A DNA stretch of 64,000 nucleotides from Betaproteobacteria bacterium (GTDB lineage: Bacteria > Pseudomonadota > Gammaproteobacteria > Burkholderiales > SG8-39), in assembly GCA_947476535.1 (NCBI GenBank), contig CANJRC010000006.1, positions 1-64,000 of the forward strand. The letters are read 5' to 3'. The notes beneath the pieces were generated by a model that saw only the letters and a list, made by a program, of their open reading frames with translations, was not told the DNA's origin and made no database searches. The translations under genes were made by a program, and so were the position numbers. Below are positions 1 through 64,000 of the stretch, piece after piece (the first letter of the stretch is position 1; every line of letters starts with the position of its first letter).

Positions 1-60
1 CGCGCCGCGCAGCGCATGCACGTGGCCGAAGCGGACATGCAGGTCATTGATCTCGAGCAA
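1..60 (-). CDS. livF: Branched-chain amino acid type ABC transporter ATPase LivF, N-terminal fragment
   Basis: Only the first 20 codons lie in the window; the rest is beyond the left edge. With the TTG at 60 as start, the peptide reads LLEINDLHVRFGHVHALRGA, which matches the start of the complete LivF at 5713-6441 (also TTG, also overlapping its livG). The reading frame overlaps the end of the upstream livG by 17 bp, implying translational coupling. The family role is the second cytoplasmic ATPase of a LivHMGF-type importer. The identification rests on the paralog and the gene order. Confidence 0.75.
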   Translation of the reverse strand, partial: MLEINDLHVRFGHVHALRGA

Positions 61-778
61 CGGGATCGCCTCCGAAGTAGACCGTGCGCACGTCTTCGCG
101 CTGCAGGATTTCCTGGCTGGTTCCCTCCGCGAGGACCTCGCCGTTGGCGAGCACCACCACCCGGTCGCACAGGGGCAGCAGCAGGTCCATCTCGTGCTCC
201 ACGATGACCGCGCCGATGCCGTCGCCACGCAGGCGGCGTAGCGTCGAGGTCACGCGCTCCGCGCCGACGCGGTTGAGGCCGGCGAAGGGCTCGTCGAGGA
301 GCAGGATCTTCGGCTTGAGCACCAGTCCCAGCGCCATGCCGAGCAGGCGGCACTCGCCCCACGACAGGTGGCCGGCCATCTGGTCGATGACCTGGTGCGG
401 AAGGCCGACGTAGTCAAGGGCAGCCGTGACGGCCTCGTCGCCGATGTCGCTGGCGCCGTACTGGATCAGTGCCGTTTGCAGGTTCTCGCGTACCGGCGTT
501 CCGGGGAACACCATGCGTTCTTGGAAGGTGCGCACCATGCCCAGGCGCGCCCGCCGGTGGGCGGGGACGCCGACGATGTCCTGGCCCTCCCAGAACACCT
601 GTCCCGCTGTGGGCTTCATGAAACCGGAGACGACATTGAAGAACGTCGTCTTGCCGCAGCCATTGGGGCCGATGATGCCGACGATCTCGCCGGAGGTCGC
701 GGTGAAATCGACCGGGCCCACCGCGCGAATGCCGGCGAAGTGCTTGGTCAGCATCTGCGTGCGCAGGAGCGGATTCAT
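44..778 (-). CDS. livG: ABC transporter ATP-binding protein LivG
   Basis: A 244-residue ATPase energising uptake through LivH/LivM at the inner membrane. Walker A (GPNGCGKTT) lies near residues 37-45, the signature is a non-canonical LSWGE at 138-142, Walker B (ILLLDEP) spans 158-164, and the switch His follows in EHE near 195. Length and the HRRARLG motif are typical of LivG. The ATG at 778 is the start; its stop overlaps livF. Operon order is binding protein, livH, livM, livG, livF. It is very similar to the second LivG at 6428-7159, so the two operons are probably related by duplication. The natural substrate (amino acid, aromatic acid or amide) is not readable. Confidence 0.9.
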   Translation of the reverse strand: MNPLLRTQMLTKHFAGIRAVGPVDFTATSGEIVGIIGPNGCGKTTFFNVVSGFMKPTAGQVFWEGQDIVGVPAHRRARLGMVRTFQERMVFPGTPVRENLQTALIQYGASDIGDEAVTAALDYVGLPHQVIDQMAGHLSWGECRLLGMALGLVLKPKILLLDEPFAGLNRVGAERVTSTLRRLRGDGIGAVIVEHEMDLLLPLCDRVVVLANGEVLAEGTSQEILQREDVRTVYFGGDPVARDQ

Positions 779-1764
779 GCGCCCGCCTCCGTGCGCGGCC
801 CACGCAGGCGCTCGCGCAGTCGTCCGATGAGGCTGAGCACGCCGTCCGGTGCGGTCAGGATCATCACCACGAGGATGACGCCGAAGGCGATCTGGCTGCG
901 CACCGGGGACAAGCCGATGTATTCGGGCAGGAACACGTAGATGATGGCCCCGGCCGCGGGACCGAGCAGGTAACTCTTTCCGCCCAGCAGCACCACCAGC
1001 AGGAAGACGATCGACAAGTTCGACATGAAGGCCTCGGGTGCGATGGACTTCACATGGTAGAGATACAGTTGCCCCGCCAGCGCGGCGATGGCACCCGAGA
1101 GCGCGAATACGATGACCCGGTTGATCGGCACGTTGATGCCGAGCGACGTCGACAGGTCGGGATTCTCGCGCATGCTGCGAAGCAGGATGCCCCAGCGGCT
1201 GCGCATCAGGAGGCACAGCACGAGGAACACCACGACGGCAAAGATCACGACGATCGAGTAGTAGTCGGCACGGCCCGCCAGCCGCAGCCCGAACAGCGTC
1301 TGCGCGCCGGGCAGGGTGGTGACGCCGTTGACGCCCCCGGTCAGCGATTCCCAGCGCATTTCCACCACGGAAATCACCTCGCTCACCGCGAAGGTGAGGA
1401 TGACGAAGTAATGGCCGCTGGTGCGCAGGCTCGGCAGCGCGACTAATGCACCGGCGACGAGGCCGACGCCGGCGCTGATCGGCAGCGAGGCGGCGAAGCT
1501 CAGCCCCAACTGCTTGGCGCAGACTGCGGCGGTATAGGCGCCGATGCCGAAGACTGCTGCGTGCGCGAGCGAGAGCTGGCCGCTTTGCCCCCACAGGAAA
1601 CCCAGACCCGCGGCGGCAATGGCGTAGATGAGCGCCGTGGTGGCGAGGCTGAGCACGAAACTGGTGGGCGAGACCTGCGGCAGCAGGAAGGCGATGAGGC
1701 CGAGCAGCAGCACGCCGCCATAGGGCGCCGCGCGGCGCAGCCTCGACCGGGAACCTGAACTCAT
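775..1764 (-). CDS. livM: Branched-chain amino acid type ABC permease LivM
   Basis: A 329-residue inner-membrane permease with many hydrophobic segments and the LivM hallmark 'GLGFLWGQSGQLSLAHAAVFGIGAY' region, seen here as WGQSGQLSLAHA. It pairs with LivH to form the translocation channel. The ATG at 1764 overlaps the livH stop by 4 bp (ATGA) and its own stop overlaps the livG start by 4 bp, so the genes are translationally coupled. The frame remains open upstream of 1764, but that stretch only shadows livH; the chosen start gives a normal LivM length. Confidence 0.9.
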   Translation of the reverse strand: MSSGSRSRLRRAAPYGGVLLLGLIAFLLPQVSPTSFVLSLATTALIYAIAAAGLGFLWGQSGQLSLAHAAVFGIGAYTAAVCAKQLGLSFAASLPISAGVGLVAGALVALPSLRTSGHYFVILTFAVSEVISVVEMRWESLTGGVNGVTTLPGAQTLFGLRLAGRADYYSIVVIFAVVVFLVLCLLMRSRWGILLRSMRENPDLSTSLGINVPINRVIVFALSGAIAALAGQLYLYHVKSIAPEAFMSNLSIVFLLVVLLGGKSYLLGPAAGAIIYVFLPEYIGLSPVRSQIAFGVILVVMILTAPDGVLSLIGRLRERLRGPRTEAGA

Positions 1765-2639
1765 ATGCGAGCGCCTTCGGCGCCGCCGGCCAGCCCTGTC
1801 GGGCGCCAGAGCAGGATCAGCACTGCGGTGCCGAACACATAGGCATCGGTCCAACCGGGGCCGACGTAGCCTGCCGCCAGGCTCTCTGCAATGCCCAGGC
1901 CGATCCCCGCGAGGGCAGCCCCCTGGATATTGCCCAGCCCGCCGATCAGCGCCACGGCGAAGCCGCGCAAGAGATAGACGGCGCCGATGTAGGGGGTGAT
2001 GAAGCCGATGGTCATGATAATGCAGCCGGCGATGCCGGCCAGTGCCGATCCGACGATGAAGGTCGCCATGATGACCTTCTTCACCGGAATGCCCATCAGC
2101 GCCGAGGCTTCGGGATCGTCGGACACCGCGCGCACCGACTTGCCCGCTGTGGTTTTCCTCAGCACGTAATAGCAGACCGCCAGCACGACTGCGGCAATCG
2201 CCAGATTCAGCACCGATTGCTTGCGCACCGTGATGTCGAATAACTCCCAGGCCCCTTGCAGGGGCGGCTGGGAATACTTGGGGTTGGCGGTCCAGATCTC
2301 GACTGCGGTGCCCTGGAAAACCAGGATCAATCCGAGCGAGACGATGAAGCCGGTCAGGGGTTCGCGCAGGGTGAAGCGGAACACCACGCGCTCGGTGATG
2401 AGGCCGATGAATGCCAGCACCGGAATGGCGGTGGCGATCGCGAGGCTGAAGCTGCCTGTTCCTTCCCAGACCATCAACGCCACGAAGGCCCCGAACATCA
2501 CCAGCTCGCCGACGGCGAAGTGGATGATGCGCGACAGCCCGTAGACCAGCGTGATGCCGGCGGCGATCATCGCGTACACCGCACCCATGGCGATGCCGTT
2601 GAACGCGTACTGAAGGAACAGCGTTAGGTCTTCACCCAC
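1761..2639 (-). CDS. livH: Branched-chain amino acid type ABC permease LivH
   Basis: A 292-residue inner-membrane permease with the LivH-type N-terminus (FLQYAFNGIAMGAVYAMIAA) followed by YGLSRIIHFAVGE, where the family has 'G...INFAHGE'. About eight hydrophobic segments are visible. It is the first permease gene after the binding-protein gene, 24 bp downstream of that stop, and couples to livM through a 4-bp overlap. It closely resembles the LivH at 8145-9017, down to the region after the second membrane segment. Confidence 0.9.
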   Translation of the reverse strand: MGEDLTLFLQYAFNGIAMGAVYAMIAAGITLVYGLSRIIHFAVGELVMFGAFVALMVWEGTGSFSLAIATAIPVLAFIGLITERVVFRFTLREPLTGFIVSLGLILVFQGTAVEIWTANPKYSQPPLQGAWELFDITVRKQSVLNLAIAAVVLAVCYYVLRKTTAGKSVRAVSDDPEASALMGIPVKKVIMATFIVGSALAGIAGCIIMTIGFITPYIGAVYLLRGFAVALIGGLGNIQGAALAGIGLGIAESLAAGYVGPGWTDAYVFGTAVLILLWRPTGLAGGAEGARI

Positions 2640-2663
2640 CTTGGCAGAGTCCTCTGCTGCCAG

Positions 2664-3845
2664 TTACTTGCAGGTGCTCGGGAACGTCTTTGCCGTCACC
2701 TTGCCGTTGCGAACGATGGTCTGTGCGCCGTCATAGATGGCGGTGCGCATCTCCTTGTCGAAGCAGACCTTGCCTGCCGCGCCCTGGTAGACGATGGTCT
2801 GGAAGGCCGCGGCGATCTTGGCTGTGTCGGTGACGGTGCCGGCCTTGGTCATGGCCTGCGCCAGCATGGGCACGAAATCATAAGTGTAGAAGGCAAAATT
2901 CTTCGTCACGCCCAGATCCACGCCCGTTCCTGCCAGCTTGTCCGCGAAGGCCTTCACCGCCGCATTGGGCGGATAGTCCATGTCCGGGGTTGCCTGCGCC
3001 GCGATGAACGGGAAGGGTACGGGTTTGCCGATGGCCAGCTTCAGGGCGGCGTCCGGGGCAATCGCCCGTCCTGCGAAGCCCTTGGGCATGGCGCCCATCT
3101 CGGCCATGGCCCGCATCAGGTTGGGCCCGGACTGCTGGGGGTGCAGCAGGAACACGGCCTCGAGCTTGTCGGCCTTGGCACGGCTGACGAAGCTGCTGAA
3201 GTCTGCCGTGTTGTACGGAAAAGTGATAAGCGTCACGTCAATGCCGGCGCGCTTGGCCTCCGCCATGAAGGGCCCCATGTTGCCCTTCGTGGTGTCGTCA
3301 TCGGCCCCCATGTAGGTGATCTTCTTGGCGCCCAGCTGCTTGATGGCATCGACTTCGATCTTGGCCAGGCTGTCCAGCCGGGGCTGGGTGCCGAACAGCA
3401 GCGGCTTCTTGGGGTCGGTGAGATAGCCCAGGCCCTGCCAGCTACCTGCGGCGGAAATGTTGATGACGTTGGCGGGAACCGTGATTTCCTGTGACTGGTT
3501 GGCGAGCAGGGACAGGGTCGGCCCGAAGATCACCTTGACCTTCTCGTCTTCGATGAGCTTGGTGGCGTTGGCTACCATCACCGAGCCCTCGCTGCGGTTG
3601 TCGAGGATGATCGGCTCGAACTTGTAGGTGGTGTCGCCGACCTTGAAGCCCTTTTCATTGACCTCGTGCACGGCGAGGCGAATGGCGGTGGTCGGCGGCA
3701 CGCCGACGAAAACAAATTTTCCGCTCAGTGTTTCATTGACCCCGATCTTCACGATGCCGGTCTTGCCCTGGGCCAGTGCACCTGCGACGGGTGCGGCGAG
3801 CAATGCGGCGACCACGGTATTGAGCAGCAACTGTTTCGTCTTCAT
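2664..3845 (-). CDS. Periplasmic ligand-binding protein of a LivK-type ABC importer
   Basis: A 393-residue secreted receptor with a Sec signal peptide (MKTKQLLLNTVVAALLAAP, cleavage probably after ALA-Q near residue 25) and a type I periplasmic binding fold of the Peripla_BP_6 class. The start at 3845 is chosen because GGAGGAAACG lies just upstream; the frame stays open far upstream without signal-peptide logic. The only two cysteines of the mature protein lie in the last 35 residues (GKVCFDKEMRTA and FPSTCK), suggesting a C-terminal disulfide also present in the paralogs at 9100-10293 and 10416-11603. It heads the livHMGF operon that runs off the left edge. The ligand is unknown. Confidence 0.88.
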   Translation of the reverse strand: MKTKQLLLNTVVAALLAAPVAGALAQGKTGIVKIGVNETLSGKFVFVGVPPTTAIRLAVHEVNEKGFKVGDTTYKFEPIILDNRSEGSVMVANATKLIEDEKVKVIFGPTLSLLANQSQEITVPANVINISAAGSWQGLGYLTDPKKPLLFGTQPRLDSLAKIEVDAIKQLGAKKITYMGADDDTTKGNMGPFMAEAKRAGIDVTLITFPYNTADFSSFVSRAKADKLEAVFLLHPQQSGPNLMRAMAEMGAMPKGFAGRAIAPDAALKLAIGKPVPFPFIAAQATPDMDYPPNAAVKAFADKLAGTGVDLGVTKNFAFYTYDFVPMLAQAMTKAGTVTDTAKIAAAFQTIVYQGAAGKVCFDKEMRTAIYDGAQTIVRNGKVTAKTFPSTCK

Positions 3846-4387
3846 CGTTTCCTCCGGAGATTTTGGGAAAGCCAATATAGGCAACGACGCGTCGAGCAAA
3901 CAAATTGCCCGGGTCATGTCCTGAATGTCACGCGCAGATGCTACTTTGTTTCTGACCGAGACGAAAGTAGTTAAGCGAGTCTTCAATCGTGCGAGAAATT
4001 TCGGGATTGCAGATTGAAGCCGAGGATGATGACTATGGGGTGATGGATGTTGCACTGCAAGGTGCGGGCCGGTATGCGGGCAGGCCATGCAAGGGTTCTT
4101 GGACGCCATTGCAAAAGCCCGAGCGACGCAACAACCGCCGGCCTTGTCGTCTTGGCGGTCCTTGCAATGTCCGCCGCCTAATCCGGCTTCGGGTTCAGCG
4201 CTCGTGGTGCGCGTTTGTTCCTTGATTTCGTCGGGTAATTCGTAGAGCGTCAGGTGGTTGATGACGGAAAACCCTGCGCGTGAGCGTCCCAACGTTTCCA
4301 TGCCGCACCTGGACTCGCGGGGCATGAGCATGGCGCCGTGTCATCATGCAACCCTCTTTCAGTTTCTCTACAAGAGAAGAAAGTCAC
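3846..4387. other. Divergent intergenic region, no convincing gene
   Basis: These 542 bases separate a minus-strand binding-protein gene from a plus-strand acyl-CoA dehydrogenase, so both promoters should lie here. An open stretch at 3989-4225 lacks a good ribosome binding site and resembles no family known to me. I could not assign promoters or operators with confidence. Confidence 0.5.
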
Positions 4388-5551
4388 ATGGAATTTCAAC
4401 TTACCGAAGACCAGCGGCGCATGATCGGGACAGTACGCGAACTGACCCAGGGCAACTTCAAGCCGCGCGGCCTGAAGTACATGGACGGCACGTTTCCCTG
4501 GGAGAACATTCGCGAACTCGCGCAGATCGGCGTTCTCGGGATGGCAGTGCCGGAAGAATATGGCGGCCTGGGCATGAACGTTCTCGACACGGCGCTGGTC
4601 CTCGAGGAAATTGCCAAAGGCTGCTATGTGACGGCAATGGCAGTGATGGGGGAGGTGGGCGTGCAGACGAAGATCATCGATGCCTTCGCACCCGAGAGCA
4701 TCAAGCGCCGCCTGCTCCCCGGCGTCTGCAGCGGCGACGTGATCCTGGCGGTGTGCATGACCGAACCGCACGCAGGAACGGACGTGGCCAGTTACCGCAC
4801 CAATGCGGATGTGGTCGGGGGCAAGGTGATCCTCAACGGGGTCAAGACGCTGATCAGCCGCGTCGATGAGGCGCAGGCCTTCGTGGTGTTCACGCGGGTC
4901 GACAGGAAGCCCGGGCGTTCGGGGATCGGTTGCGTGCTCATCGAGAAAGGCACCCCGGGTTTCATCACCACGGCGCGCTATCACACCATGGGTGGCGAGA
5001 ACCTCGCCGAGATCCGCTTCGAGAATTGCGAATTGCCGCTGGAAAACCTGATCGTGCAGGACGACGGCTTCCGCAAGCTGTTGAATGCCTTCAACACGCA
5101 GCGCTGTCTCAATCCCAGCATTTCACTCGGCTTGGCCGAGGGCGCGTTCGAAGAAGCGGTTCGCTACGCGCGCGACCGCACGGCGTTCGGCAGGCCCATT
5201 GGTGAATTCCAGGGACTGCGCTTCAAACTGGCCGACATGTATCGTGACATCGAGGCCGGGCGTTCCATCCTGTACCGCGCCTGCGCCACGGCGAACCCGT
5301 TTCCGGACCCTTACCAGGCCGCCAACGCCAAGATTTTCTGCAACGAAATGGCGCTGCGGGTCACCAGCGAAGCGATCCAGGTGCACGGCGGCTACGGATT
5401 CACCGACGAATACCCCGTGTCGCGCTTCTACCGCGGAGCACGCTACGGAACTTTGGGTGGCGGCACGACCGAAACGCTGAAAGAACTGGTGGGGAAGATG
5501 ATCCTGAACGACTTCGGCGCCGACGGATTCCTGGGGCTCGGCACGTTCTAG
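4388..5551 (+). CDS. Acyl-CoA dehydrogenase family protein
   Basis: A 387-residue FAD flavoprotein of the acyl-CoA dehydrogenase family, expected to form an alpha,beta-double bond in an acyl-CoA and pass electrons to ETF. It carries MTEPHAGTDVAS (FAD/substrate region), RTAFGRPIGEFQGLRFKLADM, and QVHGGYGFTDEYPVSRFYR near the C-terminus. Where many family members have YEGT with the catalytic Glu, this one has LGGGTTE, so the base must lie elsewhere or the reaction differs. The start at 4388 (MEFQLTEDQRRM) follows an AGAAGAAAG purine run; an upstream in-frame ATG at 4346 would add 14 unrelated residues. It stands alone on the plus strand between two liv operons, so it probably belongs to the same catabolic pathway. 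Confidence 0.85.
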   Translation: MEFQLTEDQRRMIGTVRELTQGNFKPRGLKYMDGTFPWENIRELAQIGVLGMAVPEEYGGLGMNVLDTALVLEEIAKGCYVTAMAVMGEVGVQTKIIDAFAPESIKRRLLPGVCSGDVILAVCMTEPHAGTDVASYRTNADVVGGKVILNGVKTLISRVDEAQAFVVFTRVDRKPGRSGIGCVLIEKGTPGFITTARYHTMGGENLAEIRFENCELPLENLIVQDDGFRKLLNAFNTQRCLNPSISLGLAEGAFEEAVRYARDRTAFGRPIGEFQGLRFKLADMYRDIEAGRSILYRACATANPFPDPYQAANAKIFCNEMALRVTSEAIQVHGGYGFTDEYPVSRFYRGARYGTLGGGTTETLKELVGKMILNDFGADGFLGLGTF

Positions 5552-5567
5552 CAGGTCATGCGTTTCA

Positions 5568-5705
5568 GCTTCAAGCAGCACGGCCGAGCCTGCGTAGCAG
5601 GCCGCGCGATCCCGCTTCAAGCAGCACGGCCGAGCCTGCGTAGCAGGCCGCGCGATCCCGCTTCAAGCAGCACGGCCGAGCCTGCGGAGCAGGCCGTGCG
5701 GTCCT
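5568..5705. repeat. Three tandem 46-bp palindromic repeats between convergent genes
   Basis: Units begin at 5568, 5614 and 5660. The first two are identical and the third differs at a few bases and ends near 5705. Each unit contains GCCTGC-GTA-GCAGGC (in the third GGA), a perfect 6-bp hairpin flanked by GGCC/CGCGCG arms that allow larger alternative folds. The array fills the gap between the acyl-CoA dehydrogenase stop (5551) and the livF stop (5713), so it could act as a bidirectional terminator or mRNA stabiliser. Related single copies occur at 30301-30340 and 32721-32757. Confidence 0.9.
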
Positions 5706-5712
5706 TTCACAG

Positions 5713-6441
5713 CTAACCGGCTTCGGTCTCCGGCGTGGAGCCGAAGAAATGGTGGGCGAGCAGGGCGGGGTCGCGCATGTCGCGGGGCGGGCCGGTGTGC
5801 ACCACTTGTCCCTGCGCGAGGATGGCGACGCGGTCTGAGACGGTCAACGCGAACTCGACGTTCTGTTCCACCAGCACGATGCCGATGCCTGCTTCCCTGT
5901 TCAGGCGGCGGATCTCCACGCCGATGCGCTTGACCACCACCGGGGCGAGCCCGATCGATGGCTCGTCCATCATCAGGGTGCGCGGCTCCGACATGAGGCC
6001 GCGGATGATGGCGACAATCTGCTGTTGCCCGCCGGATAGATACGACGCGCGAATACCGAGGCGCGCGCCGATCTCCGGGAAAAATTCCGACCAGCGCGCG
6101 ATCTGGTCGTCGATCTTCGCCTTGTCGTTCTTGGTGTAGGCGCCCATCTCCAGGTTTTCGCGCACCGTCATCGACCCGAACAGGCGGCGACCCTGTGGCA
6201 CCAGCGTCAGGCCGGCTTTCACTACGTTGCGAGGCGTCATTCCCCCGATGGCCGTCTCGTCCAGGTGAACGCTGCCCTCGGTGGGCGTGTTCAGGCCGGC
6301 AACGGTGTTCAGGACCGTGCTCTTGCCCGCCCCGTTGGGGCCGATGAGTACCAGCACCTCGTTGCGCGCCGCCTCGAGGTTGACGCCGCGCAGCGCGTGG
6401 ACGTGGCCGAAGTGCACCTGCAGTTTTTCAATCTTCAGCAA
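5713..6441 (-). CDS. livF: ABC transporter ATP-binding protein LivF
   Basis: A 242-residue ATPase with Walker A (GPNGAGKS) at 34-41, canonical signature LSGGQQQ at 135-141 and Walker B (TLMMDEPS) at 155-162. The start is taken as TTG at 6441, giving (M)LKIEKLQVHFGHVHALRGV, the usual LivF N-terminus; no in-frame ATG fits family length. It overlaps the livG end by 14 bp. It is the last gene of the second transporter operon and ends just before the 46-bp palindromic repeats. Confidence 0.88.
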   Translation of the reverse strand: MLKIEKLQVHFGHVHALRGVNLEAARNEVLVLIGPNGAGKSTVLNTVAGLNTPTEGSVHLDETAIGGMTPRNVVKAGLTLVPQGRRLFGSMTVRENLEMGAYTKNDKAKIDDQIARWSEFFPEIGARLGIRASYLSGGQQQIVAIIRGLMSEPRTLMMDEPSIGLAPVVVKRIGVEIRRLNREAGIGIVLVEQNVEFALTVSDRVAILAQGQVVHTGPPRDMRDPALLAHHFFGSTPETEAG

Positions 6442-7159
6442 CGACGTCCGCTCCGAAGTAGGCGGCGCGCACGTCCGGCCGCTTGAGGATATCCTCGCTC
6501 GAGCCTTCGGCGAGGATCTGGCCGGATGCAAAAACCACGACGCGATCGCACAGCGGCAGCAGCAGGCTCATTTCGTGCTCGACGATGATGGCGCCGATGC
6601 CATCCGATTTCATGCGTTGCAGCATGTCGGTGACTTGCGCTGCGGCGATGCGATTGAGGCCGGCAAAGGGTTCGTCCAGCAGGAGGAGTTGCGGTTGCAG
6701 CACTAGTGCGAGCGCCATGCCGAGCAGCCGACACTGTCCCCAGGAAAGGTCCCCGGCCTGCTGGTCGATGGTGCGTTCGGGCAGGCCGACGTACGACAGC
6801 GCGCGCAGGATCGCGGCGTCGCCCAGGTCGCGTATGCCATGCTGGATCAGCGCAAGGCGCATGTTCTCGCGCACCGGCGTGCCGGAGAACACCATTTTTT
6901 CCTGGAATGTGCGGATCAGCCCCAGGCGCGCGCGCCGATGCGCCGCCACGGCGGTGATGTCCTCGCCCTTCCAGAACACGCGCCCCGCGGTCGGCTTCAT
7001 GAAGCCGGTGGTGACGTTGAAGAATGTGGTCTTGCCCGAGCCGTTGGGGCCGATGATGCCGACGATCTCGCCGGCATTGGCGTGGAATTCGACCGGCCCC
7101 AATGCGCGAATGCCGTCGAAGTGCTTCTCCAGTCCCTTGACCTCGAGGAGTGCGCTCAT
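6428..7159 (-). CDS. livG: ABC transporter ATP-binding protein LivG
   Basis: A 243-residue ATPase nearly collinear with the LivG at 44-778: Walker A (GPNGSGKTT) at 37-45, signature LSWGQ at 138-142, Walker B at 158-164. The shared Trp in the signature marks the two as recent paralogs. The ATG at 7159 overlaps the livM stop by 4 bp and the stop overlaps the livF TTG, so translation is coupled through the operon. It powers the LivH/LivM channel encoded directly upstream. Confidence 0.9.
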   Translation of the reverse strand: MSALLEVKGLEKHFDGIRALGPVEFHANAGEIVGIIGPNGSGKTTFFNVTTGFMKPTAGRVFWKGEDITAVAAHRRARLGLIRTFQEKMVFSGTPVRENMRLALIQHGIRDLGDAAILRALSYVGLPERTIDQQAGDLSWGQCRLLGMALALVLQPQLLLLDEPFAGLNRIAAAQVTDMLQRMKSDGIGAIIVEHEMSLLLPLCDRVVVFASGQILAEGSSEDILKRPDVRAAYFGADVVAED

Positions 7160-8145
7160 ACTTTTGCCCCGGCCTTGGGCGCACGCGTGCGGTGCAGCGC
7201 GCGCCAGATGCTGCCCAGCAGGCCACTGGGCGCGAGCAGGATCATGATGACCAGCACCGCGCCGAATGCGATCTGGGACTGGATGGGCGTGAGGTCGAAC
7301 GCATAGGGCAGGAAGAAGTACACAAGCGCGCCGACCACCGGGCCGAGTAGATAGGATTTGCCACCGAGCAGCACCACCAGTAGCAGGAGGATGGACGTTT
7401 GCGAAGTGAAGAGGGTGGGGGCGATATATTTCACCTGGTAGGCGAACAGTTGACCGGCCAGGCCGGCAATCGCGCCGGATGCGGAAAATACCAGCAGCCG
7501 GTGCAGCTTGATATTGACGCCAAGCGATGTCGCCAGATCGGCGTTCTCGCGAATGCTGCGCAGGATGATGCCCCAGCGGCTGCGCATGATGTAGCAGACC
7601 AGCATCAGCACGATCGCCGCGAACAGGACGACCAGCGAGTAGAAGTCCTTCGATTGCCCGAGCGCATAACCGAACGCGCTCTGGGTGCCGACGGGCGTGG
7701 TCGTGCCGTTGGCACCCCCGGTCAGCCAGTCAAGGCGCATCTGGACGACGGCAAGCACTTCCCCGATGGCGAAGGTGAGGATTACGAAATAGTGGCCCGT
7801 GGTGCGCAGGCTGGGCAGGGCGATGATGGCGCCGGCCAGCAATCCGGTGCCGATGCTGACGGGCAGTGCTGCGACGAAGCCCAGGCTGAAGAATTTCCCC
7901 GTGAGCGCTGCCGCATAGGCGCCTAGGCCGAATACCGCCGCATGCGCGAGTGTCAGCTGGCCGCTCTGGCCCCACAAGAGACCCAGGCCGGACGCAGCAA
8001 TGGAATAGACCACCACCGAGGTGGCGAGGCTCAATGTCTTGTTGCTGGGGCTGGTGTAGGGAAAGAAATAGGCAAGGACGGCGAGCAGCGCAACACCCGC
8101 GTAGGGCGTCAGCGGCGAGACCTTGATGCGGGCAAGCCAGTCCAT
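7156..8145 (-). CDS. livM: Branched-chain amino acid type ABC permease LivM
   Basis: A 329-residue polytopic permease beginning MDWLARIKVSPLTPYAG, with the LivM signature WGQSGQLTLAHAAVFGLGAY and a long cytoplasmic loop after MRSRWGIILRSIRENADLA. The ATG at 8145 shares one base with the livH TAA stop (TAATG), a classical coupling arrangement. It has the same length as the LivM at 775-1764. With LivH it forms the channel for ligand delivered by the binding proteins encoded upstream. Confidence 0.9.
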   Translation of the reverse strand: MDWLARIKVSPLTPYAGVALLAVLAYFFPYTSPSNKTLSLATSVVVYSIAASGLGLLWGQSGQLTLAHAAVFGLGAYAAALTGKFFSLGFVAALPVSIGTGLLAGAIIALPSLRTTGHYFVILTFAIGEVLAVVQMRLDWLTGGANGTTTPVGTQSAFGYALGQSKDFYSLVVLFAAIVLMLVCYIMRSRWGIILRSIRENADLATSLGVNIKLHRLLVFSASGAIAGLAGQLFAYQVKYIAPTLFTSQTSILLLLVVLLGGKSYLLGPVVGALVYFFLPYAFDLTPIQSQIAFGAVLVIMILLAPSGLLGSIWRALHRTRAPKAGAKV

Positions 8146-9017
8146 TACAGGTGGGCTCCGCTCGACCCGCGGCCCAGCCCGGTCGGCCGCCACAGGAGTA
8201 TGAGGATGACGATGCCGAACACATAGGCATCGTTCCAGCCGGGACTGCCGTAGCCCGCGGCAAGACTCTCGGCGACTCCCATGCCGACACCCGCCACGGC
8301 GGCGCCCTGGACGTTCCCCAGGCCACCAATGAGCGCGACGGCGAACCCACGCAGCAGGTAGGCCTCGCCAACGAAGGGGGAGATCGACCCGTTGGTCAGC
8401 ACCACCCAGCCTCCGACGCCGGCCAGGGCCGCGCCGACGATGAACGTGGTCATGATGATGAAGCGGACCGGGACCCCCATCAGCGCAGCCGCGGAAGGGT
8501 CGTCCGCCACTGCCCGCACCGCCTTGCCATAGCGCGTCTTCATGAGCACGGCGTAGGCGGCGAGCAGCACGAGCAATGACACGCCGATGTTGATGGCCAC
8601 CTGCTTGCGGAAGATCAACCCGCTCACATCCCACGAGCCTGCCAGCGGTGGATCAGCGCGTCGCGGATCGGCGCTCCAGATTTCGATCCCGATCCCCTGC
8701 AGGATCATGATCAGGCCGAGCGAGACGATGAATCCGGTCAGCGGCTCGCGCAGCGTGAAGCGGAAAATGCCGCGTTCGGTGATCATGCCGATCACGGCCA
8801 GCACCGCGGCGGCGGCGGCGAGCCCAACGGTATGGCTGCCGGTCAGGCGCCATGTTTCCCACGCCACGTAGGCGCCCAGCATCACCAGCTCGCCGACGGC
8901 GAAGTGGATGATGCGCGACAGGCCATACACCAGCGTGATGCCGACTGCGATCAGCGCATACACCGCGCCAAGCGAAATACCGTTCAAGGCATGCTGCAGA
9001 AACAGGATCATCGGCAA
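8145..9017 (-). CDS. livH: Branched-chain amino acid type ABC permease LivH
   Basis: A 290-residue inner-membrane permease with N-terminal LQHALNGISLGAVYALIAVG and YGLSRIIHFAVGELVMLGAY, both shared with the LivH at 1761-2639. The binding-protein gene ends 82 bp upstream, and that gap contains a strong hairpin with a T-rich tail (9048-9079), so expression is probably lower than that of the binding protein. A start a few codons later (MILFLQ) is possible. Confidence 0.88.
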   Translation of the reverse strand: MPMILFLQHALNGISLGAVYALIAVGITLVYGLSRIIHFAVGELVMLGAYVAWETWRLTGSHTVGLAAAAAVLAVIGMITERGIFRFTLREPLTGFIVSLGLIMILQGIGIEIWSADPRRADPPLAGSWDVSGLIFRKQVAINIGVSLLVLLAAYAVLMKTRYGKAVRAVADDPSAAALMGVPVRFIIMTTFIVGAALAGVGGWVVLTNGSISPFVGEAYLLRGFAVALIGGLGNVQGAAVAGVGMGVAESLAAGYGSPGWNDAYVFGIVILILLWRPTGLGRGSSGAHL

Positions 9018-9047
9018 CTTCCCGCGGGGCCTTCGCGATCAAGGGTC

Positions 9048-9079
9048 GAAAGAAAATGAGGGGGGAGATGCCCCCTCAT
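9048..9079 (-). terminator. Intrinsic terminator or attenuator between binding-protein gene and livH
   Basis: On the minus strand a 9-bp perfect stem (ATGAGGGGG pairing with CCCCCTCAT) encloses a 6-nt loop and is followed by TTTTCTTT. It lies inside the operon, after the binding-protein stop (9100) and before livH (9017). The expected effect is partial termination, giving more receptor than permease, as known for other binding-protein dependent systems. Confidence 0.8.
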
Positions 9080-9099
9080 ACTAGGTCAGAACTGCTCGC

Positions 9100-10293
9100 T
9101 TACTTGCAGCTGCTCGGGAAGGTTTTGCCCTCGATCTTGCCGTCGCGCACATAGATCAGCCCGCCGTCGAGGCTGGCTGTGCGCATAGCCGGATTGTTGT
9201 AGCAGATCTTGCCGGCAACGCCGCTGTAGGTCATCGAGGTCAGCACCTTGCCGATGCGCTCGGTGTCCTCGACGGTGCCGGCAATCTTCATGGCTTCGGC
9301 CAGCATGTGCATGAAGTCGTAGCTGAAGAACACGAAATTGGCGGTCGATCCGACTACCTTGGGATCGAAGGCCCGCAACCGCTCGGCGAAGGCCTTCACC
9401 TGCGCATTGCCGGGATAGTCGATCGAGGGCGTGTTCAGGGTGGAGTAGAAGGGGAAGGGCAGCGGACGGCCGATCGCCGTCTTGACGGCGAACTGCGGAT
9501 CGAGCGCGCGTCCACCGAATACCTTGATCGGTATCTTCAGCTCCACAATGGCGCGCAGGATGTCCGGCGCGTTGGCCTGCGGGTAGAGGAAGTAGATGCC
9601 GTCGACCTTCTCGCCCCCGGCCCGCGTCACGAAGCTGCTGTAATCGGTGGTCTTGGGCGGGTGCAGGATGAAGATCGCCTCGATGCCGGCCGCTTTGGCA
9701 GCCGTCTCGAACGGGACCATGTTGGCCTTGGTCGTTTCATCGTCAGGGGAAATAAACGCCACCTTCTTGACGCCGTACTCCTTCATGGCCCCGATGTCGA
9801 TCGTGGAGATAGCGGACACCGCCATCTGCGTGCCCATGAGCAGCGTTGCCTTGCTGCTCGGTGCCAGCATTCCGCCGCTCTGCCAGGTGGTTGCCGCGGA
9901 AAAATTGATCACTTTGGCCGGGATGACCACTTCCTGGGATTGCGATGCGAGTGCACCGACGGTGGGGCCGAACACGAACTTGATCTTGTCGTCGTTGACC
10001 AGCTTGTTCATGGCGGCCACGGCGTCCGCGGTCGAGCTCTTGTTGTCGGCTTCGGTGATCTCGAATTTGTAGGTGGTGCCGCCGACGGAAACCCCGCCCT
10101 TGTCGTTGATCTCCTTGACGGCAAGACGCACGCCGGCCGACGCCGGCACTCCTACCGTCACGAACATGCCGCTGAGCATTTCGTTGATGCCGATCTTGAC
10201 CACGCCGGTCCGTCCTTGTGCTGTGGCGCTTGCCATGGGCAACGCCAGGGCTGCGACGGCGATTGCTTTCAGCAATATGCGTTTGTGGTTCAT
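9100..10293 (-). CDS. Periplasmic ligand-binding protein of a LivK-type ABC importer
   Basis: A 397-residue secreted receptor: signal peptide MNHKRILLKAIAVAALALPM with likely cleavage after ATA-Q near residue 26, then GRTGVVKIGINEMLSG typical of the type I binding fold. GGGGAGGGG upstream of the ATG at 10293 is a strong ribosome binding site. Two C-terminal cysteines (GKICYNNPAMRTA, FPSSCK) match the paralogs at 2664-3845 and 10416-11603. It directly precedes the complete livHMGF operon and is probably its cognate receptor. The ligand is unknown; the neighbourhood suggests an organic acid or amide. Confidence 0.88.
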   Translation of the reverse strand: MNHKRILLKAIAVAALALPMASATAQGRTGVVKIGINEMLSGMFVTVGVPASAGVRLAVKEINDKGGVSVGGTTYKFEITEADNKSSTADAVAAMNKLVNDDKIKFVFGPTVGALASQSQEVVIPAKVINFSAATTWQSGGMLAPSSKATLLMGTQMAVSAISTIDIGAMKEYGVKKVAFISPDDETTKANMVPFETAAKAAGIEAIFILHPPKTTDYSSFVTRAGGEKVDGIYFLYPQANAPDILRAIVELKIPIKVFGGRALDPQFAVKTAIGRPLPFPFYSTLNTPSIDYPGNAQVKAFAERLRAFDPKVVGSTANFVFFSYDFMHMLAEAMKIAGTVEDTERIGKVLTSMTYSGVAGKICYNNPAMRTASLDGGLIYVRDGKIEGKTFPSSCK

Positions 10294-10374
10294 GAACCCC
10301 TCCCCTTTGTGTATGCGGTACTTCCCCTTGATGCTGCGGCTATCTTAAAGGCTTTCCCGTCGAGCGTCACTCGC

Positions 10375-10409
10375 GTGCGAACACCGCGAACGCTGCGCGG
10401 CGATCGCAC
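10375..10409. repeat. Nested inverted repeat between two binding-protein genes
   Basis: GTGCGA (10375-10380) pairs with TCGCAC (10404-10409), and inside it CCGCG (10384-10388) pairs with CGCGG (10396-10400). It sits in the 122-bp gap after the 10416-11603 gene and has no T-run on the minus strand, so RNA stabilisation or attenuation is likelier than full termination. Confidence 0.6.
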
Positions 10410-10415
10410 CCAGGA

Positions 10416-11603
10416 TCATTTGCAGGCGCTGGCGACTGCCTTGGCTTCGATCTTGGCGTCGCGCACATGGACCTGCCCGCCGTCCAGGCTCGCCGTGCGC
10501 ATTTCCTTGCCGAAGCAGATCTTTCCGGCGACACCGTCATAGGTGATCGTGCCCAACGCCGCGGCGATCTTGGCGTTGTCGGTGACCGTCCCGGCCTTCT
10601 TCATGGCCTCGACCAGCATGAACACATAGTCGTAGGTCCAGAACGAGAAGCCGGCGTTGGCACCGGCGGCGCGCGCATCGAAGGCCTTGAGTCGGTCCGT
10701 GTAGGCCTTGGTGCGGGCATTGGCCGGATATTCGAAGGAGGGCGTCGGCAGCTGGCTGAAGAACACGAAGGGCAGGGGCTTGCCGTCGTTCACCTTCAGG
10801 GCGACGGTCGGCTCGAGCGCGCGCCCGCCGAACGCCTTGAGCGGCACTTTCAGTTCCAGGATCGCGCGTAATACGTCCGGTGCCAGCACCTGTGGTTGCA
10901 GGAAGTAGATGCCGTCGACGTTCTCGCCCTTGGCGCGCGTGACAAAGCTGCTCCAGTCCGTTGTGTTCGGCGGGACGAGAATGGTTTCCACGGCTAGCCC
11001 GGCGTTCTTGGCCGCCGCAAGAAATGCCGGCAGATTGCCCTTGGTGGTGTCATCATCGAGCGACAGGTACGCCACTTTCTTGACGCCCAGCTGCATCAGC
11101 GACTGCACTTCCATGGCCGAGGTGAGGGCCAGCGAATTCTGCGTGCCGAATAGCAGCGGCTTGGCCGTTCCGCTCAGGTGGCCCAGCGTCTGCCACGGCG
11201 TGGCGGCGGAGAAGTTGATCACCTTGCCCGCGACGCTGACTTCCTGCGCCTGCACGGCCAGTGCGCCCAGGGTCGGCCCGAACACCACCGACACCTTGTC
11301 GTCGTTGACCAGCTGGTTCATGGCGGCGACCGCCGTGGCCGTCTGGCTCTTGTTGTCGACTTCGATGACCTGGAAACGATAGGTGGTATCCCCGACGACG
11401 AAGCCGCCCTTGTCGTTGATCTCCTTGATTGCCATCTTTACGCCGCCCGCGGGCGGAACGCCGACGGCGACGAAGGTGCCGCTCAGCTGTTCGTTGATGC
11501 CGATCTTGACGATGCCGGTCTTGCCCTGGGCGAAGGCCGGTTGGGCCGTCAGGCAGAGTGCGGAGATGGCGATTAGCGCGCGAAAGTGTCGTTGCAGCAT
11601 CAT
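10416..11603 (-). CDS. Periplasmic ligand-binding protein of a LivK-type ABC importer
   Basis: A 395-residue secreted receptor with signal peptide (RALIAISALCLTAQPAFA, cleavage before QGKTG) and the same architecture as the two paralogs, including C-terminal cysteines in GKICFGKEMRTA and the final SACK. It lies between the hyuB genes and a second receptor gene, so the two receptors may share the single downstream LivHMGF and widen its ligand range. An ATG one codon later is an equally good start. It is probably in one long minus-strand transcript from hyuA to livF. Confidence 0.87.
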   Translation of the reverse strand: MMLQRHFRALIAISALCLTAQPAFAQGKTGIVKIGINEQLSGTFVAVGVPPAGGVKMAIKEINDKGGFVVGDTTYRFQVIEVDNKSQTATAVAAMNQLVNDDKVSVVFGPTLGALAVQAQEVSVAGKVINFSAATPWQTLGHLSGTAKPLLFGTQNSLALTSAMEVQSLMQLGVKKVAYLSLDDDTTKGNLPAFLAAAKNAGLAVETILVPPNTTDWSSFVTRAKGENVDGIYFLQPQVLAPDVLRAILELKVPLKAFGGRALEPTVALKVNDGKPLPFVFFSQLPTPSFEYPANARTKAYTDRLKAFDARAAGANAGFSFWTYDYVFMLVEAMKKAGTVTDNAKIAAALGTITYDGVAGKICFGKEMRTASLDGGQVHVRDAKIEAKAVASACK

Positions 11604-11636
11604 GACCCCTTGGAAGTGTCGTTGTTGAGTTGGCGG

Positions 11637-11662
11637 GCGACTTTATGCAATGGCAAAGTCGC
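11637..11662. repeat. Inverted repeat upstream of the binding-protein gene
   Basis: GCGACTTT (11637-11644) pairs perfectly with AAAGTCGC (11655-11662) around a 10-nt loop. It lies in the 117-bp gap between the hyuB stop at 11721 and the receptor start at 11603. There is no T-tract on the minus strand, so it may be an operator or an RNA processing hairpin. Confidence 0.6.
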
Positions 11663-11720
11663 GCAGGGGGCGAATGTTAGCCGCATTCCGAGCCCGTTGC
11701 ATGGCCGCGTGCATTCAGGC

Positions 11721-13352
11721 TCAACGCTGAAGTCCTGTTGTCACAATGCCGTCGGCCAGGTCGTCTGCTATGGCCCGCGCGTCGCGCTCGGCGCTCGGGC
11801 CATAGCCTCCTCCGCCAGCCGACTTCATCTCCACGCGGTCGCCCGGCGCGATGGCGATGCCTCTGACCTGGCTCACGCCCGGACCGCCGACCCGACCGCT
11901 CCGGTTGAAGACGGAAATCTCGGTATGGGCGGCTGGCTCGCCTCCCGCGACGCCAAACGGCCCGTGACGCGCCCGGTCGCCGAGAAACGACACGGTCATC
12001 GGCACCAGCGGCTGGAAGCGGAATACGGTGCCCGGCCCGCTGCGCCAGCGCCCGGCACCGGCGGAGTCCGGGCGTATCTCCAGCGCCTCCCAGCGCAGGG
12101 GAAAGTCATGTTCGGAGGCCTCCAGCTTGGCGAACTGTGACAGGCCGATCGGCAGCGCGCCGTGGACCAGGCCGTCCGAGCCCTTACTGCCCCCGTAGCC
12201 CCCTGCCATCGGGAACATGCCGGCGAAAAAACTGCCATCGTCGCGATGTCCGGAAAACGTGAGCGTGCCGCCGGTCCCGTAAGAGGCGCCGCAAGCAAGA
12301 TCCGGCAGCGCCTGGGCGAGCGCGGCGAACATCGCATCGGCGACACGCTGCGCGCTCTCCGAATAGCCGCCCACCGCATTGGGCCAGCCGGCGGCGACAA
12401 AACATCCGGGCGGGAAGGAGAACGTGAAGGGCCGGAAGCATCCGCCATTCACGGGAATCTCGGGAAACAGGTGCTTGAAAGCAAGGAACACCGCCGTCTC
12501 GGTGGTGGGGCGCGCGAGATTCATCGGGCCGCGGCGCTCGGGCGAAGTGCCGGTGAAATCCACGGCCACCGCACCGTCGTGGAACGTCAGCGCCACTTCG
12601 ATCGCCAGTTCTTCATCGCGCGACACCTCGACGAGGTCACGCCCGTGATAGACGCCATCGGGCACCTGGCGCAATTGCCGGCGCATCTGCGCCTCTGAGC
12701 GGTCGGCGAGTTCCACCACAGCGCGTCGCAGCGTTGCCAGGCCCCGCTCGGCCACCAGGGCCTCGAGGCGGCGGGCGCCGACTTCCAGGGCATTGATCTG
12801 CGCTCGGAAGTCGCCCTCCTGCGCCTCGGGCAGCCGGGTGTTCTGCAGCAGGAGGCGCAGCACATCGCTGCGCAACTGGCCGCGGCGATACAGCCACGTT
12901 GGCGGAATTTGCAGCCCTTCCTGGAAGATGTCGGTCGCGCCGGGATCGAACCCGGCCGCTGACGCGCTGCCCACATCCATGAAGTGGCCGGTATTGATGA
13001 GGTAGAGCACCAGTTCGCCGGCATGAAAGAACGGTCGCAAGAGCTTGATGTCCTGCAGGTGCGTGCCGCCGAGAAAAGGCACGTTCATGACGACGATGTC
13101 GCCGTCTTCCAGCGCCGCGTCCATGTCCACGACCATGGAGCGGGCCGAGGCCTGCATGGTGGAGACGAACATCGGGTGGCCGGTGCGACCCTGCGAGACG
13201 ACTTCCATCTTCAGCGGATCGACGATGGCATTGGCGCGGTCGGCCATCTCGGAGACCACCGGCGAGAACGCCGCCTTCACGTGGACGAGGTCCATCTCTT
13301 CGGTGATCTGCTGCAGGCGGCCACGGATGACCGCGAGTTCAAGGGGATCCAT
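11721..13352 (-). CDS. Hydantoinase B/oxoprolinase family protein, paralog 1 (altered NDP motif)
   Basis: A 543-residue HyuB-family subunit. HyuA/HyuB pairs carry out ATP-dependent hydrolysis or carboxylation (hydantoinase, oxoprolinase, acetophenone or acetone carboxylase families). The start MDPLELAVIRGRLQQITEEMD and end GDRVEMKSAGGGGYGP are typical. It is the third of three tandem hyuB genes of almost equal length. The family NDP-GGTHL motif reads NVPFLGGTHLQD, with Val at residue 91 where both neighbours have Asp; if that Asp takes part in catalysis or metal binding, this copy may be inactive or modified. It lies 41 bp after paralog 2 and has no private hyuA. Substrate unknown. Confidence 0.88.
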   Translation of the reverse strand: MDPLELAVIRGRLQQITEEMDLVHVKAAFSPVVSEMADRANAIVDPLKMEVVSQGRTGHPMFVSTMQASARSMVVDMDAALEDGDIVVMNVPFLGGTHLQDIKLLRPFFHAGELVLYLINTGHFMDVGSASAAGFDPGATDIFQEGLQIPPTWLYRRGQLRSDVLRLLLQNTRLPEAQEGDFRAQINALEVGARRLEALVAERGLATLRRAVVELADRSEAQMRRQLRQVPDGVYHGRDLVEVSRDEELAIEVALTFHDGAVAVDFTGTSPERRGPMNLARPTTETAVFLAFKHLFPEIPVNGGCFRPFTFSFPPGCFVAAGWPNAVGGYSESAQRVADAMFAALAQALPDLACGASYGTGGTLTFSGHRDDGSFFAGMFPMAGGYGGSKGSDGLVHGALPIGLSQFAKLEASEHDFPLRWEALEIRPDSAGAGRWRSGPGTVFRFQPLVPMTVSFLGDRARHGPFGVAGGEPAAHTEISVFNRSGRVGGPGVSQVRGIAIAPGDRVEMKSAGGGGYGPSAERDARAIADDLADGIVTTGLQR

Positions 13353-13393
13353 GCGCCGCGATTACAGAAATGCCTGGACTGCGGCCACGATCA

Positions 13394-15022
13394 TCAATCC
13401 GCCGTGAGCAGGCCGTCGCGTCGATCGGCCACCATGGCAGCGGGGTCGCGCTCGGACGGGTTTCCATAGCCGCCACCACCCGCGGATTTCATTTCCACCC
13501 AATCGCCGGGTTCGATGCGGATGTTCTTGAGCTGGCTGTAGCCGCGGCCGCCAACCAGGCCGCTTTGGGTCTTGATGGTGACTTCGGTCATCGCGGCTTG
13601 CCCGCCACCCACCACGCCGAAGGGTGCGTGGCGCGCCCGGTCGCCGAGGAAGGCGACGTTCATCGGCACCAGGGTGGTGAAGCGGAATACCGAACCCCAG
13701 CCGCCGCGCCAGCGCCCGGCGCCGGCCGAGTCGGGGCGCATGGCCATGGTCTCCCAGCGCACCGGGAAATCGTGCTCCGAGGCTTCCAGCTTGGGGAATT
13801 TCGCCATGCCGATGGGCAGCGGCGTGTGCACCAGGCCGTCGGAATCCTTGCTGCCGCCGTGGCCGCCGCAGACGGGAAATACACTGGCGAAGAAGGTGCC
13901 GTCCGTTTGGTGTCCGGAAAAAGTCAGTGTGCTGCCGGTGCCGTAGCAGGCGCCGCTGGCGAGCTCCGGCAGCACCTGCGCCAGCGTCGCGAACACCACG
14001 TCGGTGACGCGCTGCGCGCTCTCGGAGTAGCCGCCGACGGCGCTGGGCCACGATGCATTGAGGAAGCGGCCCGGCGGGCAGGTGAAGGTGAATGGGCGAA
14101 AGCATCCGCCATTGATCGGTACTTCGGGGAAGTAGTGCTTGAAGGCGAGGAATACCGCGGTTTCCGTGGTCGGCCAGGCCAGGTTCATCGGCCCGCGATA
14201 AGCGGCGGATGAGCCGGTGAAGTCCACGTGTACCGATCCGTCATTGAACGTGATGGCGACTTCCAGCACCAGCTCCTCGGTCTGCGAGATCTCCACCGCA
14301 TCGCGCGCGCGGTAGGTGCCGTTATTGACCCGGCCGAGGTAGCCGCGCATCTGCGCCTCCGACCGGTCGGCGAGTTCGTCGATGGCGGCGAGCAGTTGCT
14401 CCACGCCGCGCTCCTCCACCAGCGCGGTGAGGCGTCGCACACCGACTTCGAGCGCATTCAACTGCGCGCGCACGTCACCCTCCTGCGCTTCGGGCAGGCG
14501 CGTGTTCTGCACGATGAGGCGCAGGATGTCGCGGCGCAGTTCACCGGCCTTGGCGAGGAAGGTCGGCGGAATCTGCAGGCCTTCCTGGAAGATGTCGGTG
14601 GCCGAGGGATCGAAGCCGCCCGCCAGCGCCCCGCCCAGGTCGACGTAATGGCCGGTGCTCACCAGGAGCAGCACGATCTGGCCATCGACGAAAAAGGGGC
14701 GCAGCAGCTTGATGTCCTGCAGGTGCGTGCCGCCGAGGAAGGGATCGTTCATGATCACGACGTCGCCGTCCCGCATGTCCGATCCCAGCCGCTCCATGAT
14801 GGAGCGCGCGGACGTCTGCATGGCCGACACGAAGATCGGCAGCCCGGTCTTGCCCTGCGACACCACTTCCAGCCGCTTCGGGTTGATCATGGCGTTGGCG
14901 CGGTCGGACATCTCCGACACGATGGGCGAGAACGCCGCCTTCACGTGGACGAGGTCCATCTCGTCGGTGATCTGCTGCAGGCGTCCGCGGATGATGGCGA
15001 GATCGAGCGGGTTCAGTGCCAT
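13394..15022 (-). CDS. Hydantoinase B/oxoprolinase family protein, paralog 2
   Basis: A 542-residue HyuB-family subunit with intact MNDPFLGGTHLQD (Asp 93) and the C-terminal EMKSAGGGGYGNPSERDP. The start at 15022 (MALNPLDLAIIRGR) aligns with the neighbours; the frame stays open upstream into the neighbouring hyuB, but that is not homologous. The gap to the preceding hyuB is 10 bp. Together with HyuA (16676-18721) it could form a heteromeric ATP-dependent hydrolase or carboxylase in the cytoplasm. Confidence 0.9.
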   Translation of the reverse strand: MALNPLDLAIIRGRLQQITDEMDLVHVKAAFSPIVSEMSDRANAMINPKRLEVVSQGKTGLPIFVSAMQTSARSIMERLGSDMRDGDVVIMNDPFLGGTHLQDIKLLRPFFVDGQIVLLLVSTGHYVDLGGALAGGFDPSATDIFQEGLQIPPTFLAKAGELRRDILRLIVQNTRLPEAQEGDVRAQLNALEVGVRRLTALVEERGVEQLLAAIDELADRSEAQMRGYLGRVNNGTYRARDAVEISQTEELVLEVAITFNDGSVHVDFTGSSAAYRGPMNLAWPTTETAVFLAFKHYFPEVPINGGCFRPFTFTCPPGRFLNASWPSAVGGYSESAQRVTDVVFATLAQVLPELASGACYGTGSTLTFSGHQTDGTFFASVFPVCGGHGGSKDSDGLVHTPLPIGMAKFPKLEASEHDFPVRWETMAMRPDSAGAGRWRGGWGSVFRFTTLVPMNVAFLGDRARHAPFGVVGGGQAAMTEVTIKTQSGLVGGRGYSQLKNIRIEPGDWVEMKSAGGGGYGNPSERDPAAMVADRRDGLLTAD

Positions 15023-15032
15023 GGCAGTATTT

Positions 15033-16664
15033 CTAGCGTAAAGACAAGGCGGACACGAGGCCATCCTTCAAGTCGGCAGTATTGGCCGCCGGGTCGCGCT
15101 CCGATGGGAGGCCATAGCCGCCGCCGCCGGCCGACTTCATTTCGACGCAATCGCCGGGCTCGACCTTGACGCCCTTGACCATGCTGTTGCCCGGGCCGCC
15201 CGACATGCCATCCTTGTTCCAGACGGTAATTTCGGTCATGGCGGCAGGTGCGCCGCCGACCACGCCGAAAGGGGCGAAGCGCGCGCGGTCTCCCAGGAAC
15301 GAGATGGTCATGGGCACCAGCGGCTTGAAGCGGAACACCGATCCTGAGCCGCCGCGCCAGCGCCCGGCGCCCGAGGAGTCAGGTCGCAGTTCCAACGCGT
15401 CCCAGCGCAACGGGAAGTCGTGTTCCGATGCTTCCAGCTTGGGAAACTGTGCGAGGCCGATCGGCAGCGGACCATGCACCAGGCCGTCGGCGCCCTTGCT
15501 GCCGCCGTAGCCGCCGCACATGGGGAACACACTCGCAAAGAAGCTGCCGTTCTTGTCGTAACCGGAGAAGGTCAGCGTGCCGCCAGTGCCGTATGACCCG
15601 CCGCAGGCAAGCTCGGGCAGCGCCTTGGCCAGCGCAATGAACACGGCGTCGGCGACGCGCTGCGCGCTCTCCGAGAAACCGCCCACGGCATTGGGCCATG
15701 GTGCGTTGAGGAAGGATCCCGGCGGGCACTTGAAAGTGAACGGCCGAAAGCAGCCGCCGTTGATCGGCACTTCGGGAAAGTAATGCTTGAAGGCGAGGAA
15801 TACCGCGGTCTCCGTGGTGGGCCAGGCGAGGTTCAAGGGGCCGCGGTAATGCGGCGAGGAGCCCGCAAAGTCCAGTTCCACCGCGCCGTTCTTGAAGGTC
15901 AGCGCGACTTCGATGATCAGTTCCTCGGTCTGCGAGATCTCGATGGTCTCGCGCCCGTGGTAAGTGCCGTCGGGAATGCGTCGTAGGTAGGTGCGCATCT
16001 GTTCTTCCGAGCGGTCGGCCAGTTCGACGATCGCTTCGAGCAGTTGCGTGACACCGCGTTCTTCGATGAGGGAGGTGAGGCGGCGTGCGCCGATGTCCAG
16101 CGCATTGAGCTGCGCGCGGATGTCACCCTCCTGGGATTCGGGCATGCGCGTGTTCTGCACGATGAGGCGCAGCACGTCGCGGCGGATCTCGCCGCCGCGG
16201 CACAGGAACGTCGGCGGGATCTGCAGGCCCTCCTGGAAGATGTCCGTTGCGGCCGGGTCGAATCCCGCAGCGGATGCTCCCCCCACGTCCACGTAATGGC
16301 CGGTGCTGACCAGCAGGAGGACCAGTTTGCCGCCATGGTAGTAGGGGCGCAACAGCTTGATGTCCTGAAGGTGTGTGCCGCCCAGGTACGGATCGTTCAT
16401 GATCACGACGTCGCCTTCGGCGAGGTCGCCGCCCAGCTTGTCGGTGATGGCGCGCGCGGCCGATTGCATGGCCGAGACGAATACCGGCAGGCCGGTCTTG
16501 CCCTGCGACACCACTTCGAGGCGCTTGGGATCGATCATGGCGTTGGCGCGGTCGGACATCTCCGACACCACCGGCGAGAAGGCCGCCTTGGTGTGGACCA
16601 CGTCCATCTCGTCGGTGATCTGCTGCAGGCGCCCGCGAATGATCGCGATATCTAGAGGATTCAT
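15033..16664 (-). CDS. Hydantoinase B/oxoprolinase family protein, paralog 3 (next to hyuA)
   Basis: A 543-residue HyuB-family subunit with MNDPYLGGTHLQD (Asp 91) and the C-terminal EMKSAGGGGYGLPSERDP. It follows hyuA by 11 bp with a GAGAGGG site before the ATG, so it is the likeliest stoichiometric partner of that HyuA. It resembles paralog 2 more closely than paralog 1 in the motifs I compared. The triple array suggests repeated tandem duplication followed by divergence. Confidence 0.9.
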   Translation of the reverse strand: MNPLDIAIIRGRLQQITDEMDVVHTKAAFSPVVSEMSDRANAMIDPKRLEVVSQGKTGLPVFVSAMQSAARAITDKLGGDLAEGDVVIMNDPYLGGTHLQDIKLLRPYYHGGKLVLLLVSTGHYVDVGGASAAGFDPAATDIFQEGLQIPPTFLCRGGEIRRDVLRLIVQNTRMPESQEGDIRAQLNALDIGARRLTSLIEERGVTQLLEAIVELADRSEEQMRTYLRRIPDGTYHGRETIEISQTEELIIEVALTFKNGAVELDFAGSSPHYRGPLNLAWPTTETAVFLAFKHYFPEVPINGGCFRPFTFKCPPGSFLNAPWPNAVGGFSESAQRVADAVFIALAKALPELACGGSYGTGGTLTFSGYDKNGSFFASVFPMCGGYGGSKGADGLVHGPLPIGLAQFPKLEASEHDFPLRWDALELRPDSSGAGRWRGGSGSVFRFKPLVPMTISFLGDRARFAPFGVVGGAPAAMTEITVWNKDGMSGGPGNSMVKGVKVEPGDCVEMKSAGGGGYGLPSERDPAANTADLKDGLVSALSLR

Positions 16665-16675
16665 GTTCAGCCCTC

Positions 16676-18721
16676 TCAGTTTTCTTTGGTGATCATGATC
16701 GAACCGATATCGCTGTCGGTGGCGCGGTAACCCGGCTCGATCAGCATGGTGGTGTCGCGCTGCACGATGATGGCGGGGCCGAGAACGGATTCGCCGGCCT
16801 TCATGGAGCGGCGATCCAGCACCCGCGTGTCCATGTCCTTACCCATGAAACGTGCCTTGATGGTGTGCGCCTCGATGGCAGGCGGCGTCTTGCGGATGGC
16901 CGCGGCGCACATCTTCAGGTCGAGCCCCTTGGTCTTGGCAATGACGGAGGACTGCACGCTGACCAGCATCACCGGGCGCTCCAGCGTCATGCCGTTCTTC
17001 TGGCGGTAGGCCTCGGCAAACAGCGCGTTGAGGTCGGCGATGGCGAGCTGATCGGCAGCGATGTTGACGCTGACCGTGTGCCGCTGGCCGGCGTAGAACA
17101 TGGCCAGCGCGAGGTCATGCGCATCCACGCGCTGGATGCCCTGCAGCTTGAGCAGCTCCTCGCCCTCGGCGCGATGCGCGCGGATGATCTTGTCCATGTC
17201 GGCGCGTGTCACTTCCGACAGCAGGCGGCGTACCGGCTGCACGAAGTCGTGGCGCACGTCGGCCATGACGGTGCCCAGCGCCGATGTCAGCCCGGGATAG
17301 ACCGGCACGGCCGCTACCTTCATGCCGAGCTTCCTCATCAGTGCGCAGGCGTGCAGGGGGCCGGCACCGCCGAAGGGCACCAGGCCGAAATCGCGCACGT
17401 CGAGACCGCGTTCGACGGTAGCCAGGCGGATGGTGCCCGCCATGTTCTCGTTGACCACTTCGAGGATGGCTTCGGCCGCTTCTTCGACCGACATGCCGAG
17501 CGGATCGGCGATGTTCTTCTTGACCACGCGGATGGCCGCATCCGGGTCGACGCGCTCGATGCGGTTGGCCGCGAGCGACGCCTTGGGCACGTGGCCGAGA
17601 ACGAAGTGGGCATCGGTGACCGTGGCTTCGGTGCCGCCCCAGCCGTAGCAGGCGGGGCCGGGGCGCGCGCCGGCGCTGCGCGGGCCGACGCGCAGGATGC
17701 CGGCATCGTCGATGGAGGCGATGCTGCCGCCGCCCGCGCCGATGGAATCCATTTCGATCATCGGCACCTGCAGGGGCATGCGGTAGCCGACGAAGTTCTC
17801 GATCGACTGGCGCACCTTGCCGTCGACGATGACGCACACGTCCGCCGATGTGCCGCCCATGTCGAAGGACACCACCTTGTTGAGCCCGGCGGCGTTGCCG
17901 ACTGCAGTCGCCGCGCCGACGCCCGCGGCGGGGCCGGAGAGGATGGTCGTCGTGGGGTAGCGCTGCGCGATGCGGTGGCTCGCCGCACCGCCGTTGGACT
18001 GCACCACCATGTAATCCTGCTTGAAGCCGCGCTCGCGAAGGCCGGTGTCCAGGCGCTGGAAGTAGCGCGTGATGATGGGGCCGACGTAGGCTGCGATCAC
18101 CGCCGTCGAAGAACGCTCGAACTCGCCGAGCTCCGGGTAGATCGCGGTGGAGCGCGCGACATACATGTTCGGGAAGGCCGCCTTGATGGCCGCCTCGACG
18201 CGCTTCTCATGCGAATCGTTGGCGTAGGAGTGCATCAGCGAGATGGCCACGGCCTCGACGTCCAGGGCGCGCAATTCCTCGATGACCTTCTTCAGGTCGG
18301 CTTCGGTGATCGGCTCGACTTCCTCGCCCTTGGCGCCGATGCGCCCGCCGACCTCAAGGCGCCGGTGGCGCGGCACCAGCGGCGTGAACCCGCCCGCCAG
18401 TCCGTAGGCATTGGGCCGGTCGCGGCGCCCGAGTTCGACGATGTCGCGAAAGCCGCGCGTCGCAATCAGCGCGCCCTTGACGCCTTTGCGCTCGATGATG
18501 GCGTTGGTGGCGGTGGTGGTGCCATGGCACACCTGGTCGAGCCTGGCGAATTGCATGCCCAGTTCCTCGATGCCACCGACCACGGCGCGCGACTGGTCGT
18601 CCAGCGTGGTGGGGAGCTTGGCGATGTGCACTTCGCCGGTGGCGGCATCGAAGCCGATGCAATCGGTGAATGTGCCGCCGACGTCGACGCCGACAACGCT
18701 TTGGGATGCTGCTGGATCCAT
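16676..18721 (-). CDS. Hydantoinase A/oxoprolinase family ATP-binding subunit
   Basis: A 681-residue HyuA-family protein with the actin-like ATPase motifs: GVDVGGTFTD at 11-20, SGPAAGVGA at 262-270 and FDMGGTSADV at 286-295. It binds and hydrolyses ATP to activate substrate or bicarbonate for the HyuB partner. The start at 18721 (MDPAASQS) has GGGGGAGTGACG upstream; a 16-codon extension is open but unsupported. It heads a minus-strand series hyuA-hyuB3-hyuB2-hyuB1 followed by receptors and livHMGF, and diverges from a second hyuB-hyuA pair. The 240-bp gap between them should hold both promoters. Confidence 0.9.
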   Translation of the reverse strand: MDPAASQSVVGVDVGGTFTDCIGFDAATGEVHIAKLPTTLDDQSRAVVGGIEELGMQFARLDQVCHGTTTATNAIIERKGVKGALIATRGFRDIVELGRRDRPNAYGLAGGFTPLVPRHRRLEVGGRIGAKGEEVEPITEADLKKVIEELRALDVEAVAISLMHSYANDSHEKRVEAAIKAAFPNMYVARSTAIYPELGEFERSSTAVIAAYVGPIITRYFQRLDTGLRERGFKQDYMVVQSNGGAASHRIAQRYPTTTILSGPAAGVGAATAVGNAAGLNKVVSFDMGGTSADVCVIVDGKVRQSIENFVGYRMPLQVPMIEMDSIGAGGGSIASIDDAGILRVGPRSAGARPGPACYGWGGTEATVTDAHFVLGHVPKASLAANRIERVDPDAAIRVVKKNIADPLGMSVEEAAEAILEVVNENMAGTIRLATVERGLDVRDFGLVPFGGAGPLHACALMRKLGMKVAAVPVYPGLTSALGTVMADVRHDFVQPVRRLLSEVTRADMDKIIRAHRAEGEELLKLQGIQRVDAHDLALAMFYAGQRHTVSVNIAADQLAIADLNALFAEAYRQKNGMTLERPVMLVSVQSSVIAKTKGLDLKMCAAAIRKTPPAIEAHTIKARFMGKDMDTRVLDRRSMKAGESVLGPAIIVQRDTTMLIEPGYRATDSDIGSIMITKEN

Positions 18722-18961
18722 CGTCACTCCCCCATGATCCGGCGCGCCTGGGGGCGCCGGAAATTTCAAAGACAGGCGGTGTTATTGCAGAGTGCGCGAC
18801 CGAATGCAAGCGCAGAGTGGGTTGGCATGGTGGAACGCGATGCGTGCAGTGGCGAGCAAACAGTAGCATCCGCTTTGAATGAATGTCAAAATGAAAAACA
18901 GGTGTTCAATCAGGGAAATGTCCGATGGGCCCAGTGTGCGGGCGAAGGACAAGGAGAGCAG

Positions 18962-20704
18962 ATGGCACAGGTAGAGACTGAGCAGCGCAAGTTCGACCCC
19001 ATCCTGGTGGAGGTGATCAAGAACGGCCTGGCTTCAGTGAACGAGGAAATGGCCATCGCGGTGCATCGCACCGGGCGCTCGGCCATGGTGAAGGTGGGCG
19101 ACTTCGCCACCGTCGTCTGCGATCGCCAGGGCCGCGTGGTGGGCGAGGGCGCGGCACCGTTCCAGTCGGCAATTTTCATGCTCACGCTGGAGAACATCCT
19201 CAAGCAGTTCGGGGATGACTTCAAGCCCGGGGACATCGTCATCAGCAACGATCCCTACACCGGCATGGGACATTTGCCTGACGTTTCGATCTTCGCGCCG
19301 GTATTCTGGAAGGGCAGGCGCGTCGCGCACACCATTTCGTATTCGCACCACATGGATATCGGCGGGCGCTTCGCCGGAGGGTTTTCCAGCCAGCCGCGCT
19401 CGAGCTACGAGGAAGGCCTGCGCATTCCCATCATGAAGCTGTACGAAGCAGGCGTAAGAAATGAGCGGGTGGTGGACATCATCCGTGCCAATGTGCGGGC
19501 GCCGGAAGAGTGGCTGGGCGACATCGAGGCGAAGATCGCCGGTGCGCGCCGCGGCGACCAGGCCATCCATGCCATCCTCGACAAGTACGGCGTCGATGCC
19601 TTCGACTCCACCTGCGATTACCTGGTCGACAATGCCGAGCGCGCCATGCGTGCCGCCATCCGCGCCATACCGCCGGGTGTGTATGTCAAGGAAGACCTGT
19701 TCGAGGACGAAGGCTACGGCGGCGTGGGCAAACTCGTGCCGGTGCGCATCAAGCTCACGCTCGATGGCGAGACCGCCACCGTCGATTTCACCGGCACCGC
19801 GCCGCAGTCGCAGGCGGCGATCAACCTGCCGCTGTCCTCCACGCTGGCCAGCGTCTATTCATCGATCAAGTGCCTGGTCAGCCCCGACGTGCTCACCAAT
19901 GTGGGCATTGCACGCGCCATCAAGGTGATCGTGCCCGAGGGTTGCCTGTGCAACCCGCAGCACCCGGCAGCGGTAGGCGGAAGGACCGCATTGCTATTTC
20001 GCGTCATCGACACGGTGTTTCGCCTCATCGGCGAGGCGGTGCCGGGCAAGGTCGGCATTCCGGGCGAGGGCGGCGACATGCTCCACTACAGCACCGAGCG
20101 GCCGGGCGGCGGGCACTCCTCGTTTGCGGACCTGTATTTCGGTGGCTGGGGCGGCCGACCGACCAAGGATGGCATCGATGCCGTGGCGCCGATGACCTTC
20201 GGCTCCTACGGGTCGGTGCCGGCCGAGGTGCTCGAGCGCGAGTACCCGGTGGTGGTGGAAGGCTTCGGCCTGGTGACCGACACCGAGGGGCCGGGCAAGT
20301 TCCGCGGCGCCATGGGCATGTACAAGCAGTGGCGCTTCCTTGCGCCGGGCAATGTCACCATCCGCACCAATCGTCTGACCACCGCGTCCGCGGGCCTGCA
20401 TGGCGGGAGCCCCGGTGCGCTGTCGCTGAATGTTTTCAAGTCGGCCAACGGAACCGAGCGCGAGATGGATCGCCAGACCATCATCCACGCGCATGTCGAG
20501 GCGGGCGATGCGATCTACCACCGGGTGGCTGCCTCGGGCGGCTATGGCGATCCGGCAACGCGCGAGCCCTTGCTGGTGCTGCAGGATTTCGAGGACGGCA
20601 AGCTGAGCGCCGAGCGCGCGCGCGAGGTGTACAAGGTGGCGATCGATGTGGCTTCTCGCGCGGTGGACTGGAAGCGCACCGCGGCGCTGCGCACGGCAAT
20701 GTAG
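18962..20704 (+). CDS. Hydantoinase B/oxoprolinase family protein, divergent pair
   Basis: A 580-residue HyuB-family subunit, distinctly different from the three minus-strand paralogs: it begins MAQVETEQRKFDPILVEVIKNG, typical of acetophenone-carboxylase-like or N-methylhydantoinase B proteins, and has VISNDPYTGMGHLPD with Asp 97. AAGGAGAGC precedes the ATG at 18962. The frame is open much further upstream, but that stretch only mirrors hyuA on the other strand. It is followed after 59 bp by its own hyuA, so the two form a second hydrolase or carboxylase. Confidence 0.9.
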   Translation: MAQVETEQRKFDPILVEVIKNGLASVNEEMAIAVHRTGRSAMVKVGDFATVVCDRQGRVVGEGAAPFQSAIFMLTLENILKQFGDDFKPGDIVISNDPYTGMGHLPDVSIFAPVFWKGRRVAHTISYSHHMDIGGRFAGGFSSQPRSSYEEGLRIPIMKLYEAGVRNERVVDIIRANVRAPEEWLGDIEAKIAGARRGDQAIHAILDKYGVDAFDSTCDYLVDNAERAMRAAIRAIPPGVYVKEDLFEDEGYGGVGKLVPVRIKLTLDGETATVDFTGTAPQSQAAINLPLSSTLASVYSSIKCLVSPDVLTNVGIARAIKVIVPEGCLCNPQHPAAVGGRTALLFRVIDTVFRLIGEAVPGKVGIPGEGGDMLHYSTERPGGGHSSFADLYFGGWGGRPTKDGIDAVAPMTFGSYGSVPAEVLEREYPVVVEGFGLVTDTEGPGKFRGAMGMYKQWRFLAPGNVTIRTNRLTTASAGLHGGSPGALSLNVFKSANGTEREMDRQTIIHAHVEAGDAIYHRVAASGGYGDPATREPLLVLQDFEDGKLSAERAREVYKVAIDVASRAVDWKRTAALRTAM

Positions 20705-20763
20705 GCGTCCTTCATGGCCAGCATCGCACAATGCCCTGAAAATACTGACAGGAAATAGATAAC

Positions 20764-22824
20764 ATGCGCCTTAGCTTCGATATTGGCGGAACGTTTACTG
20801 ACATCATCCTATTTGCGGACGACGGTCGGATCATCACCGACAAGGTGTTGTCCCTGCATGACCGCGTGGGCAAGGACGTGGCCGCGGTGGCGCAATCGGC
20901 GAACGCGGGCCGCGCCGAGAGTTTCATCCACGCGACCACCATCGGCTCGAACGCGGTCATCGAAGGCACGGTGGCGCAGACCGGGTTCATCACCACGCGA
21001 GGTTTTCGTGACGAACTGGATACGCGCGGCCAGCGCCGGCCGAACATCTACGACGTGAACTGGGAGCGGCCGCCGCCGCTGGTGCCGCGGCCGCTGCGGC
21101 TCGAAGTGACCGAGCGCATCCTCGGCAATGGCAGCATCTCCAAGCCGCTCGATATCACCGAAGCAGAGGCTTGCGTACGCATGCTGGTCGAGCGCGGTGT
21201 CAAGGCGATCGCCGTGTGCCTGATCAATTCCTACCTCAACCCGGTGCATGAAAAGGAGCTGGGCGCGCTCATTCGCCGTGTGGCGCCGGGACTCGTGTTG
21301 TGCCTCTCGTCGGATGTCGATCCGCAGATGAAGGAGTACGAGCGTGCCAGCACCACGGTGGTGAATGCGTCGCTGGTGCCGGTGATCGATAGTTATCTCA
21401 CGCGCATCGAGCGCGACATCGCATCCGAATGCGACCGGCTGCTGATCATGCAGTCGAACGGAGGCCTGATGTCGGCGCAGACGGCGCGCGAGCGCCCGGC
21501 CTTCACCATCGAGTCGGGCCCGGCGGCGGGGGTGCTTGCTGCGGCGCGCCTCGCCCGCGAAGGCAAGCTCGGAGACGTGCTGTCATTCGACATGGGCGGC
21601 ACCACCGCCAAGGGGTGCCTCATCGAGGGCGGGCTGCCGCTGGAAAAACCGGGCTCCGAAATCGGCGGCGGCGCCAATACCACCAGCCACCGCCTGAGCG
21701 GCGCGGGCCATGCGGTGCGCGTGCCTTCACTGGATATCGTGGAGGCGGGTGCCGGGGGCGGCAGCATCGCCTGGCTGGATGAGGGCGGCGCCCTGCGCGT
21801 CGGCCCGCGCAGCGCCGGCGCCGACCCCGGCCCGGTGTGTTACGGGCGCGGCGGCAAGGAGCCCACGGTTACCGACGCCAATGTCGTGCTGGGCTACATG
21901 AACCCGAGTTCCATCGCCGATGCGAAGTTGCGCATCGACCGCGATGCAGCGTACGAGGCGATCAACACGAAACTGGCCAAGCCGCTGGGCATCGATGTCA
22001 TGCAGGTGGCCTATGGCATCACGCAGGTGGCCAACTCGGCCATGACGCGCGTGTTGAAGGCCGTGTCGACCGAGCGCGGTCGCGATCCGCGCGGCTGCGC
22101 CATGGTGGCCTTCGGCGGCTCGGGTCCCGTGCATGCCGCGGCGCTGGCCGAATCCATGGACATGAAGACCATCGTCGTGCCCATCTACCCGGGCCTGTTC
22201 AGCGCGCTGGGCCTGCTGCTCGCCGACTATCGCCACGACCATATCTCCAGCATGGCCACGCGCGCCAAGGCTGCCGACAAGGCCAACCTGCAACAGCGCT
22301 GGAGGGAGCTGGAAGCAACCGCCATGGCGCGCATGCAGTCGGATGGCATACCCACCAGCGCGGTGCGCTTCGAGCGCTACGCGGACCTGAAGTACGGCTA
22401 CCAGATGGAGGAAATGACGCTGCCGTTCCCCGACCTGGAGAAGTCAGCGCAGCCGGTGGGCGAACTGCTGACCGGCGTCTTCACGCGCGCGCACCAGCAG
22501 GCCTATGGTTACGTGCAGGACGCGGAGGTGGAACTGGTGAGCCTGCGATTGCGCGCGCTGGCTTCTGCCGGTGCCGCGAATTTTTCGGAGACGGCAGCCC
22601 GCGTGGCGAAGGATCATCGCGTGCGCGCGCAGGCCAGCCGCGAGGCGTATTTCGGGCCAGTGCACGGCAAGGTGACGGTGGCGGTGTGCGGCCGCTTCGA
22701 CATTCCGGCGTCCGGGCGCGCGGGGCCGCTCATCATCGAGGAGCCGGATACGACCATCGTCGTGCCGCCGGGCTGGACGGTGTCGCGCGATGCGCTGGCC
22801 AGCCTCATCCTGAGTCGGGCCTAG
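20764..22824 (+). CDS. Hydantoinase A/oxoprolinase family ATP-binding subunit
   Basis: A 686-residue HyuA-family protein with FDIGGTFTD at 5-13, SGPAAGVLA at 251-259 and FDMGGTTAKG at 275-284, the phosphate loops of the sugar-kinase/actin ATPase fold. AGGAAATAGATAAC precedes the ATG. It pairs with the HyuB directly upstream. The reaction may be ATP-dependent ring opening or ketone carboxylation. The following gene, an FMN enzyme 29 bp downstream, probably acts in the same pathway. Confidence 0.9.
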   Translation: MRLSFDIGGTFTDIILFADDGRIITDKVLSLHDRVGKDVAAVAQSANAGRAESFIHATTIGSNAVIEGTVAQTGFITTRGFRDELDTRGQRRPNIYDVNWERPPPLVPRPLRLEVTERILGNGSISKPLDITEAEACVRMLVERGVKAIAVCLINSYLNPVHEKELGALIRRVAPGLVLCLSSDVDPQMKEYERASTTVVNASLVPVIDSYLTRIERDIASECDRLLIMQSNGGLMSAQTARERPAFTIESGPAAGVLAAARLAREGKLGDVLSFDMGGTTAKGCLIEGGLPLEKPGSEIGGGANTTSHRLSGAGHAVRVPSLDIVEAGAGGGSIAWLDEGGALRVGPRSAGADPGPVCYGRGGKEPTVTDANVVLGYMNPSSIADAKLRIDRDAAYEAINTKLAKPLGIDVMQVAYGITQVANSAMTRVLKAVSTERGRDPRGCAMVAFGGSGPVHAAALAESMDMKTIVVPIYPGLFSALGLLLADYRHDHISSMATRAKAADKANLQQRWRELEATAMARMQSDGIPTSAVRFERYADLKYGYQMEEMTLPFPDLEKSAQPVGELLTGVFTRAHQQAYGYVQDAEVELVSLRLRALASAGAANFSETAARVAKDHRVRAQASREAYFGPVHGKVTVAVCGRFDIPASGRAGPLIIEEPDTTIVVPPGWTVSRDALASLILSRA

Positions 22825-22853
22825 ACCCGGGGACCATAGAGGAAAATGACAAG

Positions 22854-23984
22854 TTGAAGCTCGAGAATATGGGTAATGTTGCTGACTTGCGCGAGGTGGC
22901 GCGCCGGCGGCTGCCGCGCCCGGTGTTCGATTTCATCGATGGTGCTGCGTTCGCCGAGAAAACACTGCGCGCCAACACCGCGGATTTCGGCAACCACAAG
23001 TTTCGCCAGCGCGTCATGGTCGACGTTTCTTCACGCTCTTTCGCCACCACCATCGTTGGCCAGCCGTCGGTCATGCCGGTGGCGATTTCCCCGACCGGCC
23101 TGTCCGGAATGCTGTGGGGCGGCGGCGCCGAAGTGCTCGCCGCTCGCGCAGCGCGGAAGGCCGGGGTTCCGTTCACGCTGGGGATGATGTCGGTGTGCTC
23201 GCTGGAGGAGGTGAGCGCTGCGGCCGGGCCGATATGGTTCCAGTTCTGCATGCTCAAGGACCGCGGGCTGGTGAAACTGTTCGTCGAGCGGGCCAAGGCC
23301 GCGCAATCCCCGGTGCTGGTGCTGACGGTGACCTGGCCGATGTCCAGTCGCAACAACCGACTGGTCCGGGCCGGCGTCACCGCGCTGCCGCCGCGAATGT
23401 CGGCCCGCACCCTGCTGGACTTCGCGCTGCGACCGGGCTGGGTGTCGCGCACGCTGCTGGGCAAGCCGATTGCCTTCAACAATTTCGTCGGGCACATGCG
23501 CGGTCCGGCGGACATCGGCAGCATCGTCGCCCAATTGGATAACTCCGCGACCTGGAAGGACGTGGAATGGTTGCGCAGCCTGTGGCCCCACAAGCTGATC
23601 GTCAAGGGCATCGGCGACCCCGAAGATGCGCGACTGGCCTTCGACAGTGGCGCGGATGCCATCAGCGTGTCGAATCACGGCGGCAACCAGATCGACGATG
23701 CGCCTTCCAGCATTTCGCTGTTGCCACTGATCATGGACGCCGTCGGCGGCCGTGGCGAAGTGCTGCTCGATGGCGGTGTCCGATCCGGGCAGGATGTCCT
23801 GAAGGCGCTCGCCCTGGGGGCACGCGCCTGTCTTCTGGGGCGGGCGCACCTGTACGGCCTGGCCGCCTACGGGGAGGCGGGCGTGGCCAAGATGCTCGAG
23901 ATCTTCGCCAAGGAAATGGACGTCACTATGGCCCTGACGGGATTACGAGACGTGCGCGACGCCTCCCGGGCCATCCTCTGGTAG
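22854..23984 (+). CDS. FMN-dependent alpha-hydroxy acid dehydrogenase-like protein with altered active site
   Basis: A 376-residue TIM-barrel flavoprotein of the lactate/mandelate dehydrogenase family. The TTG at 22854 is chosen as start because MKLENMGNVADLREVARRRLPR matches the family N-terminus and AGAGGAAAA lies upstream; an ATG at 22869 is the alternative. The FMN-binding Lys (VKG, near 251) and catalytic His (SNHGG, H275) are present. Several canonical substrate residues differ: FDFIDG instead of FDYIDG, WFQFC instead of WFQLY, and SNHGGN instead of SNHGGR at 278. This is the third gene of the plus-strand hyuB-hyuA operon. It may oxidise an unusual hydroxy acid, or catalyse another FMN reaction. 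Confidence 0.8.
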   Translation: MKLENMGNVADLREVARRRLPRPVFDFIDGAAFAEKTLRANTADFGNHKFRQRVMVDVSSRSFATTIVGQPSVMPVAISPTGLSGMLWGGGAEVLAARAARKAGVPFTLGMMSVCSLEEVSAAAGPIWFQFCMLKDRGLVKLFVERAKAAQSPVLVLTVTWPMSSRNNRLVRAGVTALPPRMSARTLLDFALRPGWVSRTLLGKPIAFNNFVGHMRGPADIGSIVAQLDNSATWKDVEWLRSLWPHKLIVKGIGDPEDARLAFDSGADAISVSNHGGNQIDDAPSSISLLPLIMDAVGGRGEVLLDGGVRSGQDVLKALALGARACLLGRAHLYGLAAYGEAGVAKMLEIFAKEMDVTMALTGLRDVRDASRAILW

Positions 23985-24022
23985 TGCAGGGTCCGGAATG
24001 CTCCGCACGGCCCCGGAAACGA

Positions 24023-24087
24023 ACACGGCTGCAACCAGTGCAGCCGTGTATTGGAACAAGCCGCTGGCGCCAAACGCCGGCGGCTTG
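24023..24087. terminator. Two hairpins between convergent genes (bidirectional terminator candidate)
   Basis: First hairpin 24023-24049: ACACGGCTGCA and TGCAGCCGTGT, 11 bp perfect with a 5-nt loop. Second 24057-24087: CAAGCCGCTGGCG and CGCCGGCGGCTTG, 13 bp with one mismatch and a 5-nt loop. They lie between the FMN-enzyme stop (23984) and the stop of the minus-strand receptor (24102). Neither has a long T-run, so they may act as bidirectional or RNA-stabilising ends. Confidence 0.75.
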
Positions 24088-24101
24088 CTGATAGTTGCTT
24101 G

Positions 24102-25226
24102 CTACAGTGGGACGAACTTGCCGTCCTTCACCGTGATGATGATCGGGTCGTATGTGGGTTCCCGATCCTTGTCGAAGCTGAAATTTCCCTTGCCACTTCC
24201 CAGCACAACCGGAAAGTTGCGGATGTTCACCACCGCATTGAGCAGGCTCTCTCGCGTGAGGGGACCTTTGACGTTGTTGATGGCGTGGCCATACATGCGG
24301 CCAATGGTGTAACCGACGGCATTCCACTGGTCCGGAATGGCGTTGTATCGCTTCTGGAAGCCGGCAACGAAATTCTTGGCGAGAGCGTCGGTCCTGACTT
24401 CGGGCAGGGCGTCGGTACCGATCACCACGCCTTCCACGGCGCGCCCGCCAATGCGCAGGAAGCTGGCCGATGCGGCGGCGTTGTTGACCACGAACTTGAG
24501 GTTGCTGGCGGCGCCGGCCTGCTTGACCTGCAAGATGATGTTCGCCGCAACCGCGTCGTTCAAGGTGATTACGACGACGTCAGGCTTCAGGCTCACGATC
24601 TTGGTCGCCAGCACGGAAAAATCGGTATCGGCCATCAACGCCGATTCTTCCGGCATCAGTGTGACCTTGCCCTCCATGTAGGCGCGCACGACCTTCGACT
24701 GGGCTGCGGCGCCGTCGTTGTCGCGGGCCGCGATTGTCATCACGGTCTTTGGCTTCAGGTTATCCAGCGTGTACTTCGCCAGCACCGTCATGAGCGTGGT
24801 CGGCGAATTGAGAACCCGGTTCGACCACTGGCCGGCCTTGTTGACCGCCGGTGTCACGGCGATGCCCAACATGGGCGTCTGCACTTGATTAATGGCCGGC
24901 GATACCGCCAGCACCGGTGCGGAGCCGGCCGGCCCGGCGATCGCGAGCACGTTGTCCACGGTGGCCATGCGCGTGGCCAATGTAACGACCTGTGTGTTGC
25001 TGCTGCCATCATCGGCGATCAACAGCTTGATTTTTCGCCCCCCACTCAGCTCGTTGCCAGTGTTGATTTCATCAACGGCCTGCTGCATGCCGCGTATGGC
25101 CGCGTTGCCGACAAAAGCGTAGATGCCGGTCTGTGAAATCGGCACGCCAATGAGAATTTCCTGTGCGAGGACCGTCGAAGACGCCGTTGCGATGGCAGCG
25201 GCGCAAAACAGGGAGCGAAGTTGCAT
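24102..25226 (-). CDS. Periplasmic ligand-binding protein, distant LivK-type
   Basis: A 374-residue secreted receptor: signal peptide MQLRSLFCAAAIATASSTVLA with cleavage before QEILIGVPISQTGIYAF, and a type I periplasmic binding fold. TTTTGGAGGACATCCC supplies a strong ribosome site. It lacks the paired C-terminal cysteines of the other three receptors and has a different N-terminal binding region, so it belongs to another subfamily, often seen with aromatic acid or urea/amide uptake. No permease genes adjoin it, so it may borrow one of the LivHMGF sets. It converges with the hyu/FMN operon. Confidence 0.85.
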   Translation of the reverse strand: MQLRSLFCAAAIATASSTVLAQEILIGVPISQTGIYAFVGNAAIRGMQQAVDEINTGNELSGGRKIKLLIADDGSSNTQVVTLATRMATVDNVLAIAGPAGSAPVLAVSPAINQVQTPMLGIAVTPAVNKAGQWSNRVLNSPTTLMTVLAKYTLDNLKPKTVMTIAARDNDGAAAQSKVVRAYMEGKVTLMPEESALMADTDFSVLATKIVSLKPDVVVITLNDAVAANIILQVKQAGAASNLKFVVNNAAASASFLRIGGRAVEGVVIGTDALPEVRTDALAKNFVAGFQKRYNAIPDQWNAVGYTIGRMYGHAINNVKGPLTRESLLNAVVNIRNFPVVLGSGKGNFSFDKDREPTYDPIIITVKDGKFVPL

Positions 25227-25398
25227 GGGATGTCCTCCAAAAAGTGAGTAGTCTACAAGAAGGAAGAGTCATTGCCACAGGAATCTCGGGTCTTGTAAAT
25301 CCCATCATCCCTTACCGTGTGCCGCGGCTCCTCATCGGCCGCAAGCCAACTCTGTCAACCCTTTGTGCGTAAAGCAGGCAAGGTTGAAATTCCTGCCT

Positions 25399-26259
25399 CT
25401 ATCCCTCGCCGTTTGAAAAGTGCGGCATTCCGAACATCAAGAGCGTGGTTTGCTCGAGCGCGGTGATGGTGACGCTCTCGTCCGGTTCGGCGCGGAAGGA
25501 ATCCCACTTCTGCAGCACATTCTGGTCGACGCCTGCCTGTTCGATGGTGCAGGCACCTTCCTTGATGAAGCAGATGTTGGCCTGCTTGCCGGCCGGGCGT
25601 GCATATGACGCACGAGGCTCGATGCGCAGCATCCTGGCGTAGGTGCCGCGTTCGTTGAATACACCGAGGAGCTTCTCTGCCACACCCGGTCCAGCAACGA
25701 TCCACCGGTAGTTGTCCGGATTGATGACCACTGGGTCGAGGATGCGTGGCGCCGGGTAATGCACCTCGCGGCCGGTAATGCGCTCCCACACCGCCTTGTG
25801 TGCATCCTTGTTGTGTTTCTTGCCCTCGGCATCCGTCCAGGTGTAGACGCCCTTGTCGAAGCTGCCCTCATTGGCGAGCTTGGCGTAGGCTTCGAGCAGG
25901 TCCTGTGTGTGCACGTGTCCCTGGCCGCTGGGCCCGCCGAATTGCAGCGACAGCATCATCAGGTTCTTCGGCAATGAGAAGGGACCGTAGGGCGTGCCTT
26001 CCGGGATGAAGGCGATGCAGCCTTTCGGGATAATGCCGGGCCCAAGCGGGATATCCTGGTCCAGCGCGCAGCGGAACTGGTCGAACACGTGACGGTGCCG
26101 CGGCGAATGCTGCTCCGTGCCCTCGATTCGGCTCAGCATGAGTTCGTAGTCGTCGATCTCGCCGGACTTTCCCTGCAGCAGCAGTTGCACATTGGCCGTG
26201 TCGCCGCGGATGCTGGGCCATTGCGTCCATTCCAGTTCCTTGTTGTGGGCAACTTTCAT
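25399..26259 (-). CDS. Cupin-fold protein (two cupin-like halves)
   Basis: A 286-residue cytoplasmic protein without signal peptide. The N-terminal half has HSPRHRHVFDQFR (residues ~51-63) followed by a Pro/Gly-rich strand (IPLGPGIIPKG), the pattern of a metal-binding cupin; the C-terminal half (PAGKQANICFIKEG) looks like a second, metal-poor cupin. Bicupins include dioxygenases, decarboxylases and sugar isomerases, so the function is open. It lies 172 bp after the binding-protein gene on the same strand and diverges from the CitE-like lyase. A role in ring or side-chain oxidation would fit the pathway but is inference. Confidence 0.7.
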   Translation of the reverse strand: MKVAHNKELEWTQWPSIRGDTANVQLLLQGKSGEIDDYELMLSRIEGTEQHSPRHRHVFDQFRCALDQDIPLGPGIIPKGCIAFIPEGTPYGPFSLPKNLMMLSLQFGGPSGQGHVHTQDLLEAYAKLANEGSFDKGVYTWTDAEGKKHNKDAHKAVWERITGREVHYPAPRILDPVVINPDNYRWIVAGPGVAEKLLGVFNERGTYARMLRIEPRASYARPAGKQANICFIKEGACTIEQAGVDQNVLQKWDSFRAEPDESVTITALEQTTLLMFGMPHFSNGEG

Positions 26260-26785
26260 GGGAATTGCTCCTCACGTTGTACACAGTGTGCAGCGCACCT
26301 TGCGCCTGGATGCCCGAGGGGGGGGGCGCCATTGCAGCTGCACTCCTCTGCATAGATCCCCCGATACTGCGGGTTGCGAGCAAAGGTAGCACAGGCATGA
26401 AAACAGGGCATCGGCTCACGTCACATGATGGCGCGCCTCTCCCCGGAAGCGCTTTTGCCTTGGACTGAAGTGAAGTAGTATTCGTGCCTGCGGCATAGCG
26501 GAACCAGTGACACGCAGTTTGACAGGTTAGCGCCGCATGGAATCCTCGCAAGGACACCGGTTTGACCTCGCATGCTGTTCCCGATCGGCAAGACAAGCGC
26601 CTGCTTTCGGGATCTTCGTGGCGGCCACGCTGAAGAAGCCTGCAGTTTCCTGCCACATCAATGCTTGATTGCCCGACAAGTTGATCAATCGATCCGGTAT
26701 GAATCACTTTTTCCTCACAGGCCGTTTCGCTGCCGACACCGCGCCTGTGCGGGCTCGAATTCTTTCTCTCGTCTAGGAGGTCCTC
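26260..26785. other. Divergent intergenic region without a recognisable gene
   Basis: This 526-bp gap lies between the minus-strand cupin gene and the plus-strand CitE-like gene. It contains a G-run of ten bases near 26321 and no convincing coding sequence. The only clear element is the strong ribosome binding site (AGGAGGTCCTC) immediately before 26786. Both promoters are expected here, but I cannot place them. Confidence 0.5.
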
Positions 26786-27736
26786 ATGTCCAAGCAGGAA
26801 ATCACCCAGCACACCTGGCCGTTCCGATCGGTGTTGTTTACCCCGGGTCATAAGCCCGACTGGATCAGGAAGACCACGCGCTACGATCCGGACGCGGTCG
26901 TTCTCGACCTCGAGGACGCGGTCCCGCCGGACCTGAAGGTGAGCGCGCGCCCGACGGTGAAGGAGGGCATCACCTTCCTCAAGTCGGTGGGCATTGGCGC
27001 ATTCGTGCGCATCAATCCCTTCGACAAGGGAGGCGCGGACGATGTGATCGAGATCATGACGCCGGGCCTCACAGCCATCTGCCTGCCCAAGCTTGCCAAC
27101 CAGGCTCAGATCCGCGAGTTGAGCGAAGTGATGTCGTATGCGGAGGGGAAGGCGGGCATGCCGCGGGGCATCGTGGACATCATTGCCATACCGGAAACCG
27201 CGGAAGGCTTGTGCGATATCCGTCTGCTGGCATCGGCCAGCCCGCGTGTGAAATCCATCATGTCGGCGATCATCGACCGGGTCAGCGACGACGTGGTGTT
27301 CACCGGTGACACGGCGGTGGCGGCCGGCTTCATCCCGACCAAGGAGGGCCTCGAGCAGGTCTACCTGACATCCAAGATGTGCATGGAATCGCGCGCCGGC
27401 GGCGCGCCTTATCCGATGGCTACTATCATCGGCACCATGATCGGCGACGACGATGCGACGCGCAAGATCGCCGCGCGCATCAAGGCCACGGGGTTCACCG
27501 GCTGCGTATGCATCCATCCCAGTCATGTCGCGATTGCGAACGAATACTTCCGGCCATCTGTCAAAGAAGTGGAATTTGCGGCCGGTGTGCTCAATGCCAT
27601 GAAGGATGCGCAGGCCAAGGGCCTGTGGGCGGTCAATTTCAGGGGCATCATGATCGATCAGGCGAATGTGGAGATTGCGCAGCGCACCATCGCCGAAGCG
27701 CGACGCCACAACATGACCATACCGGAATTGAAATAG
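26786..27736 (+). CDS. HpcH/HpaI aldolase / CitE-like acyl-CoA lyase
   Basis: A 316-residue TIM-barrel lyase of the CitE/malyl-CoA lyase type. Visible motifs are RSVLFTPGHKPDWI at the N-terminus, VVLDLEDAVP (residues ~38-47, metal-proximal acidic residues), and GFTGCVCIHPSHV near the C-terminus, where the family has GxxGxxxIHPxQ. These enzymes cleave or form C-C bonds in beta-hydroxyacyl-CoA thioesters with Mg2+. A consensus AGGAGG ribosome site precedes the ATG. It is the first gene of a plus-strand series with two CoA-transferase subunits and two acyl-CoA dehydrogenases, so cleavage of a CoA intermediate late in the pathway is likely. Confidence 0.85.
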   Translation: MSKQEITQHTWPFRSVLFTPGHKPDWIRKTTRYDPDAVVLDLEDAVPPDLKVSARPTVKEGITFLKSVGIGAFVRINPFDKGGADDVIEIMTPGLTAICLPKLANQAQIRELSEVMSYAEGKAGMPRGIVDIIAIPETAEGLCDIRLLASASPRVKSIMSAIIDRVSDDVVFTGDTAVAAGFIPTKEGLEQVYLTSKMCMESRAGGAPYPMATIIGTMIGDDDATRKIAARIKATGFTGCVCIHPSHVAIANEYFRPSVKEVEFAAGVLNAMKDAQAKGLWAVNFRGIMIDQANVEIAQRTIAEARRHNMTIPELK

Positions 27737-27830
27737 GATCTGGTTTCAATATGAGGGGATACATTCCCTCGTACTCCCCTAAATTGGCGGTTGCAAAATG
27801 AAATTTGCAATCAGTTCTAAGGATGATGAC

Positions 27831-28997
27831 ATGAGCAATGAATTGCCATTCAGCGGATTGCGGGTGCTCGAGCTGGGGACGGTCCTGTCCGGACCATTCG
27901 CGGGGTCGATGCTGGCCGACCTCGGCGCCGAGGTCATCAAGATCGAGACGCCCGGCAAGGGCGATGTGCAGCGCCACGGCGGGCACAAGAAGAATGGTGT
28001 TGCGCCCTGGTGGTCGGTGGCGAGCCGCGACAAGCAGTGCATCACGCTGAACCTGAAACATGCGGAAGGCAAGGCCATCTTCGAGAAGCTCATCCGAAAG
28101 GCCGACGTGCTGGTCGAAAACTATCGCCCGGGCGCACTGGAAAAGCTGGGCTTCGGCTGGGATGCCGTCAATGCCATGAACCCGAAGCTGGTGGTGCTGA
28201 GCATCAGCGGTTACGGGCGCACCGGGCCATCGGCCGGCAGGCCGGGCTTCGGCAAGATCGCCGAAGGCCTCTCGGGCGTGGTGACCATGACCGGGCAGCC
28301 TGAAGTGCGGCCGTTGTTCATCGGATTCTCCCTTGCTGACACCTGTTCCGGACTGTTCGGCGTGCTGGGCGTGGCGCTTGCCCTCTACGACCGCGACATC
28401 AACGGCGGGCGTGGCCATCGCGTGGACATGGGCCTGTACGAGCCCTTGTTTCGCATGCTCGATTGCCAGCTCGCCATCTATTCGAAGCTGGGCAAGCCGC
28501 CGGTCCGCACCGGATCGAACGATGCCTACGGCTGGGGCATCGACAAGTCGCGCCCGCCGTTCTTCTGCGTGCAGGCGAGCACCGGAGAATGGTTCCTCAC
28601 CAGCGTTCCCAGTGCCGAGGTGGCAAGACAACTGGTGGGTGGCAACGCGGCGGATGGGGACCAGAAGAATTTTGCCGCCTGGGCAAAGAAGCTGGCGCCC
28701 ATGGCGCTGAGGGACGCGTTGGCCAAGGTCGGCGGCGACATCGTGCCGGTGCTCGATGGCATGAGCATCGCCAAGAATGAATACATGCGCGCGCGCGGCG
28801 ACGTGATGGATACCAAGGATGCGAAGGCCGGCGAGCTGACGGTTCCTGGCTGGATTGCCCCGGCGCCGGGTAGCGGCGAAGTACGGCGCACCTTCAACGA
28901 CGCGACGCTGGGTGAGCGCTCAGCATTCATTCTCAGTCGCGACCTCGGGTACTCGAGCGCAGACATCGACAGACTCAAGAGCGAAGGGGTGATCTGA
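27831..28997 (+). CDS. CaiB/BaiF-type (family III) CoA-transferase, putative catalytic subunit
   Basis: A 388-residue family III CoA-transferase moving CoA between carboxylic acids. It has GLRVLELGTVLSGPFAG at the N-terminus, VLVENYRPGALEKLGF near 94-109, and FSLADTCSG, where Asp 170 aligns with the catalytic Asp of formyl-CoA transferase. The start at 27831 has AAGGATG upstream; an in-frame ATG at 27798 without a ribosome site would add 11 residues. Only one base separates its stop from the second subunit, so the two are probably coexpressed as a heteromer. Confidence 0.87.
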   Translation: MSNELPFSGLRVLELGTVLSGPFAGSMLADLGAEVIKIETPGKGDVQRHGGHKKNGVAPWWSVASRDKQCITLNLKHAEGKAIFEKLIRKADVLVENYRPGALEKLGFGWDAVNAMNPKLVVLSISGYGRTGPSAGRPGFGKIAEGLSGVVTMTGQPEVRPLFIGFSLADTCSGLFGVLGVALALYDRDINGGRGHRVDMGLYEPLFRMLDCQLAIYSKLGKPPVRTGSNDAYGWGIDKSRPPFFCVQASTGEWFLTSVPSAEVARQLVGGNAADGDQKNFAAWAKKLAPMALRDALAKVGGDIVPVLDGMSIAKNEYMRARGDVMDTKDAKAGELTVPGWIAPAPGSGEVRRTFNDATLGERSAFILSRDLGYSSADIDRLKSEGVI

Positions 28998-28998
28998 C

Positions 28999-30219
28999 AT
29001 GAACGCCGCCAACAAGAACGGAACCAATACAACAAAGGCGCCGCAGGCCCTGGCGGGTGTCGTGGTGCTGGAAATTGCCAGTGCGCCCGGTGCTTGCTTT
29101 ACGTCGAGCCTGCTGGCCGACTTCAACGCCACAGTCTATGTGTGCGAAACCCTGCCCACGGGCTCGGCCATGCGTGCACTCGAGCCGCGCGAATGGTGGG
29201 CGATCGCGGCCCGCAACAAGAAATCGGTGGCGGTCGATCCCAAGGTCGCCGGTGCCGACGACGCCATCAAGGCGCTGCTGTCGCTCGCGCATGTCATCGT
29301 CACCGACATCGCGCCCAGTGAGCGCAAGAACCATGCGTGGCTGAAGGGGGTCGACGCGATGCAGCGCAAGCCGCTCATCGTCGATGTGCTACCGACAGGC
29401 GCGGACCGCCCCGATGCCTGGCCGTGGAGCAAGCGCGCCGACATGGCGGCGGCCGTGACGGGCATGATGGCGCTCACGGGCGAAGCCAATTCGGTGCCGG
29501 TGCAGCCGGAGTTCCCGCTGGCCGAATACCTTGCCGGGGCGCTGGCCGCGCTGCGCGCGGTGGCCGAGTTGCGTCGCGCGGGAGTCACCCACAGCCAGCC
29601 GCAGGAACTCATCGTTCCCATGCACCAGGCGGTCAATCGTATGATCGAGTGGCAGGTCCCGATCGCAACTGTAATGGGCCGCCCGGAGCTGCGCGACGGC
29701 AACACCTTCCCGATGAATTTTTCCATCAGCAACATGTTCCTTACCAAGGATGGAAAATACATCGCCGTCTCGGCCGCCAATGATGCGACGGCGGCCAAGC
29801 TGCTGGAGATGATCGGCGGCGCGGAGCTGCGCGACGATCCGCGCTTCTCCACCACGCAGGCACGCCTGAATGGCCTGCACGTGATCTATGCCATCCTCGA
29901 CAAGTGGATGGGCGATCGCACCTCGGCCGAGGTGAACGACACGGCGGAAAAGGCCGGCGTGGTCCTCGGGCAGATCTACGACGCGGATGACATCGCCAAG
30001 GAAGCGCACCTCAAGGCGCGCGGCAACATCCTGGAGATGCGATCCGCCGACGGCACGAAAGTAGCGATGCCCGGCATCATTCCCCGAGTCGAAGGCTTGA
30101 ACGCCTCGATCAGGCACCTGGGGCCGGCGCTCGGCGCCGACACTGGCGAGGCGCTGGCAGCCGGTGGACTCGCGGCGGGCGCCATCGAGCGGTTGCGTAA
30201 GGCCGGGGCGATCGCCTAG
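28999..30219 (+). CDS. CaiB/BaiF-type CoA-transferase, divergent second subunit
   Basis: A 406-residue family III CoA-transferase homolog, more diverged than its neighbour. The N-terminal VVVLEIASAPGACFTSSLLADF replaces the usual LExxxxxxGPxxxxxLAD region, and the catalytic position reads PLAEYLAG, with Glu 176 where Asp is expected. It may therefore be a structural or substrate-binding partner, as proposed for heteromeric transferases such as BbsEF of anaerobic toluene degradation. It is translationally close to the first subunit (1-bp gap). Confidence 0.82.
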   Translation: MNAANKNGTNTTKAPQALAGVVVLEIASAPGACFTSSLLADFNATVYVCETLPTGSAMRALEPREWWAIAARNKKSVAVDPKVAGADDAIKALLSLAHVIVTDIAPSERKNHAWLKGVDAMQRKPLIVDVLPTGADRPDAWPWSKRADMAAAVTGMMALTGEANSVPVQPEFPLAEYLAGALAALRAVAELRRAGVTHSQPQELIVPMHQAVNRMIEWQVPIATVMGRPELRDGNTFPMNFSISNMFLTKDGKYIAVSAANDATAAKLLEMIGGAELRDDPRFSTTQARLNGLHVIYAILDKWMGDRTSAEVNDTAEKAGVVLGQIYDADDIAKEAHLKARGNILEMRSADGTKVAMPGIIPRVEGLNASIRHLGPALGADTGEALAAGGLAAGAIERLRKAGAIA

Positions 30220-30277
30220 GCGAGCATTAAGCAGGGGACGATCGACGATATTTATTTGCGGCAGGAAGGAAGACATC

Positions 30278-30373
30278 ATGCTTGGATTCAGATTCGAGCC
30301 GCAGGACCGCGCGGCCTGCTACGCAGGCTCGGCCGCGCTGGCAATTCCTTCCAATTCTTTCGACGTGAAGTAG
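30278..30373 (+). CDS. 31-codon leader ORF created from a duplicated gene start plus a palindromic repeat
   Basis: ATG at 30278 is preceded by a good site (GGAAGGAAGACATC) and opens a 31-residue frame ending at TAG 30373. Its first 20 bases are identical to the start of the acyl-CoA dehydrogenase at 30386, giving MLGFRF in both, after which it reads through a copy of the palindromic repeat (DRAACYAGSA). The true gene starts 12 bp after its stop with a weaker site (AAAGGG). It is probably a by-product of duplication around an inserted repeat; if translated it could tune the downstream gene. Confidence 0.45.
   Translation: MLGFRFEPQDRAACYAGSAALAIPSNSFDVK
30301..30340 (-). repeat. Single copy of the palindromic repeat, reverse orientation, flanked by 20-bp direct repeats
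   Basis: Read on the minus strand this copy has GCGCGGCC, GCCTGC-GTA-GCAGGC and CGCGCGGTCC, the same core as the 5568-5705 array. The 20-bp sequence starting ATGCTTGGATT occurs at 30278-30297 and again at 30386-30405, on either side of the repeat and some extra sequence. This is the arrangement expected if the repeat arrived with a local duplication. Confidence 0.85.
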
Positions 30374-30385
30374 AAAGGGCTCAAC

Positions 30386-31537
30386 ATGCTTGGATTCAGA
30401 TTCGATTCGCTGACGTTGCCGGCGCACGCCGAGGAGACGCGCAAGCGCGTGCGGGCATTCCTCGACAAGGAACGCAAGGCCGGGACCTTCGTTCCGCATC
30501 GCTGTTCGTGGAATACCTTCGATCCGGAGTTCAGCAAGCGCGCCGGTGCGGCGGGTTTTCTTGGCATGACCTGGCCGAAGAAGTACGGCGGACATGAATT
30601 GAAGATGCTGGACCGCTTCGTCATGACCGAAGAGATGCTGGCGGCCGGGGCGCCCTGCGGTGCGCACTGGATTGCCGATCGCCAGTCCGGAAACCAGATC
30701 CTGCGCCATGGCAGCGAGCGGGCCCGCGAGCTCATCCTGCCGAAGATCGCGAGCGGCGAGTGCTACACCGGCATCGGCATGAGCGAACCCAACTCCGGGT
30801 CCGATCTTGCCGCAGTGAAAACACGCGCGGTGAAGGTCGACGGCGGCTGGAAGATCAACGGCAGCAAGATCTGGACATCGAATGCGCATCGCGCGCACTA
30901 CATCATCGCGCTGGTGCGCACCGAGGCCGCGACCGAGAAGCGTCACGAGGGCATGACGCAGTTCATCATCGACCTCAAGGCGCCTGGGGTCACGGTGCGC
31001 CCGATCCGCAACATGTCGGGGGAGGAGGAGTTCAACGAGGTGTTCTTCCAGGACTACTTCGTCGCCGACGACATGATAGTGGGCGGGTTGGGAGAAGGCT
31101 GGAACATGGTGACCGGCGAACTGGTGTTCGAGCGCTCCGGGCCGGACCGATTCCTCTCCGACTATCGGCTGCTCGTGGAACTGATCAATCGAGTCGGCAA
31201 GAATCCGGGCGAGCGCCAGGCGGTGGAAATCGGGCGGCTGGTCAGCCACCTCTCGGCGCTGCGCCGCATGTCGACCTCCATCGCCGGCATGATGGAGCGG
31301 GGCGAGAACCCGCTGGTGCAGGCGGCGCTGGTGAAGGACATCGGCACGTCGTTCGAGCGGGAAATCCCTGAGATCGCGCGCAAACTGGTGGCGGTGGAGG
31401 CGAGCCTCGACGATCCGGACGACCGTTTCGCCGAAACGCTGTCGGCAACCATGCTCTACGCGCCGGCGTTCACGCTGCGCGGGGGCACCCGTGAAATCCT
31501 GCGCGGCATGATCGCCCGCGGGCTTGGACTGAGGTAG
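30386..31537 (+). CDS. Acyl-CoA dehydrogenase, large/alpha-like subunit
   Basis: A 383-residue acyl-CoA dehydrogenase family flavoprotein: GMSEPNSGSDLAAVKTRA (substrate/FAD region), KIWTSNAHRAHY, and FTLRGGTREILRGMIARGLGLR at the C-terminus. It resembles the alpha partner of heteromeric dehydrogenases used on sterol side chains and aromatic-side-chain acyl-CoAs. The next gene, 5 bp downstream, is a shorter homolog, so an alpha/beta complex is likely. Its 5' end is duplicated 108 bp upstream (30278), leaving uncertainty about which leader is used. Confidence 0.86.
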   Translation: MLGFRFDSLTLPAHAEETRKRVRAFLDKERKAGTFVPHRCSWNTFDPEFSKRAGAAGFLGMTWPKKYGGHELKMLDRFVMTEEMLAAGAPCGAHWIADRQSGNQILRHGSERARELILPKIASGECYTGIGMSEPNSGSDLAAVKTRAVKVDGGWKINGSKIWTSNAHRAHYIIALVRTEAATEKRHEGMTQFIIDLKAPGVTVRPIRNMSGEEEFNEVFFQDYFVADDMIVGGLGEGWNMVTGELVFERSGPDRFLSDYRLLVELINRVGKNPGERQAVEIGRLVSHLSALRRMSTSIAGMMERGENPLVQAALVKDIGTSFEREIPEIARKLVAVEASLDDPDDRFAETLSATMLYAPAFTLRGGTREILRGMIARGLGLR

Positions 31538-31542
31538 GAATC

Positions 31543-32625
31543 ATGAGCAACGATCAAGAAACATCGATGTCGGCGATCCTGCTCGAGCAGACCGACCGTC
31601 TGCTGGGCGAGCAGGTCACCAAGGAAATCATCTCCAAGGCCGAAGAGGGCCAGTGGCCCGAGGCGCTGTGGAAGGCGGTGGAGGAGTCGGGCCTGACGCT
31701 CGCCATGGTGCCCGAGGATGCGGGCGGGGTGGGTGTGGATGCTGCCGATGCCCTTCGCCTGGTGCGCCGCTCGGCGTTCCACGCGGTGCCGCTGCCGATG
31801 GCTGAGACGCTGCTGGCGCAGTCGCTGTGGGTGTCGGCTGGCGGGGAAGCGGTCGAAGGCGTGGTGACGCTTGCGCCCTGCAACCCGGTTGATCGCATCG
31901 GCATTGCCGCCGATGGCAATGGCTTCAGGCTGTCGGGCGTTGCACGTCGCGTGCCGTGGGGCGGAAAGGCGGGCCACGTGCTCGTGCTGGCCACCGATGC
32001 CAAGGGTGCTTCCCACCTGGCGCTGGTGCCGCAGGGCAAGGCGAAGGTGAGCGCACGCCGTAATCTCGCATTCGAGGCCCGCGACACGCTGGTGTTCGAC
32101 GGCGTGACCGTGCCCGCCTCGGCGGTGCGCGCCGCGCCTGATGCCGTCGCAGGCGAGGGCATGCTCATCCTGGGCGCGCAAGTTCGCACGCAGCAGATGA
32201 TCGGTGCCATGGAACGCTGCCTCGACTTTGCCATTGCCTACGCCAACGAGCGGGTGCAGTTCGGGCGCCCCATCGGCAAGTTCCAGGCCGTCCAGCACAT
32301 GCTGGCGGTGGCAGCGGGGCATTTTGCTGCGGCCACGGCGGCGGCAGATGCTGCCATCGAGGCGCATGGCAGTCGCGATGCCGAACTGGCGGTCGCTGTT
32401 GCCAAGTCGCGCGCTGGTGAGGCAGCCGGGGAAGTGGCGGCAATCAGCCACCAGGTGTTCGCCGCGATGGGATTCACGCAGGAGCACCCGCTGCATTTCT
32501 CGACCCGTAGGCTGTGGTCATGGCGCGATGAATTCGGTCCGGACGCATTCTGGCAGGAACGCATCGGCCGCCTGGTATGCGGTAACGGCGGCGACTCGCT
32601 GTGGCCCCTGTTGACGGGGACCTGA
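31543..32625 (+). CDS. Acyl-CoA dehydrogenase, small/beta-like subunit
   Basis: A 360-residue acyl-CoA dehydrogenase homolog, shorter and more diverged than its neighbour. It keeps YANERVQFGRPIGKFQAVQHMLA and ends FAAMGFTQEHPLHFSTRRLWSWRDEFG, a C-terminus typical of the FadE29-like partner in split-site heteromers. The central FAD motif (TExxxGSD) is degenerate. TAGGAATC before the ATG is a fair ribosome site. It is last in the CitE-CoA-transferase-dehydrogenase series and is followed by the palindromic repeat region. Confidence 0.84.
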   Translation: MSNDQETSMSAILLEQTDRLLGEQVTKEIISKAEEGQWPEALWKAVEESGLTLAMVPEDAGGVGVDAADALRLVRRSAFHAVPLPMAETLLAQSLWVSAGGEAVEGVVTLAPCNPVDRIGIAADGNGFRLSGVARRVPWGGKAGHVLVLATDAKGASHLALVPQGKAKVSARRNLAFEARDTLVFDGVTVPASAVRAAPDAVAGEGMLILGAQVRTQQMIGAMERCLDFAIAYANERVQFGRPIGKFQAVQHMLAVAAGHFAAATAAADAAIEAHGSRDAELAVAVAKSRAGEAAGEVAAISHQVFAAMGFTQEHPLHFSTRRLWSWRDEFGPDAFWQERIGRLVCGNGGDSLWPLLTGT

Positions 32626-32678
32626 GTCGGGACGAGTCGGCGGCCCGAATGCGCTGCCGACTCGTCCTTCTAGAAGAG

Positions 32679-32757
32679 CGGCCGATCCTGCGCTAGTTTT
32701 AGAGCGGAGCGAGGGTTTAGCAGCGCGGCCGAGCCTGGGTAGCAGGCCGCGCGGTCC
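32679..32757. repeat. Palindromic repeat copy plus a degenerate partial copy at a convergent gene end
   Basis: A full copy at 32721-32757 reads GCGCGGCCGAGCCTGGGT and then AGCAGGCCGCGCGGTCC, one base off the 5568 consensus in the loop. A partial copy, GCGGCCGATCCTGCG, starts near 32680. They fill the 138-bp gap between the dehydrogenase stop (32625) and the bamD stop (32764), again a convergent junction, supporting a terminator-like role. Confidence 0.8.
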
Positions 32758-32763
32758 TTCAAA

Positions 32764-33549
32764 CTATTTCCAGAAGCGCCACCACGGCTGGTCCTTTAGG
32801 CCGCGCTTGAGGTATTCACTGTCGGGGAAATTCTTGCGCAGCACGCGATCGGCATCGTCGCGCAACTCGCTCATGCCCAGCGAGTCATAGCTCTTGACCA
32901 TGATGAACAAGGCCTCCTCGGTGGCGGGGGCCTGCGGATAGGTTTCCAGCGCATAGCGTGCGCGACCTGACGCGGCCACATAGGCGGTGCGCCGGTAGTA
33001 GTAGTTGGCTACCTTCACTTCATGCTCGGCCAGCACGTTCACCAGGTACTTCATGCGCGCCAGCGCGTCGGGCGTGTATTTGCTGTCGGGAAAGCGCGTC
33101 GACAATTCCTTGAAGGCGTCGAACGAGTCGCGCGCGGCCTTGGGGTCGCGCTCGGACTGGTCCTGGTCCGCGAGTTTGCCGAACACGCCGACGTCCTGGT
33201 TGAAGTGCACCAGGCCCTTGAGGTAATAGGCGTATTCGACGGTGCTGTTCTCGGGATGCAGCTTGATGAAGCGGTCTGTCGCAGCCACTGTCGACTCGAC
33301 ATCGTTCTGCTTGTAGTAGGCGTAGGCAACCTCGATCTCGGCCTGCAAGGCGAAGCGGCCGAACGGAAAGCGCGCCTGCAGGCGCTCATACTGCTTGATC
33401 GCCTTTTCATAGTTCAGCGAATCGAGATTTTCCTTCGCATCCCGGTACAACTGCTGCGCGGACCAGTTGACCGTTTGGTCGGTTTCCTTGCCGAAACCGG
33501 CACAGCCGACGACCAGAAGAAGGGCGATTAAAGCTACACTACGTTTCAT
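32764..33549 (-). CDS. bamD: Outer membrane assembly lipoprotein BamD
   Basis: A 261-residue lipoprotein of the beta-barrel assembly (BAM) complex, anchored to the inner face of the outer membrane. The lipobox LLVVGCAG places lipidated Cys at residue 16. The mature part is made of tetratricopeptide-like helices (NYEKAIKQYERLQARFPFGRFA, HPENSTVEYAYYLKGL) and ends in WWRFW, typical of betaproteobacterial BamD. The start at 33549 is supported by the signal peptide and GGAG 11 nt upstream. It diverges from rluD with overlapping start codons. Confidence 0.93.
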   Translation of the reverse strand: MKRSVALIALLLVVGCAGFGKETDQTVNWSAQQLYRDAKENLDSLNYEKAIKQYERLQARFPFGRFALQAEIEVAYAYYKQNDVESTVAATDRFIKLHPENSTVEYAYYLKGLVHFNQDVGVFGKLADQDQSERDPKAARDSFDAFKELSTRFPDSKYTPDALARMKYLVNVLAEHEVKVANYYYRRTAYVAASGRARYALETYPQAPATEEALFIMVKSYDSLGMSELRDDADRVLRKNFPDSEYLKRGLKDQPWWRFWK

Positions 33550-34540
33550 GTCGGAGCACTCCGTAGAAGGACACAATTATACTCCCGAGCCTTCGCTGGC
33601 AATGGCTCGCCAGGTGCAGGTCGTTCCCGACGATTGCGCCGGACTGAGGGTGGACCAGGCGCTCGCGCGCATGTTCCCGGAGCACTCGCGCAGCCGCCTG
33701 ACGAGTTGGTTGAGGGATGACCGGATCCGCGTGGATTCTGCCGCGGCAAAACCGAAGCAGAAGGTTTGGGGGGGCGAGACCATCGAGCTCGACCCGGTGG
33801 CGAGTGCCGCCGAGACCGCGTCAAAGGCCGAGGACATCGCCCTGACGGTGGTTCATGAGGACGATGAAGTCATCGTCATCGACAAGCCGGCGGGGCTGGT
33901 CGTGCACCCGGGCAGCGGCAACTGGGAGGGCACACTGCTCAACGCCCTGCTGCATCACTCGGCGGCGCTGTCGGCGTTGCCGCGCGCGGGTATCGTGCAT
34001 CGCCTGGACAAGGACACCAGCGGGCTCCTGGTGGTGGCCAAGACGCTGGTGGCGCAAACGAGCCTGGTGCGCCAGTTGCAGGATCGCACCGTGCATCGGG
34101 AATACCTGGCCCTGGTCTACGGGCGCGTCGGGCGCGACGGAGAAGTCGAGGCGCCAGTCGGCCGCGACCCTGCCAACCGGGTACGCATGGCGGTGATCGG
34201 CTCAGGCAAGCCTGCCCGCACGCACTATCGCGTGCTGGAACGATTCGCCGACGCGACGCTGCTCGAATGCAAGCTCGACACTGGCCGCACGCACCAGATC
34301 CGCGTGCACATGCAGTCCATCGAGCATGCGCTGGTGGGCGACCCGGTGTATCGCAATCGCAGGCTTGCCAGTGGTTCCGGTCCCTTGTTGGGAAAGTTCA
34401 GCCGCCAGGCGCTGCATGCGACGCGGCTCGAGTTCCTGCACCCGCGGACCGGCAAATCGGTGAGCTTCGCGTCGCCGCTGCCCGATGACTTCCGGCAATT
34501 GCTGCTCTCCCTGCAGCGCGCGGCGCGGGCCGAACCATGA
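33548..34540 (+). CDS. rluD: Ribosomal large subunit pseudouridine synthase D
   Basis: A 330-residue RluD-type enzyme that isomerises uridines in helix 69 of 23S rRNA. It has an N-terminal S4-like domain (LRVDQALARMFPEHSRSRLTSWLRDDRI) and the catalytic HRLDKDTSGL at 151-160 with Asp 154, followed by GRTHQIRVHM. The ATG at 33548 overlaps the bamD start codon on the other strand; an internal ATG at 33602 (MARQVQVVPDD) would remove this overlap and still keep the S4 domain. It is coupled to pgeF by a 4-bp overlap. Confidence 0.92.
   Translation: MSEHSVEGHNYTPEPSLAMARQVQVVPDDCAGLRVDQALARMFPEHSRSRLTSWLRDDRIRVDSAAAKPKQKVWGGETIELDPVASAAETASKAEDIALTVVHEDDEVIVIDKPAGLVVHPGSGNWEGTLLNALLHHSAALSALPRAGIVHRLDKDTSGLLVVAKTLVAQTSLVRQLQDRTVHREYLALVYGRVGRDGEVEAPVGRDPANRVRMAVIGSGKPARTHYRVLERFADATLLECKLDTGRTHQIRVHMQSIEHALVGDPVYRNRRLASGSGPLLGKFSRQALHATRLEFLHPRTGKSVSFASPLPDDFRQLLLSLQRAARAEP
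33576..33602 (-). promoter_or_regulatory. Candidate bamD promoter
   Basis: A perfect TATAAT lies on the minus strand at 33581-33576, 27 bp before the bamD ATG, with TTGCCA at 33602-33597 as a possible -35 (15-bp spacer, slightly short). The elements lie inside or directly before the first codons of rluD, so if rluD starts at 33548 this promoter is embedded in its coding sequence. Confidence 0.5.
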
Positions 34541-35346
34541 ATGCCCTGAACGATCTGCCGGTGAACGCGATGATCGTGCCCGACTGGCCCGCGCCGGCGC
34601 GCGTTCGTGCACTGACAACGACGCGCCTTGGCGTTGGCTCCACCGCGAATGCCGTGGCCGGACCGATGGGGGCCGAACACGGCGCCTATGCGGCCTTCAA
34701 CCTGGGTAGCCACGTCGGGGACGACGCGTCGTTGGTGGCGGGCAACCGCGCGCGACTGCGTGCCGTGTTGCCGGCGGAGCCCGTGTGGCTCGACCAGGTC
34801 CACGGCAACACGGTGATCGATGCGCCTGGCGCGGTGTTGTCCGGGGTGGCATCCGATGCGGTGCCCGAAGCCGATGCAGCCGTTACGCGCGCATCCGGAA
34901 CGGTGTTGGCAATCCTCAGTGCCGATTGCCTGCCGGTGCTGCTGTGCGATCGCGCCGGGACGGTCGTCGCTGTGGCGCACGCCGGCTGGCGGGGGCTTGC
35001 CGCGGGGGTCATCGAGAATGCCGTGCGCGCCATGGCGGTCCCGGTCCCGGGGGTCATGGCGTGGCTGGGCCCGGCCATCGGCCCGCGTGCCTATGAGGTG
35101 GGGGCGGACGTGGTCGAAGCATTTACGCACGATGATCCTGGCGCGGCCAGCGCCTTCGTCGCGCGCCCCCAGGGCAAGTTCCTGGCGGACTTGTACGCGC
35201 TGGCCAGGCGACGGCTGTCGAAGCTCGGCGTGCTGCAGGTGTGGGGCGGCGAAGCCTGCACCTACAGCGAGCCGGCGCGGTTTTATTCCTTTCGTCGCGA
35301 TGGCCGGACCGGCCGCATGGCGAGCCTGATCTGGATGGAAGGCTGA
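34537..35346 (+). CDS. pgeF: Multicopper polyphenol oxidase-like / purine nucleoside phosphorylase family protein (YfiH/PgeF)
   Basis: A 269-residue Cu-oxidase_4 (DUF152) family protein. It keeps FNLGSHVGDD, LDQVHGNTV, ILSADCLPVLLCD and VAHAGWRG, the ordered motifs carrying the Zn/Cu-binding Cys and His. The family includes purine nucleoside phosphorylases and PgeF, which edits peptidoglycan precursors by removing L-Ser wrongly inserted by MurC. The ATG overlaps the rluD stop (ATGA); this rluD-pgeF order is common in proteobacteria. Confidence 0.9.
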   Translation: MNALNDLPVNAMIVPDWPAPARVRALTTTRLGVGSTANAVAGPMGAEHGAYAAFNLGSHVGDDASLVAGNRARLRAVLPAEPVWLDQVHGNTVIDAPGAVLSGVASDAVPEADAAVTRASGTVLAILSADCLPVLLCDRAGTVVAVAHAGWRGLAAGVIENAVRAMAVPVPGVMAWLGPAIGPRAYEVGADVVEAFTHDDPGAASAFVARPQGKFLADLYALARRRLSKLGVLQVWGGEACTYSEPARFYSFRRDGRTGRMASLIWMEG

Positions 35347-35350
35347 GGCC

Positions 35351-36172
35351 ATGAGCACGCTTGCATGGATTGTTCTTTTCAGCGTCGGCGGCGGGCTCGC
35401 CTCGGTGTCCCTGGCGGCGATCTTCGCGCTCTCGGCCCGGGCGAACTGGATTCCTTCGCTGGTGAGCTTCGCGGTGGGCGCGCTGCTTGGGGCGGCATTC
35501 CTGGAAATCCTGCCGCATGCCTTCGAGCATGGTGGCGACGCGCGCACGGTGGCGGCGACGCTGCTGGGCGGCATCCTGGCGTTCTTCGTGCTGGAGAAGC
35601 TGGTGTTGTGGCGCCACTCGCATTCGCACGAATGGGAGGAGCCGGCGGAGCACGGACACGCCCATGGACATGGGCACGGTCATGCGCACGGGGAGGCCGC
35701 GTCAGGCGCCGATGGAGATCATGGCCGCAGCGGCATGCTGATCCTGATCGGCGACAGTTTCCACAACTTCGTCGACGGCATCCTGATCGCGGCGGCATTC
35801 CTCGAGAGCACGCAGCTGGGAATCGTCACGGCGGCGGCAGTGATCGCCCACGAGATCCCGCAGGAGATCGGCGACTTCGTAATCCTGCTGCATTCCGGGT
35901 ACAGCAAGGGCAAGGCGTTTGTCTACAACCTTCTGTCGAGCTTCGCCATGCTGGCGGGCGCGCTACTGGCGTATTTCTGGCTGCAGGGCCTCAAGACCTG
36001 GATCAACCCGGTGCTGGCGCTGGCGGCCGCCAGCATGATCTACGTGGCCGTGGCCGACCTGATCCCCGGGCTGCATCGGCGCGTCGAGCTGAAATCGACG
36101 CTGCACCAGGTGTTGCTCATCGCCGCCGGCGTGCTCTCCATCGTCGGTGTGCGAGAATTGACTGGGCACTGA
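35351..36172 (+). CDS. ZIP family divalent metal transporter
   Basis: A 273-residue inner-membrane transporter of the ZIP family, importing Zn2+ or similar cations. About eight membrane segments are visible. A His-rich cytoplasmic loop (HSHSHEWEE, then alternating His-Gly, residues ~90-117) is followed by the metal-path helices SFHNFVDGILIA and AHEIPQEIGDFVILL, the family signature of helices IV and V. It starts 4 bp after pgeF and may be cotranscribed. Specificity is not readable. Confidence 0.88.
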   Translation: MSTLAWIVLFSVGGGLASVSLAAIFALSARANWIPSLVSFAVGALLGAAFLEILPHAFEHGGDARTVAATLLGGILAFFVLEKLVLWRHSHSHEWEEPAEHGHAHGHGHGHAHGEAASGADGDHGRSGMLILIGDSFHNFVDGILIAAAFLESTQLGIVTAAAVIAHEIPQEIGDFVILLHSGYSKGKAFVYNLLSSFAMLAGALLAYFWLQGLKTWINPVLALAAASMIYVAVADLIPGLHRRVELKSTLHQVLLIAAGVLSIVGVRELTGH

Positions 36173-36283
36173 GTGTCGGGTGCCAGCACAAGGACATCGG
36201 GCAGGCTGGCATCGATTCCGACATTATTATCAATTTAAATCCTGACAATCCGTTGCCCGGACTTCAGCTGGACAATTAATATC

Positions 36284-37282
36284 ATGAATATCCTGGTTAC
36301 CGGCGCCGCTGGCTTCATCGGCTATCACCTGAGCCAGCGCCTGCTTGCGCGCGGGGACACGGTCACGGGCATCGACAATCTGAACGCCTACTACGACGTG
36401 TCGCTCAAGCGCGCGCGCCTCGCGACGCTGCAGGCCAGCGGCAATTTCCGCTTCACCCAGATGGATGTGGCCGACCGGCCGGTGATGCAGCAGCTCTTCG
36501 CCGGCGGCGGGTTTGCGGCCGTGGCCCATCTGGCGGCGCAGGCCGGGGTGCGCTACTCGATCGACCACCCCGAGGCCTACATCGATTCCAACCTCGTGGG
36601 CTTCGGCAATGTGCTGGAAGGTTGCCGGCACGGCGGCGTCGGGCACCTCGTATACGCCTCGTCCAGTTCGGTGTACGGCACCAACCACAAGGTGCCGTTC
36701 TCCGAGGACGATCCGGTCGACCATCCCATGTCGCTGTACGCGGCGACCAAGCGGGCCAACGAACTCATGGCGCATACCTACAGCCACCTGTTTTCGTTGC
36801 CGGCGACGGGGCTGAGATTTTTCACTGTATACGGCCCCTGGGGCCGGCCCGACATGGCCTTATTCAAGTTTACCCGCGGCATCCTGGCCGGTGAGCCCCT
36901 GGCGGTGTTCAACAACGGCGACATGGTGCGCGACTTCACCTACATCGACGACATCGTCGAGGGTATCGTGCGCACCATCGACCGTCCGCCCGCGGCGGGC
37001 GGTAGCAGCGGATCGCCGGCCACCAGCCAGGCGCCGTTTCGCGTCTTCAACATTGGCAACAACAGCCCGGTGCAGCTGTTGCGCTACATCGAGGTGCTGG
37101 AAAAGTGCCTGGGCCGCAAGGCGGTGCTGGAACACAAGCCCATGCAGGCGGGCGATGTTCGGGCCACCATTGCCGATGTCAGTGCGCTAGAGCGCGCCAC
37201 CGGTTTCCGCCCGGCGACCTCGGTGGAGACAGGCATTGCGCGTTTCGTGGACTGGTATCGCGACTATTACAAGGTCGGCTGA
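36284..37282 (+). CDS. NAD-dependent UDP-glucuronate 4-epimerase-like protein
   Basis: A 332-residue extended short-chain dehydrogenase: GAAGFIG at 7-13 (NAD-binding), SSSSVYG near 127-132, and the catalytic YAATK with Tyr 152 and Lys 156. AHLAAQAGVRYSIDHPEAYI and the length match UDP-glucuronate 4-epimerases (UDP-GalA formation for polysaccharides, LPS or glycolipids). An AT-rich stretch at about 36221-36283, unusual for this genome, probably holds the promoter. The 3' end overlaps the convergent GT4 gene by 16 bp, so the epimerase may supply that enzyme with sugar nucleotide. Confidence 0.87.
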   Translation: MNILVTGAAGFIGYHLSQRLLARGDTVTGIDNLNAYYDVSLKRARLATLQASGNFRFTQMDVADRPVMQQLFAGGGFAAVAHLAAQAGVRYSIDHPEAYIDSNLVGFGNVLEGCRHGGVGHLVYASSSSVYGTNHKVPFSEDDPVDHPMSLYAATKRANELMAHTYSHLFSLPATGLRFFTVYGPWGRPDMALFKFTRGILAGEPLAVFNNGDMVRDFTYIDDIVEGIVRTIDRPPAAGGSSGSPATSQAPFRVFNIGNNSPVQLLRYIEVLEKCLGRKAVLEHKPMQAGDVRATIADVSALERATGFRPATSVETGIARFVDWYRDYYKVG

Positions 37283-38604
37283 CTCGCCCCCGTCCTTCTT
37301 GCCATGACGGGAAGCGCGGGCGGCACCGAGGCCTCCACGCCATCGGCCACCCTGAGCAGCACCTCTTCCAGGTCGTCCAGTATCCGCTCCCACGACAGGC
37401 CCTCGGCGACTGCGCGTGCGCGCCGGCGCATCGCCGCCAGGGCGCGCCCCTGATCCTCCCGATTCCGTGCCGCCAATTGCACCGTGGCGGCAAGGAATGC
37501 CGAGGCGTCGTCGAAGGGCACCAGCAGCCCCGATTCGCCATGGCGTATATGTTGGTGCGCGGCGGCGTAGTCGAAGGCCACGACGGCAAGTCCGCTCGCG
37601 AGGGCCTCCGTGGTGACATTGCCGAAGGTTTCCGTGGTGCTGGGAAAAATAAAATAATCCGCCGAGGCGTAGTGGGCGGCCAGGTCCTCGCCCTTGCGCA
37701 TGCCGCAGAAAATGAAATCCGGATGGGCCTGTCGTAACGCGGCTGCATCGGGGCCGTCGCCCACCAGCACGATGCGCGTGCGCGCATCGGCGGCGCGCAA
37801 TGCCAGCGCGGCGCGCACGAAGAGCTTCAAGTTCTTCTCCGGCGCCAGTCGCCCGACATGGAGCGCCACGGGTTCCTCATTGCTGCAGCCCCACGATGCG
37901 CGCAATTCGCCGCTGCGCTGCATCGGGGAGAACAGTCGGGTATCGATGCCGCGCCCGACCACCGAGAGGCGCATGAATCCCTTGCGGGCGAGATGCGTGC
38001 GCATCTCCTCGGTGGGCACCATGGTGGCGGCGCAACGGTTGTGAAGCGTGCGCAGGCCCAACGAGACGACGCGGGCTAGGAGTCCCAGGCCGTAATGCCC
38101 GCTGTAGGCGTGGAAATTGGTGTGGAAGTTGGAGGCCAGCGGAATGCCAAGCCGGCGCGCGGCGATCATGGCCGCCCAGCCCAGCGGGCCTTCGGTGACG
38201 ATGTGCACGAGGTCGGGTGGCGAGGCCTGCCAGGTATGGGCCAGCGTATTCGGCCAGGCGAGGCCCAACTGCAGTTCACCGTAGCGCGGGATCGGCATGC
38301 CGCGCACCAGGTATTCGCGCAGGCCGGCTCGCGGCGGCGCGGAGGAAGGCTCGCCCGGAAGGCGCGGCCGGATCAGGTCGATGGCATGGCCGCGCTCGAG
38401 CAGCATGTCGACCATGCGCCCCATGGTGCGGGCAACGCCGTTGATTTCCGGGGGGAAGGTTTCCGTGACCACCGAGATACGCAGCGGGCGTCGAGGGTAA
38501 GCAGATGAGTGCGGTGCGGACACAGGACGACATGGTGCGAGCCTTATGTGAAAGGCATGTGACTGTTCGCTGAAGGTTTTGTGACCGTGGGGCGAGGGGA
38601 TCAT
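37267..38604 (-). CDS. Family 4 glycosyltransferase (MgtA/PimB-like)
   Basis: A GT-B fold glycosyltransferase of family GT4. RISVVTETFPPEINGVARTM is the N-terminal acceptor-domain strand, ALHVGRLAPEKNLKLFVRA opens the donor domain, and FIFPSTTETFGNVTTEALASG carries the E-x7-E motif. Close families transfer mannose, glucose, sulfoquinovose or uronic acid to lipids such as diacylglycerol. The ATG at 38604 gives 445 residues with a ~40-residue N-terminal extension; a GTG at 38523 would give 418 and fit the family better. It follows psd by 32 bp on the same strand, suggesting a membrane-lipid acceptor. Confidence 0.83.
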   Translation of the reverse strand: MIPSPHGHKTFSEQSHAFHIRLAPCRPVSAPHSSAYPRRPLRISVVTETFPPEINGVARTMGRMVDMLLERGHAIDLIRPRLPGEPSSAPPRAGLREYLVRGMPIPRYGELQLGLAWPNTLAHTWQASPPDLVHIVTEGPLGWAAMIAARRLGIPLASNFHTNFHAYSGHYGLGLLARVVSLGLRTLHNRCAATMVPTEEMRTHLARKGFMRLSVVGRGIDTRLFSPMQRSGELRASWGCSNEEPVALHVGRLAPEKNLKLFVRAALALRAADARTRIVLVGDGPDAAALRQAHPDFIFCGMRKGEDLAAHYASADYFIFPSTTETFGNVTTEALASGLAVVAFDYAAAHQHIRHGESGLLVPFDDASAFLAATVQLAARNREDQGRALAAMRRRARAVAEGLSWERILDDLEEVLLRVADGVEASVPPALPVMARRTGASQPTL

Positions 38605-38636
38605 TGTCGGCGGCACGCGGGAACGGATCGCCTGGT

Positions 38637-39530
38637 CTATGCCGGCAGGCGCAGCAAGGGCTCGCCCATGCGAATGACATGACCGGAACGGATTCCGTCG
38701 CAAAGAGCAAACCCCGGCGGCGCGAAGACGATGATGGTGGAGCCGTGCTCGAACCAGCCCATTTCCTCGCCTTTGTGCAGCGATGCGCTGCAGGGCATGA
38801 CGTTGGGCCCGCCGTATTTCATGCTGAGGAGCACGTCGAGGAAATGCAGCCGGATGCTGGCGACCAGGATGGCCGCCACGGGCACCAGCGTGATCAGGTG
38901 TCCCCCCTCAGCCAGTTGGCACTCGATGATGGCGCGTTCGTTCTTGCAGAATAGTCGCTCGACGCGGGCGAGCGCGATGGGGTTGACGTTCCAGGTGTCG
39001 CCGGCGATGTAGGTAACGCGCTCCACGGTGAAATCGTGCGGGGCGTGGAAGCGGTGGTACATGCTGGAGGTCAGCCGCAGGGTGACGTAAGTGCCGTTGC
39101 GGTAGCGCGCCACCTGCTGCGCGTCGCCGAGCAGGTCATGAAGTTGATATGGAAAGCCCTTGGCCTGAATCAGCGTCGTTCCCTCGATACGGCCGCAGGC
39201 GCCGACGATGCCGTCGCTCGGGCTCACCAGCGTGCCGGCATCCTGGACCACCGGGCGGGCGCCATCGCGCAATTGCCGCGTGAAGCAGTCGTGCAGACTG
39301 CGGAATTCGGTTTTCTTCGCCTCCGACAGGTCGAGGTCGGCGAACAGTTTCCAGGCAGCGATCGACAGCTTGCACACCAGCGGGTTTTCGATCCGGCTGA
39401 ACCAGCCCATGAAATGGGTGAGGGCCTTGCGCGGGATGCGATTGGTCAGCAGGAAGTTGAGGTCTTCCTGGCTGGTCACCTGGCTTAGCGTTTGCCTGAT
39501 TGCGCGGGAGAGCATCGAGTAAGTAGTCAT
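38637..39530 (-). CDS. psd: Phosphatidylserine decarboxylase
   Basis: A 297-residue enzyme making phosphatidylethanolamine from phosphatidylserine at the inner membrane. It is a pyruvoyl enzyme; the self-cleavage site is EHGST near 261-265, with Ser 264 becoming the pyruvoyl group of the alpha chain. SPSDGIV (Asp 106) and the MYHRFHAP motif (His 159, His 162) supply the catalytic Asp/His. Length and the GST variant fit the classical beta/gamma-proteobacterial Psd. It is cotranscribed with a GT4 gene and divergent from a class III aminotransferase. Confidence 0.92.
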   Translation of the reverse strand: MTTYSMLSRAIRQTLSQVTSQEDLNFLLTNRIPRKALTHFMGWFSRIENPLVCKLSIAAWKLFADLDLSEAKKTEFRSLHDCFTRQLRDGARPVVQDAGTLVSPSDGIVGACGRIEGTTLIQAKGFPYQLHDLLGDAQQVARYRNGTYVTLRLTSSMYHRFHAPHDFTVERVTYIAGDTWNVNPIALARVERLFCKNERAIIECQLAEGGHLITLVPVAAILVASIRLHFLDVLLSMKYGGPNVMPCSASLHKGEEMGWFEHGSTIIVFAPPGFALCDGIRSGHVIRMGEPLLRLPA

Positions 39531-39555
39531 ATCGTTGTCATGTTTCCCATGTAAA

Positions 39556-39577
39556 TGTCATTGCATTTGCAATGACA
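39556..39577. promoter_or_regulatory. Perfect palindrome between psd and the aminotransferase gene
   Basis: TGTCATTGC (39556-39564) and GCAATGACA (39569-39577) form a perfect 9-bp inverted repeat around ATTT in the short gap between the divergent starts. Two further Pho-like heptamers occur at 39535 (TTGTCAT) and 39555 (ATGTCAT), but their 20-bp spacing does not fit a Pho box. It is a good operator candidate for a dimeric regulator controlling both directions. Confidence 0.55.
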
Positions 39578-39586
39578 GGATGCCCA

Positions 39587-41323
39587 GTGAACGAATTGCT
39601 CAATCCGGAACTTCTTGAAACTGTCGGAGCGGGAGGCGCCGCAGTCGCTGCCGCGGCGGTACTGCTGCCCAAACTGAAGTCGCGCCTGGAACTGTCGCTG
39701 GCCAAGCATCCGTCGCTGGCCGGGCATTCGCGCATGTCGCGTCGCCTTGCATCGCAGGTGCCGTATTACGAATACTCGGACGCGGAAATCTTCAGCACCG
39801 ACGGTGCGCCCGCGGATATCGCGGAAACCCGCCGCAAGGCCTTCATGCGCCTTGCCGACACCTACCGGGATCGCTTCCGGGAGACGGTGCGCCTGACCGC
39901 CGATGTGCAGGACAGCATCTCCGACCTGCAGTTCACCAGCGCCTACCGGGTGCCGTTCCAGTTCAGCCGCTTCGTGCGCTCGCGCCTCAAGGCCGGGTCC
40001 TTCGTGGCCTCGTCCTCCGGCGTAACGGTGACCGACCTCGACGGCAACCGCATGTACGACCTCGCCGGATCGTATGGAGTCAACGTGTTCGGTGTGGACT
40101 TCTACAAGGAGTGCATGGCACATGCCGAGGAACGCGCGCACGCGCTCGGCCCGGTGCTCGGCTCCTACCATCCAGTGATGGCCGACAACGTCAGACGCCT
40201 TCGCGCCATTTCCGGGCTCGACGAGGTGTCCTTTCACATGTCCGGCACCGAGGCGGTGATGCAGGCGGTGCGCCTGGCGCGCTATCACACGCGCCGGGAT
40301 CATCTCGTGCGCTTCTGCGGCGCCTATCACGGCTGGTGGGGCGACGTTCAACCCGGCGTGGGCAACCCGGTGCCGGCGCATGAAACCTACACTCTGAAGG
40401 AGATGGACGCCGATACCCTGCGCGTGCTGCGCGGGCGCCGCGACATTGCCTGTGTGCTGGTCAATCCCCTGCAGGCGCTGCATCCGAACAAGAGCGCGCC
40501 GGGGGATTCGACCCTGGTGGACAGTTCGCGTAGCGCCCACTTCGACCGCGCGGCGTACACGGCATGGCTGAAAGAGCTGCGCGCCGTGTGCAGCGAGCGC
40601 GGCATCGTGCTGATTTTCGACGAGGTATTCGTCGGTTTCCGTCTGGCGCCCGGCGGCGCGCAGGAGTACTTCGGCGTCAGGGCCGACATGGTGACCTACG
40701 GCAAGACCCTGGGCGGCGGCCTGCCGGTGGGCGTGGTGTGCGGCCGCAAGGACCTGATGCGCCGCTATCGCGACGACCGGCCGGCGGACATCAGTTTCGC
40801 GCGCGGCACCTTCAACTCGCATCCCTACGTGATGGCGGCGATGAATGAATTCCTGCAGCGCCTCGACTCCGATGCCGTGCGCGCCTGCTACGCCAATCTG
40901 GACCACGTGTGGAACGCGCGCGCGGAGCGGCTCAATCATCGCCTCGAGGCGGAACGGCTGCCCGTGCGCGTGGCCAATCTGTCGTCCATCTGGACCGTGT
41001 TCTATACCCAGCCCTCGCGCTACAACTGGATGCTGCAGTACTACATGCGCGCCGAGGGCCTGCTGCTGTCCTGGGTGGGCACGGGGCGATTCATCTTCAG
41101 CCTGAACTACACCGAAGCCGACCTCGATGCGGTGGCCGATCGCTTCGTCATCGCGGCCAAGGCCATGGCGGCCGACGGCTGGTGGTGGACGGAACCCGCG
41201 CTCACCAATCGTGCAATCAAGCGGCGCATCCTGCGCGAGATGATCGGCGCGCGGTTGCGGGAACTGCTGCCCCGCAGGTCGCGCGCCGCGGCGACGCCTG
41301 AGCCGGTTGCTCAAGCCCGCTGA
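39587..41323 (+). CDS. Class III PLP aminotransferase (glutamate-1-semialdehyde aminomutase-like) with N-terminal extension
   Basis: A 578-residue fold-type I PLP enzyme. The aminotransferase part starts near residue 145: SGTEA at 219-223, YHGWW at 247-251, DEVFVGFR at 345-352 and the PLP Lys 373 in YGKTLGGG. The first ~140 residues, including a hydrophobic run (GAGGAAVAAAAVLLPKL, 14-30), have no counterpart in GSA aminomutase and may attach it to the membrane. GTG 39587 is preferred because AGGA lies 7 nt upstream and the in-frame ATG 39572 falls inside the palindrome. Real GSA aminomutase is ~430 residues, so this is probably a different aminotransferase, possibly acting on a lipid precursor. 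Confidence 0.78.
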   Translation: MNELLNPELLETVGAGGAAVAAAAVLLPKLKSRLELSLAKHPSLAGHSRMSRRLASQVPYYEYSDAEIFSTDGAPADIAETRRKAFMRLADTYRDRFRETVRLTADVQDSISDLQFTSAYRVPFQFSRFVRSRLKAGSFVASSSGVTVTDLDGNRMYDLAGSYGVNVFGVDFYKECMAHAEERAHALGPVLGSYHPVMADNVRRLRAISGLDEVSFHMSGTEAVMQAVRLARYHTRRDHLVRFCGAYHGWWGDVQPGVGNPVPAHETYTLKEMDADTLRVLRGRRDIACVLVNPLQALHPNKSAPGDSTLVDSSRSAHFDRAAYTAWLKELRAVCSERGIVLIFDEVFVGFRLAPGGAQEYFGVRADMVTYGKTLGGGLPVGVVCGRKDLMRRYRDDRPADISFARGTFNSHPYVMAAMNEFLQRLDSDAVRACYANLDHVWNARAERLNHRLEAERLPVRVANLSSIWTVFYTQPSRYNWMLQYYMRAEGLLLSWVGTGRFIFSLNYTEADLDAVADRFVIAAKAMAADGWWWTEPALTNRAIKRRILREMIGARLRELLPRRSRAAATPEPVAQAR

Positions 41324-41931
41324 GGGGTGTGCGGGGTGGCGTGCATGGGGTCGATCAACTCGCCCCGCAGCACGTAGAGCGGCGCTCGCCAGTACAGCTT
41401 CACGTCGTGGAAGGGGTCGGTGAGGATCTTGGTGAGCCACACCATGCCGGTCATCGCGTCCTTCAGGTAGAAGAGATGCAGGGTGCGGAACATCAGACCG
41501 CCCGCGCCGATGAAGAGCCACATCTGCGCCATGTGGCGCACGAACTCGGCCGGGTTGCGGTGCGCGGGGAACACGCCCAGCAGGGTGGGGTCGGCATACA
41601 GCAGCAGCGGTGATGCCGCCCAGATGGCCAGCAGTACCATCTTGCGCTGCAGGTTGTAGCCCACCTTGATCTCTTCCTTGTATTCATGGGTGGCCTGGTT
41701 CACCTCGTCGTAGTCCTTGGGCTCGAAGAAGAAGTGCCCCACCTGGCGGGCCACCATCGCCACCAGCCAGCCCACCAGCGCCGCCAGGGCCGGATCGGAC
41801 AGCAACAGCAGGTAGGCGCACAGGAAGCTTACCGCGCTCAATAGGTGCAGCGACTGGTTGATGCGGCTGTGGTGGTAGTAGCGGTGGTCGTCCCAGCGCT
41901 GTGTCTTGAGCTGGCCGAGGAAGTCGCGCAT
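41311..41931 (-). CDS. Mpo1/DUF962-like integral membrane protein
   Basis: A 206-residue membrane protein with about four hydrophobic segments. RYYHHSRINQSLHLLSAVSF and ARQVGHFFFEPKDY reproduce the spacing of conserved His/Asn/His and Gly-His/Glu residues (His 20/21, Asn 25, His 29, His 66, Glu 70) of the Mpo1/DUF962 family, whose yeast member is an Fe-dependent 2-hydroxy fatty acid dioxygenase. AAAAGGACACC precedes the ATG. It overlaps the convergent aminotransferase gene by 13 bp. A role in hydroxy fatty acid turnover is inferred from family and from the psd/GT4 neighbours. Confidence 0.6.
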   Translation of the reverse strand: MRDFLGQLKTQRWDDHRYYHHSRINQSLHLLSAVSFLCAYLLLLSDPALAALVGWLVAMVARQVGHFFFEPKDYDEVNQATHEYKEEIKVGYNLQRKMVLLAIWAASPLLLYADPTLLGVFPAHRNPAEFVRHMAQMWLFIGAGGLMFRTLHLFYLKDAMTGMVWLTKILTDPFHDVKLYWRAPLYVLRGELIDPMHATPHTPQRA

Positions 41932-42173
41932 GCGGTGTCCTTTTTGTGATTGATATATGAAACCCCAAGAAGGTTTTTACCGCGACAATGTGAAAGGAAG
42001 ATGACGGTGGGGATGAAACCGGGCGGTGATGGACGGACCGCTGGCCTGACTGCTGGCCTGGCTACGGACTAAACACGGATGGCAGTATTCATTCCGAAAG
42101 CGTATGAAGGATAAGGAAGGTATCCGTAAGATGGCAATATTAGTCCTTGCTATGACAACGACCGGCGTTGGCA

Positions 42174-43328
42174 CTACAAAATCCGCCGGCCCTCGCGCAG
42201 CACCTCATGCACCACCGGAATCCCGTGCGATTCCTGTACCCGGATGACATCGGCCCTGAGCCCCGCGCGGATTTCGCCGCGGTCGGGCAGGGTGGCCAAT
42301 GCGGCCGGCGTCGCCGACACGCTGGTCACGGCGCGCGGCAGGGTCCAGCCGGCGTCGCGCGTCAGGAGAAATGCCGCGTGCAAGAGGCTGGAGGGCACGT
42401 AGTCCGATGACAGGCAGTCGAGGAAGCCGGCGCTGGCGAGCTCGTGGGCGGAGATGTTCCCCGAGTGCGAGCCGCCGCGCACAACATTGGGGGCGCCCAT
42501 CATGACGGCAATCCCCCGCTGCTGGGCCGAGCGCGCGGCGACCATGGTGGTGGGGAACTCCGACAGCGTGATGCCCTCGCCCGCGGCTTCGGCCACATGC
42601 TCCGGCGTCGCATCGTCGTGGCTGGCGAGCGAGAGCATCTTCCCGCGGCAGCGCGCCACGATGGCGCGGCGATTGGCGGCGCTGAACTTTTCCTGGTTCT
42701 CTATCTGGCGCGCGGTGAAGTCGGCCATCTCCGTGTCGTTCAGGCCGTATTTTCCCTGGTAGTACTCGCGGTACTTGGCGAGCTCCACGAACTGGCGCTG
42801 GCCGGGGGTGTGGTCCATCAGCGACACCAGGCGCAGGCTGGGGTCCTGTGCCAGTCGGTCGAAGAGCTCGACGATGCCCTCGGTGGAAATTTCGCAGCGC
42901 AGGTGCAGCAGGTGTTCGGTGCGCAGCAGCTTCCTTTCTCGTGCCGTGTTGATCGCGGCCAGCATGCCATCGAGCTGGCCGGCACGGATGCCGCCGGGTT
43001 TGACTTCGCCCAGCGCCAGCGAGTCGAACACCGTGGTGATACCGGCCGCCGCCACCTGGGCATCATGCGCCAGCACCGCCGGCAATCCCGGCCAGTGGAC
43101 GCCGGGCCGCGGGCTGAAGTGTTTTTCCAGGTTGTCGGTGTGCAGCTCGACCAGACCGGGGAGCAGCCAGTGGCCATCCCAGTCCTCGGCGCCCTTGACT
43201 GCGGTGTTGCCGCTGTCCACCGCGGCGATGCGGCCACGGGAGAGCTTCACCGTGCCGTGTACGACTTCATTGCGCAGCACGATGCGCGCGTTGGCGATGA
43301 TGCGTTCGGGGGCGTGGGACGGTTTCAT
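42174..43328 (-). CDS. phnM: Alpha-D-ribose 1-methylphosphonate 5-triphosphate diphosphatase PhnM
   Basis: A 384-residue amidohydrolase-fold enzyme of the C-P lyase pathway that removes pyrophosphate from ribosyl alkylphosphonate triphosphate. The canonical PhnM stretch [21 protein letters not shown] gives the metal-binding His/Asp; [10 protein letters not shown] and [15 protein letters not shown] are also typical. It is last in the minus-strand phnG-H-I-J-GNAT-K-L-M operon and overlaps phnL by 4 bp. The 242 bp after its end show no clear terminator. A second, divergent PhnM is at 49942-51111. Confidence 0.93.
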
Positions 43329-44029
43329 GCCGCTTCCGGCAGTGCGGCGAGCGGATGGAGGCGCGTAGCGACCCGGCTGCGCACCTCGTCGTCATGGAAG
43401 ATGCCCACGATGGCGGCGCCTTCCCGCCTGGCATCGTCGATCATGTCCGCCACGACCGCGCGGTTGGCGGAGTCGAGCGCAGCCGTCGGTTCATCGAGCA
43501 ACAGCACCGGAAAGCGGCTGATGAAGCCGCGCGCGATGTTGACGCGCTGCTGCTCCCCTCCCGAGAAGGTGGCGGGGGGCAGCGACCAGAGCTTTGCGGG
43601 CACGTTCAGGCGCGCCAGCAGCGCGCCCGCACGCGACTCGGCATCCCGGCGCGCGACGCCCGCGCCGAGCAGGGGCTGCGCGACCAGCTCGAGTGCCGGC
43701 ACGCGCGGGATGACGCGCAGGAACTGGCTGACATAGCCGACGGTCTGGGCTCTTACGGCCAGCAGCTCCCGCGGGGCTGCATCCGCCAGGTTCACCCATT
43801 TGCCGGCATGGTGGATTTCAACGCTGCCGTGCTGGATGCGATAGTTGGCGTACAGCGAGCGCAGCAATGTGCTCTTGCCCGCGCCCGAGGGGCCGTGCAG
43901 GACCACGCACTCACCGCGCTGCACGTCGAGGTCGACGCAGTCAAGCACCGGCAGCCTGGCGCCGTTCTGGTGGTGCAGCACGAATGTCTTGCTCAGGCCT
44001 CGCACGCGCACCATGAGGTCTGCGGTCAT
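43325..44029 (-). CDS. phnL: C-P lyase system ATP-binding protein PhnL
   Basis: A 234-residue ABC-type ATPase: Walker [10 protein letters not shown] near 45-53, signature [15 protein letters not shown], Walker [13 protein letters not shown]. PhnL is needed with PhnGHIJK for making the 5-triphosphate ribosyl phosphonate. [23 protein letters not shown] is a PhnL-specific region. The ATG at 44029 follows phnK by 10 bp, and the stop overlaps phnM. Confidence 0.93.
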
Positions 44030-44039
44030 CGGTCTTCCT

Positions 44040-44867
44040 TCATGCCTGCAGCACCGATGAGACCAGCAGCTGCGTGTAGGGGTGTTGCGGATCGTCCAGC
44101 ACCTGGTCGGTGAGGCCGGATTCCACGACTTGGCCGGATTTCATGATGAGCAGTCGATGGGCGAGCAGCCGCGCCACCGCCAGGTCGTGGGTCACCACGA
44201 TGGCTGCAAGGCCTAGCTCGCTGGCGAGGCCGCGCAAGAGATCGAGCAGGCGTGCCTGCACGGACACATCGAGGCTGGCGGTAGGTTCATCCATGAACAT
44301 CAGGCGCGGGTGGGTGACGAGGTTGCGGGCGATCTGCAGGCGTTGCTGCATGCCGCCGGAGAAGGTCGCCGGCGCGTCGTCGATGCGCGACGTGTCGAGC
44401 TCGACGCGGTGCATCCAGTCCTCGGTGGTGTCGCGGATGCGGCCGTAGTGCCGGTCGCCGATGGCCATGAGCCGCTCGCCCACATTGGCGCCGGCGCTGA
44501 CGTCGATGCGCAGGCCGTCGCGCGGGTTCTGGTGCACGAAGCCCCAGTCGGTGCGGGCGAGGAGGCGCAGCCGCGCCTCTGACAGCCGGTAGATGTCGCG
44601 CAGGCCTTCGTGGCGCAGGTTGTATTCGACGGTGCCCGCGGTGGGCCGGCTGCGGCCGGCGATGCAATTGAGCAGCGTGGTCTTGCCGGAACCCGATTCG
44701 CCGGCAATGGCAAGCACCTCCCCCTGGTGCAAGTCGAAACTGACGTCCCGGCAGCCGGTGCGTTCGCCGTACAGCCGCGTCACGGCATTGACGCGCAGCA
44801 ACGGGGCGGATGCAAATTCAGGGGCTGATGTGGAAGCTGTAGCCATGTCGATCGAATCCGAGGTCAT
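44040..44867 (-). CDS. phnK: C-P lyase system ATP-binding protein PhnK
   Basis: A ~268-275-residue ABC-type ATPase that docks on the PhnGHIJ core. Walker [32 protein letters not shown] (PhnK hallmark), signature [15 protein letters not shown] and Walker [14 protein letters not shown] are present. The first ATG (44867) overlaps the preceding GNAT gene by 50 bp; a second in-frame ATG at 44846 has a better site and is equally likely. The N-terminus is longer than in typical PhnK (~252 residues). Confidence 0.92.
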
Positions 44868-45285
44868 CGTAGAACTGGTGCGCGCGCTCGCGCTTGAGGT
44901 TGCTGGAGAGCGCCAGCTTGTAGCAGCCGCGTTCGGCGCAGCGCGCGCGCGCGAATTCCATCATCCGGCGCCCGATGCCCTGGCTGCGGCACTCGGCTGC
45001 AACGACCACGTCCTCCACCACGCCCGACGGCGTGCCCAGGTGCGCGAGGTTGTCCATGATGAGCAGCGCGAAGGTGCCGACCACGGTGCCGTCCAGCACG
45101 GCCACATAGAGGTGGTAGTCGGGATACAGCGAGAAGCGCGCGAACACGCGCCGCGCCTCCTCGATGCCGAGCACCTGACCGTCGTCGAGCCCGGGCTGCG
45201 CGTACAGCGCCAGCACGGCGGCGAGGTCGGATTCGCCGGCTTCGCGGACGGTTACGGCGTTCGGTATTGCGGCGACTTGGCTCAA
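44818..45285 (-). CDS. GNAT-family N-acetyltransferase inside the C-P lyase operon
   Basis: A 155-residue acetyltransferase read from TTG at 45285, which lies 10 bp after the phnJ stop and has GAGG upstream. The GNAT fold is clear: VREAGESDLAAVLALY (strand 1), VVEDVVVAAECRSQGIGRRMM with the acetyl-CoA loop Q/R-x-x-G-x-G/R, and a C-terminal [16 protein letters not shown]. By position it may play the PhnO role (N-acetylation of aminoalkylphosphonates), although PhnO normally lies elsewhere in the operon. Substrate is inference. Confidence 0.8.
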   Translation of the reverse strand: MSQVAAIPNAVTVREAGESDLAAVLALYAQPGLDDGQVLGIEEARRVFARFSLYPDYHLYVAVLDGTVVGTFALLIMDNLAHLGTPSGVVEDVVVAAECRSQGIGRRMMEFARARCAERGCYKLALSSNLKRERAHQFYDDLGFDRHGYSFHISP

Positions 45286-45295
45286 GGCAGCAGCC

Positions 45296-46351
45296 TCATG
45301 AGGAAGCGGTTTCTGCCGGTTGCGCAGCGGGCGTGTCGGACACGCCGGGCACACCTGGCACGTTGGGGGACTGCTGGGACTGCTGCGCTGCTGCCGCATC
45401 GCCCCCATGGGCCTGCCCCGCGCGTCGCTGGCCGCAGTAGTCGGAATCCGAGCAGACAAACATGCGGCCGCCGGCGTCGTCGGTGACGATTTCGTCGAGG
45501 AAGCTGTCCTTGGAACCGCAGAATTCGCAGCACTCGTCCCAGGTCTGGATCTCGAAGGGGTGATCTTCGAAGTCCAGGCTCTCGACCTGCGTGTAGGGAG
45601 GGACGGCATAGATGCGCTTCTCGCGCCCGGCGCCGAAGAGCTGCAGCGCCGGGTTCATGTCCATTTTCGGGTTGTCGAATTTGGGGATGGGCGAGGGCCG
45701 CATCAGGTAGCGGCCGTTGACCCGCACCGGATAATCGTAAGTAGTGGCGATGTGCCCGTAGTGGGCAATGTCTTCATAGAGCTTCACGTGCATCAGGCCG
45801 TATTCCTCGAGGGCGTGCATGCGACGGGTTTCCGTTTCGCTGGGCTCCAGCCAGCGCAGCGGCTCCGGGATGGGCACCTGGTACACCAGGACCTGTCCTT
45901 CGGCCAGCGGCGTCTCGGGGATGCGGTGGCGCGTCTGGATGATGCTGGCGTCGGTGGTGCGCTCGGTGGTGGCCACGCCCGTGGTGGCGGCGAAGAAGCG
46001 CCGGATGTTGACCGCGTTGGTGGTGTCGTCGGAGCCCTGGTCGATGACTTTCAGGATGTCATCCGGTCCGATGATGGCGGCGGTGACCTGAATGCCGCCG
46101 GTGCCCCAGCCGTAGGGCAGCGGCATCTCGCGCGATCCGAAGGGCACCTGGTAGCCGGGAATGGCGACGGCCTTGAGGATGGCGCGCCGGATCATGCGCT
46201 TGGTCTGCTCGTCGAGGTAGGCGAAGTTGTAGCCTTGTGCGGTGACCGCCATTCCCTTTCTTTGGACGCTCGTCGTGCCGGCCGCGCCAGCCGGCGCTGA
46301 GTCGTCGGCATGCACGCCCACAACCTGGGCTGCGTGATCGGGGGAATTCAT
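45296..46351 (-). CDS. phnJ: Carbon-phosphorus lyase radical SAM enzyme PhnJ
   Basis: A 351-residue C-P bond-cleaving enzyme. The unusual radical SAM Cys cluster is intact: C275-x2-C278-x21-C300, with C306 following (CCEFCGS, FVCSDSDYCGQ). GWGTGGIQVTAAIIGPDD and QGSDDTTNAVNIRRFF are PhnJ-specific. It cleaves the alkyl-phosphonate bond of ribosyl phosphonate, releasing the alkane. Compared with the ~280-residue E. coli protein it has a ~33-residue N-terminal and a ~45-residue low-complexity C-terminal extension (Q/P/A-rich). The ATG overlaps the phnI stop by 4 bp. Confidence 0.95.
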   Translation of the reverse strand: MNSPDHAAQVVGVHADDSAPAGAAGTTSVQRKGMAVTAQGYNFAYLDEQTKRMIRRAILKAVAIPGYQVPFGSREMPLPYGWGTGGIQVTAAIIGPDDILKVIDQGSDDTTNAVNIRRFFAATTGVATTERTTDASIIQTRHRIPETPLAEGQVLVYQVPIPEPLRWLEPSETETRRMHALEEYGLMHVKLYEDIAHYGHIATTYDYPVRVNGRYLMRPSPIPKFDNPKMDMNPALQLFGAGREKRIYAVPPYTQVESLDFEDHPFEIQTWDECCEFCGSKDSFLDEIVTDDAGGRMFVCSDSDYCGQRRAGQAHGGDAAAAQQSQQSPNVPGVPGVSDTPAAQPAETASS

Positions 46352-47433
46352 GCGGCCTTGTCCTTTCGGGCATGTTCGGCGCGCAGTTTGCGGATCAGTT
46401 CCAGTTCGGACTGGAAGTCCACGTAATGCGGCAGCTTGAGGTGTTGCACGAAACCGGAGGCTTCGACGTTGTCGCTGTGATAGAGGACGAATTCTTCGTC
46501 CTGCGACGGCGACTTGACGGGCTCGCCCAGTTCGCGCGCGCGCAGGGACCGGTCGACCAGCGCCATCGCCATGGCCTTGCGCTCGCTGCCGCCGAACACC
46601 AGGCCATAGCCGCGCGTGAATTGCGGCGGCGTGTCTTCCGATCCGATGAACTTGTTCACCATCTGGCATTCAGTGACGGTGATGTCGCCGATGTTGATGG
46701 CAAAGCCCAGTTCTTCGGGTACCAGTTCGACTTCAACATCGCCCTGCCTGATCTCGCCGGCGAAGGGGTGGGAATTGGAATAGCCGCGCTGGGAGGAGTA
46801 GCCCAGGGCGAGCAGGAAGCCTTCATCGCCGCGGGCAAGGTTCTGCAGACGGGAATCGCGTCCCGCGGGGAAGTCGAGCGGCTCTCGCGTGAGATCGACC
46901 GGATCGGGATCCCCCGCGGCAGGACTCTCGGGCTGCATCAGGCCCTCGTGGCCGAGCAGATCGGTAACGCGGGGCATGCTGGCCGACACCGGTTCGGCAG
47001 CAACCGCCGCTTCCGGGCGTACGCCGTCGGCTGCCAGTGAAAAGTCCAGCAGGCGTTGCGTGTAGTCGTAGGTCGGTCCCAGCACCTGCCCGCCGGGCAG
47101 GTCCTTGAATGCGGCCGATATGCGCCGCTGCAACTGCATGCGCGAGGTGTCGATCGGCTGTGTGGCAGCCAGCCGCGGCAGGGTGGTGCGGTAGGCGCGC
47201 AGCAGGAAGATGGCCTCCACCAGGTCGCCTGCGGCCTGCTTGATGGCCAGTGCCGCCAGTTCCGGGTCATACAGCGACCCTTCGCCCATTACGCGGGCGA
47301 CGGCCAGTGGCATCTGGCCCGCGATCTGCGCCAGTGTGAGTTCGGGAACCGCCGGGTCGCCGCGGCGTGACTCGGCCAGCAGGCGCCACGAATTGGCGAT
47401 GGCGGTCTCGCCGCCCTTGACTGCTACGTACAT
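46348..47433 (-). CDS. phnI: C-P lyase core subunit PhnI
   Basis: A 361-residue nucleosidase/core subunit of the C-P lyase complex, which attaches phosphonate to the ribose of ATP with PhnG, PhnH and PhnL. MYVAVKGGETAIANSW at the N-terminus, GYSSQRGYSNSHPFAGEIRQGDVEVE and FVQHLKLPHYVDFQSELELI are diagnostic. The ATG at 47433 overlaps phnH by 10 bp and its stop overlaps phnJ by 4 bp. Confidence 0.95.
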   Translation of the reverse strand: MYVAVKGGETAIANSWRLLAESRRGDPAVPELTLAQIAGQMPLAVARVMGEGSLYDPELAALAIKQAAGDLVEAIFLLRAYRTTLPRLAATQPIDTSRMQLQRRISAAFKDLPGGQVLGPTYDYTQRLLDFSLAADGVRPEAAVAAEPVSASMPRVTDLLGHEGLMQPESPAAGDPDPVDLTREPLDFPAGRDSRLQNLARGDEGFLLALGYSSQRGYSNSHPFAGEIRQGDVEVELVPEELGFAINIGDITVTECQMVNKFIGSEDTPPQFTRGYGLVFGGSERKAMAMALVDRSLRARELGEPVKSPSQDEEFVLYHSDNVEASGFVQHLKLPHYVDFQSELELIRKLRAEHARKDKAA

Positions 47434-48071
47434 GTCATCTCCACCCGGGTTGTGCGTGGCAGGGCCGCGATGTCCGATCCGCAGATGAGCAGCACATCGA
47501 CCCCGCGCGGGAAAAGGGCGCCGTTGTCGCGCCATTCGGTCCAGAAACGCTCCGGGATGCCGGACGGCGCAAGTTGTTGGGTGTGCTTGATGCCCGGGCC
47601 TGACAATTGGACACGGCGCCCGGTACTCAAGCCGTCGACCTGAATGAGCAACGTAGTCGAACGGTCGGGGTAGTCGCTCAGGCCGGCACTGAACGCCGTC
47701 AGCGGCGGCATGTGCGCGGGCGCATGAATGACGGCGAAAGCTGCGAGCGCGGGGTCCGCGGCGAGTGGCGAGCTGCAATGAAAACGCAGGAACTGGGACA
47801 GCGACTCAGCGGCGTGCTCAGTTGCGTTCTCGATTGCGTGTGTATTCGCGTCCGTTGCAGCCTGTATCCAGACCGGCGTCTCGAAGTCGACCAGGGCCAG
47901 GCAGATGGCTGCCGTTGCCGGATGGAGCGGCGGCGGCGCGCCGATTGGCGTGCCGACATCGATGATGCGGCCGGGGTGCGACGTGGCCTCGAGCACGGCG
48001 CGAAAGCTGCGTTGGCTGTCGAACACCGGGTCGGAAAACCCGGCGTACAGGGTGTCGCCGGCGATCAGCAT
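47424..48071 (-). CDS. phnH: C-P lyase core subunit PhnH
   Basis: A 215-residue PhnH, an inactive PLP-transferase-fold subunit needed for core assembly. SDPVFDSQRSFRAVLEATSHPG is the family N-terminus, and GPGIKHTQQL and FPRGVDVLLI are near the end. The ATG at 48071 lies 34 bp after phnG. It overlaps phnI by 10 bp, consistent with tight coupling of the GHIJ core. Confidence 0.93.
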   Translation of the reverse strand: MLIAGDTLYAGFSDPVFDSQRSFRAVLEATSHPGRIIDVGTPIGAPPPLHPATAAICLALVDFETPVWIQAATDANTHAIENATEHAAESLSQFLRFHCSSPLAADPALAAFAVIHAPAHMPPLTAFSAGLSDYPDRSTTLLIQVDGLSTGRRVQLSGPGIKHTQQLAPSGIPERFWTEWRDNGALFPRGVDVLLICGSDIAALPRTTRVEMTCT

Positions 48072-48105
48072 GCGGGCAGTCCCATCGGCGAAGTCGTGGG
48101 CGATG

Positions 48106-48579
48106 TCATGGATTCTCGCCCCTGACTAGGGTGTAGAAATCGACTCGCGTGGCGGCGGCCTTGCGGCTTGCGTTGGTGCTTGCGGCGGCCTGTCGCGCAG
48201 CCAGTGGAAATACAACGTCGCGCTCGATTCGCGGGCGTGTCGTCTCATCCTGGAGCAGGGCGTCGAACAGCGCCGCCAGTTCCGCGCGCCGCCGGTCGCG
48301 CCCGAGGATGTAGGCAACGCCGGTCTTCGCATCGGCGGTGCGCAGCGTGCAGCGCGTGATGCTCGCTTCTCCGAGATTGAACTTGGCACCGCCGCCGCCG
48401 GCCCGTGCCCTCACCATCGCCAGCCCGGTCTCGGGGCGCCGCAGCCATTGATAGGCGGGCGGGCTCTCCAGTGACGACCACGCGGCTTCCAACTCCTCGC
48501 GGCTGGCCCTGGCAAGGATGGCCATCCAGTGGCGTCGCTCTGGCATTCCTGCCGCCGGGACTGGGGCCAGTTCAGTCAC
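48106..48579 (-). CDS. phnG: C-P lyase core subunit PhnG
   Basis: A 157-residue PhnG, first gene of the C-P lyase operon. RRHWMAILARASREEL opens the family and GAKFNLGEASITRCTLRT is its core. It lies at the start of an eight-gene minus-strand run and diverges from the 7-TM gene at 48930. No phnF regulator gene is present nearby; a Pho-box-like element at 48711-48728 is the best candidate control site. Confidence 0.93.
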   Translation of the reverse strand: MTELAPVPAAGMPERRHWMAILARASREELEAAWSSLESPPAYQWLRRPETGLAMVRARAGGGGAKFNLGEASITRCTLRTADAKTGVAYILGRDRRRAELAALFDALLQDETTRPRIERDVVFPLAARQAAASTNASRKAAATRVDFYTLVRGENP

Positions 48580-48694
48580 AGTGCACCAACCGGCCGTTCA
48601 ACGATCGCAGCGCTTGCATTGCTCTGTTGCCTCTTTGTCATCGACTGGGTCGAATAGATGGCCGGATAAATAGAACTGCGTTCGGCAGCAACGG

Positions 48695-48728
48695 AGTAAA
48701 TCACGCTGATGTGACGCTTTCTTTACAG
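48695..48728 (-). promoter_or_regulatory. Pho-box-like promoter for the phnG operon
   Basis: On the minus strand the heptamers CTGTAAA (48728-48722) and GCGTCAC (48717-48711) have the 11-bp spacing of a PhoB site. Exactly 10 bp downstream is TTTACT (48700-48695), a 4/6 match to a -10 hexamer, reproducing the usual Pho-box to -10 distance. The heptamers are weak, so the spacing is the main support. Confidence 0.5.
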
Positions 48729-48846
48729 GAGCGCAAATCGCCAATGCTGGCCACCTGGCGCCATTGATGTCGGCGCACGATTACTCGCCATGCATGTTGA
48801 GCCGGAGGCTCCGACGGAATCTGTAGCGCTGCGCACGAAAAGTCGT

Positions 48847-48891
48847 CCGTCACAAAACGGTCATGCAATGGTCATCAAAACATCACATGAT
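48847..48891 (+). promoter_or_regulatory. Tandem Pho-box-like promoter for the 7-TM/phnM2 operon
   Basis: Four heptamers at strict 11-bp steps: CCGTCAC (48847), CGGTCAT (48858), TGGTCAT (48869) and ACATCAC (48880). The middle two are the best matches to CTGTCAT. CATGAT at 48886-48891 starts 10 bp after the second good heptamer and can serve as -10, putting transcription about 30 bp before the ATG at 48930. Confidence 0.65.
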
Positions 48892-48906
48892 TTGGATGAT
48901 GGTCGA

Positions 48907-48924
48907 TGTCATGTCAACATGACA
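48907..48924. promoter_or_regulatory. Perfect palindrome in the leader of the 7-TM gene
   Basis: TGTCATGT (48907-48914) and ACATGACA (48917-48924) are perfect 8-bp inverted repeats with a 2-bp centre, ending 5 bp before the start codon. It contains Pho-like TGTCAT in both orientations, and could be an operator or a small hairpin covering the ribosome site (ACAGG). Confidence 0.5.
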
Positions 48925-48929
48925 GGCTC

Positions 48930-49832
48930 ATGTCATCCAATATCATTTTCTGGTGGTTTTCACTGTGCGGCGTGAGCGCGCTCAATGTGCTCGCCTGGTC
49001 GCTTTCCGCGGCCGCACTCAAGAGAAGAAGGCCGGCGCTGACCCGCGAAGTCTATGCGGCGCGACGACTGCAGGTTCTATTGTCTGCGGGCTATGTGTTC
49101 AGCTGCGCATTCCGTTCGGTGCTGCCGGTTTTCGATGTGCCGCGCATCGTGATGATCGACACCTGGCTCGCCAGCATCATCGTAGGCCGCTCGGTGGCGA
49201 CGATTGCCGAGCTGTGCTTCGCCATGCAATGGGCGTTGTTGCTACGGGAGCTTTCAAATGAAGCCAACAGCGCCCTGGGAAAGGCCGCATCGATAGCGAT
49301 GGTCCCGCTGATCGCCGTGGCCGAGGTCTGCTCCTGGTATTCAGTGCTGACCACATCCAATCTGGGTCATGTGTTCGAGGAAACTCTCTGGGCAGTCAGT
49401 GCGGCAATGCTGATCGTGAGCCTGGTTTCCGTTTGGTCGCGAAGCAACGCCAGGCTGCGTCCCGTGCTCGCCATCATCTGCGCCGCAGGCGTCGCCTATA
49501 TCGGATTCATGTTCCTGGTCGATGTGCCGATGTACTTTTCGCGCTGGATTGCCGACGAATCGGTTGGGCGCCAATACATGACCATCGCCCAAGGCGTGCT
49601 GGATGCGATGGAACGTCGCACCGTCTCCCACCGCTGGGAAGACTGGCAGGATGAAATCGTATGGATGTCGCTGTACTTCAGCGCCGCAGTGTGGCTCAGC
49701 ATCGCGCTGGCGCACGTGCCGAAATTCGAGCCCCCGGATGAGCGGACGAATATTCGATTCAACAATATTTCCCAGCCCAGTAGTTCCGACAAAGTCTTTC
49801 GGTCGTTGCGGTCCCTTGTCTTTAGGGGGTGA
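48930..49832 (+). CDS. Seven-transmembrane protein of unknown function, first gene of a Pho-box operon
   Basis: A 300-residue membrane protein with about seven hydrophobic helices (approx. 5-27, 48-68, 82-105, 122-140, 150-170, 178-205 and 250-270) and polar, Arg/Ser-rich cytoplasmic tail. Charged residues lie within or near helices (VATIAELCFAMQW, AVAEVCSWYS, HRWEDWQDEIVW), so it may be an enzyme, not only a channel. I do not recognise the family. The start MSSNIIFWWFSL has ACAGG upstream. It lies 109 bp before phnM2 and diverges from phnG; context suggests a role in phosphonate or phosphate-limited physiology. Confidence 0.75.
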   Translation: MSSNIIFWWFSLCGVSALNVLAWSLSAAALKRRRPALTREVYAARRLQVLLSAGYVFSCAFRSVLPVFDVPRIVMIDTWLASIIVGRSVATIAELCFAMQWALLLRELSNEANSALGKAASIAMVPLIAVAEVCSWYSVLTTSNLGHVFEETLWAVSAAMLIVSLVSVWSRSNARLRPVLAIICAAGVAYIGFMFLVDVPMYFSRWIADESVGRQYMTIAQGVLDAMERRTVSHRWEDWQDEIVWMSLYFSAAVWLSIALAHVPKFEPPDERTNIRFNNISQPSSSDKVFRSLRSLVFRG

Positions 49833-49941
49833 TGTCCTGAAGTCGCTTTGACGGCAGGTGAATTGCTTGCCCAGGCGATCGATGAAATATTCCTGTAACG
49901 CCCTTGCCATAGGCTCGCCTATTTTGGGCGGGCGCACATCA

Positions 49942-51111
49942 ATGAGCGGCGTATCGGAAATCACCGGGGTGGCTGGTGGCAGGGTGTTGCTTGCGGATGG
50001 CAGTTTCACAGTCACCGACATCCGGTTCGACGGTGGCAATATTGACGACATTGGCGGGGGACAAGCCCGGGGTAGCCTCAATGCAAACGGGATGCTCGTG
50101 CTTCCGGGCATTGTCGATATTCACGGCGATGCCTTCGAGCGCCAGGTGGCGCCGCGGCCCGAGGTGCAGTTTCCCCTGGCGATGGCCATGGCCGATACCG
50201 ATCGACAGCTGCTCTCCAATGGGATCACGACGGCATTTCACGGCGTCACCTGTTCATGGGAAGGGGGGTTGCGCGGCATCGATACTTCGCGAGCGCTGGT
50301 CCGGCACATTGCCTGCGCGCGAACCGAGGGATTGTTCGGCGCCGACAACCGTGTCCACCTGCGCTTCGAGAACCACAATCTCGAGGCAGTGGAGGAGGTC
50401 ATTGGCTGGCTGCAATCTGGCCAGGTCGATTTCCTGGCCTTCAACGACCACCTGCCGGGCATCGCTCGCAAGCTGGACGATCACGGTCGAATTGCCAAGT
50501 ACGCGGAGCGGGCCGGCGTGAGCGTCGTGCGCTTTCGGGAGATCCTGCAGGCATCTCGAGAGCGTGCCGGCGAGGTGCCGGCTGCGGTGCAGCGACTCTC
50601 CGCGGCTGCTCTGTTGCGTGATGTGCCCATGGCCTCGCATGACGACACGTCGCCGGAAGATCGCCGGCGCTACCAGTCTCTAGGATGCCGCATCGCGGAG
50701 TTCCCCATGGGGCGCGAAGCGGCGCTCGCGGCACGCGAACTCGACAACGCAGTGATCATGGGGGCGCCCAATGTCGTGCGCGGCGGGAGCCATATCAATG
50801 GCGTGCGCGCCGCCGACATGGTCGGTGAGGGCATCTGCACCGTGCTCGCATCCGATTATTTCTACCCAGCCGTGCTGGCCGCGCCATTCCTTCTCGCGAA
50901 TGCCGGCATCGCAACGCTGGCGGAGGCTTGGCGCCTGGTGTCGCGCAACCCGGCACGGGCGGCGGGTCTTGGGGATCGTGGCGAGATTGCCACCGGCCAG
51001 CGCGCGGATCTCATCCTGGTGGATGATTCGCAGCCCGCGATGCCACGTATCGTGGCGACGGTGGTGCACGGGAAGGCACGCCATGTGTCTCGGCACCTTG
51101 CCTTGCATTGA
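49942..51111 (+). CDS. phnM: Second, divergent PhnM-like amidohydrolase
   Basis: A 389-residue amidohydrolase related to PhnM but of another branch. The first metal motif is VDIHGDAFERQVAPRPEVQF, not [28 protein letters not shown] and [17 protein letters not shown] keep the PhnM framework. The start at 49942 (MSGVSEITG) is preferred to upstream ATGs because the amidohydrolase strand begins shortly after, though its ribosome site is weak. It is followed after 15 bp by a DUF1045 gene. It may act on another ribosyl phosphonate or a related phosphoanhydride. Confidence 0.85.
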   Translation: MSGVSEITGVAGGRVLLADGSFTVTDIRFDGGNIDDIGGGQARGSLNANGMLVLPGIVDIHGDAFERQVAPRPEVQFPLAMAMADTDRQLLSNGITTAFHGVTCSWEGGLRGIDTSRALVRHIACARTEGLFGADNRVHLRFENHNLEAVEEVIGWLQSGQVDFLAFNDHLPGIARKLDDHGRIAKYAERAGVSVVRFREILQASRERAGEVPAAVQRLSAAALLRDVPMASHDDTSPEDRRRYQSLGCRIAEFPMGREAALAARELDNAVIMGAPNVVRGGSHINGVRAADMVGEGICTVLASDYFYPAVLAAPFLLANAGIATLAEAWRLVSRNPARAAGLGDRGEIATGQRADLILVDDSQPAMPRIVATVVHGKARHVSRHLALH

Positions 51112-51126
51112 AGAGAACGGCCGAAC

Positions 51127-51906
51127 ATGACGAGCGCTGATGCTGAAGCGGCAGGTGTGTCGGAGGGCGCGTTCCGGTATGCCGTGTATTTCGCTCCGCC
51201 CCCGGATAGCGAATGGTGGGATTTCGGCTGCACGTGGCTGGGCCGGGATCCCATCAGCGGCCTTGCAAGCGCGCAATCGCAGATTCCCGCCGTTTCTGCG
51301 GAGGATATTGCGGATTTAACGGCCGATCCCAGGCGGTACGGTTTTCATGCAACTCTGAAGCCGCCCTTTGCTTTGGTGGCCGAATGCAGTCGAGCCGATT
51401 TCCATGCAGCGGTGTCGGCGCTGGCCTGCCAGCAAACGGCATTTTCACTCGGCCGCCTGGAGGCGACCCGGCTTGGACGCTTCATCGCGTTATGTCCCCG
51501 CACGGTCAACGGGCCATTGCAGGAACTCGCTCGGGCCTGCGTCAAGGAACTTGATTCGTTTCGCAAGCGTGCTGGGGCGCAGGACGTGGCGCTTCGCCGC
51601 GGTGCGAACTTGAGCGCAAGGCAGGACGCCTTGCTTGCGCGCTGGGGCTATCCCTATGTGCTGGACGAGTGGCGGTTCCATATGACACTCACCCGCAGCC
51701 TTTTTCTCGGGGAAGAGTCGTCCTTGCTCGAATGGCTTCGGCCACGGATTGAGCGCCTGAATGCCTCGCCATTGTTGGTCGATGCACTCTGTGTCTTCGA
51801 GGAGCCGGCGCGTGGCGCGCCGTTTCGGCTAACACGGCGGTTCGGATTCGATGGCAGCGTGCGGGAGTACGCGATGAGCGAGGCTAGCCTATCGTCTCGA
51901 GGGTAA
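51127..51906 (+). CDS. DUF1045 phosphonate-operon protein, 2H phosphoesterase superfamily
   Basis: A 259-residue cytoplasmic protein of the DUF1045 family, usually found in C-P lyase operons. Two H-x-T motifs define a 2H phosphoesterase active site: YGFHATLKPP (His 74, Thr 76) and WRFHMTLTRS (His 185, Thr 187). Such enzymes open cyclic phosphodiesters, so it may process the 1,2- or 1,5-cyclic ribose phosphate made by PhnJ, the job of PhnP/PhnN in other species; neither is seen in this window. It overlaps the convergent phnZ-like gene by 23 bp. Confidence 0.85.
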   Translation: MTSADAEAAGVSEGAFRYAVYFAPPPDSEWWDFGCTWLGRDPISGLASAQSQIPAVSAEDIADLTADPRRYGFHATLKPPFALVAECSRADFHAAVSALACQQTAFSLGRLEATRLGRFIALCPRTVNGPLQELARACVKELDSFRKRAGAQDVALRRGANLSARQDALLARWGYPYVLDEWRFHMTLTRSLFLGEESSLLEWLRPRIERLNASPLLVDALCVFEEPARGAPFRLTRRFGFDGSVREYAMSEASLSSRG

Positions 51907-52447
51907 GTTGGCTCTCTTGCATGACCTCGGCAAAGTGCGATAGTGACGGAGTCTTCAGCCCCGGTAACTTGGCGGCATCGTCCCATCGGCGCAGCATGAC
52001 CGAGTCCTGCGCGAACGGCTGGTCCATGAAGCTTTGCGCCTCGGCCGGCGAGTAGATGCCGCCCTGCAGTTCGAGGCTGCGCTTGGATGCGGGCGACAAC
52101 GCTTCCCAGTAACCGGGCTCGACGGCGCACAGGTAGCGCTTGGCGTCGACATGCAGCCGTATGGGGGACAGAACCGACTCCGGAAACAGGTTGCGCAGGA
52201 AGGGTAGTGCGATGAACTGATGGACGTCGTCCACACCCTGCGCCGCCGGGTCGTCTCCGAGGGAGTGCAACAGGTGGCCAAGGTCGTGCAACAGCGCAGC
52301 CGTGACGAGGGACGGTGGCACCTGCGCTCGTTCGGCATGCGCGGCACATTGCAATGCATGTTCGAGTTGGTTCACTGGCTCCGCGCCGTACTGATTGTCG
52401 CCGCGTTCTTCGAATAGCGCCACGATTTGTTCGATGGAAAGGCTCAT
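51884..52447 (-). CDS. phnZ: PhnZ-like HD-domain mixed-valent di-iron oxygenase
   Basis: A 187-residue HD-domain protein closely resembling PhnZ, which cleaves the C-P bond of 1-hydroxyphosphonates with O2. The PhnZ stretch VNQLEHALQCA is nearly intact, the substrate-gating Tyr 20 and Glu 23 precede it, and the metal ligands are all in place: His 30, His 54, Asp 55, His 76, His 99 and Asp 156 (RRWDDAAK). SKRSLELQGG is also shared. It is the last gene of the phnCDE operon, 10 bp after phnE. No PhnY-type hydroxylase occurs in the window, so it may act on preformed hydroxyphosphonates. Confidence 0.85.
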   Translation of the reverse strand: MSLSIEQIVALFEERGDNQYGAEPVNQLEHALQCAAHAERAQVPPSLVTAALLHDLGHLLHSLGDDPAAQGVDDVHQFIALPFLRNLFPESVLSPIRLHVDAKRYLCAVEPGYWEALSPASKRSLELQGGIYSPAEAQSFMDQPFAQDSVMLRRWDDAAKLPGLKTPSLSHFAEVMQESQLTLETIG

Positions 52448-52457
52448 TAGTTTTTCC

Positions 52458-53264
52458 CTAGATGAACAGTTTGCGTATGCGTGCCGACAGGAGGTCGATC
52501 ACGCTGACCGTCACGACGATGATGATCATGACCGCGCACGTTTGTGCGTAATAGAAACCACGGATTATTTCCCACAGGACGACCCCGATTCCACCGGCAC
52601 CCACCATGCCGACGACGGTTGCCGAGCGCACGTTGGACTCGAAGCGGTACAACGTGTAGGAGATCCACAGGGGCAGGACCTGGGGAATGACCCCGAACAC
52701 CACTTCTTCCAGGGTGCTGGCACCGGTGGAGCGGATGCCTTCGACGGGTTGGGGGTCGATGGCTTCGACGGCTTCGGAAAACAGTTTGGCGAGGATGCCG
52801 GTGGTGTGGATGAACAGCGCGAGCACGCCCGCAAAAGGGCCGAGGCCGACGGCGACGACAAAGAGCATCGCGAACACCATTTCGTTGATGGCGCGCGCCG
52901 CATCCATCAGTCGACGCATTGGCTGGTAGACCCACCAGGGCACGATATTAGCCGAACAGAGCAGCCCGCACGGTACGGCGAGCAGGACTGCCAGCGCCGT
53001 TCCCCAGATGGCGATCTGCAGGGTGACCAGCATTTCGTCGATGTACACCTTCCACTCGCGAAAATCCGGCGGAAAGAAGTCGGATGCATAGGTGGCCATA
53101 TTGCCGGAATACTTGAGCAGGTCTGCCGGCCGCATGTCGGCCCCCTTCCATGAGGCTGCCAGGACAGCGAGCAGGAGACCCCAGGCAATCAGTTGCCACA
53201 GATTCTGCTTGGCGATGCCCCCGGCGGCGTCGGGCATGGGGCGCGCGTGAACATGATCATTCAT
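52458..53264 (-). CDS. phnE: Phosphonate ABC transporter permease PhnE
   Basis: A 268-residue inner-membrane permease with about six hydrophobic helices. [21 protein letters not shown] and [24 protein letters not shown] are typical PhnE segments; [24 protein letters not shown] carries the EAA-like loop contacting the ATPase. It works with PhnC and PhnD in phosphonate or phosphite uptake. The preceding phnD is separated by an intrinsic terminator (53276-53303), which should lower phnE and phnZ expression. Confidence 0.93.
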
Positions 53265-53275
53265 ACGAGATTCCT

Positions 53276-53303
53276 AAAAAAAAGACGGCCCGAAGACCGC
53301 CTT
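53276..53303 (-). terminator. Rho-independent terminator/attenuator between phnD and phnE
   Basis: On the minus strand AAGGCGGTC, loop TTCG, GGCCGTCTT forms a 9-bp stem with two G-U pairs, capped by a stable UUCG tetraloop and followed by a run of eight T. It is textbook in form, lies immediately after the phnD stop (53324) and 12 bp before phnE, so readthrough sets the receptor:permease ratio. Confidence 0.88.
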
Positions 53304-53323
53304 GAAGTGTTGCCCCTGCTTTC

Positions 53324-54304
53324 CTATTTCAGCGACGCGAGCTGCTGGTTGAGTTCCGCCAGCTTCCTGTTGATGTCGTCGAGCAATTTCTGGCGCTCGG
53401 TGGCGTTCATGGCGGTGTCGTTCTCCAGCTTGGTCTTGTCCTTGAACAGTTCGAGCTGGCGCGTGGGGATGAGCTGGGTGTTGTTGGAGTCCTTGAACCC
53501 CTTGTAGGTCAGCTTGGCAAGGATGGCGAGCTCACGCGGCGCATCGCTGCCCTTGCCGTAGTTGAGGAAGAACTGCTTGATCTTCGCCCTGGCGTCGGCA
53601 TCGAGGTCCTTGCGCCAGACCATGGGGTCGGACGGAATCAGGGGAGACTTCCAGATGGCCCGCACGTCCTTGATCTTCTCCGGGAAGCGTGCCTCGAACT
53701 TTTCCCAGTTTTCCGTATTGTTGGTGGCCACATCGATCTGCTTGTTGGCCACGGCCATCATGTTGGTCTCGTGATTGGCCGAGCGAACGGACTTGAAGAG
53801 CGCTTTCGGGTCCGCTTTGTTGAGAGCGAACACGTAGTAGCCGGGGACCAGGAACCCGGAGGTCGAATTCGGGTCGCCGATGCCGAAGTTGATGTTTTTT
53901 CCGCTCTTGAGCACGTCCTCGAGGGACTTGTAGGGACTGTCCTTGTGGGTGATCAGCAGCGAATAGTAACCAAGCGATCCGTCGGCATACACGATTTGCG
54001 CGAACACCTCGCCACTGGCGCGGTCAACCGCCTCCATGCCGGACTTGTTTCCCATCCACGCCAGGTGCACCTTGTTGAAACGCATGCCTTCGATGACGCC
54101 GGCATAGTCGGGCGCAAAGAAGGGGTTGACCTTGGCGCCGAGGCGCTTGGACATGTCATCGATGAGCGGTTGCCAGTCCTGCTTGAGGTTTTGCGAGGAT
54201 TCGGTGGCTATGATTCCGAAATTGAGCTCTTTGGGCATTTCAGCGCCGGCTGGCGCCGCGATGGCGGCCAGTACGGTGCATGCTGCGAGGTGCTTGCGTA
54301 GCAT
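53324..54304 (-). CDS. phnD: Phosphonate-binding periplasmic protein PhnD
   Basis: A 326-residue secreted receptor of the PhnCDE importer. Signal peptide LAACTVLAAIAAPAGA is followed by EMPKELNFGIIATESSQNLKQDW. NKVHLAWMGNKSGMEAV and GDPNSTSGFLVPGYYVF form the phosphonate-binding sites of the type II fold. The ATG at 54304 has GGAG 9 nt upstream; a GTG at 54319 is also open. The last ~25 residues form a charged helix (DDINRKLAELNQQLASL) typical of PhnD. It follows phnC by 33 bp. Confidence 0.93.
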   Translation of the reverse strand: MLRKHLAACTVLAAIAAPAGAEMPKELNFGIIATESSQNLKQDWQPLIDDMSKRLGAKVNPFFAPDYAGVIEGMRFNKVHLAWMGNKSGMEAVDRASGEVFAQIVYADGSLGYYSLLITHKDSPYKSLEDVLKSGKNINFGIGDPNSTSGFLVPGYYVFALNKADPKALFKSVRSANHETNMMAVANKQIDVATNNTENWEKFEARFPEKIKDVRAIWKSPLIPSDPMVWRKDLDADARAKIKQFFLNYGKGSDAPRELAILAKLTYKGFKDSNNTQLIPTRQLELFKDKTKLENDTAMNATERQKLLDDINRKLAELNQQLASLK

Positions 54305-54337
54305 TGGATTGATCTCCACGGTTAAAAAAGGGGGGGC

Positions 54338-55222
54338 TTAGATCGCTCGCGCCTCTACCGAGGCAGCGTGTCTTGCAGTAGCAAGTGGCGGTTCCACATA
54401 GACCCGATGCTGGAACACGGGTACGGGAGCGTGCGCGGCGTGAGGGTGGAGCACTTCCTCCGCCTCGGCGCCATACAGCTCTCGCAACAGCACGGGCGTG
54501 AGCGCGCTCGATGCGCCGTCGTAGACCACCCGACCTCGGTGCAAGGCAACGGTGCGCGGGCAGTACTTGATGGCGACATCCACCTGGTGAAGCGACACCA
54601 ATACCGTCGTCCCATCTTCCCGGTTAATGCGCGAGAGCAGGTCCATCACCTTGCGCGAGGACTCCGGGTCGAGCGAGGCGATCGGTTCGTCGGCGAGAAT
54701 GACACTGGCTTTCTGCACGAGCGTGCGCGCAATCGCCGCGCGCTGCTGCTGGCCGCCAGACAGCGTCGAGGCGCGCTGCAGTGCGCGTTCGGCCATTCCC
54801 ACGCGTTCAAGCGCCTCCAGCCCGAGGCGGATCTCATCGTGGGTGAAGTGCTTGATGGTGCTGCGCCAGGTTGGAATTCGGTGCAGCATGCCTGCGAGGA
54901 CGTTGGTGATGACAGGAAGCCGGTTGACCAGGTTGAATTGCTGGAAGACGAAGCCGATACCGGCCCGGATATCGCGAACGTCAGGTGCGAGCCGGCCTCC
55001 GGATTGGACGGTGCGTCCGCCAACGACGATGCGTGAAGCCGCGGTGGAACTGTCGGCCTTCGCTAGCCCCGCGACGTGGCGCAGCATGGTGGATTTTCCG
55101 GAACCCGAGGCACCGATCAGGGCGACAATTTCACCCTTGCCGACGGACAGGTTGACATCGTCCAGTGCCTTGGCCTGTCCGAATGTCCTGGTCAGCCTGC
55201 TGATGGAAATCGTTTCGTTCAT
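54338..55222 (-). CDS. phnC: Phosphonate ABC transporter ATP-binding protein PhnC
   Basis: A 294-residue ABC ATPase with Walker [31 protein letters not shown] (PhnC-specific), signature [15 protein letters not shown] and Walker [13 protein letters not shown]. It energises PhnE. The start at 55222 ([10 protein letters not shown]) fits family length; the frame is open much further upstream with no homology. It is the first gene of the minus-strand phnC-D-E-Z operon. The 284-bp gap to the divergent cNMP gene should hold its promoter, but I see only weak Pho-like repeats in that orientation. Confidence 0.93.
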
Positions 55223-55448
55223 GGTCTGTTCTCGATGTGCGTGTTGGGGGCTGGGAATGGAGGCAGTGTGTATTTGCATTGTTACGTTGGCGTGAAGGAT
55301 TTGTTTCGCGGGAAAGACAACATGGTCTGGTTGACGTTGGGGGCTGCCATCATTCATGCGAGCCTGTGGGAGAGTCCTATTCGTGTAACGGGTGCGCAAC
55401 CTGTACCAGCTATCTTCTGGCGAGGTGCCGATTCGCTGACCATAGCGA

Positions 55449-55486
55449 CTGTCATCAATTCTTCATAGTTGTCACGTAAAGTTCAT
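55449..55486 (+). promoter_or_regulatory. Double Pho-box-like promoter of the cNMP/ppk2 pair
   Basis: CTGTCAT (55449) and TCTTCAT (55460) form one 11-bp-spaced pair; TTGTCAC (55469) and AGTTCAT (55480) form a second. CTGTCAT is a perfect consensus heptamer. TAAAGT at 55477-55482 starts 10 bp after the first pair and can be a -10 element, giving a start about 15 bp before the ATG at 55507. Confidence 0.65.
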
Positions 55487-55506
55487 GAAATCGCAATGAG
55501 GACATC

Positions 55507-55863
55507 ATGATTTCCATCGATTTGTTCAGGAATGAGGAAAATTTCGAGGCATTCGCCAAGGATGCGCTGGTATTTCGCGAGGGCGAACCTGGCGACAATA
55601 TGTACGTGGTACTCGAGGGGGCCGTGGACCTTGAAGTCAAGGGCCGCACCGTCGAAACGCTGGGTCCCGGCGGCGTTTTGGGCGAAATGACCATGATTGA
55701 CGGGTCTCCACGCAGCGCCACGGCCATTGTGCGCGAGGCCGCCAAACTGGTTCCGATCGATCAGCGCCGGTTCAGGTTCCTGGTTCAGCAGACCCCGAAC
55801 TTCTCTCTGCAGGTGATGCGCTTGCTGGCGGACCGGCTTCGCCGCATGGACGATCGCTTATAG
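55507..55863 (+). CDS. Stand-alone cyclic nucleotide-binding domain protein
   Basis: A 118-residue protein consisting of one CAP-type cNMP-binding domain: LVFREGEPGDNMYVVLEGAVDL (beta barrel), GPGGVLGEMTMIDGSPRSATA (phosphate-binding cassette with Gly-Glu and Arg-Ser-Ala-Thr), and the C-terminal hinge helix MRLLADRLRRM. No DNA-binding or kinase domain follows, so it must act through a partner. It is 55 bp upstream of ppk2 and shares its Pho-box promoter, suggesting control of, or response to, nucleotide state in polyphosphate metabolism. Confidence 0.82.
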   Translation: MISIDLFRNEENFEAFAKDALVFREGEPGDNMYVVLEGAVDLEVKGRTVETLGPGGVLGEMTMIDGSPRSATAIVREAAKLVPIDQRRFRFLVQQTPNFSLQVMRLLADRLRRMDDRL

Positions 55864-55918
55864 ATAGCTGCGCTCCGATCTGCGCTCGCAGAAACCAATA
55901 CAAGGAGTACCCATTGAT

Positions 55919-56851
55919 ATGAGTACCGAAAACTCCGCGTCTTCGGAAGATATCTACCGCCGTATTCACCGGGATGTGCTCGACAGCCTGGATGAAGAGC
56001 TGGAAATGGAGCTCGATGACCGTATTGTGCCGGGCGCGAGCGATGCGGCAACGAATGCCGCAAGTGCTGAGCAATCCCGCGCGCAGCGGATTCTCTACTT
56101 CCGCGAGCTGTTCCGATTGCAGGGGGAGCTGGTCAAACTGCAGGACTGGGTGCAGCACACGGGCCACAAGATGGTCATTCTCTTCGAGGGGCGCGATGCC
56201 GCCGGGAAGGGCGGTGTCATCAAGCGCATCACGCAGCGCCTCAATCCGCGCGTGTGCCGGGTGGCTGCACTGCCGGCGCCCAACGACCGGGAGCGCACGC
56301 AGTGGTATTTCCAGCGTTATGTATCGCATTTGCCGGCAGCCGGCGAAATGGTCTTGTTCGACCGCAGCTGGTACAACCGCGCTGGCGTCGAGCGCGTCAT
56401 GGGATTCTGCAATGACGAGCAGTACGAGGAATTCTTCCGCAGCGTGCCGGAGTTCGAGAAGATGCTGGTGCGCTCGGGCGTGCAGTTGGTCAAGTACTGG
56501 TTCTCTATCACGGATGAGGAACAGGAACTGCGCTTCCATGGTCGTATCCACGATCGCCTGAAGCAATGGAAGCTCAGCCCGATGGATCTCGAATCGCGCC
56601 GGCGCTGGGAGAACTACACGCGTGCAAAGGAGGTCATGCTGGAGCGTACGCATATCCCCGAAGCGCCATGGTGGGTGGTGCAGGCGGTTGACAAGAAGAA
56701 GGCCCGATTGAACTGCATCCATCACCTGCTCAGTCAGGTGCCCTACGCAGAAGTGGAGCACGAGACGGTCGTGCTTCCCCCGCGCGAGCGCCACGCGAAT
56801 TACCGGCGCAGCCCGGTACCACCGGAGCTGCTCGTCCCCGAAATCTATTGA
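55919..56851 (+). CDS. ppk2: Polyphosphate kinase 2 (PPK2)
   Basis: A 310-residue PPK2-family kinase that transfers phosphate between polyphosphate and nucleotides. Walker A GRDAAGKGG at 91-99, lid module DRSWYNRAGVERVMGF from 148 and RRWENYTRAKEVML are diagnostic of a single-domain PPK2. The acidic N-terminus (DSLDEELEMELDD) is typical of class I enzymes, which favour GDP or ADP phosphorylation. It is cotranscribed with the cNMP-domain gene behind a Pho-box-like promoter, linking it to phosphate limitation. Confidence 0.92.
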   Translation: MSTENSASSEDIYRRIHRDVLDSLDEELEMELDDRIVPGASDAATNAASAEQSRAQRILYFRELFRLQGELVKLQDWVQHTGHKMVILFEGRDAAGKGGVIKRITQRLNPRVCRVAALPAPNDRERTQWYFQRYVSHLPAAGEMVLFDRSWYNRAGVERVMGFCNDEQYEEFFRSVPEFEKMLVRSGVQLVKYWFSITDEEQELRFHGRIHDRLKQWKLSPMDLESRRRWENYTRAKEVMLERTHIPEAPWWVVQAVDKKKARLNCIHHLLSQVPYAEVEHETVVLPPRERHANYRRSPVPPELLVPEIY

Positions 56852-56914
56852 TCAATGGTGTTCCGCGGGCGCGCGCCAGACGCGCCACCCGCGCTGACGC
56901 GCGTCGGCGAATGG

Positions 56915-56946
56915 CCGCTCAGAGAGTGGAACCGCTCAGAGAGTGG
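56915..56946. repeat. 15-bp direct repeat, two copies
   Basis: CCGCTCAGAGAGTGG occurs at 56915-56929 and 56932-56946, separated by AA. It lies in the 199-bp gap between ppk2 and the first SnoaL-like gene. No function is evident. Confidence 0.85.
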
Positions 56947-57050
56947 CCGCCCTAACGGCCGGGCGCTTGCGGGCTTGTGACGCCGTTCGGTCGTTCATGG
57001 TAAGTTTCCCCGGCAACCAACAAACGCAACCGGAACAGGGGGATTCGCAA

Positions 57051-57449
57051 ATGCCGATCAGTTTGCAAGACAAGCTGGATATCATCGAGCTGGCCGCACG
57101 CTATTCATTCACCATCGACCGTCGTATGGCGGAGGAGTGGGCGGATTGCTTTACCGAGGACGGCCTGATGATTTCGGGCAATGGCAACCGCGTGGAGGGG
57201 CGCGCAGCCTTCATCGAGCACATGCGCAAGGCCAAGGCCTCCGGCAAGCAGGTGCGCCACTGGGGATGCAATCACATCGTCGAGGGTGAGGGCGATACGG
57301 CGCGCCTGCGCATGTACCTGATGGCGGTGGACATCGGCAATGGCATCTCGCCCTATGTGATGGGTGACTATGACGACACCGTCGTCAAAGTCAATGGGAA
57401 GTGGAAATTCAAGGTGCGGCGCGTCAATTTTGCCGCGGGCGGCATCTAG
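57051..57449 (+). CDS. SnoaL-like (NTF2-fold) protein, paralog 1
   Basis: A 132-residue single-domain NTF2-like protein. DKLDIIELAARYSFTIDRRMAEEWADCFTEDG is the classical helix-helix start, and VRHWGCNHIVEGEGDTARLRMYL is the sheet. GGGGGATTCGCAA precedes the ATG at 57051; an upstream extension is open but not homologous. First of three adjacent paralogs. The fold hosts isomerases, dehydratases and small binding proteins, and the pocket-facing Asp/His (D18 and H of the RHW motif) could be catalytic. Function unknown. Confidence 0.82.
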   Translation: MPISLQDKLDIIELAARYSFTIDRRMAEEWADCFTEDGLMISGNGNRVEGRAAFIEHMRKAKASGKQVRHWGCNHIVEGEGDTARLRMYLMAVDIGNGISPYVMGDYDDTVVKVNGKWKFKVRRVNFAAGGI

Positions 57450-57504
57450 TGCCGTCCAGAACCGTCACCGCCCATAGGGCTGGGCTGAGAAATGGGAGAA
57501 GACA

Positions 57505-57924
57505 GTGGATTTGAGTGCATCGGATGAATTCGAGATCATCGAGCTGGTGGCACGCTACAACTATGCCATTGATCACCGTCGCGCCGAAGAATGGGCCGAT
57601 GTATTTTCACCGGATGGCGAATTGTGGGCCGACGGAAAACTGCGGGCGGGAGGCAGGCCGGCGCTGGTGGAGCATATTGGAAAGGCCGAGCGAACTGGCC
57701 AGAAGATACGCCATTGGCCTTGCAATCCGGTGATCGAGGGAAAAGGCGATCGGGCGCGGCTTCGCATGTACGTCCTGGCCTACGACATCACGAATGGCAT
57801 TCGTCCCCAGATCCTGGCCGAGTATGACGATGAACTGGTGAAGCTCGACGGTCATTGGAAATTCACGGTGCGTCGCGTCACCGCCTGCGGCGGCGACTGG
57901 CCCGTGCACGTCCAGAGCAAATGA
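57505..57924 (+). CDS. SnoaL-like (NTF2-fold) protein, paralog 2
   Basis: A 139-residue NTF2-like protein starting at GTG 57505 with GGGAGAAG upstream. ELVARYNYAIDHRRAEEWADVFSPDGEL and IRHWPCNPVIEGKGDRARLRMY align along the whole length with paralogs 1 and 3. The His after AIDH replaces Arg of paralog 1. The 55-bp gap to paralog 1 suggests one transcript. Confidence 0.82.
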   Translation: MDLSASDEFEIIELVARYNYAIDHRRAEEWADVFSPDGELWADGKLRAGGRPALVEHIGKAERTGQKIRHWPCNPVIEGKGDRARLRMYVLAYDITNGIRPQILAEYDDELVKLDGHWKFTVRRVTACGGDWPVHVQSK

Positions 57925-57969
57925 TGCCGTGGGTTGTTGAGTTGTTATCAATATGGATTGGGAGGCCTC

Positions 57970-58392
57970 GTGGCGATTACTTCTGAAGACAGGATTGAGA
58001 TCATGGAGTTGGCGTCTCGCTACAACCATGCCATCGACCATCGCCGTGCAGAGGAGTGGGCAGACCTGTTCACCGACGACGGGAAGTTCATGGCCTATGG
58101 CGAGTGCCGGGCCCAGGGGCGGGCGCAACTGGTGGCCTACATCCACAAGGCGGCAGCGGCCGGGCACAAGAGCCGGCACTGGACCTCCAACGCCGTCATC
58201 GAGGGGGATGGCGATGCCGCTCGGCTGAAGCTCTACGTCATGGCCATCGATATCTCCGAGGGCATTCGACCCTACATCATGGGCGAATATGACGACAGCC
58301 TTGTGAAGGTCGGGGGGCATTGGAAATTCAAGGAGCGCAACGTCACCCTGTGTGCAGGGAAATCCTGGACACAGGGCGGACTGTCGAAATAG
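57970..58392 (+). CDS. SnoaL-like (NTF2-fold) protein, paralog 3
   Basis: A 140-residue NTF2-like protein starting at GTG 57970 with TGGGAGGCCTC upstream. ASRYNHAIDHRRAEEWADLFTDDGKF and SRHWTSNAVIEGDGDAARLKLY are shared with paralogs 1 and 2; it is closest to paralog 2 in the AIDHRRAEEWAD segment. It ends the triplet and is followed by the phytase-like pseudogene on the other strand. Confidence 0.82.
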   Translation: MAITSEDRIEIMELASRYNHAIDHRRAEEWADLFTDDGKFMAYGECRAQGRAQLVAYIHKAAAAGHKSRHWTSNAVIEGDGDAARLKLYVMAIDISEGIRPYIMGEYDDSLVKVGGHWKFKERNVTLCAGKSWTQGGLSK

Positions 58393-58429
58393 CCTGCCTG
58401 GGGTGTCGTACAGGCAGTGGGCGCCGGCG

Positions 58430-58937
58430 TCAGCGGGCCTTCAGGAACGCCTCGACTTCTAGCAGCATCATTTCGTTATCGTCGGCCTTGTCCGCGGTGC
58501 TCTCGCCATTGTCACGCTCGATGATGAGACCTGTGGTTGCAACAATCATATTGAAATCGCCGATCGCGTTGCCATTGACTTCGAACACGTAGTGCCAGAA
58601 GCGCCCCGTCCATTTTTCGCTGGCCACATCGAATTCAAGGATTCTGGACGCTTCGTTGCTGTCGACTTTCCCCCAGTCCTTCTTCTCGGCGTCCTAGACG
58701 GGGCCCTCGAGCAGACCATAGATGAACTTGCCGTCCTTGGATGATGCGAATCCTTCGAAGCCCTTGGAGCGCCGCAGGTCGACGTTCGAAAAGGTGCCGG
58801 TCGGCGTGCCCGGCAAGCGTGGCCGGAAAGGATTGCTGGAACATGGCAACGGTCGAAAGACAGGCTGCGGAAACGAATGCGATTGCGAACTGGGCGATAC
58901 GGACCGTCGTGTGCTCTCGTCGATGGAAAGTGTGCAA
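58430..58937 (-). pseudogene. Remnant of a phytase-like/esterase-like secreted protein
   Basis: One frame reads SKGFEGFASSKDGKFIYGLLEGPV, then an in-frame TAG (58696-58694), then DAEKKDWG and later RILEFDVASEKWTGRFWHY, NGNAIGDF and TGLIIERDNG before a stop at 58430. These are core segments of the esterase-like/phytase-like family (PF13449 type), normally ~350-450 residues. The amber sits where the family usually has Trp (GPLWD), so TGG to TAG is likely. A signal-peptide-like stretch (RIAQFAIAFVSAACLSTVA) lies in another frame near 58830-58900. N- and C-terminal parts are missing. It looks like a decayed phosphate-related gene. Confidence 0.75.
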
Positions 58938-59054
58938 GTTAGTTCAGGCAAGTTACGAGGCTGTGACACCGACATCCTCTCGTTGCGAGCGTTGGTCGCG
59001 GGTATTTCTTCGCCTCTTGGCTGGTGTTCCGCGAGCGTGACGAATAGGCCGGTC

Positions 59055-60035
59055 TCACAGCCGGTTTCGTGATGCGGTGGATACTGGCTGAACGGGCCAT
59101 GAGTTCCTGGGGGGCAACGATGTCGCAGGCAGAGCAGGGGCCGGGGCAATGTTCGGGGCGGATGTTCCGTAGAGCGGGGCGCCGGGAACGCCGCTGGGTG
59201 CGTCGATCTGTGCTGGAATCCCGGCCGAAACAAGCGACGAATCCTGCTCCCAGTGCACCAGCTCGATCCGCCCATCCATGTGCTCGAGAATGGCCGAGCA
59301 GCTGTCCACCCAGTCGCCGCAGTTGATGTAGCGGATCCCGTCGATTTCCTTGACCACCGCGCTGTGGATATGTCCGCAGATGACCCCGTCCATGCCGCGA
59401 TGCCGGGCGTGGTGAGCGACCGATTCTTCAAATCCATAAATGAAATCGAGTGCGCCCTTGACCTTGCGTTTGGCGTAGCCTGCGAGCGACCAGTAGCCGG
59501 GCTTGTGCAGCTTGCGACGTATCCAGGACAGGAGGATGTTCAGGCGCACCAACAGGGTGTAGGAGACGTCGCCAGCCAGCGCCAGCCAGCGATGGTGGCG
59601 CGTGATCTGGTCGAATTCGTCGCCGTGGATCAAGAGGTACCTGCGGCCGTCCGCCGATACGTGCACCGCCTCGCGCTTGACCTGGATGTCACCGAAGCCG
59701 GTGCCCACATACTCGCGTAGCGCTTCATCATGATTGCCGGGCACGAATGTCACGTGCACACCGTGGCGCGCGCGCTTGAGCATCTTCTGGACGAAGGTGT
59801 TGTGGGGCGCCGGCCAGTGGATGCCGCGCGACAGCGACCAGAAATCGATGATGTCCCCCAGCAGGTAGATGTAGTCGGTCTCGATGTGACGCAGGAATTC
59901 CAGCAGTCGCTCCGCCTGGCAGGCCCGCGTCCCCAGATGGATATCCGAGAGGAAGACGGAACGTACCTTTCGCCCGGCCGGATGCGGCAGGGTTGGATCG
60001 GGTGAAAGATTAGCGCTGACGCTTGCGTCCGACAT
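59055..60035 (-). CDS. plcP: PlcP-like metallophosphoesterase (phospholipid C-type lipase; LpxH-like fold)
   Basis: A 326-residue calcineurin-like phosphoesterase: VFLSDIHLG (Asp, His), LLGDIIDFW, VPGNHDE, HGDEFD and CGHIHSA give the dinuclear metal site. By homology alone it would be called UDP-2,3-diacylglucosamine hydrolase. However, it follows btaA and btaB in one operon, and PlcP, the phospholipase C that turns phospholipids into diacylglycerol during phosphate starvation, belongs to this LpxH-like group. The C-terminal ~55 residues are Pro/Ala-rich and unlike LpxH. It overlaps btaB by 26 bp. I favour PlcP on context. Confidence 0.75.
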   Translation of the reverse strand: MSDASVSANLSPDPTLPHPAGRKVRSVFLSDIHLGTRACQAERLLEFLRHIETDYIYLLGDIIDFWSLSRGIHWPAPHNTFVQKMLKRARHGVHVTFVPGNHDEALREYVGTGFGDIQVKREAVHVSADGRRYLLIHGDEFDQITRHHRWLALAGDVSYTLLVRLNILLSWIRRKLHKPGYWSLAGYAKRKVKGALDFIYGFEESVAHHARHRGMDGVICGHIHSAVVKEIDGIRYINCGDWVDSCSAILEHMDGRIELVHWEQDSSLVSAGIPAQIDAPSGVPGAPLYGTSAPNIAPAPALPATSLPPRNSWPVQPVSTASRNRL

Positions 60036-60750
60036 AGAGATAGTAGGGAACTCGCAGTCCTGGAAGATAGGGAACGGGTGCCGTGCGCTCTTCGCAGTGC
60101 ACGGGGTCGGTGCGTCGCATCAGTTCCGGAAGGTGGTCGGCACTGAGCCGCACGCCATCGTGCGCGAACCAGCGCGGCCAGAAGCGACGTGTCGCCCACC
60201 CATGATGGGCCCTATTGGGCAGCGGCTCCGCACCGGACACGTAGAAATCGACCACACCCAGCAGCCCGCCGGGTCGCAGCATGCGGATGGCGTTGTTGAT
60301 TGCGCGGCGCCACTCGGGAATCATGGTGAGCGAGTAGGAAAAATACACGCGATCGACGCCGTAGTTTCCGTTCAGAGTGGGACGGTAGGTTGTGGCATCT
60401 GCCTGAACAAGGCGTACGAGGTGAGGCCACCGCTCGGAGCGCAGCTTGGCCTGGGCCAGCAGCGCAGGACACAGGTCCACGAGTTCGAAGCGTGACAGGG
60501 ACAGCAGTCGCGCCCCGAAGAACTCCAGGTTGCGGCCGGTGCCGCCACCGAGTTCGACCACGCTGTCGCCCGGGGAGGGATTCAGTCGTTCCACGAGTTC
60601 GCGTCGGCCATGCAGCAGGCGCTCGCGAAAGCGGTCGTAGTGTGCCGCCTGCGGCGCGTAGAACCTTTCCAGGCGTTCGGCGTGATTGCCCATCGCTCGC
60701 TGCCCGCGTAGCAGGTGCAACAGCACGCGGCTGTCCTGGAGCAGCATCAT
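60010..60750 (-). CDS. btaB: Diacylglyceryl-homoserine N-methyltransferase BtaB-like
   Basis: A 246-residue SAM methyltransferase. The SAM-binding motif is VVELGGGTGRNLEFF, followed by VRLVQADATTYRP and VYFSYSLTMIPEWRRAINNAIRML, all characteristic of BtaB, which adds three methyl groups to diacylglyceryl-homoserine to form the betaine lipid DGTS. The ATG at 60750 overlaps the btaA stop by 4 bp; the frame open upstream only shadows btaA. Adjacency to btaA makes the assignment strong. Confidence 0.88.
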   Translation of the reverse strand: MMLLQDSRVLLHLLRGQRAMGNHAERLERFYAPQAAHYDRFRERLLHGRRELVERLNPSPGDSVVELGGGTGRNLEFFGARLLSLSRFELVDLCPALLAQAKLRSERWPHLVRLVQADATTYRPTLNGNYGVDRVYFSYSLTMIPEWRRAINNAIRMLRPGGLLGVVDFYVSGAEPLPNRAHHGWATRRFWPRWFAHDGVRLSADHLPELMRRTDPVHCEERTAPVPYLPGLRVPYYLYVGRKRQR

Positions 60751-61970
60751 GCCGGAACATCCGCGATGTGAAATCCGGCATAGGTGTGCACGCGATCCAG
60801 GGGTTGCAGCGCCCAGGCGAGACCGTCGTGGAATTTCAGGATTTCGCGCAGCGGCCTGCCACCGATGCACACCGTGTCCAGGTAAGCCGGGCGCAGGTGG
60901 GCGCTGCGCAGGATGATCCGCGCCCCGGGGCTGGCCCGCTCCAGGATGGCCTGCCATTCCTCGTGCAGTTCCCGCGGGAGGTAGGAACTCATCCAGTCCA
61001 TGTGGTCGAGCAGCACAAAGCGCGTGATCGGATCGCGCGATGCGCGCAGGAATTCCGTCACGGTACAGGTGTGGACCTCCACGCTATCTGCAAGTCCCGC
61101 CTTGAGGGCGGTGAAATTGGCGGGTTTCAGGTATTCGGGGCAGCAGTCCCGGTCATAGCGTCCTTGAAGGTAGAGCTTCCAGAAATAGTTTGAGCGCAGT
61201 GGCAGGTCGCGAAATACGTATTCGATGGCTTCGCGCACGAAGCCGGCAACGCCGTCGCGATGCTGGCGCTCGACCTCCAGTTTTTGCGGCCGTGGCACGC
61301 CCAGCATGCTCATGGTGACGCCGCGCGACAGCACCCAGTTCAGGCCGCGTCCCCACAAGTGCGGCTGGACGAGCGCATCGTAGGTTTCGCGTTGTTCATC
61401 CAGTGTGCGGGTTTCCAGCAATGCGGCGACGCCGTGTGCCAGTGTCGGTCGCATGCTCAGGTAGCTTTGGAAACCACGTGCCACTACGCCGGACAAGCCG
61501 TGAAAATAGAAGCTGGAGCGCGGGTTGGTGTCGCTGAACCAGCGGATGCGCCGGTCCCAGAACGCTCGTGCGAAGGTAGACAACTGGACGCGCAGCGCCT
61601 GGCGATAGATGCGTTCCGCATCCTTATGGCGGCCGTCACCGAACAATGCGTAGAAGTCTTCCAACTCGATGCGGCGAATACCGGCAAGCTTCAATTCCAG
61701 CAGTGCCGACTGGCGGGGATTGGCGTCCACGGCGTGAACGCGCGCAACACCGGTGAGCGCGTAGTCCAGCGCATTGCAACCCGCGCTGGTGATGACCAGG
61801 ACGCGGTCTGCCGGTCGCAGTTCCAGAGCGCGGCGGTCTACTGCAGGGTCTTCCCAGCAGGTGTTGTAGACGAGCGATCGGGAGTAAAGGGCGTCGAAGA
61901 CTTTCTGATCGACCTTGTGCAGCAGCTTTTGCGGAAGCTTGCGTAGTGATTTCTGTCCATCAATCGACAC
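60747..61970 (-). CDS. btaA: S-adenosylmethionine:diacylglycerol 3-amino-3-carboxypropyl transferase BtaA
   Basis: A 407-residue BtaA (DUF3419) that moves the aminocarboxypropyl group of SAM to diacylglycerol, the first step of betaine lipid synthesis. YNTCWEDPAVDRRAL, VITSAGCNALDYAL (SAM site), VHAVDANPRQSALLELKLAG and VLLDHMDWMSSYL are family hallmarks. It acts on the membrane face without an evident transmembrane helix. It heads the btaA-btaB-plcP operon and has a good Pho-box-like element 57-74 bp upstream. Confidence 0.92.
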   Translation of the reverse strand: MSIDGQKSLRKLPQKLLHKVDQKVFDALYSRSLVYNTCWEDPAVDRRALELRPADRVLVITSAGCNALDYALTGVARVHAVDANPRQSALLELKLAGIRRIELEDFYALFGDGRHKDAERIYRQALRVQLSTFARAFWDRRIRWFSDTNPRSSFYFHGLSGVVARGFQSYLSMRPTLAHGVAALLETRTLDEQRETYDALVQPHLWGRGLNWVLSRGVTMSMLGVPRPQKLEVERQHRDGVAGFVREAIEYVFRDLPLRSNYFWKLYLQGRYDRDCCPEYLKPANFTALKAGLADSVEVHTCTVTEFLRASRDPITRFVLLDHMDWMSSYLPRELHEEWQAILERASPGARIILRSAHLRPAYLDTVCIGGRPLREILKFHDGLAWALQPLDRVHTYAGFHIADVPA

Positions 61971-62026
61971 GTTAGGTCTGCCTGTTGTAGTAATGGATCA
62001 ACAGGCTGCAAGCCTAGTCGTCTGAT

Positions 62027-62044
62027 GTGACAGCCACATGAAAC
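62027..62044 (-). promoter_or_regulatory. Pho-box-like element upstream of btaA
   Basis: On the minus strand GTTTCAT (62044-62038) and CTGTCAC (62033-62027) are spaced by 11 bp and match the PhoB consensus (CTTTCAT then CTGTCA) closely. They lie 57 bp before the btaA ATG (61970). The -10 is not clear; TAGGCT at 62016-62011 has the right distance but a weak match. Confidence 0.65.
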
Positions 62045-62127
62045 GACGACGAATTCTTTTGGGCCTTGCCAGTGCGGATGCTAATCCGCGCCCTTGAGTG
62101 CGGTCATTGCCGCGCAAGGTGTCCGGA

Positions 62128-62505
62128 TCAGGCCAGCAGGACGAGGCCCCAAACGACGACAACATTCACCAGGCTCAGGAATACGGCGGCGCTGCCAATG
62201 TCCTTGGCCCGCTTGGACAGGCGATGGCGATCGAGCGACACGCGATCGACGGTGGCCTCCACCGCCGAGTTGAGCAACTCGACTACGAGTACCAGTAGTA
62301 CGCTGGACACCAGCAGCGCCTTGGCGATACCCGTCGGTCCGAGCCAAGTTCCCAGGGGCACGAGGATCACCGCCAGCAGCACTTCCTGACGGAACGCATC
62401 TTCATTGCGAAATGCGGAACCAAATCCGCTGTATGAGTAGCCCAGCGCATTCAACGCGCGGCGGATGCCGGTCTTGCCCTTGTACGGACTTTCTTCCGTT
62501 GACAT
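62128..62505 (-). CDS. dgkA: Diacylglycerol kinase DgkA
   Basis: A 125-residue prokaryotic diacylglycerol kinase, three membrane helices plus an N-terminal amphipathic helix. The active-site helix reads VELLNSAVEATVDR (Glu 76, Asn 79, Glu 83), and RNEDAFRQE is the conserved surface helix. The start at 62505 has AAGGAGCAACAAGGC; an in-frame upstream extension lacks homology. It returns diacylglycerol to phosphatidic acid and would oppose or balance PlcP/BtaA. It diverges from the alkaline phosphatase gene. Confidence 0.93.
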   Translation of the reverse strand: MSTEESPYKGKTGIRRALNALGYSYSGFGSAFRNEDAFRQEVLLAVILVPLGTWLGPTGIAKALLVSSVLLVLVVELLNSAVEATVDRVSLDRHRLSKRAKDIGSAAVFLSLVNVVVVWGLVLLA

Positions 62506-62569
62506 GCCTTGTTGCTCCTTGATGTTGACCGGCGCCGCCCGTTGCGGTGCTGCATTTTGAATGGCCGAC

Positions 62570-62635
62570 ATTTCATCCGAATGTCATGCGCCTGTCACGC
62601 GTGGTGCACCGTGCGCGTTGTCACATCCGCGTCAC
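62570..62635 (+). promoter_or_regulatory. Multiple Pho-box-like repeats of the alkaline phosphatase promoter
   Basis: Three heptamers at 11-bp steps: ATTTCAT (62570), ATGTCAT (62581), CTGTCAC (62592). A second pair follows: TTGTCAC (62618) and GCGTCAC (62629). GAAACT at 62646, 10 bp after the second pair, is a poor but correctly placed -10. It is the best-preserved array in the window and lies 60-125 bp before the gene; the divergent dgkA may also be affected. Confidence 0.75.
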
Positions 62636-62694
62636 ATTCAGGCGGGAAACTGTGCTCCGCAACCCTTCCCGAACTTTCTGAGGTTCTCACCCCC

Positions 62695-64000
62695 ATGGAT
62701 TTCCGCTTCCGCCACACAGTCATTGCCGCTGCATTGCTCAGCCTTCCCACGATCAGCCTGGCCGGTCTGGATGACGATGCGCCGTTCCGAGGAGATGGTA
62801 AGCCCAATGCCGTGCAGCCGGTTCAGGGCGGGCGTGTGTTGGCGGACTTTCCGACCAATGCCGAGCCTTCCACGGGGCTGCGCATGTCTCCGCCCACCGG
62901 TACCCAGCTCATTCGCGGGCAGCGCTTTGATCTTCGCGTAGAGACCCAGATTCCGGCCAAGCAGGCGCCGGAGTTGCGCAGCCTGACCATCAACGGACGC
63001 GATGTCACCGCGGCGTTCAAGGCAAAAATTGCAGCCCAGGGTGCGGGCCTTGAAAGCGGAAGTCCCCAGTCTTCCTTGTTCCTTGGCGCCACGGCGCGCA
63101 ACCTCTCGTTCGACCGGGAAGGGACTTACAAGGTGACTGCGGTGGTCTCGGTGGATGGACTGGAACGGAGCATTACCAACGAGTTTCCGGTGGCCGCGTC
63201 GCCATTCCCGGCAACGGGGAAAGGCAGCAAGGCCGCGGTCAATCGCGTGGTGTTCTTCCTCGGCGATGGCATGGGCCTGCCGATCCGCACCGCAGCACGC
63301 ATTGTTGGCAAGGGGGTCTATGAAGGGCGCGCGCAGGGCGGCCTTCATATGGACCGCATGGATCACTACGCCATGGTCCACACCACTTCCTTCGACAGCA
63401 TCATTACCGACTCCGCGCCCGGCATGGCGACGTACATCACGGGGATGAAGCAGCCGAACAATGCGTTGAATGTATCCGCGGACAACACCCCGGAGACGGC
63501 ACTCGACAACCCGCGCATCGAAACGCTGTGGGAATTCCTCAAGCGCACTCGCGGCTGGAAGACGGGCGTGGTGACCGATGCCTTCGTAACGGACGCAACG
63601 CCCGCGGCGGTGGCGGCGCACAGCCGGGCGCGCTCCACGCGCACGGCGATCGCGCAACAGATGCTCGGTTTTTACCAGGATGGCACCGCACAACCGGCGA
63701 CCGGGTTCAAGGCCTTGGCTGAATTGACCCAGCCGCTGGACGTGATCCTGGGGGCGGGCGCGCGAGACTGGATGCTCAAGTCCAACGCGGACTTGAAGGC
63801 GTTCTATCAGTATCGCGATGACGGACGCAGCGATGTGGACCTATTCGCTTCGGTGGCGCCGTCGCGAGGTTATGCAACGGCGCGCAATCTCCCCGAACTC
63901 AATGCAGCGCCGGACAACAAGCCATTGCTCGGCATCTTCAGCGGCGAATTCCGCGCCACCTCCAGTGGCCTGGGGACGGACAATATTCCCGGCGCACTGG
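62695..64000 (+). CDS. Alkaline phosphatase, N-terminal part
   Basis: The first 435 residues of a secreted alkaline phosphatase; the gene runs off the right edge. Signal peptide RFRHTVIAAALLSLPTISLA is followed by a ~150-residue N-terminal domain, then the catalytic core: VVFFLGDGMG (metal Asp 191), IITDSAPGMATYITG (nucleophile Ser 240), and VVTDAFVTDATPAAVAAHS. It hydrolyses phosphomonoesters in the periplasm and releases phosphate, including that left from organic phosphates. The start at 62695 fits the signal peptide but has a weak ribosome site. Tandem Pho boxes lie directly upstream. Confidence 0.9.
   Translation, partial: MDFRFRHTVIAAALLSLPTISLAGLDDDAPFRGDGKPNAVQPVQGGRVLADFPTNAEPSTGLRMSPPTGTQLIRGQRFDLRVETQIPAKQAPELRSLTINGRDVTAAFKAKIAAQGAGLESGSPQSSLFLGATARNLSFDREGTYKVTAVVSVDGLERSITNEFPVAASPFPATGKGSKAAVNRVVFFLGDGMGLPIRTAARIVGKGVYEGRAQGGLHMDRMDHYAMVHTTSFDSIITDSAPGMATYITGMKQPNNALNVSADNTPETALDNPRIETLWEFLKRTRGWKTGVVTDAFVTDATPAAVAAHSRARSTRTAIAQQMLGFYQDGTAQPATGFKALAELTQPLDVILGAGARDWMLKSNADLKAFYQYRDDGRSDVDLFASVAPSRGYATARNLPELNAAPDNKPLLGIFSGEFRATSSGLGTDNIPGAL

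Follow-up and report, generated by a model that had tools for sequence, protein, structure and literature searches.

The 7-TM protein encoded at positions 48930–49832 of the window, the whole 64,000-nucleotide stretch of DNA that was analysed, is, on sequence grounds, not a phosphonate protein: it belongs to an unnamed family that is Pho-linked and partners a lipid-remodelling module. The association of the protein with this module, which comprises a phosphatidylserine decarboxylase-like protein (PSD), an aminotransferase (AT3), an Mpo1-like protein, a GT4 glycosyltransferase and often a PlcP-like phospholipase, was strong. The reading that we favour, with modest confidence, is that of a Pho-regulon accessory of the membrane-lipid remodelling module with a predicted periplasm-facing pocket for a lipid head group. 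It draws on the conservation of the family, on its Pho boxes, on the dependence of the gene on the module from one genome to the next, on the predicted fold and topology, and on the one-sided position of the invariant polar residues. The 7-TM gene and the module genes of the window were as follows:

37267–38703, minus strand: GT4 glycosyltransferase of the lipid module (ORF; the true start is probably further downstream)
38637–39530, minus strand: PSD, phosphatidylserine decarboxylase-like protein (PF02666, E = 1e-58)
39572–41323, plus strand: AT3, class-III PLP aminotransferase with a hydrophobic N-terminal segment, conserved in the module (PF00202, E = 1e-33)
41311–41931, minus strand: Mpo1-like (DUF962-type) membrane protein (PF06127, E = 7e-5, just below the cut-off)
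48930–49832, plus strand: 7-TM protein of an unnamed family (300 aa, open frame, seven predicted helices)
59055–60035, minus strand: PlcP-like metallophosphoesterase (phospholipase C-type)
60010–60957, minus strand: BtaB-like methyltransferase (ORF; start over-extended into btaA)
60747–61970, minus strand: BtaA-like DUF3419 protein of betaine lipid synthesis (PF11899, E = 6e-110)

The lipid module bracketed the phosphonate (phn) genes, with 37267–41931 on one side and PlcP, BtaB and BtaA (59055–61970) on the other, the latter group being followed by an alkaline phosphatase ORF. The phn genes are an insertion within a phosphate-starvation island. Related genomes (L143, L144) had the gene inventory of the window in a rearranged order. 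PSD copies in the module loci were 56–69% identical. Beyond the window (L151), PPK1, PhoU and PPX-like ORFs were seen, named by homology to the reference set or by eye.

The first-pass annotation had described the 7-TM protein as polytopic and of no recognised family. This was borne out by the profile search of 48930–49832, which matched no family, and by structure prediction, which gave a seven-helix bundle. Queried as a single sequence, the protein had zero matches in Pfam, NCBIfam, PHROGs and PDB sequences; an 18-member alignment had none in Pfam, NCBIfam and PDB sequences. No enzyme family in the family libraries searched was matched, and no homologs were found in plasmid, phage and IMG/VR searches. 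As far as sequence comparison reaches, the family is nameless in the databases searched. Homologs aligned from the ATG at 48930 through 49832, with 36–88% identity in the alignment, and 31 positions were invariant across 39 sequences. The copy in the sister genome (L012) was 88% identical to that of the window, and the two genes differed by 24, 16 and 47 changes at codon positions 1, 2 and 3, respectively. Codon position 3 changed most, as expected for a gene under selection. The family was well conserved, yet sparsely distributed (39 loci studied): carriers made up 7 of 349 genomes of the order sampled and 16 of 120 genomes of one family in another class. It was also found in 10 of 61 relatives, a count that takes in weak partial hits. 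Three weak partial hits (G157, G278 and G636) were judged spurious.

Pho boxes were scored against 60 simulated windows matched to the window in dinucleotide content:

48847–48886, plus strand: four half-sites in 11-bp register (CCGTCACAAAACGGTCATGCAATGGTCATCAAAACATCAC), ahead of the 7-TM gene; 0/60 simulated windows as high
38548–38587, minus strand: four half-sites, ahead of the probable glycosyltransferase start; 0/60 simulated windows as high
39524–39541, plus strand: two half-sites, in the PSD/AT3 gap; weak alone, reached in 12/60 simulated windows
41990–42007, minus strand: two half-sites, ahead of the Mpo1-like gene; weak alone, reached in 27/60 simulated windows
62570–62609, plus strand: strong box of four half-sites, ahead of the alkaline phosphatase ORF

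The Pho box that the first-pass annotation had placed ahead of the 7-TM, phnM2 and DUF1045 genes was thereby confirmed, and it was conserved in the sister genome. Across genomes, scores from an approximate PhoB matrix were higher upstream of the genes for the 7-TM protein (p = 6e-10), AT3 (p = 3e-11), Mpo1 (p = 6e-8) and the glycosyltransferase GT_A (p = 3.5e-12) than upstream of the remaining genes at these loci, 509 in number (Mann-Whitney). The p-values overstate certainty since the related sequences are not independent. Examples upstream of the family were CTGTCATATAACTGTCAT in L041 and CTGTAATAATTCTGTCAT in L084. Stand-alone 7-TM genes of a Bradyrhizobium-like genus also had Pho-box-like sites.

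When neighbours were clustered at 40 loci, the recurrent neighbours of the 7-TM gene were Mpo1-like, PSD, AT3 and GT4 glycosyltransferase genes. Mpo1, PSD and AT3 each lay within 7 kb of it in 9 of the 40 loci (the Mpo1 count includes the window), and some loci had a PlcP-like metallophosphoesterase, PssA, PmtA, LplT, PhoU or PstS nearby. Tight gene pairs were formed with PSD (L071, L072, L076), PssA (L074) and a glycosyltransferase (L019). With the Mpo1-like protein as the marker of the module, all seven carriers in the order sample were among the Mpo1-positive genomes (37/349; Fisher p = 8.7e-8, by genus 6e-7), as were all 16 carriers in the sample of the other-class family (22/120; p = 2.4e-15, by genus 5e-7). 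The module locus was read in 23 carrier genomes and contained AT3 and Mpo1 in all 23 and PSD in 22. There was one clear exception to this co-occurrence, an Elusimicrobia MAG that carried the 7-TM gene and had no Mpo1 match. Twenty further Mpo1 loci, with no 7-TM gene in the stretches read, all carried PSD-AT3-Mpo1, usually together with a glycosyltransferase and in several cases with PmtA, a PlcP-like protein or LplT. The 7-TM gene was missing from 30/37 Mpo1-module genomes in the order sample and from 6/22 in the other family; its absence from most module genomes of the order indicates that the module can do without it. Of 71 genomes with the module or the 7-TM gene, just 12 had BtaA, and a role specific to BtaA or betaine lipids was rejected on this count.

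The AlphaFold2 model of the 7-TM protein was confident and had seven helices (pLDDT 89.1, pTM 0.83), and a Foldseek search with it against the PDB returned nothing significant (best E = 0.05). The loop charges fitted a predicted N-out/C-in topology. Given this orientation, conservation decreased across the membrane from the periplasm towards the cytoplasm (Spearman −0.33, p = 3e-6). R62, D69, R72, R87, E94, E132, E150, D198 and R205 were invariant and E242 nearly so (95% conserved in the larger set), and in the predicted topology these ten most conserved charged residues all fall in the outer half or an outer loop. The invariant charged residues are thereby modelled as a cluster at the predicted periplasmic side of the bundle, topology and pocket being taken from the model. 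Acidic and histidine residues near the helices had been pointed out at first. The acidic part held, as acidic residues were among the invariant types, but no histidine was invariant in the 39 sequences (two columns had histidine in about two thirds of them), arginine and tryptophan being invariant instead. The suggestion that conserved polar residues could form an active site was right as a possibility. In Zn-dependent 7-TM hydrolases of the alkaline ceramidase/PAQR type, conserved histidines hold zinc; this identity was rejected because the family has no invariant histidine.

A periplasm-facing pocket of acidic residues and arginines would suit a zwitterionic lipid head group, and the tight pairing of the 7-TM gene with PSD and PssA points in the same direction. 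The protein, as modelled, probably handles a lipid head group via this predicted polar pocket. When phosphate is scarce, PhoB would be expected to switch on the lipid module. PlcP would strip head groups off phospholipids, and lipids to replace them would be made by the glycosyltransferase, the aminotransferase and, in this genome, BtaA and BtaB. Within the inner membrane, the 7-TM protein would form a bundle of seven helices arranged as in rhodopsins, with invariant Glu/Asp and Arg side chains lining a pocket open to the periplasm, where an amine could be held by the acidic residues and a phosphate by the arginines. The protein would bind an outer-leaflet (amino)lipid by its head group and then process or move it. 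The lipid substrate, the enzymatic or flipping action and the regulation in vivo are what we infer here. An intramembrane hydrolase had been suggested by the first-pass annotation; this could stand as an intramembrane enzyme, now for lipids, while its phosphonate part was not upheld.

A predicted fold like that of the 7-TM protein was found in A0A5J6VIR5, an uncharacterised protein from a Megaviridae environmental sample (Foldseek E = 5.5e-14, TM-score 0.85 on the target, 26% identity). Judged by the models, it is likely a homolog of the family in giant viruses, and the shared predicted fold suggests that the family probably reaches beyond bacteria. Quite tentatively, the 7-TM protein, with relatives in giant viruses, may represent a new class of membrane-embedded enzyme that acts on lipids, is built on a rhodopsin-like scaffold, has a pocket of acidic residues and arginines towards the periplasm and completes an undescribed Pho-regulated pathway for phosphorus-free or phosphorus-sparing aminolipids (PSD, AT3, Mpo1-like, glycosyltransferase) in proteobacteria.

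Instead of an enzyme, the protein could be a lipid flippase or an exporter, carrying the module's product over the inner membrane. Its polytopic nature and its link to lipid synthesis genes would agree with this, and a transporter that others can replace would explain why many module genomes lack it. However, the invariant polar residues lie on one side of the bundle and form no transmembrane path, and the cytoplasmic quarter is the least conserved part of the bundle, so that we consider transport an unlikely function.

A different explanation of the genomic pattern is that the protein is a general Pho-regulon membrane protein whose co-occurrence with the module reflects a shared low-phosphate lifestyle. 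In keeping with this, the 7-TM gene was far from the module in most Bradyrhizobium-type genomes and had its own Pho box. The pairwise identities of the 7-TM and module proteins also did not mirror each other closely (Spearman 0.15–0.32). This explanation is nevertheless rather improbable, given that the gene was strictly nested inside module-positive genomes of two classes while toggling within genera, and that it was repeatedly and independently paired with PSD, PssA and glycosyltransferase genes.

We give still less weight to a rhodopsin-like or receptor-like sensor of lipid or phosphate state, that is, a retinal-less opsin relative. The best 50 VIA-align rows of the model were almost all microbial rhodopsins (Z 13.4–14.2, rmsd 3.4–4.2, 198–228 residues; top match Z 14.2 with 206 residues at 3.5 Å), although a Z of about 14 lies in the grey zone for helical bundles. 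The Foldseek and VIA-align readings on folds cover the best 50 matches, and other 7-TM enzyme folds are possible below these. Microbial rhodopsins (PF01036) resemble the modelled 7-TM protein in the number of helices, in the predicted N-out/C-in topology and, within that grey zone and with a Foldseek E not below 0.05, in how the helices are arranged. They differ from it in their Schiff-base lysine and invariant residues, and the 7-TM family is set apart by its linkage to lipid genes. A lysine in the core of helix 7 (the retinal Schiff base) was absent from all 39 sequences, and the 7-TM profile aligned to nine collected rhodopsins with an hhalign probability of 2.5%, with no Pfam rhodopsin match either. 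Homology to rhodopsins was rejected on the hhalign result and the missing lysine, and the architectural likeness was kept. No signalling domain or partner gene accompanied the 7-TM protein.

The 7-TM gene of the window lies among the following phosphonate genes:

42174–48579, minus strand: C-P lyase operon phnG-H-I-J-GNAT-K-L-M1, separating the lipid module from the 7-TM gene and divergent from the latter
49942–51111, plus strand: phnM2 of the PRK15446.2-3 subfamily (NF011987, 466 bits against a cut-off of 253)
51127–51906, plus strand: DUF1045/TIGR03223 phosphonate-operon protein, 2H-type (264.6 bits against a cut-off of 248.95; PF06299, E = 1e-51)
51884–52447, minus strand: PhnZ-like HD-domain oxygenase (TIGR03276)
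52458–55225, minus strand: phosphonate ABC transporter PhnE, PhnD and PhnC

This arrangement, with phnM2 and the DUF1045 2H protein downstream of the 7-TM gene and a divergent C-P lyase operon, was as the first-pass annotation had described it. A conserved operon with phnM2 and DUF1045 was not confirmed: phn genes neighboured the 7-TM gene in only 3 of 39 loci (the window, L012 and L020), and in L012 about 5.3 kb with two other large, unrelated ORFs separated the gene from phnM2. The same neighbour count speaks against a constant co-occurrence with phnM2 and DUF1045, which adjoin the 7-TM gene in the window, are unrelated to it in sequence and have no conserved adjacency to it. A PhnJ match was absent from 14 of 27 carrier genomes, including every Burkholderiales carrier tested outside the window's family, and was fragmentary in a fifteenth. 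A part in phosphonate catabolism, with the gene expressed together with phnM2 and DUF1045 and the protein acting as a transporter or as an intramembrane hydrolase of an intermediate of the C-P lyase pathway, would fit the location of the gene, which has the C-P lyase operon on one side and phnM2 on the other in the window and in L012 and which adjoins the phn operon in L020. It would also fit the Pho linkage of all these genes, but is very improbable in light of the unrelated ORFs in the sister genome, the 3/39 neighbour count and the PhnJ absences, and on the latter two a phosphonate role was rejected. Export of a phosphonate-pathway product, also proposed at first, found no support. The neighbourhood of phn genes was not conserved, yet the protein is still phosphorus-related through the Pho-linked lipid module. 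The gene order of one island made a lipid gene resemble a phosphonate gene, a tempting misreading that is corrected here.

Phosphate-starved bacteria swap phospholipids for phosphorus-free lipids, and for several of these we know of no biosynthetic genes. Lipid remodelling by PlcP-Agt and PlcP-BtaA-BtaB under phosphate starvation is established (PMC4796936, PMC9239053). These systems share Pho-box-preceded clusters of PlcP-like and GT4 genes with the loci described here, and BtaA and BtaB with the window. In contrast, the plcP neighbours that PMC4796936 describes in its text include neither the PSD, AT3 and Mpo1-like core nor the 7-TM protein, and no description of this set or of the 7-TM family was found in the literature searched (subscription papers and supplements lay outside its coverage). 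The genes recur as a co-occurring, Pho-box-preceded set, joined by an unnamed membrane protein, in both alpha- and betaproteobacteria, among them soil bacteria that resemble Bradyrhizobium. The PSD/AT3/Mpo1/GT4/7-TM set provides a concrete gene list for lipid genetics, and the 7-TM family probably helps bacteria to rebuild their membranes once phosphate runs out.

The 7-TM gene of locus L020, one of three such loci flanked by phn genes, began 22 bases downstream of a phosphodiesterase-like ORF (GpdQ-like by eye), which in turn adjoined ABC-transporter-like ORFs. These surroundings are another phosphorus-scavenging context.

L020, about 7184-8950: 7-TM gene and upstream phosphodiesterase-like ORF

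The C-P lyase operon of the window (42174-48579) contained a GNAT ORF between phnJ and phnK. Neither phnN nor phnP was seen near this operon; in their place, the window carried DUF1045 and a second phnM.

Three consecutive window genes, encoding PlcP-like (phospholipase C-type metallophosphoesterase), BtaB-like and BtaA-like proteins, had the same arrangement as known betaine-lipid genes and lay beside two further genes.

55919-56851: PPK2-like gene
59055-61970: PlcP-like, BtaB-like and BtaA-like genes
from about 62.7 kb: alkaline phosphatase ORF

Three small, mutually similar ORFs in tandem (56943-58392) shared the motif 'RR.AEEWAD.F'; they are apparently tandem duplicates and, judged by eye, putatively SnoaL-like.

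A putatively lipid-making set of genes for phosphatidylserine decarboxylase, a class-III aminotransferase, an Mpo1-like (DUF962-type) membrane protein and a GT4 glycosyltransferase recurred at window 37267-41931 and in other genomes (loci L096-L115), with Pho boxes and often with PlcP-like or PmtA. A literature search found no published description of this set.

Two viral proteins in BFVD, A0A5J6VIR5 (from a Megaviridae environmental sample) and V5LM17, shared their predicted fold with the 7-TM protein, which suggests that the family extends to giant viruses or their hosts.
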